A stretch of DNA of 33,174 nucleotides. It comes from Clostridia bacterium. Its GTDB lineage: Bacteria > Bacillota > Clostridia > Oscillospirales > CAG-272. The stretch is from contig JAGBTY010000054.1 of NCBI GenBank assembly GCA_017631085.1, positions 1 to 33,174 on the forward strand. Direction: 5' to 3'. Under the pieces are notes generated by a model. It worked only from the letters and a program-made list of their open reading frames with translations, had not been told where the DNA came from and searched no databases. Of this stretch, positions 1-33,174 are shown one piece after another. Made by a program: the position numbers and the translations under genes. Every line of letters starts with the position of its first letter. Position 1 is the first letter of the stretch.

Positions 1-32
1 CCCGTCACAAAAGACAAAAATTTTCCCATCGC

Positions 33-100
33 CGTAGGGGCGACCATCGGTCGTCCGTTTTATCTCATTTTTAGGCGGACGTGCAATGCACGCCCCTACG
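33..100. repeat. Small inverted-repeat element (GTAGGGGCG type)
   Basis: A perfect 10-bp inverted pair, CGTAGGGGCG at 33-42 and CGCCCCTACG at 91-100, encloses a second pair (CGTCCG near 52-57 and CGGACG near 75-80). The whole 68-bp unit can therefore fold as one long hairpin. It has no coding capacity. From general knowledge, GTAGGGGCG-type sequences are common dispersed intergenic repeats in gut Clostridia, and this looks like a short MITE-like copy. The assignment to a repeat family is inference, because only one full copy of this form lies in the window. Confidence 0.6.
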
Positions 101-126
101 AAAAGAAAACGATCTTTTGTAGGGGA

Positions 127-266
127 CGACGTCCTCGGCGTCCCGTCTCACGACGTCCTCGGCGTCCCGTCTCACGACGTCCTCGGCGTCCCGTCTCACG
201 ACGTCCTCGGCGTCCCGTCTCACGACGTCCTCGGCGTCCCGTCTCATGACGTCCTCGGCGTCCCGC
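127..266. repeat. 24-bp tandem repeat array, six copies
   Basis: Five identical 24-bp units run from 127 to 246, each beginning CGACGTCCTCGGCG and ending CCCGTCTCA. A sixth copy starts at 247 with one substitution (C to T) and diverges after 266. Each unit contains the palindrome GACGTC. The array follows a GTAGGGG start at 119-125, so it looks like a local expansion of the core of a dispersed GTAGGGGACG-type repeat. Because 24 is a multiple of three and the unit lacks stops, several overlapping reading frames stay open on both strands. They are not credible genes. Confidence 0.93.
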
Positions 267-289
267 ACGATGAAAGGGTAAAATCATGA

Positions 290-326
290 AAAAAAGACCA
301 TCTGCATCGGGCAGATGGTCTTTTTT
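290..326. terminator. Bidirectional intrinsic terminator
   Basis: Sixteen bases at 290-305 pair perfectly with 311-326 around a 5-nt loop (ATCGG). The GC-rich core GACCATCTGC is flanked by A-runs on the left and T-runs on the right, so it works in both directions. It sits 12 bp past the stop of the YccF-type gene and ends the minus-strand unit formed by sialidase-like gene 1, the GDPD-like gene and yccF. Confidence 0.9.
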
Positions 327-337
327 AATAAATGTAT

Positions 338-706
338 TTATTTCCGAGAGCTATTTACAGAAGCGCCGAAGGGAAGAAAGGCAAGCTTCATCATTTTGAA
401 GGATTGTACACCGAGAGGTATTGCGATTATTGTCATGCAACAGAGAAGCCCCGATATCAGATGCCCGAGAGCCAATTCCCAACCGCAAAGAAATCCCCAG
501 AGAATATTTGCAACAGGGTGCTTGTCGAAATTTGTGTATACCTTTTTCCCAAACGGAGCGAAAACGAGCTTTGCGACCTTAAAACACTGAATACCGAAGG
601 GAACGCCTATGACGGTGATACAGAGCACAAGTCCGAGCAGCGCCCAAATAGCTCCAAGAACGAGTCCTCCGAAAATTATCCAGATAACGTTCGCAATAAA
701 TCTCAT
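338..706 (-). CDS. YccF/DUF307-type small membrane protein
   Basis: This 122-aa protein has four hydrophobic stretches arranged as two copies of one module. Each copy has a membrane stretch followed by a motif of the type IGVPFGIQCFKVAKLVFAPFG (first half) or IAIPLGVQSFKMMKLAFLPFG (second half). This internal duplication is the hallmark of the YccF (DUF307) inner-membrane family, whose biochemical function is not established. The ATG at 706-704 follows an AAAGGAG site. Only 18 bp separate it from the upstream glycerophosphodiesterase-like gene, so the two are probably co-transcribed, and a terminator lies directly downstream. The family call is confident. A role in transport or in lipid or envelope homeostasis would be a guess. 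Confidence 0.88.
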   Translation of the reverse strand: MRFIANVIWIIFGGLVLGAIWALLGLVLCITVIGVPFGIQCFKVAKLVFAPFGKKVYTNFDKHPVANILWGFLCGWELALGHLISGLLCCMTIIAIPLGVQSFKMMKLAFLPFGASVNSSRK

Positions 707-724
707 TGGATACTGTCTCCTTTT

Positions 725-1498
725 TTAGTAAGGCTTTATTTCTCCGTTGGTTTCAACTACGTCTGCTCCAAATGCGATTGCTTCTGCCATTTCTTCATGT
801 GTGGCAAGTAACCAAACACCAAGGTATCCATGCTCTTTTACCTTTTTTGAAATCTCGTGAGAAACGGGAGGAACCTTGCACCAAGATGTTTCCTCATTAT
901 CAAGTCTCTGCCAGATGTAGAGCTTTTCGCGAGATTCAACGAGAGTGTCGAGAGTAGCAAGCGCATCATCGTCTATAACGCCGTCGTAGTGAATAGTGAT
1001 GCCGGGTACTGCCTCGGCTGCCTTTGCAAGAAATTCTACTTGAGCGCCCGTTATACCTACGTTGGCTTTACTGTGAGCGCGAAGCTGGGCAAAGAGTATT
1101 TCCTGCTGCTCTTCGGGGAAGGTTGCGGCAACACTATCTATTTTTATTGCGATTCCGGTCTTTTCTGACAATTCGAGGACCTCTTCCATTGTAGGTATCT
1201 TTGTTCCCTTGAATTCGGGTGAGAAGCTCTCACCGAAATCGTATTCGTAAAGCTCGGCAAGGGTGAGGTCCTTTACGTAGATGTCCTCCTCGGGTGCTTT
1301 GCCGTCTTTTGTTGCGGTGGCGTTGATCGTGCGGTTGTGGATAAGCACACAAACGTTATCCTTTGTAAACTTTGGGTCAAGCTCGATGATGTCGTATCCT
1401 TGAGTCACCGCAAGCTCGTATGCAGGCATTGTGTTTCCGGGTGCATCCGTGCTGACTCCTCTGTGCGCCTGAAGTCTGCAATTTGAATTCTTGTACAT
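725..1498 (-). CDS. Glycerophosphodiester phosphodiesterase-family protein with altered active site
   Basis: This 257-aa protein is the usual size of a bacterial GDPD TIM-barrel enzyme, a family that hydrolyses glycerophosphodiesters to glycerol-3-phosphate and an alcohol. Family marks seen are AHRG (His12, Arg13), ELD (Glu39, Asp41, metal ligands) and the second catalytic His54 in LIHN. Two positions depart from the family. The usual PENT motif reads PGNT (Gly21), and the usual IEIK strand, which supplies the third metal-binding Glu, reads IKID (Lys119, Asp121). It has no signal peptide, so it is predicted to be cytosolic. It starts 27 bp after sialidase-like gene 1 behind an AAAAAAGGAG site, and no terminator lies between them, so it probably belongs to the same mRNA. 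The substrate may differ from classical glycerophosphodiesters (inference). Confidence 0.85.
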   Translation of the reverse strand: MYKNSNCRLQAHRGVSTDAPGNTMPAYELAVTQGYDIIELDPKFTKDNVCVLIHNRTINATATKDGKAPEEDIYVKDLTLAELYEYDFGESFSPEFKGTKIPTMEEVLELSEKTGIAIKIDSVAATFPEEQQEILFAQLRAHSKANVGITGAQVEFLAKAAEAVPGITIHYDGVIDDDALATLDTLVESREKLYIWQRLDNEETSWCKVPPVSHEISKKVKEHGYLGVWLLATHEEMAEAIAFGADVVETNGEIKPY

Positions 1499-1525
1499 AA
1501 TAAAACTCCTTTTTTGATATGATTT

Positions 1526-4500
1526 TTATTTTTCTCTTATAGCTATAAATCTGTCAAGAGCAAGGCTTGATAGGTCGTTTGTAAATATTCCGACGTAGCT
1601 TACCGCATCAAAACGGCTGTCAAAGTCTATGTCAAAGGATTTGCCGTCAATTGTAAGAGTTGCCTGCTTTTCGGAAGCGTCAAAGGAGATGCATACCTCA
1701 TAGGTTATGTCCTCGGTAAGATACTTTTCAAGATAGATCTTGCCCTTGTCGGGATCGTTATAGAAAATATGACCATCGCCGTCAACACCAAAGCTTATGG
1801 GGGCAGTTTTCGTCTGTTCGTTGTTAAAGGCTGTCTGAAGCTCAACCGAAAATCCTTCGCCTACACAGATGGGAGTAAGGTCGAAGAATATTTTTCCTGC
1901 CTCCATATAGTGAAGAGTTCTCGAAAGCAGAGAATTTTCGCGGACGCGAAGAGCATTCTTTCCGTCGGTAGCGCCGATGGGGGTGATACCCGCTTTTCCG
2001 TAAGATACGAGCCAACCCTCCGAGATATAACCGTCTTCAAATGAGTCGAACGCCCCTTTGGTCTTGCGAAGATAATTGTCAAAATCAACGATATGCATAG
2101 TGTGCATAGAAGATATAACGTAGGACTGTTTTACTCCGTGCTTTTCGTATATAGCCATATCGGGATTCGTATGAAGGGCGTCGCCGTTATATCTGTCTGC
2201 CGTTGCTATTACTGTGGCAAAATCAATACCTACGATATCGCGGAATGTCTCTCCGTCGTCATAGGACAGGGCCATGTTTAGAGGATATCGCTGATACGTC
2301 CTTCCGCCGAGAGAGTTGTTACCCGCCCACATGAGAACGGGTTGACTGTCAAGGGGAGCGATTATCGGTTGAGTGTTTGCGGTGAAAATATTGGAGAAGG
2401 AGTTCTTGCCCACATTCTCCCATGTAACGCCTCTGTCATAGGAATGAGATTTGGCAAAGTGTGTGATCTCGGCTATCTGACAGCGAGCGTAAAGCAGGAG
2501 AGAGCCGTCTTTCTTTTCCCATACCGTTTCCTCGGAGAGTCCGCCTTCGGCAAAATCGTTATCTCCGTCTTCAGCGTTTATGATAGAGTCGCTGAATTGC
2601 CATGTTTTGCCTCCGTCGCGGGAATAGAATCCCGTGGTGGAGAACGCCAAGGTGGCAAGGTCACGCATGACACCTGTGGTAAATACGTAATCTACGTTCG
2701 GTCCGTCACCGTCGGCATCCGAAAGGGTTATACCGTCGGAGTATGAGATAGCGTATTCGGGGGCATTTTCGGGATGAACAGGTCCTGACCATGTATATCC
2801 CGAGTCATTTGACTCAAAGATGTAATATTTGCACATATAGGGGTGCTGAAGTCTGAATTTATAGCAGAGATAAAATACCTTTCCCGCCTTTTTGTCCACA
2901 ATAAAGCCACCGCCTGAGTTTATTCCCGCGGAAACTTCAACTTTTTCAAGCTCCGACCATGTGTGACCGCCGTCTGTTGAACGGCTAATGCCGAAGTATC
3001 CCACACCACCTAACCACATGTCCGCAGTCTTGAGAAGGTCGCCGTTTGGCATTTCGGAGACCGTATCCATCCAGTATCCTGCATCCTTTGTTCGATTCAC
3101 GGCGTAACGCGCACCGTAGGTCATCTCAAAGGTCTCGTTTCCGTCGGATACTGAAAGAGCATTTTCGTTGCCGTAAAGCACTCTTACAGAGATACTTTCA
3201 TTTGCCTCCATATGGGGAATACGGATATAAAACACATCTCTGTGCAGATACATGGGAAGCTGACGGTCACCAAGAATGAAGCGAATGTCCGAAAGGTCGT
3301 CCTTAAGGTCGTTTTTATTTATACCCATGTCCGAAAGGGAGAGGGAGAACACCTCATCTGCTACGTCATTTGTTCTTTTGTTTGTGAGAGTGACCGCTGT
3401 CTCGTGCTTCCATTTTCCAAAGGAGAGCAGAGGAATGTTGGTGTACTCGGCTCTTAACATAAGAGAGGGGTTGCCGCATATCCTGCCTACAGCATCGTAT
3501 GCGTCATTGTGGGTGGAATGTATCTTAAGATAACGTGCATTTACCGAGAAATTGTAGAAATATATGTCCTGTCCGTTTATGAGGAGAGAATAATCCTTGA
3601 TATACTCATAATTTTGGTTGTCGTCACTTGCGTAGAGCGACAGAAAGCTCTTATTGAGCATATTGACTTCTCCGAAAGTGTGAAGCACGGATCTGTTTAT
3701 CTTCGTGATCTTTCCCATATCTGCAATGATGCTGTTTCGAGATGTATCAAGGGCAAAATATACGGGAGGTTTTTTTCCGCTTCCCGTGAAGGGATAAAGG
3801 TCGTTCTCGACGGTAAGCACAGGGGTCGAGAGCTCGTATGCAAGGTTTATTGAGGAGACTTCAATATCGGTGTCGTCTTCGTGACTTGCCGGCGCCACTC
3901 TCGTTCTTAACCACATAAAAACAAGTGAGTTTATACCCAAAAAGCGACGTCTTCTGTGTGTTGCCTCCATCTCGGAAAGAGTGAGACGCTTGTCAACATA
4001 TAGGTCAAGTCCTCCGTCGGCTCTCCATACGGCAGAGATATTCATGGTGTCCCCGATCTTTTTGTCGATAGGAGCGTAGACGACATTCTTTCCGCTGCAG
4101 CATGAAATGAAAAGAGTGAGAGTGGAATCAAGATTCTGTATACCGAAATATATGGCATTTTTCTGCGTGCCTCTGGCAAACGTAGTACTGAAGCCGTAAG
4201 AACCGTCGGGGGAAGAAAAGCAGTAGGAAGAGGAGGGCATGGCGGTTATTTTCAGGTCGAAGGAGCAGTATATGTCACGACCGTCTTCTGCAAACTCCGC
4301 GATGTTTTCCTCTGTTACTATCTCATGGATAAAAGGGAAGTTTGCACCTTCATTCTCGCTGTATCTGTCAAAGAAACGAATAGAGTCCTTGGATACCTTG
4401 ATCCCCGCGTCTGCTGTCGACACGTCAAGATTTGGGTCGGCACAGCTTGAGATAGAGGTCTTTTTAAATACTTCGCCTTCTTTATCCCCTTGTACGAAAA

Positions 4501-4861
4501 ATGTGTTCATTTCGCTGATACGTATTCCGCCTCGGAAGTCCGATACACCTCCCGCGTTTTCTGCCAAAACCGTTATTGGCGCGATATTTTCTTTTTGGGG
4601 CAGTGGAAGTATAAGGGTATCCTTTTCAGTACCGAGACCGAGAAGATAATTTTTCTCGCCGTAGATAACGCTTACCGACGCGTCGTCAGCTCGGTCGATC
4701 ATAAGGGTCAAGGAATCTTCTTCCCATGACGCTCCCACGAATACGAGGGGCGATGATCCGTTCTTTTTCGTCAGAGCCTTTTTTAGCACGAACTCGGAAG
4801 CTGATACGTGTGGGGCAACAATGATATTCTCCGATTCATATGGGAAATTTTTACTGTTCAT
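1526..4861 (-). CDS. Giant multidomain sialidase/BNR-propeller protein 1 (no export signal)
   Basis: This 1111-aa protein has the following layout (rough residues): N-terminal beta domain 1-140, ConA/LamG-like 150-335, discoidin-like 345-470 (SLYASDDNQNYEYIKDYS, then NARYLKIHST), DUF2341-like 485-590 (DIRFILGDRQLPMYL, then VRVLYGNENALS), sialidase/BNR propeller 595-930, and C-terminal beta-sandwich from 936. Asp-boxes include RSTDGGHTW (Trp635), SNDSGYTW, SRDGGKTW, SYDRGVTW and SYDDGETF. Sialidase-like residues are Glu777/Glu778 (SEETVWE), Arg793 (YARCQ) and Arg858 (QRYPLNMALS). The slot for the first triad Arg, just before MPNGD (Met604), reads YWMDTVSE and so has Met. It lacks both the Ig-like domain of its three paralogues and any signal peptide. 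It has its own promoter and leads the operon with the GDPD-like and YccF genes. Hydrolysis of sialic acid is not assured. Confidence 0.88.
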   Translation of the reverse strand: MNSKNFPYESENIIVAPHVSASEFVLKKALTKKNGSSPLVFVGASWEEDSLTLMIDRADDASVSVIYGEKNYLLGLGTEKDTLILPLPQKENIAPITVLAENAGGVSDFRGGIRISEMNTFFVQGDKEGEVFKKTSISSCADPNLDVSTADAGIKVSKDSIRFFDRYSENEGANFPFIHEIVTEENIAEFAEDGRDIYCSFDLKITAMPSSSYCFSSPDGSYGFSTTFARGTQKNAIYFGIQNLDSTLTLFISCCSGKNVVYAPIDKKIGDTMNISAVWRADGGLDLYVDKRLTLSEMEATHRRRRFLGINSLVFMWLRTRVAPASHEDDTDIEVSSINLAYELSTPVLTVENDLYPFTGSGKKPPVYFALDTSRNSIIADMGKITKINRSVLHTFGEVNMLNKSFLSLYASDDNQNYEYIKDYSLLINGQDIYFYNFSVNARYLKIHSTHNDAYDAVGRICGNPSLMLRAEYTNIPLLSFGKWKHETAVTLTNKRTNDVADEVFSLSLSDMGINKNDLKDDLSDIRFILGDRQLPMYLHRDVFYIRIPHMEANESISVRVLYGNENALSVSDGNETFEMTYGARYAVNRTKDAGYWMDTVSEMPNGDLLKTADMWLGGVGYFGISRSTDGGHTWSELEKVEVSAGINSGGGFIVDKKAGKVFYLCYKFRLQHPYMCKYYIFESNDSGYTWSGPVHPENAPEYAISYSDGITLSDADGDGPNVDYVFTTGVMRDLATLAFSTTGFYSRDGGKTWQFSDSIINAEDGDNDFAEGGLSEETVWEKKDGSLLLYARCQIAEITHFAKSHSYDRGVTWENVGKNSFSNIFTANTQPIIAPLDSQPVLMWAGNNSLGGRTYQRYPLNMALSYDDGETFRDIVGIDFATVIATADRYNGDALHTNPDMAIYEKHGVKQSYVISSMHTMHIVDFDNYLRKTKGAFDSFEDGYISEGWLVSYGKAGITPIGATDGKNALRVRENSLLSRTLHYMEAGKIFFDLTPICVGEGFSVELQTAFNNEQTKTAPISFGVDGDGHIFYNDPDKGKIYLEKYLTEDITYEVCISFDASEKQATLTIDGKSFDIDFDSRFDAVSYVGIFTNDLSSLALDRFIAIREK

Positions 4862-4907
4862 AATATTTTTCCTTTCTTACAGAGGCAAAATAAATATCCT
4901 CGGTAAA

Positions 4908-4936
4908 ATTATAGGCTATGAAAAAAGAATAGTCAA
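4908..4936 (-). promoter_or_regulatory. Promoter of sialidase-like gene 1
   Basis: Read on the minus strand, TTGACT (4936-4931) and TATAAT (4913-4908) are separated by exactly 17 bp. The -10 element ends 46 bp before the start codon, and an AAGGAAA ribosome binding site follows. This is one base short of the full sigma-A consensus. Confidence 0.8.
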
Positions 4937-4980
4937 GCCAAAAAACAAAGAATAGATTTTTTTGTAATCGTATTTAAAAA

Positions 4981-4998
4981 TGTCTCCGATGCGGTGAC
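4981..4998 (-). terminator. Possible weak terminator of sialidase-like gene 2
   Basis: A short imperfect hairpin (GTC-CCG at 4982-4988 against CGG-GAC at 4992-4998, one internal mismatch, 3-nt loop) lies just past the stop of gene 2. On the minus strand it is followed by a run of five T. The stem is weak, so read-through into gene 1 is possible. No better candidate exists in the 141-bp gap. Confidence 0.35.
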
Positions 4999-5002
4999 TC
5001 TT

Positions 5003-8000
5003 TTATGTGTTCTTTATCATTATAAACCTGTCAATGGCAATATTCGTGTTATTCCTGCTCCATACGTTTACGAAGCAGACAGCCTCACCCTTTGATGAGA
5101 AGAAGCCAATATGAGCCGTATCACCGTTTACCGTAAGTGAGGCAGAGCCTTTTTCTGCGTCAAATTCTACCAGAATAGTATTGTTGTCCGAAGAAACGGT
5201 AAGTGACGTATTGATCCGAGCGCCTGTTTCGTCATAGGTAAAGACACGTCCGTCTGGGGAGAATCCGAATCTTACGGGGGCTGTGATCCCAAGGTTCTGA
5301 TTGTATGCCGCCTGAAGCTCAAAGTCAGCTCCCGAACCCATGCTGTCAACGAAAAGGTCAAACTCTACCGAACCGCTTCTCGTGTAGGTGACGGGGCGGG
5401 ATATACTTGTCTCCGATGGGAGGATCATCGCGTATTTTCCGTCGGTTGCGCCTACCGTGTCGACGTAAGGGTTACCGCCGATAGCTATCCAGCCCTCGCT
5501 CTCTACCGAGCCGTTTTCAAATGAATCAAAAGCTCCTTTGGTATTGAAAAGATAACGCTTTGCATCTGCTATGCGAAGCTCGTCAAGGGGAATTACCATA
5601 TAAAGATGGTCGGTGTCCTTGTAGTTGTAATATACGAGGTCTGGGTTTACTACGATATTGTGGTTAGCTCCGAGTATCTGCTCGATGGGAGTCTGGAAGG
5701 TTATGTCCTGTGTACCCACGAACGTCTCACAGTCGTCCTCCGAGTATGCAAGATTGAGCGGGAAGCGGTCGTAGCTTGCCCCTCCGATAGAGTTGTTTCC
5801 TCCCCAGAGAAGAACGGGGGTGTCGCCCATGGGAGCGATTATAGGCTGTGTGTTGGGTGTGAATATGTTTGAGAAATGGTGAACGTTTTCGGTCCACGTA
5901 ACACCGTGGTCATAGGAGTAGGCAACGGCAAATCTTATGACCGTCGGATACTGACAGCGCGCATAGAGAATGAGTGTGCCGTCCTTTTTCTCCCAGACCG
6001 TCTCCTCGGAAAGTCCCATCTCAAGTCCGTCGTCGAGAAGATGATAATTTATACACGACTCGCTCTGCTGCCATGTTTTTCCGCCGTCCCTTGAATAAAT
6101 TGCGGTGGTGCAGAATGATTCTGCGGTAAGATTTTTCATCATTCCCGTTGTGAATACGTAGTCCACGTTCGGTCCGTCGCCGTCAAAGCAGGAGAGCTTG
6201 ATAGCATCCGAGTAGGAGATGAGATATTCGCTTTGACCTGTTACTTCAATTGCCTTTTCCCAGGTGTATCCCGAATCACAAGAGGTAAGTATTTTGAGCT
6301 TACACCATTTTTCAGCAAGATTATACTGATGCGCGAAGTAAAATACCTTGTTGTTTTCGCGGTCTACAAGGAAGCCTCCTCCGTCGGAAAAGCCTTCCGT
6401 ACCCTCCACTGTAACGCTTTGAAGCCAGGTGTGGCCTCCGTCGGTAGAGCGCTCGTAGCAGATGCGGTCGTGTCCTACTCCTCCCATGAGGAGAAGAGAG
6501 CCGTCGGGCATCTCTGCCACCGAGTTTCTCCATGCGCCCTTGTGCTTCATTGTGAATTTCGTTCCGTACTGTACCTCAAAGACCTCGTTTCCGTCATAGA
6601 CAGAGAGTGCGTTGGGGTTTTTGAAAAGTATCTCTATCTCTGCTTCCGAACGTGGAGAGATCTCGGGTATTCTGAAAGAAAGCGTTCCCTTTGAGTAATA
6701 TTGAGGGAGATATATATCACCAAGCTTCAGGCGTATATCCGAAAGGTCCTTGCGAAGCTCTTCCGTGTTTATTCCGAGTTCTTCGAGGGTATAGGTGCAT
6801 ATTTTATCCACCTCTGCCGAGTCCGTATCGTTTTTGACGGTAAAGTAAGCCTTTTTTTCAAATGCTCCGTCGGCTCTCAAGGGCATATCGGAGTATTCCG
6901 CAATGAGCATATCCTGAAGTGAGTTTACAAATGAGGACGAGCTGAACGAGTATCTTCTTGCAGTGCTGTGTACCTTTAAAAATCTTGCGTGTATGTCAAA
7001 ATTGTAGAAGAATATCTGGTTTTCGGTCTGAAGCATTGAAAAATCCTTGATGCGTCGGTACTCGAGATCGTCGTCGGAGGCATATATAGAGATAAAGCTC
7101 TTTGACATAAGGTCGATAAGAGGGGAAGCAGAGCAAAGAGTTGCGCGGTTTATGCGTGACACCTCTCCCATATCGTAAATAACGCTGTTTTCGTTCATGT
7201 CGAGAATGAAGCAGGAATCGGAGGTGATACCGCTTCCTACGTAAGGATTCTTGTCATAAGGACGTGAAAGGACCTTTTCGGTCGGTGCTTTTCCCTCTGC
7301 GAAAAAGGTGAACGTTTTGTCAAATACCGAGTATTCTCCTGACATTCCGTGTGCCGTAAGGTGTACGACCTTTCCCGACTGTGCGGGCGAGGTGAAACGA
7401 CCGTCATTTGAAAGGATAGACTCGTCGGAGCTTTCCCATATGAGTGGCATTTCTGTAGAAAGACTGTCATTTTTTATAGAGCTGTCAAGACAAAGCTTTC
7501 CATGAGCTTTATATATTCCGTCAAAGCCTACGTTTTCTGCATCTCCGTTCTTTATAAGGTCAGAGATGTCGAATTTGGAGTAAGACGCGTGGGTATATTC
7601 GTGAGAAACAGTAAAATTGTGCAGAGTTATGTCAAGATCGTCGTCGTGAGATTCAGGCTTATAACGGCAACGTACCCATTTGATCGTCAAGCCCCGTAGC
7701 TTTGCACTTGCCCTTACCATCTTCGGTGTGGGGAAGGACATTATCTCTATGCCGTCAACGAATAGCGCGAGAGTGCTTGACGGTGTCCATTTTGCAGAGA
7801 AATTAAAGGTGTCACCGATCTTTTTGGGTATCTGCGCCTTAAGCGTATACCCTACGTTTACAAAGGCATAGAGTCCGAGGGGGGAATTTTGAAGTCCGAA
7901 ATAAAGGCTGTCGTCACCCTCACCGTATGAAAGGATAAACATCAGTCCGTAGGCGGAGTCTGCCGTGCAGACCGTGTGATAATCCATGGCGGGAAAGCTC

Positions 8001-8632
8001 TTTACGGTCACATCCATATCAAAGGAAACGGGAGAGCCGTTTTCAAAATCCTCAAGAGAGGTGCTCGAGAGTGTTACATTTGTATAAGGATAATTTTCCT
8101 CTCCGTCTCTGTATTTGTCGAAAAATCTTAATGAGCTATTGTTAAATTCGACCCCAAGGTCGAGAGTGGCAACGTCTATGTCCTTGTTTGCCAGCGCGGC
8201 ACGGCTCACGGTTGACAAAAGCTCGTTCTTTCTTTCCTCGTCGAAAACAAAGAAGGGAGAATACTCACAGAGCCTCATAAATCCGCAAAATGAGGACGAA
8301 GCGAGCTTTCCGTCAGCCTTGATGTTGATGGGCAGAAGTATATCTGAGTCACAGAGGGAAAGTCCCGTGTCGATCGCATTCAGTATGAGAGTCGTCTCAT
8401 TTTTTGATGCGGAAACAGTCGTATTATATTTTTCAATATTTACCGTGTAAGAAAGAGCATCATGGGAAATGAGGCTGAGCTTTATCTCATTTGCGTTCCA
8501 AAGAACACCCACCGAGACGGTGGGGGCGTCCTCTGTGTTTTTCTTCAACATGAAGGGAACAAAGCTTGCGGACATATCTTCAGAAAAGTTTGCTCTGATT
8601 ACGGGTTTGTTTTTAGTGTTAAAATAATTCAT
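5003..8632 (-). CDS. Giant multidomain sialidase/BNR-propeller protein 2 (no export signal)
   Basis: This 1209-aa paralogue has rough domains: N-terminal beta domain 1-140, ConA-like 170-350, atypical Ig-like 367-447 (LIWESSDESILSNDGRFTSP), discoidin-like 450-585 (SIYASDDDLEYRRIKDFS), DUF2341-like 590-700, propeller 700-1030, and C-terminal beta-sandwich from 1033. Asp-boxes include RSTDGGHTW (Trp736), SCDSGYTW, SRDGGKTW and SYDHGVTW. A fifth box is degenerate (SEDDCETF, with Cys in place of Gly). It keeps SEETVWE, Arg892 (YARCQ) and Arg956 (DRFPLNLA). It is the only one of the four with an Arg (Arg702, in WRNSVAEMPDG) in the slot of the first triad arginine, so it is the best candidate for a true sialidase-type active site. 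The protein begins MNYFNTKNKP with no signal peptide, and no upstream in-frame start would add one. Predicted location is cytosolic unless export is non-classical. Confidence 0.88.
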   Translation of the reverse strand: MNYFNTKNKPVIRANFSEDMSASFVPFMLKKNTEDAPTVSVGVLWNANEIKLSLISHDALSYTVNIEKYNTTVSASKNETTLILNAIDTGLSLCDSDILLPINIKADGKLASSSFCGFMRLCEYSPFFVFDEERKNELLSTVSRAALANKDIDVATLDLGVEFNNSSLRFFDKYRDGEENYPYTNVTLSSTSLEDFENGSPVSFDMDVTVKSFPAMDYHTVCTADSAYGLMFILSYGEGDDSLYFGLQNSPLGLYAFVNVGYTLKAQIPKKIGDTFNFSAKWTPSSTLALFVDGIEIMSFPTPKMVRASAKLRGLTIKWVRCRYKPESHDDDLDITLHNFTVSHEYTHASYSKFDISDLIKNGDAENVGFDGIYKAHGKLCLDSSIKNDSLSTEMPLIWESSDESILSNDGRFTSPAQSGKVVHLTAHGMSGEYSVFDKTFTFFAEGKAPTEKVLSRPYDKNPYVGSGITSDSCFILDMNENSVIYDMGEVSRINRATLCSASPLIDLMSKSFISIYASDDDLEYRRIKDFSMLQTENQIFFYNFDIHARFLKVHSTARRYSFSSSSFVNSLQDMLIAEYSDMPLRADGAFEKKAYFTVKNDTDSAEVDKICTYTLEELGINTEELRKDLSDIRLKLGDIYLPQYYSKGTLSFRIPEISPRSEAEIEILFKNPNALSVYDGNEVFEVQYGTKFTMKHKGAWRNSVAEMPDGSLLLMGGVGHDRICYERSTDGGHTWLQSVTVEGTEGFSDGGGFLVDRENNKVFYFAHQYNLAEKWCKLKILTSCDSGYTWEKAIEVTGQSEYLISYSDAIKLSCFDGDGPNVDYVFTTGMMKNLTAESFCTTAIYSRDGGKTWQQSESCINYHLLDDGLEMGLSEETVWEKKDGTLILYARCQYPTVIRFAVAYSYDHGVTWTENVHHFSNIFTPNTQPIIAPMGDTPVLLWGGNNSIGGASYDRFPLNLAYSEDDCETFVGTQDITFQTPIEQILGANHNIVVNPDLVYYNYKDTDHLYMVIPLDELRIADAKRYLFNTKGAFDSFENGSVESEGWIAIGGNPYVDTVGATDGKYAMILPSETSISRPVTYTRSGSVEFDLFVDSMGSGADFELQAAYNQNLGITAPVRFGFSPDGRVFTYDETGARINTSLTVSSDNNTILVEFDAEKGSASLTVNGDTAHIGFFSSKGEAVCFVNVWSRNNTNIAIDRFIMIKNT

Positions 8633-8687
8633 TGAAACTTTACCTTTTCAATTCTTTGATTATATTATTGTATTATTAATTTTTTAT

Positions 8688-8716
8688 ATTTTACAGTAAA
8701 TACCTATAAAAGTCAA
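8688..8716 (-). promoter_or_regulatory. Promoter of sialidase-like gene 2
   Basis: On the minus strand, TTGACT (8716-8711) and TAAAAT (8693-8688) are 17 bp apart. The element lies in the 325-bp AT-rich region shared with the divergent gene 3. The leader between -10 and ATG is about 55 nt. Confidence 0.75.
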
Positions 8717-8888
8717 TATAATTTTGATATATTATGAATAAATATAAGTAAATGTCAAGCAAAAATATGGCTTTATCAGATTTTTTTAAAAAATAATATT
8801 ATATGGCAAAAAACACATAAATTTTCTGCTTTAGTACCAAATATCCATTGTTAAAATTGTAACTATCGACGAAAAAGCGACTTTCATA

Positions 8889-8917
8889 TTGACTTTTGAT
8901 GGTAAGTATGATAAAAT
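8889..8917 (+). promoter_or_regulatory. Promoter of sialidase-like gene 3
   Basis: TTGACT (8889-8894) and TAAAAT (8912-8917) have a 17-bp spacer and lie 40 bp before the ATG at 8958. The -10 context TATGATAAAATA is also found at the promoter of the other lipoprotein gene (gene 4), which suggests common origin or shared control. The stretch 8717-8888 is AT-rich and no further element is recognised in it. Confidence 0.78.
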
Positions 8918-8957
8918 AACATACATTGCAAATAAAAAACGAAAGGAATTTTACATT

Positions 8958-11900
8958 ATGAAGAAAAGCTCAATTTTCAGGGTGATATCCCTGGTTCTTG
9001 TTCTTATTATGCTCCTGCTTCAGATGTCTCTTCTTATTTCTTGTAGCAAAGAAGAAGAAGGAAATGATGAAAATCCAGGCAATGGTGCAGGTGATCAAAC
9101 TTCCGATACCGGAGATGATGCAACCGGCGGAAACGAAGGTAATAAGGACGATACGCCCGGTGCTTCGGATATAAACTCGCTTTATTATCTTGACACCATG
9201 GGCAAGCCCGTTGCTCTTGCAAATTTCTGCAAGACTGCAGGTGAGACGGCAGATGCCGCTTACTGTGTTGTTGCATCAGAAACAAATGCAAAGTTTACTC
9301 ACTTGATAGGTTTCCTTTGGAATGCAGAGACACTTACAGTCCTTGTAAAGACCAATAGTGCAGAGTCTGTTACGGCAAAGCTCGGATCATACGAGGCAAA
9401 GCTTGAGGAGATCGATGGAAACGCAATGCTTTCCATTCCCTTTGCTAAGACGGGTATTCTCCCTCAGGACATCGGACAGCTCATTCCCTTGACAGTAACT
9501 ATTGCAGGCGCCAGCGACAGCGCGGTGTTTGACGGTTTTGCAAAGCTTTCCGACCACAAGGTAAGCTTTGTGTCCGACTGTACTGATCTTTCCGCATTTA
9601 ATGTCAAGACAACAGCTAACGGTAAGAATCTTAAAACAACCTCCGCAGGTGTAGAGCTTACCGAGGGCGGAATAAGACTTTATGACCTGTTTGATTCAGG
9701 AAAGGGAGTTGCTAATACCAACAACCTTTTGAGCGTTGATGAAATTTCCGACCTCGATGTAGCTGCAGAGGGATATGATGCTTATGTGCTTGAAGCAGAT
9801 ATTTGCATTAAGGCAATGCCTGAGTTTCCTCTTGGATTTACGTCAAACAAGAGTGCATACGGACTTTACTTTAACGTAAATAAATCGAGCTCTGCAAACT
9901 CACCCTTGTTTGCAATAGTTAATACCGACGGCGGACTTGTAGTCGTTTGTGTCGGTGATACAGCAGACTATTATTCATACGCAAGTATAGGTAAAAACAT
10001 TGGTGATAAGTTCCATCTCTCTGCAACGTGGAGCGGTTCTACTCTTGTTATTGAAGTGGACGGCATTCGTGTTGCTGCCTTTGAAAACTGCGAAGGAAAG
10101 AGAGCAGCTTTCAAGAAGCAGTCCATAAATATCGGTACTCTCAGAAGCGATGCGATTCCTACTGCGGACGATGATATTGACGTAGTATTAAGCTCTATCT
10201 ACTTTGCAGGCGACCAGTCCGAGTCTCTTATCGAAATGGTTACAGATTCTTCCATCTTTGGCGGAAGAACAGTTCCGAAGATAGACGAGTATATCAGGGC
10301 AGCGGCTAAGCCTCAGCTCAAGTTCACAGAGAACGTAACCAGTGAAAAGTACGGTATCAGTGCAAAGATATATTGGATAAGTGATAATACCGAGGTTATT
10401 TCAAATACCGGTGTAGTTACGTCTCCCGCAGGCTCGGGCGAATTCGTACCCGTTACCGCATACATTGCTATGAATAACGTAATAGTAGGCGAAAAGGTAT
10501 TTGAATTCTTCTCTCCCGGATCTAATGCTGATAAGTACGTTACAGTTGTTGAAGGAGAAGAAGATCCTTTCACAGCGGTTAAATTAAGACCTCGTGATAC
10601 TGTATACGCGTTTGATGATGGACAGAACAGCCTTGTATTTGATCTTGGCAAGGTCGATAAAATAAATAAGATAACATTATCAAGCGTTAAGAACATCGGT
10701 CTTATCAATAAGAACTTTATCTCGGTATATTACAGCGACGATAATAAGTCTTATGAAATGATAGACAATTTCTCCGTATACCAGAACGGACACAATGCTT
10801 ACATCTATAACTTTGACGTAAACGCACGTTACATCAAGGTACTTCTTACAGAGGGAAGCTCCTCTAATACCACAAAGACCATAATCAACTCGCTCCAGAA
10901 GATAATATTTGCTGAATACAGTGAAGCACCACTTCTCAGTACAGGCAGCTTCAAGGGAGAGAAGACGGTCAAGGTAGAAAACAACACAAACGAGGTCGTA
11001 TACGACAAGATAGTTGCTCTTACGCTTAAGGATATCGGTATAAACGTTACAGACCTTAAGGAAGACATGTCTGATATCCGCTTCATGCTTGGCGGACTCT
11101 GTCTGCCTCACTACTTTGACGGTGCAAAGTTCAACGTAAGAGTATTTGAGATTGCAGCTAAATCTTCCGTACAGATCAAGGTCCTCTATGGCAACAAGGA
11201 CGCACAGTCTGTTGAAAACGGCGAGGAGACCTTTGAGGTCAAGTACGGAACTATTCAGGCAAAGAGACAGGGATCCGGTTGGCAAAACTCCATTGCGACC
11301 ATGCCTAACGGAGACCTTGTCAAGATTATTCAGCTTTCGTCGAATGAAAAGGTATGCACAAACGAAGGAGCTTCCAAAGCTGACCACGCTCAGCTTGCTC
11401 TTAGCCGTTCCACAAACGGAGGTCTCTCTTGGACGGTTGTAGAGAGACTCCCCGGAACCAGCCACATTCAGCAGGGCGGTGGATTTATCGTAGATGACGG
11501 TGTTCATAGCAGCAACGGTAAGGTTAGAGACGAGAGCGGAGAAGAGAAGGTATTCTACTTTGCTTACGACTTTAATCTCTATCAAGATAGCAAGTGGACT
11601 CACGGCGGTGATAATTCGGGTAAATATTGGTGGTGTAAATATTACATTTACGAGTCAACCGATAACGGAAAAACATGGTCACTTGTTGGTAGTCCCATAA
11701 ATGCTCCCGAGTACGCTATCTCCTATTCCGACGGTATCGTTCTCTCGACTGCCGACGGTGAAGGACCTAACGTGGACTACGTATTTACCACGGGTGCTAT
11801 GAGAGACAAGGATAACAATAAATACACCGACGAAGGATTTAGCACTACCGCTATATATTCCAAGGACGGCGGTAAGACATGGATATTCAGTGACTCGAGG

Positions 11901-12974
11901 ATCAACTATACAGGTTTTGTTGGTGCATCCAACAATATCGAGAACGGAATGTCCGAGGAAGCTGTTTGGGAGCAGGACGACGGAACACTCGTATTCTATG
12001 CTCGTTGCCAGCTCAAAGAGATAATTCATTTCGCTATGTCCTATTCAACAAACGGCGGAGTAACATGGAGCGAAATAGATGACAGTGATTTCTCCAACGT
12101 TTATACAACGAACACACAGCCCATTATAGAGACATTTGACGGTAATCCCATTCTTATGTGGGGTGGAAACCACTCTCTCGGCGGTGCTACTTATCAGAGA
12201 TTCCCTTGGAACCTTGCAATTTCCTATGACGATGCAGAGACATTCGTTGATATTATTAACGGTTCCTTCGGTACTATGATCGATACACTCGATCCTGCCG
12301 TAGGACAAATGCTTCATACAAACCCCGACCTTACGTTCTATACATTTAAAGGAAGAACAGGTCTTTACATGGTATCGCAGGAGTCTCTCCTTGTTCTCAA
12401 TGCAGACGACTTCCTCTACAAGACAAAGGGAGCTTATGATTCCTTTGAGGATACTGCTTTGGCAGAAGGCTGGCAGTTGGTCTACGGTTCTGTAAGCACA
12501 GCAGCTGTAGGAGCTACCCGCGGTGAGAAGGCAATGGTGGTTAACGGTAATACAGCAGTTTCACGTTCACTTCACTACATGGAAAAGGGAACTGTTTCCT
12601 TCGATTATTTCGTTTCCAATCCGGGTCATGTAACACTTGAGCTTCAGACAGCATTTAATAATAAGGCTCTTAATGAAGCAACAAACAAGACTGCTCCTAT
12701 TTCGATCTTCACCGATGAAGAAGGTAATCTTTATTACAACATAAATGGTGGAGCAACATCGGGTACTCTTGAAGGTCTTAAGCTTAAGGCAGGACAAAAC
12801 TCTATTTCCATAGACTTTGACGGAAATACAAAGACTATCAATGTTACTGCAAATGGAAAGACCGCTTCTATGAAGTGGGATGGCAATGACAACTACATAA
12901 GCTACTTTACCGTATTTACAAAGTACGGCGCACAGGCAGCAATTGATGAGTTCAGAGCTGTCAGAGAAAAATAA
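8958..12974 (+). CDS. Giant multidomain sialidase/BNR-propeller lipoprotein 3
   Basis: This 1338-aa surface lipoprotein starts with a hydrophobic signal segment ending in LLISC (lipobox Cys29). Next come an acidic Gly/Asp/Thr-rich linker (30-72), N-terminal beta domain 73-200, ConA-like 205-430, atypical Ig-like 430-540, discoidin-like 545-665, DUF2341-like 670-765, propeller 770-1155 and a C-terminal beta-sandwich from 1158. Asp-box-like repeats are RSTNGGLSW (Trp825), STDNGKTW, SKDGGKTW, STNGGVTW and SYDDAETF. Glu1000/Glu1001, Arg1016 (YARCQ) and Arg1081 (QRFPWNLAIS) match sialidase positions. The first triad arginine slot is Gln (WQNSIATMPNG). The ATG at 8958 was chosen over an upstream TTG because it follows GAAAGGA and starts the signal peptide directly. 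It probably acts on glycans at the outer face of the membrane; the exact substrate is unknown. Confidence 0.9.
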   Translation: MKKSSIFRVISLVLVLIMLLLQMSLLISCSKEEEGNDENPGNGAGDQTSDTGDDATGGNEGNKDDTPGASDINSLYYLDTMGKPVALANFCKTAGETADAAYCVVASETNAKFTHLIGFLWNAETLTVLVKTNSAESVTAKLGSYEAKLEEIDGNAMLSIPFAKTGILPQDIGQLIPLTVTIAGASDSAVFDGFAKLSDHKVSFVSDCTDLSAFNVKTTANGKNLKTTSAGVELTEGGIRLYDLFDSGKGVANTNNLLSVDEISDLDVAAEGYDAYVLEADICIKAMPEFPLGFTSNKSAYGLYFNVNKSSSANSPLFAIVNTDGGLVVVCVGDTADYYSYASIGKNIGDKFHLSATWSGSTLVIEVDGIRVAAFENCEGKRAAFKKQSINIGTLRSDAIPTADDDIDVVLSSIYFAGDQSESLIEMVTDSSIFGGRTVPKIDEYIRAAAKPQLKFTENVTSEKYGISAKIYWISDNTEVISNTGVVTSPAGSGEFVPVTAYIAMNNVIVGEKVFEFFSPGSNADKYVTVVEGEEDPFTAVKLRPRDTVYAFDDGQNSLVFDLGKVDKINKITLSSVKNIGLINKNFISVYYSDDNKSYEMIDNFSVYQNGHNAYIYNFDVNARYIKVLLTEGSSSNTTKTIINSLQKIIFAEYSEAPLLSTGSFKGEKTVKVENNTNEVVYDKIVALTLKDIGINVTDLKEDMSDIRFMLGGLCLPHYFDGAKFNVRVFEIAAKSSVQIKVLYGNKDAQSVENGEETFEVKYGTIQAKRQGSGWQNSIATMPNGDLVKIIQLSSNEKVCTNEGASKADHAQLALSRSTNGGLSWTVVERLPGTSHIQQGGGFIVDDGVHSSNGKVRDESGEEKVFYFAYDFNLYQDSKWTHGGDNSGKYWWCKYYIYESTDNGKTWSLVGSPINAPEYAISYSDGIVLSTADGEGPNVDYVFTTGAMRDKDNNKYTDEGFSTTAIYSKDGGKTWIFSDSRINYTGFVGASNNIENGMSEEAVWEQDDGTLVFYARCQLKEIIHFAMSYSTNGGVTWSEIDDSDFSNVYTTNTQPIIETFDGNPILMWGGNHSLGGATYQRFPWNLAISYDDAETFVDIINGSFGTMIDTLDPAVGQMLHTNPDLTFYTFKGRTGLYMVSQESLLVLNADDFLYKTKGAYDSFEDTALAEGWQLVYGSVSTAAVGATRGEKAMVVNGNTAVSRSLHYMEKGTVSFDYFVSNPGHVTLELQTAFNNKALNEATNKTAPISIFTDEEGNLYYNINGGATSGTLEGLKLKAGQNSISIDFDGNTKTINVTANGKTASMKWDGNDNYISYFTVFTKYGAQAAIDEFRAVREK

Positions 12975-12992
12975 TAACAGTTAATAAATTCA

Positions 12993-13020
12993 ATCGGGAG
13001 CTTCATTTGAAGCTCCCGAT
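12993..13020 (+). terminator. Intrinsic terminator of sialidase-like gene 3
   Basis: ATCGGGAGCTTC (12993-13004) pairs perfectly with 13009-13020 around a 4-nt loop and is followed by ATTTTTG. It lies 18 bp past the stop of gene 3. Confidence 0.88.
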
Positions 13021-13048
13021 ATTTTTGATGGATACCTGCATTAGACTG

Positions 13049-13390
13049 TAGGGACAGGCATCTCGACTGTCTTAATATAAAAATATTAATTTTTATGCAA
13101 ATCGGTTATGTGTCATCCTGAGCGAAGTCGAAGTTTTGGGGAGGCTGTGCCGAGCCAAAACCAAGAGCCGTAGGCTCGCAGGGATCCATTGAGCCTTACC
13201 GAAGGCTTTCGTAATAGAAAGAATATATAAAAAATCGCATAGCGTCCTTGTAGATTCCGACACTCCGTGTCGCCTTCCTTTCGTCAGGTTCGACTACGCA
13301 AACGATTCACAGGATTGTTTGCTCCGCTCAGAATGACACGGGCGGGTGCAACTAGGGATTATCCGATATTTGAGGGGCATCTGTCCCTAC
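13049..13390. repeat. Nested dispersed repeats: GTAGGGACAG inverted pair flanking a MITE-like element
   Basis: The outer layer is GTAGGGACAGGCATC near 13051-13065 and its inverted, slightly diverged partner GGCATCTGTCCCTAC near 13375-13389. The inner layer (13110-13339, about 230 bp) has terminal inverted repeats GTGTCATCCTGAGCG (13110-13124) and CGCTCAGAATGACAC (13325-13339), which match at 14 of 15 positions. The interior is partly palindromic and has no open reading frame of note. From general knowledge, sequences beginning GTCATCCTGAGCG and ending CTCAGAATGACA are widespread non-coding dispersed repeats in several phyla. The nesting suggests that one repeat inserted into another (inference). 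Confidence 0.75.
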
Positions 13391-13496
13391 AAGGTATGAT
13401 AAAATTTGAGCGAGCACATTTGCGAACGGCAAACAGCAATTGCGAGGCTCGGCAGGTATTAAAACCCCCGTTTAGACTATGCCCGAAAATTAAACA

Positions 13497-13548
13497 CCCC
13501 CGTATATTTTACTGTCCGCACAATTTGGGGCAGTTCAATATACGGGGG
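13497..13548. terminator. Large bulged hairpin at the 3' side of sialidase-like gene 4
   Basis: A 12-bp perfect stem, CCCCCGTATATT (13497-13508) with 13537-13548, carries an inner imperfect stem (ACTGTCC at 13511-13517 against GGGGCAGT at 13527-13534). It lies 40 bp past the stop of gene 4. Seen from gene 4 (minus strand) the tail is GTGTTTAATTTT, and on the plus strand it is followed by ATTTATTTTTTATT. It could terminate in both directions. A related ACCCCCG motif just upstream (13463-13469) has no pairing partner of its own. The remaining bases between 13391 and 13496 show nothing recognisable. Confidence 0.65.
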
Positions 13549-13588
13549 GATTTATTTTTTATTGTTTAAAGCTATTTGCTATCGGATA

Positions 13589-16500
13589 TCAGTCTTCCTT
13601 GACTGCGATGAAGCGGTCGATGGAATAGCCTGAAGCGGCTGATGTGAAGACTGTAAAGAAGCTTATGTAGTTGTCCTCACCCATAAGTGCAATGGTCTTG
13701 GACTCGCCGTTTACTGTGATCTTTACAGTGTCTCCTTCACCGTCAAGGTCGAACTTGACCGTGTTATCACCTATCTTGAGCGAGAGACCGAGATATGTTT
13801 TTACTCCCGATTCATTCAGATAGAAGAGAGAGCCGCTTTCATTGACACTCAAAGCGATGGGGGGGAGAATAGGAGGATCGTACTTTTGGTCCGTGCTGGG
13901 TGTGTAGGTTCTCTTGCACTGATCGTTAAATCCTGCCTGAAGCTCAATGTCCATCTCGGCAAACGTGCTGACGTAGAGGTCAAATGAAACGTATCCCTTT
14001 TTGATGGAATGGAGAGAACGGGATATAGCAGAATTGCTGAGGAGTGAAAGTGCCTTCTTACCGTCGGTAGCACCGATCTCGGTGATGGTCGCTCCGCCTC
14101 TTGCAAACTGCCAACCGTCAAATACGACACCTTCTTCGAAGGAGTCAAATGCGCCCTTTGTCTTGTAGAGGAAGTCATCTGCGTTGTATACGTATATCTT
14201 ATGGTATGTTGAGGTTATGTAAACACAGTCAATGCCTTTATATTTGTAGAATACGAGGTCAGGGTTCATGTGAACGCTCGTGGTAGCACCGTCGGGGGTG
14301 GAGGATCTGTTAAGTGTATCAACTTCGGTCTGGAAGGATACGTTTAAGAAGTCATCAAATGTGTCGCCGTCATTGTAGGATACCGCCATATTAAGAGGAT
14401 ATCTTACGTAGGAGCGTCCGCCGAGGGTGTTGTTACCTCCCCAGAGGAATACGGGAGAGCCGTTGAGATCTTCCATAATGGGCTGGGTATTAGATGTATG
14501 GAAGTCTGTGAATCCATCGTGCGTCCATGTTACGCCATGGTCCTTGGATACTGCCTTGAGGAAGCGTGTAATGCCATTGACCTGGCAACGTGCATAGAAT
14601 ACGAGGTCTCCGTCGTCCTGCTCATATACGCAGTCCTCAGAACATCCACCTTCCATGAACGCATTACTTCCGTAGGTTATGAGAGTTTCACTGAAGCTCC
14701 AGGTCTTGCCGCCGTCCTTTGAGTATACCGAGGTAGTATAAAATTCACCTGTCTTGGTATTTGGACAAATTCCTGTGGTGAATACGTAGTCAACGTTAGG
14801 TCCTTCTCCGTCCTCACAGGAGAGTGTAATACCGTCGGAATATGTGATCGCGTAGTCATTGGCATGAGTACCACCGGTAGGATATACGCCGTCAGACCAA
14901 GTGTAACCGCTGTCTGTGGATTCTGCTATAAGGAATTTACATTCCTTAAAAGTTATAACATCATCTTTAGTAGGATCGTCTTTATTTGGGGCTGTTACTT
15001 TAGAATTATTATAATCAAGACCAATATGGAATACCTTGTTGTTCTTGGCGTCAACAATAAATCCACCGCCGACGATGAAACTTCTTGGTACTACTATTTG
15101 TTTTCCGTCTTTGTCAAGACGTGGGTCTCCGTTTTCATCAAGAAGGATATCGTTAGTAACCTTTACGTTGTTAACTGTCTGGAGCGTGCTCCAGGTCATA
15201 CCACCGTCTTTCGAACGGTAATATCTAAGCATATTGCCTCCGGGGAATGCGCTGAGAAGGTCACCGTTGGGCATTTCAGCCATGCTGCACTCCCAACCTC
15301 TTTGAGCATCCTGATACTGCCAACCGTATTTAGTACCGTACTGTACTTCGAAGGTCTCATGACCGTTTGACATGGACTCTGCGTCCTTATTGCCGTAAAG
15401 GACCTTGATCTCTGCAGAGGATCTGGGATCTATCTCGAATACTCTTACAAAGAATGTGTTGTTCATAAGATAATAGGGGAGATAGAGACCATCCTGCATA
15501 AAGCGGATATCCGACATATCGGACTTCAGATCGGAGGCATTTATGTCCATATCTTCAAGTGTGTAGGATACTATGTGGTCGTAAAGCTTTTTATTTGTTG
15601 TGTTGCTTACAGAAAGAGTTTTGTTCTTGCTAAACTCACTATTACTGAGAAGAGGAGCTTCCGAATATTCAGCAAATATTATTTTCTGAAGCGAGTTGAC
15701 GATCTTTCCTGTCTCATCATATCCGTCTCTGTGAGTTGAGTGGACCTTGATATACTGTGCTTCAACGTTAAAGTTGTAGATGTAGACGGTGTTTCCGGTC
15801 TGGAATACAGAGAAGTTATCGATGTATTTAAAGTTTAAGTTGTCGTCGCTGTAATAGACAGAAATGAGGTTTTTGTTTATTGCTCCGATGTTGTAAAGAC
15901 TCTTAAGAGTTACTCTATTTACAGTGGTTACCTTGCCCATATCGTACGTGACGCTGTTCAAGGTCTGGTCGAGAGCAAATATGGAGTCCTGACAGTTACC
16001 TGTCTTACTTGAGAATGGGTTTGTGTCGTTCTTTACTCTGTAGACTTTACTTTCGGGAGCTGCGCCCTTGGAGAAGAACGTAAAGGTCTTTGTGGAAAGA
16101 ACGGACTTGCCACGCATAAGATTTGCAGTCAAAGTAAGGAGTTCACCTGATGCGGCAGGCTTGGTGAATTTACCGTCGCTTGTTAGAATAGCTGCATTAG
16201 AGCTTTCCCAGGTGAAGTCTGCTGTGATTCCGTATTTTTCACTGGTTATAGATTTATTAAGTGTCAGATCCTTTGAAAGCAGATATGCATCGACATCTTC
16301 AAGCTTTACTGCGCTTCCTGCTCCAACAAGATCCTCAATGTCAAGAGAAGCCATGATCGATTCGGAGGTGTCGTAGGAAAGGCAAATAGAATGAATGGAA
16401 ACGTCAATGTTGTCTTCATCGCTCATTGGCGGCAAAGTATTTCTTTGAGTAACGATGCGTATGGAGTTTGAACGAAGGGCTCTTGTTGCAGCCGCATTTT

Positions 16501-17602
16501 CAAATGTTGCAAATTCCTTTCCGTCGATCGCAAGGATCAAGGAGTTATCCTCTGTCCATACAACAGACATATGGAAGGTGTCGCCAAGCTTCTTTCCTAA
16601 TTTTACAGGGAACATCTCGGAGTTTTCGTCACCGTAAAGAATGAACACCAGTTCTCCTCCAACGTTGCTTATGGAGAAGAGGGGAGAGTTTTTGGCTGAA
16701 TCAACTACGAAGTTGAAATAGAGTCCGTATGCCATGTTCTTTGAAACAAAGTCGGGAGAATACCGGGGGAGAGAGTTTACGGTAAGGACTGTTTCGAAGA
16801 TGTAGTTCCTGAATTCGTTAAGGGCTGCTACATTTCTTACTTCAAGAAGGTTCTGGGTAGAAGCCTGACCTTGATGCTGTGCGAATGTATCGTAGAGTCT
16901 GATCGAACCGTCTTTTGCTTCAATACCCGCTACCGATTTCACAGGTGTGATGTCTGCTTTGGTCTCACATTTCGTGAAAGCAGTCAAGTCGTCGCAGGAT
17001 GTTGAGAATACGATCTCGTAATCAGCGAGCTGAACGTATCCGAAAAAGACGTAGGTGTCGTCACCCGCGGTCGCGTTGATTTCAACGGGAACAAGCTGTC
17101 CGATGTCTTTGGGGAGAATGCCCGTGTCGGTGAAGCTTATGTTCTTCATAAAGAGTCCTTCTTCTGCGGAGAAGGAGTTCTTATAAGAGCCAATGTTAAT
17201 AGCGACCGTTTCAAGTCCTTCTACATCAACGAGGACTGAAAGAGTTTCGGCATTCCAAAGGAAGCCTACCGATTCAGCTGTCGCTTTTTCATCCTTGGTC
17301 ATATGATAGAAGGATGGGAGGGAGAGATCGTCTGGAGAGGAGGGAATCTCGGCGGTAAACTTTGCGTTTGCAAGCTGTTTTCCAAGGAAGGGTTCTCCTT
17401 CTTCAGTGCCGTCAGTGCCGTCGGTCGTGCCGTTGTCACCGGTCGTGCCGTTGTCATCGGACGTGCCGTTGTCGCCTGTCGTGTCGTTATTGTTGTCATT
17501 TTCTTCTTCGCTAGCGCAAGAGATAAGAAGAGTTGCCTGAGATAACAACATAATGAGGACAAGTATCATCGACAAAATCGAAATAAATGTTCTTTTTTTC
17601 AT
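13589..17602 (-). CDS. Giant multidomain sialidase/BNR-propeller lipoprotein 4
   Basis: This 1337-aa surface lipoprotein has a signal segment ending LLISC (lipobox Cys29), then a low-complexity Asp/Thr/Gly linker with repeated TTGDNGT-like units (about 34-72). Further domains are N-terminal beta domain to 205, ConA-like 250-420, Ig-like 427-510 (FTWESSNAAILTSDGKFTKP), discoidin-like 525-665, DUF2341-like 665-770, propeller 775-1150 and C-terminal beta-sandwich from 1151. Asp-boxes are RSKDGGMTW (Trp804), STDSGYTW, SKDGGKTW, SKDHGVTW and SYNDGDTF. Arg1005 (YARCQ) and Arg1067 (VRYPLNMAVS) are present. SEETVWE is replaced by SEDCVYE, and the first Arg slot is Glu (WECSMAEMPNG). The first propeller blade has an insert near 815-845. 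It lies divergent to the kinase operon and has its own promoter. Substrate unknown. Confidence 0.9.
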   Translation of the reverse strand: MKKRTFISILSMILVLIMLLSQATLLISCASEEENDNNNDTTGDNGTSDDNGTTGDNGTTDGTDGTEEGEPFLGKQLANAKFTAEIPSSPDDLSLPSFYHMTKDEKATAESVGFLWNAETLSVLVDVEGLETVAINIGSYKNSFSAEEGLFMKNISFTDTGILPKDIGQLVPVEINATAGDDTYVFFGYVQLADYEIVFSTSCDDLTAFTKCETKADITPVKSVAGIEAKDGSIRLYDTFAQHQGQASTQNLLEVRNVAALNEFRNYIFETVLTVNSLPRYSPDFVSKNMAYGLYFNFVVDSAKNSPLFSISNVGGELVFILYGDENSEMFPVKLGKKLGDTFHMSVVWTEDNSLILAIDGKEFATFENAAATRALRSNSIRIVTQRNTLPPMSDEDNIDVSIHSICLSYDTSESIMASLDIEDLVGAGSAVKLEDVDAYLLSKDLTLNKSITSEKYGITADFTWESSNAAILTSDGKFTKPAASGELLTLTANLMRGKSVLSTKTFTFFSKGAAPESKVYRVKNDTNPFSSKTGNCQDSIFALDQTLNSVTYDMGKVTTVNRVTLKSLYNIGAINKNLISVYYSDDNLNFKYIDNFSVFQTGNTVYIYNFNVEAQYIKVHSTHRDGYDETGKIVNSLQKIIFAEYSEAPLLSNSEFSKNKTLSVSNTTNKKLYDHIVSYTLEDMDINASDLKSDMSDIRFMQDGLYLPYYLMNNTFFVRVFEIDPRSSAEIKVLYGNKDAESMSNGHETFEVQYGTKYGWQYQDAQRGWECSMAEMPNGDLLSAFPGGNMLRYYRSKDGGMTWSTLQTVNNVKVTNDILLDENGDPRLDKDGKQIVVPRSFIVGGGFIVDAKNNKVFHIGLDYNNSKVTAPNKDDPTKDDVITFKECKFLIAESTDSGYTWSDGVYPTGGTHANDYAITYSDGITLSCEDGEGPNVDYVFTTGICPNTKTGEFYTTSVYSKDGGKTWSFSETLITYGSNAFMEGGCSEDCVYEQDDGDLVFYARCQVNGITRFLKAVSKDHGVTWTHDGFTDFHTSNTQPIMEDLNGSPVFLWGGNNTLGGRSYVRYPLNMAVSYNDGDTFDDFLNVSFQTEVDTLNRSSTPDGATTSVHMNPDLVFYKYKGIDCVYITSTYHKIYVYNADDFLYKTKGAFDSFEEGVVFDGWQFARGGATITEIGATDGKKALSLLSNSAISRSLHSIKKGYVSFDLYVSTFAEMDIELQAGFNDQCKRTYTPSTDQKYDPPILPPIALSVNESGSLFYLNESGVKTYLGLSLKIGDNTVKFDLDGEGDTVKITVNGESKTIALMGEDNYISFFTVFTSAASGYSIDRFIAVKED

Positions 17603-17642
17603 ATTCGTTTTCCTTTCTGAAAAATCAAATTATATATGTTGT

Positions 17643-17671
17643 ATTTTATCATATTGGCAAGGGAAAATCAA
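17643..17671 (-). promoter_or_regulatory. Promoter of sialidase-like gene 4
   Basis: On the minus strand, TTGATT (17671-17666) and TAAAAT (17648-17643) are 17 bp apart, in the context TATGATAAAATA also seen at gene 3. An AGAAAGGAAA ribosome binding site precedes the ATG at 17602. Confidence 0.75.
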
Positions 17672-17827
17672 TACCTAAAAGAGTTTTTTGGCACATGACA
17701 CAAAAAACTCACCGCCCCATTGTTTATAATAACAAGCTTAAAAAAATATAAATGAATATGTAGCCTTATAGTAGATTTTTGACCGATAAAATGTGCTAAA
17801 ACGGAACAAAAAAATGCCGCTGTATTA

Positions 17828-17856
17828 TTGACATTAAAGGAAATGTGTTGTATAAT
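17828..17856 (+). promoter_or_regulatory. Consensus sigma-A promoter of the amino-sugar operon
   Basis: TTGACA (17828-17833) and TATAAT (17851-17856) are separated by exactly 17 bp, a perfect match to the sigma-A consensus. It drives the kinase/amidase/NagB-like/NagA unit. So strong a core promoter suggests that expression is limited by a repressor or post-transcriptionally. The stretch 17672-17827 shows no other clear element. Confidence 0.88.
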
Positions 17857-17881
17857 TATTTAAGGAATAAAATATGGAATA

Positions 17882-17928
17882 TTTTGCTTTTGCAAAAAGA
17901 TAGATAGGAGAACGGCAAAGTATGCCGT
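17882..17928 (+). promoter_or_regulatory. Two inverted repeats in the operon leader (possible operators)
   Basis: TTTTGC (17882-17887) pairs with GCAAAA (17892-17897), and ACGGCA (17912-17917) pairs perfectly with TGCCGT (17923-17928) around AAGTA. The second ends just before the ribosome binding site (AGGAG near 17932). They may bind a repressor downstream of the strong promoter, or fold in the mRNA near the start codon. No regulator gene lies in the window to support either view. Confidence 0.4.
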
Positions 17929-17940
17929 GACAGGAGTTTT

Positions 17941-19224
17941 ATGAATTATATCGGTATTGACCTTGGAACGACCGCTGTTAAATGCGGTATATATGAAGAC
18001 GGTCGGGAGCTTGCTCTCTATCGTCGCGAATATCAGCTTATTGCGGACGGAGATTTCGTTGAGCAAAAGGCAGAGCTTTGGTGGGAGATAATCAAGGAGG
18101 GCATCAGATCCCTTGCTAAAGAGACAGGAATATATGACATCGAGGCACTTTCTGTGAGCTCTCAGGGTATCTCCATAGTTCCCATAGATAAAGACGGCAA
18201 CTGCATGAGCAACGCTATCAGCTGGCTCGATACAAGAGCCGCAGAGGAGACTGAGTATCTCGGCAAGACAATTGGGGAGGACGCCATATATGCAACTACA
18301 GGAAAGAAGCTTATTTCCTGTTACACTCTTCCTAAAATGATGTGGCTCAAAAAGCATAGACCCGAAACGGTGAAAAATGCCGCGCTCTTCCTTATGCCGC
18401 TTGATTTTGTAAACTTCAAGCTTTGCGGTGAGGCAGTGACCGATTACAGCATGGCGAGCGGAACTATGATGTATGACATCGACCGTCGCTGTTGGGACGA
18501 AAGATTCCTCGAACTTGCGGGAGTGAGCGAGGCTCAACTTCCAAAGGTTGCAAAAATGGGTACTTTTTTGGGATACATATTTCCTTCACTTGCAAAAGAG
18601 CTGAACGTAAGTCCAAAAATGAAGATAATACTGGGCGGTCAGGACCAGAAGCTGTCGGCTCTCGGAGCGGGTATCGGTAAGGGCATAGCTACTCTTTCGG
18701 TAGGTACGTCCAGTGCTATCACCTTTGCTATGGGCGGAGGAGAAAAGAGAGATTTCGCGAGATTTGCTTTCGACGATAAGGATACCGTTTATGAGGTCGC
18801 TCTTGAGACTACGGGCGCGGCTCTCAAGTGGCTCAAAAACACAATGGGCTATGAGACCTATACCGAGATGGACGATGATGCCGAGGCGGCAGGTTGCTCT
18901 GGTGGAGTTTCATTTGATCCTAACTTTTCAAAGGGCGGAAATCTTTGCGGAATAAAGCTTGGCGTTACAAGAGGTCAGATAGTATACGGGCTCTATGAGA
19001 GTATCGCAAAAGAAGTGGCGCGTTGCTTTGCTCACGACGACGGTATTGACGAGATACGTATTTTCGGTGGCGGAGCTAAGAGTGAGATCTGGTGTCGCGT
19101 TATCAGTAAAGTTACGGGCAAAAAGGTCGCAATGCTCAATACCAATGAGACAGCCGCTCTCGGTGCGGTAATGCTTGCGTCGGACGGACGTGTCGCTCCG
19201 GCAACTATTGTAAAGTATATTTAA
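17941..19224 (+). CDS. FGGY-family carbohydrate kinase (xylulokinase-like)
   Basis: This 427-aa cytosolic kinase transfers phosphate from ATP to a sugar or polyol. It opens with the FGGY phosphate motif GIDLGTTAVKCGIYE (residues 4-18). It continues with WLDTR (substrate region) and GGQDQKLSALGAG, with Asp235 as probable catalytic base. The C-terminal ATP-binding part contains SVGTSSA, ETTGAALKWL and FGGGAKSEIWCRVISKVTG. At 427 aa it is shorter than the usual 480-520 aa xylulokinase, mainly in the C-terminal half. The substrate cannot be read from the sequence; genes downstream point to a pathway involving amino or N-acyl sugars (inference). It is the first gene of the operon, with AGGAG 5-6 nt before the ATG, and 26 bp separate it from the next gene. 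Confidence 0.88.
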   Translation: MNYIGIDLGTTAVKCGIYEDGRELALYRREYQLIADGDFVEQKAELWWEIIKEGIRSLAKETGIYDIEALSVSSQGISIVPIDKDGNCMSNAISWLDTRAAEETEYLGKTIGEDAIYATTGKKLISCYTLPKMMWLKKHRPETVKNAALFLMPLDFVNFKLCGEAVTDYSMASGTMMYDIDRRCWDERFLELAGVSEAQLPKVAKMGTFLGYIFPSLAKELNVSPKMKIILGGQDQKLSALGAGIGKGIATLSVGTSSAITFAMGGGEKRDFARFAFDDKDTVYEVALETTGAALKWLKNTMGYETYTEMDDDAEAAGCSGGVSFDPNFSKGGNLCGIKLGVTRGQIVYGLYESIAKEVARCFAHDDGIDEIRIFGGGAKSEIWCRVISKVTGKKVAMLNTNETAALGAVMLASDGRVAPATIVKYI

Positions 19225-19250
19225 AAAAATAATATAAAAAGAGGTAAAAA

Positions 19251-20522
19251 ATGTTAAAAGCAGGTGTTTCTATTATTGACATTTCTCCAAAGGAGGGTGT
19301 TCAGTTGGCGGGATATCCCCACCAGACACGTGAGAACATAGGCATTCATAATCCTATCTACGCTTCTGTTCTCTATCTTGAAAATAACGGCGAAAAGCTT
19401 GTTGTGGTCAATACAGAGCTTCTTTACTTCGGTAAGAAGTTTGTAAAAGAGCTTAGAGCTGAGTACGGAATGAATATGGTATTCACCGCAACTCATACTC
19501 ACTGCGCTCCTTGGTCCAGCGAACTTCTCGCATCCGAGCTTGCAGACGGCTTTACTTTGAATGATGATTATATTGAATTCCTTATGAAGAGTGTAAGAAC
19601 GGCTATCAACGAAGCTATCGCAAACACCTTCGATGCGGAGTTTGGTTATAATACCGTAAAATGCGGAGCTTCGATGGGTATTGGCGGAAACCGTCACGAT
19701 CCCAAGGGACTTTGCGACGACAACCTCGGTGTTCTCGCAGTACGCGATATGAAGGGAACTGTTCGTTACATAATGAACACATACGCTCTTCACCCTACAC
19801 TTCTTCACGAGGACAATCTCTATGTAACGGGTGACTATCCCTCTTACATCAGAAGATTCCTTAAGTTTACTTTCCCCGAGGCTCACTATGGCTTCGTTCA
19901 GGGATGTAGCGGTGACCAGAGTACACGTTATTTCCGCGTAGGTCAGGACTTTGAAGAGGCTGCAAGAGTTGGTACTACTATTGGTGTTGAGATATATCAC
20001 GCTATCGAGGGAATGACATTCAACTCCGACGTTGCTATCAATTACGCAAGCAAAGAGATAGAGCTTCCCCTCAAGAACTTCCCGCCCCTTGAAGAAGCAG
20101 AGAGAAGACTTGCTCTCGCTGAGGCGGACTTCAATTCCAAGAAGGACGCGGACTTCCTTACAAGATGGAATTCCGAGCTTCGTCTTTTCGGCGCACAGAG
20201 TACAAGAGCTTTCTCTATACTTGCGTCCAAGAATTACAAGAGCCCCGAGCTTCCTTACGAGATCGACCACATCATGATCGGCGACCTCAATATCCTTACA
20301 GCACAGGGCGAGCTGTTTACCGAGATCGGACTTAAGGTAAAGAGCAACTTCCCTGAAGGAAAGGCATTCTTCTTCGCGGTTACAAACGGTACTGCACCCG
20401 GATACGTATACAATCAGGAGGCAGTTGAAGAGGGCGGATACGAGTACGGTAACTCTATGTTCGGAGAGACTGCACATCTTATCGTTATTGATGAATTTAA
20501 AAAACTTATAAAAGGAGAATAA
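19251..20522 (+). CDS. Neutral/alkaline ceramidase-family amidase (cytosolic)
   Basis: This 423-aa protein opens LKAGVSIIDISPKEGVQLAGYP, as in the N-terminal domain of the neutral/alkaline non-lysosomal ceramidase family (zinc amidases that cleave N-acyl bonds). Probable zinc ligands are His82/His84 in ATHTHCAPW and His181 in ALHPT. The family nucleophile motif GDVSPN appears as GDQSTR, which keeps the Ser (Ser224). It has no signal peptide and no C-terminal Ig-like domain, unlike secreted ceramidases, so it is predicted to be cytosolic. Its place between a sugar kinase and NagB/NagA-like genes suggests action on an N-acylated sugar or glycolipid fragment rather than ceramide (inference). The ribosome binding site is AGAGGT, and only 5 bp separate it from the next gene. 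Confidence 0.82.
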   Translation: MLKAGVSIIDISPKEGVQLAGYPHQTRENIGIHNPIYASVLYLENNGEKLVVVNTELLYFGKKFVKELRAEYGMNMVFTATHTHCAPWSSELLASELADGFTLNDDYIEFLMKSVRTAINEAIANTFDAEFGYNTVKCGASMGIGGNRHDPKGLCDDNLGVLAVRDMKGTVRYIMNTYALHPTLLHEDNLYVTGDYPSYIRRFLKFTFPEAHYGFVQGCSGDQSTRYFRVGQDFEEAARVGTTIGVEIYHAIEGMTFNSDVAINYASKEIELPLKNFPPLEEAERRLALAEADFNSKKDADFLTRWNSELRLFGAQSTRAFSILASKNYKSPELPYEIDHIMIGDLNILTAQGELFTEIGLKVKSNFPEGKAFFFAVTNGTAPGYVYNQEAVEEGGYEYGNSMFGETAHLIVIDEFKKLIKGE

Positions 20523-20527
20523 AAGAA

Positions 20528-21454
20528 ATGTTTAATCCAAAGATCGCAGATTTCGTACCCTACAAGAATAAAGAATTTCTTGACAAAGTAAGAGCAATGA
20601 GCGGTGAGGAGCTTACAAAGCACCCCAACCCCGATTTTAAGATCCAGATAGTTCCCGATCCCAGCGGAATTTGGATCGCAGATATGATCGCAAGAATTCA
20701 GGCGAGTGACCTTCTCGATAAGAAGCTCGTTATGATCCTTCCTAACCCCTGTCCCGGTATCTATCAGGTGGTTGCGTCTGCAATCAATCAGCTTAGAATA
20801 AGCTGCCGTAACGTACATATCTATACCATGGACGAATGGGCAGACCAGGACGGCAACGTTGCTCCTATTACCTACAAAGCAGGATTTTCTTACTCCCAGC
20901 TTACATATTTCTACGGAAAGATCGATCCTGAGTTAAGAATGCCTCTCTCTCAGGTACACTATCCTACGACCGAGAACATCAACGATTATTCCAAGATGCT
21001 TCATGCTGAAGGCGACGCAGATATCTGCTACAGCGGTCCCGGTTGGGCTGGACACATCGCGTTTATCGATCCTTGCACTCCTGAATTCGGCAATCCTCCA
21101 ATTGAGGAATATCTTAAGATGGAAGCTCGCATAGTTACACTTAATCCTATGACCATCATGCAGAACTCTCTCCATGGTGTATTCGGACAGAGTGGTGACA
21201 TCGCTTCTGTTCCTCCTTGCGCTGCAACAATAGGACCTGTTGACGTATTGAGAGCAAAGAACAGAATGGAGTGCCATGCTCTTACAACAGGCGGAAGCTT
21301 CTCCAGCTGGCAGAGAATGATCTCCAGACTTATCCTTCAGGGTGAGGTAACTCCTCTCGTTCCCGCTTCTATTCTTCAGCTTATGCCTACTATGGTATAT
21401 ATCAGCGATGATATAGCTAAGCCCATCGAATGCATGGAGACTGTAGGATATTAA
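20528..21454 (+). CDS. NagB-like glucosamine-6-phosphate isomerase/deaminase homologue, altered active site
   Basis: This 308-aa protein (NagB is about 260 aa) belongs to the NagB/RpiA/CoA-transferase-like sugar-phosphate isomerase fold. It aligns to NagB at MDEWAD (Asp102-Glu103, NagB Asp72), GPGWAGHIAFIDP (170-182), the segment AATIGPVDVLRAK, and the C-terminal ILQLMPTMVYISDD. In E. coli NagB the GHIAFNEP loop holds Asp141, His143 and Glu148. Here these are Ala174, His176 and Asp181, so one key carboxylate is lost and one is conservatively changed. About 45 extra residues lie at the N-terminus. It may isomerise or deaminate a different amino-sugar phosphate, or have lost deaminase activity. 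It follows the amidase gene by 5 bp with AAAGGAG. Confidence 0.8.
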   Translation: MFNPKIADFVPYKNKEFLDKVRAMSGEELTKHPNPDFKIQIVPDPSGIWIADMIARIQASDLLDKKLVMILPNPCPGIYQVVASAINQLRISCRNVHIYTMDEWADQDGNVAPITYKAGFSYSQLTYFYGKIDPELRMPLSQVHYPTTENINDYSKMLHAEGDADICYSGPGWAGHIAFIDPCTPEFGNPPIEEYLKMEARIVTLNPMTIMQNSLHGVFGQSGDIASVPPCAATIGPVDVLRAKNRMECHALTTGGSFSSWQRMISRLILQGEVTPLVPASILQLMPTMVYISDDIAKPIECMETVGY

Positions 21455-21473
21455 TTCTTATTGAAACTGTAAT

Positions 21474-21503
21474 GAGGCTTGATGAAATTTTTTGTCAAGC
21501 CTC
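21474..21503 (+). promoter_or_regulatory. Intercistronic hairpin between the NagB-like gene and nagA
   Basis: GAGGCTTGA (21474-21482) pairs perfectly with TCAAGCCTC (21495-21503). On the plus strand no T-run follows, so it is not a standard terminator. The loop contains TTTTTT. It may stabilise or process the mRNA and so set the ratio of NagA to upstream proteins. Confidence 0.5.
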
Positions 21504-21532
21504 AAAGTTGTAAAATATAATAGGAGAGATTT

Positions 21533-22654
21533 ATGTCATCATATGTGTTGATAGGAAATGTTCTTTTGAGAAGCGGACTTAAAAAGGATTGGATGGTAGC
21601 GGTGGAGGATGATATTATTGTTTTGTCCGATGCTCTTTCTTCCAAGCGTTCTCTTGATTATTTAAGTAACATTTCGAGCGATAAAGTATATAATTTTGAT
21701 AAAAATATAATAGCTCCCGCGTTTATCGATATCCATTGTCATTCGGGTGGCGGAGTGATAAGCCATGAAGATCCGCAGGCGGTCATGGCGTATCACAGAA
21801 AGAACGGAACGGGCGCTATGCTTATGACTATGTATAGAACTCTCGGACATGAGGTCACTCTTGAGGGCATCGAAAAGGTCAAGGCGGCTATGGAGAAGGA
21901 TAAAGGAATACTTGGAGTTCACCTTGAGGGTCCTTACCTTAATCCCGCGCTTGGAACGGCTGTTGCCGCTGACGTTCCAAGACCTGATAAAAATATTTAC
22001 GGAAAATACCTTGAGAGCGGCATAATAAAGATGTGTACCTTTGCTCCCGAGCTTGAGGGTGCTCCTGAGTTTTGCCGTGATCTTGTAGCGGCAGGCGTTG
22101 CTGCGGCAATGGGCCATTCGGCTGCGACCTATGATCAAGTTCATGCGGCAGTAGAAGCGGGTGCGACTGTAGTTACTCACGTGTTTAACGCATCCGAAAA
22201 GACCGAAGGACCTATTTCATACAGAGGAACTAAAAATCTTGATTTTGACGAGGCTTGTCTTCTTGAAGACGGACTTTACTATGAGGTCATCTGTGATAAG
22301 CGCGGAATACACGTTCGTCCGCAGATGATAAAGCTTCTTGAAAAGACTGTCGGTAAGGACAGGATCGTGGGTATAACAGACTGCTATGGCTATGATACAG
22401 TGGAAGAGACGGGAGAGGATGTAAATATCGACGAGCACGGAGATATCTCGGGAAGTCGAATGAATATGACCTGCGTTGCACGTAATTTCTTGGCTCTCGG
22501 TTATTCTCTTACTGACGTATTTGCCATTACGGCGTATAATCCTGCGTGTGCCATAGGCGTTAATGATATTTTGGGTGAAATAGCCGAAGGGAAGAGAGCC
22601 AATCTCTTAATAACAGATGAAAAGCTTTCGTCTGTCAGATATTTTGAAGGCTGA
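21533..22654 (+). CDS. nagA: N-acetylglucosamine-6-phosphate deacetylase
   Basis: This 373-aa cytosolic amidohydrolase hydrolyses GlcNAc-6-phosphate to GlcN-6-phosphate and acetate. Conserved marks are FIDIHCHSGGG, HLEGPY (metal ligand Glu132), GHSAAT (His195), THVFNA (His216) and ITD (catalytic Asp283). These fit the E. coli NagA positions 131, 195, 216 and 273. The DG-H substrate segment reads CDKRGIHVRPQM, a little different from the usual VDGIHV, so a related N-acyl sugar phosphate is possible. Length is normal (about 380). The start follows AGGAGAG. It is the fourth gene of the operon and the one with the most intact active site. Confidence 0.88.
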   Translation: MSSYVLIGNVLLRSGLKKDWMVAVEDDIIVLSDALSSKRSLDYLSNISSDKVYNFDKNIIAPAFIDIHCHSGGGVISHEDPQAVMAYHRKNGTGAMLMTMYRTLGHEVTLEGIEKVKAAMEKDKGILGVHLEGPYLNPALGTAVAADVPRPDKNIYGKYLESGIIKMCTFAPELEGAPEFCRDLVAAGVAAAMGHSAATYDQVHAAVEAGATVVTHVFNASEKTEGPISYRGTKNLDFDEACLLEDGLYYEVICDKRGIHVRPQMIKLLEKTVGKDRIVGITDCYGYDTVEETGEDVNIDEHGDISGSRMNMTCVARNFLALGYSLTDVFAITAYNPACAIGVNDILGEIAEGKRANLLITDEKLSSVRYFEG

Positions 22655-22667
22655 ATATTAAAAACAA

Positions 22668-22701
22668 GCGCTCTCCGGGGACTCGTGTTCTCGGAGAGGG
22701 C
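22668..22701 (+). terminator. Hairpin after nagA (weak terminator or processing site)
   Basis: CTCTCCG (22671-22677) pairs with CGGAGAG (22692-22698), and flanking AGC/GCT extends the stem with a mismatch. No T-run follows, so termination may be partial and trkA may be transcribed from the operon. No separate promoter for trkA is evident in the 64-bp gap. Confidence 0.4.
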
Positions 22702-22718
22702 TGTGAGGAATATAACAT

Positions 22719-24074
22719 ATGAATATAATTATAGTAGGATGCGGTAAGGTTGGACAAAACCTTGCTGAACAGTTAAATGAAGAAGGTAATAATATAACCG
22801 TAATAGATCAGGACGCAGGAATTCTTAAAGAAGTTTGCGGAAGATACGATCTTATGGGTGTTATGGGCAACGGAGCGACTCACAGCGTTCAGGTCGAGGC
22901 GGGAATAAATGACGCCGATCTTTTGATTGCTGTTACGGGCTCTGACGAGCTTAATCTTCTTTGTTGCTTGATCGCGAAAAAAGCGGGTCATTGCCAGACT
23001 ATTGCCAGAGTGCAGGACCCTGTATATAATATTGAGGCGCCGTATCTTAAGGGTGAGCTTGGACTTGCAATGGTAGTAAATCCCGAACTTGCCGCGGCAG
23101 AGGAAATAGCGAGAATACTTCGTTTTCCGTCTGCGATAAAGATCGATACCTTTGCGAAAGGGCGAGTCGAGCTTTTGAAGTTCAAATTGCCCGAAAAGAG
23201 TCGACTTGTGGGAATGTCGGTTAAAGAGGTGGTTACAAAGCTTCATTGTGACGTTCTCGTTTGTACTGTCGAAAGGGACGACGGGGCATACATTGCGAAG
23301 GGTGATTTCGTATTTGCTGAAAAGGACATAATTTCTATAATCGCAACACCGAAAAATGCAAATGACTTCTTTAAGGCTATCGACTGCAAAACGCATTCCG
23401 TAAAGAATGTTATGGTAATCGGCGGAAATAAAATGACCGAATATTTGTGCGAAATTTTACAAAAGCACCCGATAGATATAAAGGTGATAGAAAAGGACAG
23501 AAATGTTTGTAACCATTTGAGCGATATATGGGGTGATGTGTCTGTTATAAACGGAGATGCTTCGGATAAGGGTACATTACTCGAGGAGGGATTGGACTCT
23601 GCAGGGGCGTTTCTTGCACTGACCTCTTCTGACGAGGAAAATATACTGTTATCACTCTTTGCAAAGAGTGAATTTAGCGGAAAACTTGTGACGAAAATTG
23701 AAAAAACATACTATGACGACGTTGTAAAACATCTGGACTTTGATTCTATAATATATCCTAAAAATATAGCATCGGAAATGATTATAAGATATGCAAGAGC
23801 GATGAAAAATACAATGGGAAGCAACGTCGAGACTATGTATTCTGTAATTAAAGGAAAGGTTGAAGCGTCGGAATTTATAGTTGGAGAAAATTCTCCCATT
23901 AACAATATCCCCCTTTCACAGCTCAAGTTCAAGGAAAACATACTTGTGGCGGCGATAATTCGTGATGGCAAGGCCATTATTCCCAGAGGTTATGACGTTA
24001 TCAAATCAGGCGATGCCGTTGTTATCGTGTCGGAAGCCATCGCGCTTCGTGATATAACCGACGTGCTTAAATAA
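22719..24074 (+). CDS. trkA: Trk potassium uptake system NAD-binding subunit
   Basis: This 451-aa cytosolic gating protein of the Trk/Ktr potassium channel-like transporter has the standard duplicated layout. RCK-N1 begins MNIIIVGCGKVGQNLAEQL (NAD-binding GxGxxG) with an acidic residue at the end of beta-2 (VIDQD). RCK-C1 spans about 140-225. RCK-N2 starts near 232 (VMVIGGNKMTEYLCEIL, a degenerate glycine motif). RCK-C2 covers about 370-450. Length is typical (about 450-460). The ribosome binding site is GAGGAA. The gap to trkH is 12 bp, so the two are co-translated. The call is secure. The link to the upstream sugar operon is probably positional. Confidence 0.95.
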   Translation: MNIIIVGCGKVGQNLAEQLNEEGNNITVIDQDAGILKEVCGRYDLMGVMGNGATHSVQVEAGINDADLLIAVTGSDELNLLCCLIAKKAGHCQTIARVQDPVYNIEAPYLKGELGLAMVVNPELAAAEEIARILRFPSAIKIDTFAKGRVELLKFKLPEKSRLVGMSVKEVVTKLHCDVLVCTVERDDGAYIAKGDFVFAEKDIISIIATPKNANDFFKAIDCKTHSVKNVMVIGGNKMTEYLCEILQKHPIDIKVIEKDRNVCNHLSDIWGDVSVINGDASDKGTLLEEGLDSAGAFLALTSSDEENILLSLFAKSEFSGKLVTKIEKTYYDDVVKHLDFDSIIYPKNIASEMIIRYARAMKNTMGSNVETMYSVIKGKVEASEFIVGENSPINNIPLSQLKFKENILVAAIIRDGKAIIPRGYDVIKSGDAVVIVSEAIALRDITDVLK

Positions 24075-24086
24075 GAGGGCAAAGCA

Positions 24087-25523
24087 ATGAATTACCGTAT
24101 GATAAAAAACGTTATCGGATGGATACTTCTTTTTGAAGCGGGATTCTTTCTGATACCGATGGTTACGGCGCTCGTATATGCCGAAAAAGAAATATTTTCT
24201 TTTGGACTTTCGGCTCTTATATGTATGGCGGCCGCGTCGATCCTTATTTTTGTTGCCAAGCCGAAAAGCAAGACGCTGTATTCACGTGAAGGCTTCGTTA
24301 TTGTATCTTTGAGTTGGATATTTTTGAGTCTTTTCGGTGCGTTGCCTTTCGTTTTCTCAAACACTATACCCAATTATGTTGATGCCCTTTTTGAGACGGT
24401 GTCGGGATTTTCAACGACGGGAGCAAGTATTTTACCTGCCGTAGAGCATCTGCCGCGCTCTATATTGATGTGGAGAAGCTTTACTCACTGGGTTGGCGGC
24501 ATGGGAGTGCTTGTCTTTATCATGGCGTTTCTCCCCCTTGGCGGCGGTGGAAATATGCATATTATGAAAGCCGAAAGCACGGGAGCATCCGTCTCCAAGC
24601 TTGTTCCCAGAATAAAAACCACAGCTTTGATACTTTATACCATCTATCTGTCGCTGACACTTCTTCAGTTTATTCTTCTTTTGTGCGGAGGAATGTCGGT
24701 TTTTGAATCGATCAATACCGCTTTTGCTACTGCGGGAACGGGAGGTTTTGGTATCAAAAACGACAGTATGAATAGTTATAGCTCCTATCTTCAGATAGTT
24801 ACAGCTGTGTTCATGCTATTGTTTTCCATCAATTTTTCTTCCTATTATCTTGCCATCAGAGGTAGATTCAAAAACGCCTTTAATGCGGAGGTAAGAGGAT
24901 TTATTGTTATCGTAGTTACAGCTGTGGCACTCATTACCCTGAACATAAGAGGAATGTTTGATAGTCTTTTCGAATCCTTCAAGCATTCTCTCTTTACGGT
25001 AGCGTCTATAATTTCAACGTCGGGATTTTCCACCGTTGACTTTGACCTGTGGCCCGAGCTTTCAAAAACGGTTATAGTTCTTATTATGTTTATCGGAGCT
25101 TGTGCGGGAAGTACGGGCGGCGGTATTAAGGTGTCGAGAATGATCATTCTCGTCAAGGGAGCATTTAAGGAGCTGTCCCAGATGTTGCATCCAAAGCAGG
25201 TCAAAAAGGTGACTATGGACAAGCGTCCTGTTGAACACGAGGTAGTACGTTCGGTAAATGCTTATATCGTATGCTTTGTTTTGATCTTTGTCGTATCTCT
25301 CGTCCTTATTTCTTTTGACAATAAGGGACTTGTGACGAATTTTACAGCCGTGACCTCAATGCTGAATAACATAGGCCCCGGTCTTTCGGAGGTCGGACCT
25401 ACACAGAACTATGCTTCTTTTTCGGTATTTTCCAAGATAGTTCTTATATTTGATATGCTTGCGGGCAGACTTGAGCTTTTCCCGATGCTTCTGCTCTTCA
25501 AGCCGGGTACCTGGAAAAAATGA
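24087..25523 (+). CDS. trkH: Trk potassium uptake system membrane subunit
   Basis: This 478-aa integral membrane protein forms the potassium pathway and is gated by TrkA. Four pore-loop regions typical of the SKT superfamily are visible: VSGFSTTGAS, ATAGTGGFG, ISTSGFSTVDF and SMLNNIGPG. Conserved TrkH segments are SFTHWVGGMGVLVF, GACAGSTGGGIKVSR and the C-terminal GRLELFPMLLLF. Length is the usual 480. It ends a few bases before the terminator it shares with the convergent jag gene. Confidence 0.95.
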   Translation: MNYRMIKNVIGWILLFEAGFFLIPMVTALVYAEKEIFSFGLSALICMAAASILIFVAKPKSKTLYSREGFVIVSLSWIFLSLFGALPFVFSNTIPNYVDALFETVSGFSTTGASILPAVEHLPRSILMWRSFTHWVGGMGVLVFIMAFLPLGGGGNMHIMKAESTGASVSKLVPRIKTTALILYTIYLSLTLLQFILLLCGGMSVFESINTAFATAGTGGFGIKNDSMNSYSSYLQIVTAVFMLLFSINFSSYYLAIRGRFKNAFNAEVRGFIVIVVTAVALITLNIRGMFDSLFESFKHSLFTVASIISTSGFSTVDFDLWPELSKTVIVLIMFIGACAGSTGGGIKVSRMIILVKGAFKELSQMLHPKQVKKVTMDKRPVEHEVVRSVNAYIVCFVLIFVVSLVLISFDNKGLVTNFTAVTSMLNNIGPGLSEVGPTQNYASFSVFSKIVLIFDMLAGRLELFPMLLLFKPGTWKK

Positions 25524-25534
25524 TCCTATAAAAC

Positions 25535-25576
25535 AAAACACCTCTCCGTTTGACTTTTGTCATGGAGAGGTGTTTT
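25535..25576. terminator. Bidirectional terminator between trkH and jag
   Basis: AAAACACCTCTCC (25535-25547) pairs perfectly with 25564-25576 around a 16-nt loop. The A-run on one side and T-run on the other let it serve both convergent genes. Confidence 0.92.
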
Positions 25577-25600
25577 ATTTATTGACTTACTTGAGTGATA

Positions 25601-26251
25601 TTACTTTTCGCTTGTAGTATCAAGGAAAATTACTATCTTTCTGTTGTTTTCCGAACCAATTGAATTGGTGGATACGCCATCGATGTTCTGTATTTCGGAG
25701 TGGATTATTCTTCTCTCATAAGGATTCATGGGCTCAAGCATAACGCTCTTTTTGTACTTCTGTACTTTTGCAGCCATTCTTCTTGCAAGAGCTCTGAGAG
25801 TTTCCTCTCTCTTTGCTCTGTATCCCTCGATATCTACCGAGATCTTTACGAAATCACCTTTCTTGCCGTTTTCTCTCTTGTTTGCCGCAAGATTTGCGAG
25901 ATACTGGAGAGAATCCAGGGTGTCACCGTGGTGACCTATGAGGATAGATGCACCTTCACCATTTACGGTTATCTTCTTTTCTCCGCTCTCACCGTCTGTC
26001 ATGGAAACTTCAGCATCGATATTCATGTCGGAAATAAGCTTTTCGATAAATTCAAGCGCATTTGCCTCGCCGCCTACAATATAGGACGCGGAGATCTTTG
26101 CGTTGGTTGCTCCGATACCGAAGAGTCCCTTTTTGGGTTCTTCGAGAACGGTATATTCTATTTTATCCGCAGAGGGAGCGTGGAGCTCTTCCACAGCCAA
26201 GGCAACAGCCTCGTCAATGGTCTTTGCGGTTGTGATAACTTCTTTTTTCAC
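25601..26251 (-). CDS. jag: RNA-binding protein KhpB/Jag (SpoIIIJ-associated)
   Basis: This 216-aa protein has the three family domains in order. A Jag-N domain (1-55) contains KKGLFGIGATNAKI. A KH-type domain (about 75-145) has the loop EGASILIGHHGDTLDSLQYL. An R3H domain covers 150-216 with YERRIIHSEIQ. Jag/KhpB binds RNA, works with KhpA and influences cell elongation and division in Gram-positive bacteria. The start is a GTG (26251-26249), as no in-frame ATG lies nearby upstream. The best Shine-Dalgarno match, AAGGT, is unusually far (about 15-18 nt), so the start is less sure than the gene. It closes the rpmH-rnpA-yidD-yidC-jag cluster; mnmE/mnmG, often next in Bacillota, are absent. Confidence 0.93.
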   Translation of the reverse strand: MKKEVITTAKTIDEAVALAVEELHAPSADKIEYTVLEEPKKGLFGIGATNAKISASYIVGGEANALEFIEKLISDMNIDAEVSMTDGESGEKKITVNGEGASILIGHHGDTLDSLQYLANLAANKRENGKKGDFVKISVDIEGYRAKREETLRALARRMAAKVQKYKKSVMLEPMNPYERRIIHSEIQNIDGVSTNSIGSENNRKIVIFLDTTSEK

Positions 26252-26290
26252 GTTTGTGACCGTATTTTACCTTTCTTGTAATGATGGTTT

Positions 26291-27457
26291 TTATTCGTTG
26301 CCTTTATCTGTGTTGTCGTTTTCGGTTGTCTTGTCGGATCCTTCATCCTTGCTGTCGTCCTTCATGCGTGTGCCACCGAAAAGCGAAGCCTTTCCGTTTG
26401 CCGCACGGAGCTTTGCATCTTCTGCTGCCTGAGCCTCAAGAGCCTCTCTGCGAGCTCTTCCTGCTTCTGCGGTATCAGCAAAGTCTTCGTCGTCTATGTG
26501 GTGAAGTGAACGAACGACTCTGCCCGAGGGTGCTCTCTTTTCCTTTTGAGCCTTACCTGCAAGCTCTTTTTCAGCTGCAAGATAATCCTCTTCGGTGAAG
26601 ACGGGGAAGGGCATTGCGAATTTGAGTATGATCTGCTTTACCATGCCGAGAATACACTTGAATATCCAGTAAACACCGATAGCTGCGGGAACAACAAATG
26701 TGATGTATACGCTGAATGCGGGCATCATAAAATCCATGATCTTGTTGGAGCATCCCATTGCTTTGTCGGTGGTTGCGGGCTGATAGGTAAGCTTTCTTGT
26801 CAGCTTCATGCTGAGGAAGTATGAAACGAATGTAAGCACGGGAACGAGCAGAAGAAGATTGAAAGAAGTAAACGAGGGTGTTGCTGCAAGGTCAAGAGCT
26901 CCGCCAAAAATACTGAGATTGGGGAGGTTTTCAAATACTTCCTCTGTCATTCCTTCAACGTTTGCAAAATCCGCGAATGACATCTTTTTCATGTCGCCGA
27001 GAAGGTTGATATTTCTCGCCGCGTCATAAGAAGCACCCGTATGGCTCGACACTATTGTGGATATCTGGTCGATAGCCTCGGTGGAGAGATTGCAAATGTA
27101 GTAAAGGGGATTCATTACGATGTTATAAAGAGCCAAGAGGATAGGGAGCTGAATGAGAAGTGGGAGACAGCCACCCATAGGGTTGTAGCCTTCCTTCTGA
27201 TACATTTCCTGTATCTCCATTGTCATTTTCTGTCTCGTAGCCTGATCGTCGCGTCCTGCATACTTTTTGCGAATTGCCATTTCCTTTGGACGCATTTTTG
27301 CCTGTTTGATCTGATTTTTCTGTTGCTTTATTCCAAATGGAAGAAGAACTATCTCGACTATAAGGGCAAAAAGCAACAGAGCCAGGATATACTGGTTGCC
27401 CATAAGCGAGTTACAGAATTTCAGGATATAGCCTATCGGCTTGTTGATAATATCCAT
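26291..27457 (-). CDS. yidC: Membrane protein insertase YidC/Oxa1/SpoIIIJ
   Basis: This 388-aa Gram-positive-type YidC, which inserts proteins into the cytoplasmic membrane alone or with SecYEG, lacks the large periplasmic domain of proteobacterial YidC. Visible parts are TM1 (about 22-45, ILALLLFALIVEIVLLPFGIK), the cytoplasmic coiled hairpin with MAIRKKYAGRDDQA, TM2 with MGGCLPLLIQLPILLALY, and further TMs near 190-215 and 235-280 (VVPAAIGVYWIFKCIL). A long charged cytoplasmic tail (about 290-388) is rich in Lys, Glu and Asp. The N-terminus MDIINKPIGYILKFC is not a lipoprotein signal, unlike Bacillus SpoIIIJ. The spacing between TM3 and TM4 is larger than usual (about 130-185). Confidence 0.95.
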   Translation of the reverse strand: MDIINKPIGYILKFCNSLMGNQYILALLLFALIVEIVLLPFGIKQQKNQIKQAKMRPKEMAIRKKYAGRDDQATRQKMTMEIQEMYQKEGYNPMGGCLPLLIQLPILLALYNIVMNPLYYICNLSTEAIDQISTIVSSHTGASYDAARNINLLGDMKKMSFADFANVEGMTEEVFENLPNLSIFGGALDLAATPSFTSFNLLLLVPVLTFVSYFLSMKLTRKLTYQPATTDKAMGCSNKIMDFMMPAFSVYITFVVPAAIGVYWIFKCILGMVKQIILKFAMPFPVFTEEDYLAAEKELAGKAQKEKRAPSGRVVRSLHHIDDEDFADTAEAGRARREALEAQAAEDAKLRAANGKASLFGGTRMKDDSKDEGSDKTTENDNTDKGNE

Positions 27458-27492
27458 AATCTTTTTCGCTTTACCTTATGTAAAGCTTCCTC

Positions 27493-27822
27493 TCATTTTT
27501 GTAGGTCGTCTGACCTCGTCTGGTCATTGTTCGTATCAGTGTCATTAGTATTCTGCTCCTCTGTATCCCTGTCGTACTTTGACATTCTCACCGGTCTGAA
27601 TCTTCCCTTTGGTGGGACAGGATCGTAACCGCCGACGCAAAATGGATTGCATCTGCAAATTCTAAAGACCGTAAGAGCCGAGCCGACGAAAAAGCCACGT
27701 TTTTTATATGCGTCTATCGCATAGGCGGAACATGTGGGTGTGAACCTACATGTGGGATTTCGTTTCAGCGGTGAAAGCAGTTTTTGATAGATGCGTATCA
27801 GCCAAATGCAAACATACTTCAT
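27493..27822 (-). CDS. yidD: Membrane protein insertion efficiency factor YidD
   Basis: This 109-aa peripheral membrane protein assists YidC-dependent insertion. The conserved cysteine-rich core is complete: YQKLLSPLKRNPTCRFTPTCSAYAIDA, then CRCNPFCVGGYDPVP (residues to about 76). An amphipathic N-terminus precedes it. An acidic Asp/Asn/Thr-rich tail (about 85-109) extends past the usual end of 70-85 aa. The start overlaps the rnpA stop by four bases (ATGA), so translation is likely coupled. Confidence 0.94.
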   Translation of the reverse strand: MKYVCIWLIRIYQKLLSPLKRNPTCRFTPTCSAYAIDAYKKRGFFVGSALTVFRICRCNPFCVGGYDPVPPKGRFRPVRMSKYDRDTEEQNTNDTDTNNDQTRSDDLQK

Positions 27823-28235
27823 GATTCTTTTTTCTTTTTTTCTTCTTTTTTGGCGGCGTTGTCATTGTTTTTGAACATATCGAGCTTTGAGAATGAGTAT
27901 CTTAGCTCTCTCTCAATATCGGTACTTGTCCTGCCGACAATGGCGGTCCGCGCACTTATTACAATAAGAAATCCTGTTTTCAGCTCATTCTTGCAACCGT
28001 CAAGACCCGCGCGGATTATGCGTTTTGCACGGTTTCTTTGGACAGCTACTCCTATCTTCTTTGATACGGAAAGTCCTATTCGGTTGACGTATGCCTTTTG
28101 AGGATTTTCTTTTTTCAGCCTTTCGGCAGATAGGTCCTTCAAAACGTAGACAGCTACGTATCTTCCCACAAAGCTTTTTCCGCGCTTGAAGGTCTTATTG
28201 TAAAGGTGATTTTCCTTAATGGCAATATTTTTCAT
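27819..28235 (-). CDS. rnpA: Ribonuclease P protein component
   Basis: This 138-aa basic protein is the protein subunit of RNase P, which matures tRNA 5' ends with the catalytic RNA. Family marks are FKRGKSFVGRYVAVYV, RIGLSVSKKIGVAVQRNRAKRIIRA (the RNR signature) and FLIVISARTAI. The C-terminus ends in a Lys/Glu-rich tail. I place the start at the ATG 28235-28233, behind GGAGT. A start at 28268 would add 11 residues (MIYGIFGVEIK) that are not part of the family core. Confidence 0.93.
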   Translation of the reverse strand: MKNIAIKENHLYNKTFKRGKSFVGRYVAVYVLKDLSAERLKKENPQKAYVNRIGLSVSKKIGVAVQRNRAKRIIRAGLDGCKNELKTGFLIVISARTAIVGRTSTDIERELRYSFSKLDMFKNNDNAAKKEEKKKKES

Positions 28236-28267
28236 TTTAATTTCAACTCCAAATATCCCATATATCA

Positions 28268-28322
28268 AAAACCCCGATGATTTTGGAAAACAAGGATGTT
28301 TTCAAAGGTCATCGGCGGTTTT
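28268..28322 (-). terminator. Hairpin between rpmH and rnpA (attenuator or terminator)
   Basis: Arms 28274-28291 and 28298-28315 (18 nt each, three mismatches that can be G-U or bulged, 6-nt loop AAGGAT) are extended by AAAACC/GGTTTT at the base. On the minus strand the hairpin is followed by GGTTTTTGATAT. It probably reduces read-through from the abundant rpmH message into rnpA. Confidence 0.7.
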
Positions 28323-28357
28323 ATGTTTTTGGGCTTATACCAATGATAAAAATATCA

Positions 28358-28492
28358 TTAATATGTCAATCTTTTTCTGCCCTTTGCACGTCTTCTCTTG
28401 AGGACATTTCTGCCGTCAGCGGTAGCCATTCTCTTTCTGAAGCCATGCTCTTTCTTTCTCTGACGCTTTTTGGGTTGGTAAGTTCTAAGCAT
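28358..28492 (-). CDS. rpmH: 50S ribosomal protein L34
   Basis: This is a 44-aa open reading frame that starts [20 protein letters not shown] and ends [12 protein letters not shown]. It matches L34 along its whole length (bacterial L34 is 44-47 aa), including the GFRKRM and [16 protein letters not shown] blocks. The ATG at 28492-28490 follows a strong AAGGAGGTG site. It heads the rpmH-rnpA-yidD-yidC-jag cluster and is preceded by its own promoter. Confidence 0.97.
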
Positions 28493-28603
28493 TTTCTGCA
28501 CCTCCTTAAATTTGTTTTAATCCCGGATCACGAGATATCCGGAATTACTCCGGAAGCGTGTTGCTTGTTGAGCATAAATACGCTTTATACAATGACATCT
28601 TAT

Positions 28604-28632
28604 ATTAAACCACAAATGAGTTCATTTGTCAA
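28604..28632 (-). promoter_or_regulatory. rpmH: rpmH promoter
   Basis: On the minus strand, TTGACA (28632-28627) and TTTAAT (28609-28604) have a 17-bp spacer. The leader of about 110 nt holds a small hairpin, CCGGAT/ATCCGG, near 28525-28544. Confidence 0.82.
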
Positions 28633-28682
28633 GAGATTTTTTTCATTTTTTTGAAATATTATCATTTTGCCCAAAAGAGTTA

Positions 28683-28711
28683 TTGACTTAACGCTGTTTC
28701 AATGTTATAAT
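28683..28711 (+). promoter_or_regulatory. holA: holA promoter
   Basis: TTGACT (28683-28688) and TATAAT (28706-28711) have a 17-bp spacer and lie 48 bp before the holA start. It diverges from the rpmH promoter. No TTATCCACA-like DnaA-box cluster is visible between the two genes. Confidence 0.85.
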
Positions 28712-28759
28712 ATCTTATGTATGATTTAAATTGAAATTTGAAAAAAAGGAGGGCAGAGC

Positions 28760-29827
28760 ATGGCGACCAATACCGCGAAGGATATAGGTGTTATTAAGGA
28801 AGACGAATTCAGACGACAGATAAAAAAAGGACTTTCCGGAGCGTATGTTTTCTTTGGAAGCGAGGATTATATGAAGTCCTTCGCCCTCAAGTCCGCCAAG
28901 GACTCGGTATGTCCCGACGAGACCTTTGCCGCCTTTAACGAGATGAGATTTGATGCGCTCAGCTATACACCCGAAGCTCTGGCTGATGCGATAATGCCTC
29001 TTCCAATGATGAGTGACCAAAAGTTTATAAGCATTACCGGACTCGATATGAATGGCATGAAGGCAAAAGAGGTGGATGCTCTTTGCGAAACTCTTGGAAT
29101 GCTTTCGGAATACGACTACAACGTTGTGATAATTTCCGTACCCGCAGGACTTCTCGACGAGGGAAATATCCAGAGAAAAAAGCCGTCGGCTCTTCTCTCA
29201 AAGCTTTCCGAGTGTGCTACTCCGGTGTATTTTGAGCCAATAGTCGGCTCAAGGCTGGTGGCTTGGGTAGGGAAGCATCTGGAGCATAACGGAGTTCACG
29301 CAACCCCCGAGCTCTGCGCCCGTATTATCGAGCGATGCGGAAGCTCAATGTACGTTTTGTCCTTTGAGACAGAAAAGCTTGCCTACTACGTTTTGTGGAA
29401 CGGCAGGGACACGGTGTCCGAGGGAGATATCGAAAAAGTGTGTGTGGCGGATATTTCCACCGAGGCGTACGCTCTATCAAACGCAATACTTGACGGACGT
29501 AACGACGAGGCACTCAAGGCTATTGAATACCTTAAATTCCAGAGAGTCGACCCTATACCGCTCATGGGAGAGGTGTCGGGAATAATCTGCTCTCTCATTA
29601 CGGTAAGGTCATTGATAGATAAAGGAGTTCCGACAGCCGAGATAGCAAGACTTTCGAAACTCAGGAACGAATATCTGACAAAACGGTATATCAAGAGTGC
29701 GACAGCAAGAACGCCCGCAAAGCTGAAGAAAGCGCTTGCACTCTGCTCGGAGGCAGACATGCTTCTTAAAGGCTCTCAAAGCATGAGCGGATACGCGCCA
29801 ATAGAGAAGCTTATCTGCTCGCTTTAA
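28760..29827 (+). CDS. holA: DNA polymerase III delta subunit
   Basis: This 355-aa clamp-loader subunit opens the beta sliding clamp. The N-terminus YVFFGSEDYMKSFALKSAKDSV matches the HolA start (degenerate P-loop-like region). The middle has the LPMMSDQKFISITGL segment. The third domain has the GSSMYVLSFETEKLAYYV helix and the C-terminal collar with LKFQRVDPIPLMGEVSGIICSLI. Length is typical (about 340). A strong AAAGGAGGG site lies 8 nt before the ATG. No terminator is evident before the trpB promoter. Confidence 0.92.
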   Translation: MATNTAKDIGVIKEDEFRRQIKKGLSGAYVFFGSEDYMKSFALKSAKDSVCPDETFAAFNEMRFDALSYTPEALADAIMPLPMMSDQKFISITGLDMNGMKAKEVDALCETLGMLSEYDYNVVIISVPAGLLDEGNIQRKKPSALLSKLSECATPVYFEPIVGSRLVAWVGKHLEHNGVHATPELCARIIERCGSSMYVLSFETEKLAYYVLWNGRDTVSEGDIEKVCVADISTEAYALSNAILDGRNDEALKAIEYLKFQRVDPIPLMGEVSGIICSLITVRSLIDKGVPTAEIARLSKLRNEYLTKRYIKSATARTPAKLKKALALCSEADMLLKGSQSMSGYAPIEKLICSL

Positions 29828-29856
29828 ATAAAAAATGTTACAATATAAGAATAATA

Positions 29857-29885
29857 TTGACATTTTTTTCGTTTTGTGATACAAT
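29857..29885 (+). promoter_or_regulatory. trpB: trpB promoter
   Basis: TTGACA (29857-29862) and TACAAT (29880-29885) have a 17-bp spacer and lie 37 bp before the start. The short leader leaves no room for a trp attenuator or T-box. Confidence 0.82.
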
Positions 29886-29922
29886 TTGATTTTGAAGATA
29901 AATTTATTTTTCGGAGGAAAAA

Positions 29923-31140
29923 ATGATATACAACGGCATTGATTTTGATACATATTTCAAGAATTATCCCACAGAGGACGGATATTTCGGCAAATACGGT
30001 GGAGTATACGTGTCCGACGAGCTTAAGGCGGCTATGCAGGAGATAACCGACGCATATTTTACCATATGCAAATCGAGAAAATTTATAGCGGAGCTTCGTC
30101 GCATAAGACATGAATTTCAGGGCAGACCTACCCCAATATCACATCTTGACAGACTTTCGGAGAGCATCGGAAACGTACAGCTCTACGTAAAGCGTGAGGA
30201 CCTTAATCATTCGGGAGCGCATAAGCTCAATCACTGTATGGGTGAAGCGCTTCTCGCAAAGTATATGGGCAAGAAGAAGGTAATAGCCGAGACGGGCGCA
30301 GGACAGCACGGAGTTGCTCTCGCAACGGCAGCGGCACACTTCGGCCTTGAATGTGATATTTACATGGGCTCTGTTGATATAAAGAAGCAAGCTCCTAACG
30401 TAGCAAGAATGAAGATACTCGGAGCGAGAGTTGTTGAGGTCACAGAGGGACTTCAGACTCTTAAGGAGGCGGTAGATGCGGCATTTGCGGCATACGCCAA
30501 CGAGTACAAGGACGCGATATACTGTATAGGCTCTGTTCTCGGACCTCACCCTTTCCCCATGATGGTAAGAGATTTCCAGCAGGTAGTGGGAATAGAGGCA
30601 AGAGATCAGTTCACCTCGATGACGGGAGAGCTTCCTGACGCGATAGTTGCATGCGTTGGCGGTGGTTCAAATGCGGCAGGATTTTTCTCGGGATTTTTGA
30701 ACGATCCTGTTGATATATACGGAATAGAGCCTCTCGGAAGAGGAACAAAGCTCGGAGACCATGCTGCAAGTCTTAAGTATGGCGAAGAGGGAATAATGCA
30801 CGGATTTAACAGCATCATGCTTAAGGACGAAAAGGGCGAGCCCGCTCCCGTTTACTCGGTAGCAAGCGGACTTGACTATCCTTCGTCAGGCCCCGAACAC
30901 GCATTTCTCAGAGATATCGGCAGAGTAAAATATGACGTAATAGACGACGAGGAAGCTATCGACGCATTCTTCAGACTTTCAAGAATGGAGGGAATCATTC
31001 CCGCAATAGAGAGCTCACACGCAGTTGCGTACGGCATAAAGCTTGCCAAGGAAATGGGTAAGGGTTCTGTTCTTATCAACCTTTCGGGTAGAGGCGATAA
31101 GGATATGGACTACGTTCTTGAGAACTTTGGCTTGAGGTAA
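29923..31140 (+). CDS. trpB: Tryptophan synthase beta chain (orphan)
   Basis: This 405-aa PLP enzyme of the TrpB1 type condenses indole with serine. PLP-binding Lys101 lies in [15 protein letters not shown], and catalytic Glu123 in [14 protein letters not shown]; their spacing equals that of Lys87 and Glu109 in Salmonella TrpB. Further marks are the phosphate loop GGGSNAAG and the [27 protein letters not shown] and [11 protein letters not shown] blocks. No trpA, trpC or trpE is nearby; it is followed 2 bp later by a flavodoxin-type reductase. It may serve indole salvage with a distant trpA, or another PLP beta-replacement reaction. The ribosome binding site is CGGAGG. Confidence 0.92.
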
Positions 31141-31142
31141 AA

Positions 31143-31775
31143 ATGAAGGTCTTAATGATAAACGGAAGCCCAAGAGGCGACGGCAGCAACACTCTCAGAG
31201 CACTCAGGGAAATGGAGACGGTGTTTGTAAAGAACGGCGTAGAGTGTGAGATTGTTACAGTAGGTGATAAGGCTATAAGGGGTTGTATGGGCTGCGCCGC
31301 ATGCCATAAGACAGGCAAATGCGCTATTGACGATATGGTTAATGAAGTCGCTGAAAAATTCAAGGAATGTGACGGAATGGTAATAGGCAGCCCCGTATAT
31401 TACGCTGCGGCAAACGGAACTCTCGTCTCTTTTCTTGACAGACTTTTCTATAGCTCCCAATTCGATAAAAGATTCAAGGTAGGAGCGTCTGTTGCGGCTG
31501 CCCGTCGCGGAGGACTTACATCTACCTTTGACCAGCTCAATAAATATTTTACCGTAAGCGGCATGCCTTTGGCATCGGGTACTTACTGGAACGGGGTACA
31601 CGGAAGACGCGTTGGGGAAGCTGTGGAGGACGCAGAAGGGCTTCAAAATATGAGAACACTTGCCGAGAGCATGACCTTTCTCATGAGAAGTATAGCTCTT
31701 GGAAAAGAGAAGTATGGAGAATTTGAAGCAGAAAAAAAGATATATACGGATTTTATAAAGCGAAATAAAGCTTAA
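31143..31775 (+). CDS. Flavodoxin-fold NAD(P)H-dependent FMN reductase-like protein
   Basis: This 210-aa cytosolic protein begins MKVLMINGSPRGDGSNT, the FMN phosphate-binding loop of the flavodoxin-like reductase family. A Cys cluster, GCMGCAACHKTGKC (residues about 43-56), resembles that of iron-sulfur flavoproteins and related NADPH-dependent reductases, but the spacing does not prove an Fe-S cluster. GSPVYYAAANGTLVSFLDR is the second flavin-contact block. It overlaps functionally with nothing recognisable nearby. It lies 2 bp after trpB (GAGG within the trpB end as ribosome site) and 13 bp before the MFS gene, so the three form an operon. The substrate is unknown. Confidence 0.85.
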   Translation: MKVLMINGSPRGDGSNTLRALREMETVFVKNGVECEIVTVGDKAIRGCMGCAACHKTGKCAIDDMVNEVAEKFKECDGMVIGSPVYYAAANGTLVSFLDRLFYSSQFDKRFKVGASVAAARRGGLTSTFDQLNKYFTVSGMPLASGTYWNGVHGRRVGEAVEDAEGLQNMRTLAESMTFLMRSIALGKEKYGEFEAEKKIYTDFIKRNKA

Positions 31776-31788
31776 AGAGGGTATAGTC

Positions 31789-33030
31789 ATGCAAAAGGAA
31801 GATGCAAGTAAAAGGCTGTTTTTGTGCTTGTTTATAGTGTATATTATAAATGTGTTCGGAAAGATAGCCTTTTCTGCCGTAACCGTCGAGCTTGTAAGCG
31901 ACGGGATACTTACAAAGACGCAAGCGGGACTTGTTGGAGCAATGTTTTGGCTGATATATGCAATAGGTCAGATATTTGGCGGAGTTGTCGCAAATAAGCT
32001 GTCACCCTATTTTATGCTTGGTTTTACATATATCGGCTCGGTCGTGACGAATATGCTCATGTTCTTTTCGCGCGGATTCGTTCCTATGCTGATAATCTGG
32101 TCGGTGAACGGATTCGTTCAGTTCGGTATGTGGCCCGCAATACTAAAGCTTCTTACGACCGAGATCATACCGTCCCAAAGAGGCAAAGCCACAAGCCGCA
32201 TATCGTATTGCTACTGTATAGGCTCGATACTCAGCTATTTTCTCACGTCGCTCATTCTTCTTGTGTTCGATTGGAAATATATGTTTGCCTTTTGCGCGGT
32301 GGCAAATCTTGTCAGCTTCATTTACGTAGAGCTTGTCAGAAGAAAATGTTCACCTTGTCTCGAGGAAGAAGCGACCGAGCGCGTATCGGAGCAAAAAGCT
32401 AAACCCAAGCTCACACTCAGACTTGTGCTCGAAAGCGGACTTATTCTGTTTTGCATAATGATGTTCATAAGAAGCCTTCACGAATCAAGCGTCAAGACAT
32501 GGATGCCCACCATACTTACCGAGACATACAACGCAAGCTCGAGCTTTACTCTGATGCTGTCGGTGGTGCTTCTCGCAGTCAATCTCTTCGGTGTAACGGT
32601 TGCTTTCTTTATCCATAGAAAAGCAAGGCGAAACGAGGCGGGAACGGTGTCTATACTCTATGCTATAACCATTCCGCTCATGCTGTTGCTTACGGGATTC
32701 AGAGGATATAATATAATCTTTACCACGGTCATTATGACCGTCATGACACTTCTGTTCTACGGAGCGGGGCAGGTCATTATAATGCTTTTTTCGTCGAGAT
32801 TTCAGAATTTGGGGCTTACGGCTACCGTCGGCGGTATTATCAATAGCTTTGCCGCATTCGGTAACGTTGCCGCCTCCTACGGAGGAGGATTCGTAGCCGA
32901 TAATTTCGGCTGGGATGCTCTTATCTGGGTGTGGTTCGCCCTCGGCGCGATCTTCGTCACACTTAGTGTGTCTACTATATTCATATATAGAAAATTCAAA
33001 CGCAGAACTGCTATGATGCAGCAACAATAA
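31789..33030 (+). CDS. MFS transporter
   Basis: This 413-aa polytopic membrane protein has about 12 hydrophobic segments in two halves split by a charged loop near 187-210 (RRKCSPCLEEEATERVSEQKAK). The first half resembles the organophosphate/anion-type MFS proteins (QAGLVGAMFWLIYAIGQIFGG, then WPAILKLLTTEIIPSQRGKA). The second half has FYGAGQVIIMLFSSRFQNLGLTATVGGIINSFAAFGN. The substrate cannot be inferred. Co-transcription with trpB and the reductase would fit export or uptake of an aromatic or redox-active compound, but this is speculation. The ribosome binding site is AGAGGG. Confidence 0.85.
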   Translation: MQKEDASKRLFLCLFIVYIINVFGKIAFSAVTVELVSDGILTKTQAGLVGAMFWLIYAIGQIFGGVVANKLSPYFMLGFTYIGSVVTNMLMFFSRGFVPMLIIWSVNGFVQFGMWPAILKLLTTEIIPSQRGKATSRISYCYCIGSILSYFLTSLILLVFDWKYMFAFCAVANLVSFIYVELVRRKCSPCLEEEATERVSEQKAKPKLTLRLVLESGLILFCIMMFIRSLHESSVKTWMPTILTETYNASSSFTLMLSVVLLAVNLFGVTVAFFIHRKARRNEAGTVSILYAITIPLMLLLTGFRGYNIIFTTVIMTVMTLLFYGAGQVIIMLFSSRFQNLGLTATVGGIINSFAAFGNVAASYGGGFVADNFGWDALIWVWFALGAIFVTLSVSTIFIYRKFKRRTAMMQQQ

Positions 33031-33133
33031 AGCAAAGGGGCTGTCATATTTGACGAGACCGAAAAGTCCGAAAAACAAAGTAATAAGCTGTCCCACAAAT
33101 AGCAAAAAACACAAATTAGACAATCATAATGTA

Positions 33134-33163
33134 GAAAACAGAGCCATTTTCGGCTCTGTTTTC
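33134..33163 (+). terminator. Intrinsic terminator of the trpB operon
   Basis: GAAAACAGAGCC (33134-33145) pairs perfectly with 33152-33163 around a 6-nt loop and is followed by ATTTTTTATT. The 103 bp between the MFS stop and the hairpin contain no recognisable gene. Confidence 0.92.
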
Positions 33164-33174
33164 ATTTTTTATTC

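Follow-up and report, generated by a model that had tools for sequence, protein, structure and literature searches.

The window, the whole 33,174-nucleotide stretch of clostridial DNA analysed here, carries four giant paralogous genes and raises the question of where proteins of one modular design act when they are encoded both with and without an export signal. The original prediction was of a duplicated family divided into surface versions and versions that stay in the cytosol or leave by another route.

Results

Four giant genes of the window

The four predicted open reading frames, of 1111-1338 aa, were recovered:

1526..4861, minus strand: g1, 1111 aa, signal-less member, without the Ig-like stretch
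5003..8632, minus strand: g2, 1209 aa, signal-less member
8958..12974, plus strand: g3, 1338 aa, lipoprotein member
13589..17602, minus strand: g4, 1337 aa, lipoprotein member

Their coding sequences total 14,997 bases, in agreement with the anticipated 15 kb or so. The mechanically called frame of g3 opens with TTG at 8889, and the ATG at 8958 is preceded by a ribosome-binding-like sequence. The paralogy of the four genes is far beyond chance: identity to g1 is 38% for g2, 38% for g3 and 37% for g4, and g3 matches g4 with E=0. None of the four proteins received a usable name from NCBIfam, and Rfam gave no match above its thresholds in the window.

2057..3073, minus strand: g1 Asp-box beta-propeller, GH33-like (profile and alignment)
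5537..6532, minus strand: g2 Asp-box beta-propeller, GH33-like (profile and alignment)
11280..12428, plus strand: g3 Asp-box beta-propeller, GH33-like (profile and alignment)
14156..15295, minus strand: g4 Asp-box beta-propeller, GH33-like (profile and alignment)
3440..3796, minus strand, in g1; 6890..7249 in g2; 10563..10922 in g3; 15662..16021 in g4: discoidin (F5/8 type C) module
3095..3436, minus strand, in g1; 6545..6886 in g2; 10926..11267 in g3; 15317..15658 in g4: DUF2341 module
10245..10562, plus strand, in g3; 7250..7567 in g2; 16022..16339 in g4: Ig-like (aBig_2-like) stretch
4508..4837, minus strand: g1 N-terminal domain (boundary set by us; the frame starts about nine residues ahead)

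The common module order proposed for all four proteins holds, with a single departure: the Ig-like stretch is missing from g1. The discoidin module of g3 and of g4 scores above the cut-off, whereas that of g1 scores below it and that of g2 is placed by alignment only; the DUF2341 match of g2 and every Ig-like match lie below the cut-off. The N-terminal domain of g1 has no Pfam match and may resemble CBM9.

4908..4936, minus strand: g1 promoter-like site TTGACT-17-TATAAT, 11/12 to consensus
8731..8758, minus strand: g2 promoter-like site TTGACA-16-CATAAT, 11/12 to consensus
725..1498, minus strand: GDPD-family phosphodiesterase, 27 bp downstream of g1 on the same strand

The GDPD-family gene may be co-transcribed with g1. 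The search of the genome for a sialic-acid catabolism context returned a single nanA-like gene, whose 123.8 bits fall short of the cut-off of 382, and no sialic-acid lyase at the cut-off.

A propeller with an altered active site

BNR_2 scores above its cut-off in all four proteins, which identifies the Asp-box beta-propeller, and the profile matches the GH33 structure PDB 4fj6 with an E of 6.4e-16. The propeller is common to the family and the GH33 exo-sialidases (PDB 4fj6 and 1eur); the catalytic residues, however, differ. The first Arg of the triad (FRIP) is replaced by an invariant Trp (W597 in g1, from the profile alignment to Sialidase26) in 9/9 aligned rows. The general-acid Asp occupies its aligned column in only four of the nine rows (g1, C2a, C2c and C56) and in none of the four lipoproteins. 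Glu777 is invariant (23/23 rows), and the GH33 alignments stop short of the Tyr region of the Tyr-Glu pair. Invariant Glu, Arg and Asn residues remain in the propeller but the sialic-acid set is incomplete, suggesting that the substrate is probably something other than an ordinary sialoside. The term "sialidase" in the original prediction appears to fit the fold only, not the activity, and automatic "exo-alpha-sialidase" labels are doubtful for this family.

Export signals in the genome and in relatives

8958..9044, plus strand: g3 lipoprotein signal, residues 1-29, LLISC with Cys29
17516..17602, minus strand: g4 lipoprotein signal, residues 1-29, LLISC with Cys29

The lipobox pattern, which we take to mark a type II signal, was found as expected in g3 and g4, where a hydrophobic leader ends in LLISC with its Cys29; type II signals with a lipobox Cys are likewise present in C2b and C44. 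Inspection by eye and a hydropathy rule revealed no hydrophobic leader and no type II signal in g1 and g2, as had been predicted. Each of these two genes has an in-frame stop 5 codons upstream, and stops in all three frames precede both.

The family is larger than the set of four originally described. Eleven members were found in the genome: five without a signal, four lipoproteins and two with Sec signals, and the hydropathy rule divides them into six with and five without a leader. The signal-less five (g1, g2, C2a, C2c and C56) occupy five places on three contigs, and every one has an in-frame stop 4-8 codons upstream. A purine-rich ribosome-binding-like sequence stands ahead of four signal-less starts and of an inner ATG in C2c. 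The signal-less forms have no N- or C-terminal element beyond those of the lipoproteins.

Relatives in other genomes were read for leaders at loci L029-L047, L151-L170 and L187, a part of all matches. A leader is present in 46 of 50 unique relatives; three of the others are cut, and in L187 the leader is split across two frames, so that every judgeable relative is exported. In the named genomes, the single-protein scan returned no relatives and the alignment scan did. The order- and class-level searches scored at most two candidates per genome; weak members may therefore have been missed, and low counts are lower bounds. No relative was found among viral contigs.

Ancestry and divergence of the signal-less members

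Ten of the eleven members form a clade with support of 100/100. The exported members inside it group together with support of 97/98, and the signal-less five fall on one side of a branch with weak support (64/56); this tree used 17 of 30 available rows, and in another tree L034, a fragment, was omitted. The proposed split of duplicates into exported and signal-less versions is thereby supported, and the duplications are old. The minimum number of changes in leader state on the tree is one, weakly consistent with a single signal loss, in which case the five signal-less members would not be independent.

All five signal-less frames are intact (1111-1248 codons). The signal-less C2a and C2c differ by 0.37/0.30/0.59 at the three codon positions, a pattern of purifying selection. 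Propeller identity is alike within the signal-less and lipoprotein groups (52.6 vs 52.2%). Outside the propeller, signal-less pairs resemble each other less in their modules (rank 5 of 126), in a post hoc test devised once the data had been seen.

Amino acid composition

A within-genome discriminant was trained on 158 cytosolic-type and 20 exported-type proteins (25 by rule, minus 5 by eye) and gave a leave-one-out AUC of 0.94. The signal-less members score 0.98-2.51, the lipoproteins 4.93-6.55, C57 6.11 and C32 4.56. The split between signal-less members and lipoproteins ranks first among the 126 labelings of the nine, and the groups still separate without Cys, without Arg and without both. 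Cys makes up 1.03-1.68% of the signal-less proteins against 0.41-1.06% of the lipoproteins (rank 2 of 126; 3 of 126 in gap-free columns), with ranges that touch (g1 1.03, g4 1.06) and with values in exported relatives from other genomes that overlap the signal-less ones. All five signal-less scores lie above zero, on the exported side, and above 0.36, the 95th percentile of cytosolic-type proteins. Within this genome, the signal-less five are thus shifted from their exported paralogues towards cytosolic proteins without reaching them. When only the core region is scored, however, 18 exported relatives of other genomes reach 1.4-7.1 and overlap the signal-less 0.9-3.6. The measure can therefore hold at most for this genome, where it leans towards the cytosol for the five.

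Discussion

Taken together, the sequences suggest that the five signal-less proteins are probably a branch, relocated to the cytosol, of an exported giant family that expanded in this lineage. The ancestral form was probably Sec-exported. The family would then have multiplied in this species, leaving an exported branch of four lipoproteins and one Sec-secreted member, while the signal was lost from five others, whose most likely place of action is the cytosol. As to activity and substrate, a complex glycan outside the cell may be captured or cleaved by the surface forms, and we infer that the signal-less forms could apply the same propeller pocket to imported fragments or to the cell's own intracellular glycans.

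The signal-less members might instead build up in the cytosol and be freed by lysis, as from a sporulating mother cell. The excerpt of PMC8092135 describes such a course for NanH of C. perfringens, which has no signal peptide, is stored inside and is freed by mother-cell lysis. A Spo0A C-terminal domain is present in our genome, and the five compositions remain on the exported side of zero; yet they have moved off those of the exported paralogues, and no small acid-soluble spore protein (PF00269) was found in the genome, which is 88% complete, making release by lysis unlikely. Export by an unrecognised signal-independent route would explain why the module order is that of the exported paralogues and why large modules expected outside the cell are kept. 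The same compositional shift argues against it, as do the unextended termini of the signal-less forms and the lack of any WXG100 match (PF06013; 0 in this 88% complete genome), and we regard such a route as quite unlikely.

Assembly or start-calling errors that hide true upstream signals were named by the original prediction as its refuting case, and the leaders of most relatives, with the split leader of L187, lend the idea some weight. An error would have to recur at five separate loci, however, each closed by a nearby in-frame stop; in g1 and g2 all three frames are stopped, and the promoter-like site of g1 lies 46 bases before its ATG. We consider this very improbable. Equally improbable is a decay of the signal-less genes into functionless copies: the looser resemblance of their accessory modules and the module lost from g1 would fit, but the frames are intact, C2a and C2c differ in a codon-position pattern of purifying selection, and the propeller is conserved as much as in the lipoproteins.

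If the relocated branch is cytosolic, the role of giant glycan-binding proteins inside cells comes into question, and the effect of export on amino acid make-up becomes measurable. Exported and non-exported copies with the same modules in one genome offer a natural experiment in bacterial protein re-targeting. As a counterpoint to a cytosolic role, it is not obvious what such large accessory modules would do inside the cell.

Comparison with known systems

No paper was found that pairs DUF2341 with a sialidase. By title and abstract opening, the literature on rumen, sialidase and S-layer held nothing about this family. Among the matches listed, papers on family expansion concerned trypanosome or gut sialidases or were unrelated, and titles and abstract openings on relocalization presented no recognisable comparable bacterial case.

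NanH is a lone catalytic domain. The C. perfringens system, in which a signal-less, cytoplasmic NanH stands beside secreted NanI and NanJ (PMC8092135, excerpt), likewise combines exported and signal-less sialidase-fold proteins in one organism, and with this precedent the present case is a known kind of arrangement on a larger scale. It differs in having five signal-less members, with accessory modules kept and an altered active site.

In Bifidobacterium longum subsp. infantis, imported milk oligosaccharides are the substrates of sialidases inside the cell. This gut bacterium has two intracellular sialidases (PMC4747158, excerpt), a likeness to our probable cytosolic set, whose genome differs in lacking a sialic-acid lyase at the cut-off.

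We know of no signal-less branch in the trans-sialidase family of Trypanosoma cruzi. That family is likewise a large expansion of sialidase-fold surface proteins, most of its genes encoding proteins without enzyme activity (PMC5020489, excerpt), in an unrelated organism and with unrelated anchors. Tentatively, repeated expansion of a giant glycan-binding payload may have occurred in Clostridia-type genomes, its address being changed through exchange of the ends (SLH-like domains, a membrane anchor at the C terminus, a dockerin-like end, a lipobox or no address). In this species the five unaddressed members would then be a cytosolic set adapting to the cytosol with its propeller pocket kept. 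Such a history would parallel, in a bacterium, the expansion of the trypanosome trans-sialidases, an internal branch being the addition.

The four window genes and the family in the source genome

The four open reading frames are genuine and match their original description, in which g1 and g2 lacked a leader and g3 and g4 carried lipoprotein leaders.

1526-4861, minus strand: g1; ATG about 9 residues ahead of the anchor position in the first domain, no leader
5003-8632, minus strand: g2; ATG about 6 residues ahead of the same anchor position, no leader
8958-12974, plus strand: g3; hydrophobic leader ending in LLISC, Cys29
13589-17602, minus strand: g4; hydrophobic leader ending in LLISC, Cys29

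The start of g3 is set at the ATG at 8958; the mechanical reading frame opens at a TTG 69 bases upstream. Alignment reveals full-length homology among the four genes, with an Ig-like stretch absent from g1. Among Pfam models, BNR_2 exceeds its cut-off in all four genes, DUF2341 does so in g1, g3 and g4 (below it in g2), discoidin reaches its own in g3 and g4 but falls short in g1 and is not among the g2 matches, and aBig_2 stays below cut-off in g2, g3 and g4. The N-terminal domain and two laminin-G-like modules of g1-g4 were assigned by eye and match no Pfam model.

The window genes form part of a larger set: a search of the source assembly, which comprises 1.59 Mb in 57 contigs at 88% completeness, returned 13 matches corresponding to 11 genes, extending the four originally described. 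Five members are signal-less, four are lipoproteins and two carry Sec signals, and the hydropathy rule agrees (5 without against 6 with a leader).

Table. Family members elsewhere in the source genome
C2a: 1216 aa; signal-less
C2b: 1345 aa; lipoprotein, LLISC
C2c: 1248 aa (1230 if translation starts at an inner ATG); signal-less
C44: 1309 aa; lipoprotein, LIAC
C56: 1231 aa; signal-less
C57: 2112 aa; Sec signal
C32: 1448 aa; Sec signal, C-terminal membrane anchor by eye

The missing signals are not an artefact. The signal-less genes are spread over three contigs (two on C2, two on C3, one on C56), each has an in-frame stop 4-8 codons upstream, and g1 and g2 are preceded by stops in all three frames. 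Promoter-like sites precede g1 (TTGACT-17-TATAAT, 46 bases from site to ATG) and g2 (TTGACA-16-CATAAT), ranking directly behind the best in a scan that found 48 sites against 30 expected by chance. C56 begins 19 bases after mnmA and may be transcribed from the mnmA operon. C2a and C2c, both signal-less, diverge by 0.37/0.30/0.59 at codon positions 1/2/3, the pattern of purifying selection.

Probable origin and location of the signal-less members

In a 29-row core tree, ten of the 11 members form one clade (100/100), and C32 is placed apart with locus L031 of another genome; C56, C2a and C2c group together (92/97), and g1, g2, g3 and C57 are poorly resolved. The 17-row full-length tree recovers the C56, C2a and C2c group (88/83), unites the exported g3, g4, C2b, C44 and C57 (97/98), and separates the five signal-less rows by one branch (64/56), with a minimum of one change of signal state. 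A clade of the four lipoproteins alone is not rejected (p 0.447).

Leaders were read in 50 unique family reading frames from other genomes (loci L029-L047, L151-L170 and L187). A signal-like leader is present in 46, the 5' end is cut in three, and one (L187) has none in frame; no clearly signal-less relative outside the source genome was found among the assessable frames. A leader-like sequence lies upstream in L187, split over two frames around 440-560; either the signal is being lost there or the sequence contains an error.

Retention of the five proteins in the cytosol, if it occurs, should have led selection to shift their composition. A discriminant was trained on a pool of 393,830 bases with 268 reading frames of 150 aa or more; hydropathy rules gave 158 cytosolic-type and 25 exported-type proteins, five of the latter being dropped by eye. 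Leave-one-out AUC is 0.94, the assignment being correct for 92% and 75%. Scores are 0.98-2.51 for the signal-less members, 4.93-6.55 for the lipoproteins, 6.11 for C57 and 4.56 for C32. The true labeling is the most extreme of 126 (five of nine labeled), also on 1007 gap-free columns, and the groups still separate without Cys, without Arg or without both. Cysteine, which according to PMC12453122 tends to be excluded from exported proteins of obligate anaerobes, alone ranks 2 of 126, and 3 of 126 on gap-free columns. GC content does not account for the shift, as g4 (45.2% GC, score 4.9) and C2a (42.7% GC, score 1.0) show. However, all five signal-less scores lie above zero, on the exported side, and exceed the 95th percentile of the cytosolic-type set; the range of the five is overlapped by 18 exported relatives of other genomes, which score 1.4-7.1 on the core; and the five would not be independent if they stem from a single loss. 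Most likely, the five form a branch of this exported family that has become cytosolic.

Propeller identity is 52.6% in signal-less pairs against 52.2% in lipoprotein pairs, and the remaining five modules are each less alike in signal-less pairs (rank 5 of 126, post hoc). The pattern is weakly consistent with a lower need to bind outer glycans while the propeller stays in use.

Propeller active site

Profile searches put the propeller with GH33 (4fj6, E 6.4e-16). In alignment to Sialidase26, the Arg of FRIP is matched by an invariant Trp (g1 W597), so that the first Arg is replaced, and only g1, C2a, C2c and C56 have Asp in the Asp column. All 23 aligned rows share Glu777, Arg793, Asn829 and Arg858; judging by motif spacing, some invariant residues may equate with the remaining triad residues. 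No sialic-acid lyase reached its cut-off. Given the altered catalytic residues and this result, we do not call the proteins sialidases. The original interpretation is supported in part: the evidence backs a split of duplicated copies into exported and signal-less forms, but not a sialidase activity.

Genomic surroundings

Genes g2, g1 and GDPD are co-directional, GDPD following g1 after a gap of 27 bases. Divergent from g4, genes for an FGGY kinase and ceramidase-like, NagB-like and NagA-like proteins stand in a row (window 17941-22654), the latter two assigned below equivalog cut-offs; a 12-of-12 promoter-like site precedes the row at 17828-17856. These neighbours hint at amino-sugar use. A likely terminator, a 12-pair inverted repeat with a T-rich tail, lies 3' of g3 (window 12993-13020), and a dispersed repeat occupies 13089-13372 between g3 and g4. 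A 561-base repeat query has 18 matches in the source genome, itself included; because several lie at contig ends, the repeat is a probable cause of breaks in the assembly. The window has no match to an Rfam family.

Distribution in other genomes

Counting the source genome, the family is present in 1 of 30 genomes of the genus, 1 of 98 relatives (single-protein query), and 2 of 394 genomes of the order and 2 of 391 of the class (at most two candidates scored per genome). A named-genome scan returned 79 loci. Nineteen are strong: L029-L047 reach E 7e-57 or better and lie in assemblies whose titles read Clostridia, Oscillospiraceae, Ruminococcaceae or Ruminococcus and in several cases name goat cecum or the colon of roe deer as the origin; 60 are weak (E 4e-10 or worse), the propeller being matched in most. 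Nine genomes picked for holding a strong match contain 1, 2, 1, 1, 14, 3, 8, 13 and 13 matches, some being pieces of one gene; from these counts, the family has expanded on more than one occasion. Genome G102 (L151-L153) carries nine closely spaced matches on its contig C27 and three on C47.

Protein ends vary with lineage: those G102 members whose 3' end is complete have a C-terminal membrane segment with a basic tail, most members read from G104-G106 have SLH-like ends, and G103 and G370 have dockerin-like ends (SLH and dockerin by eye). As a side observation, the 2133 aa reading frame L016:8581-14982 has an exported-type start, and its last ~70 residues match Ribosomal_L27A (47.9 bits); the frame may be a true fusion or a product of joining during assembly, or the match may be fortuitous.

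Comparison with known systems

Clostridium perfringens secretes NanI and NanJ and keeps NanH, which has no signal peptide, in the cytoplasm, according to PMC8092135; PMC4747158 describes two intracellular sialidases in Bifidobacterium longum subsp. infantis. The situation is therefore known in kind. The present family differs from both the NanI, NanJ and NanH set and the B. longum subsp. infantis pair in its number of members, kept accessory modules, altered pocket and interchangeable ends.
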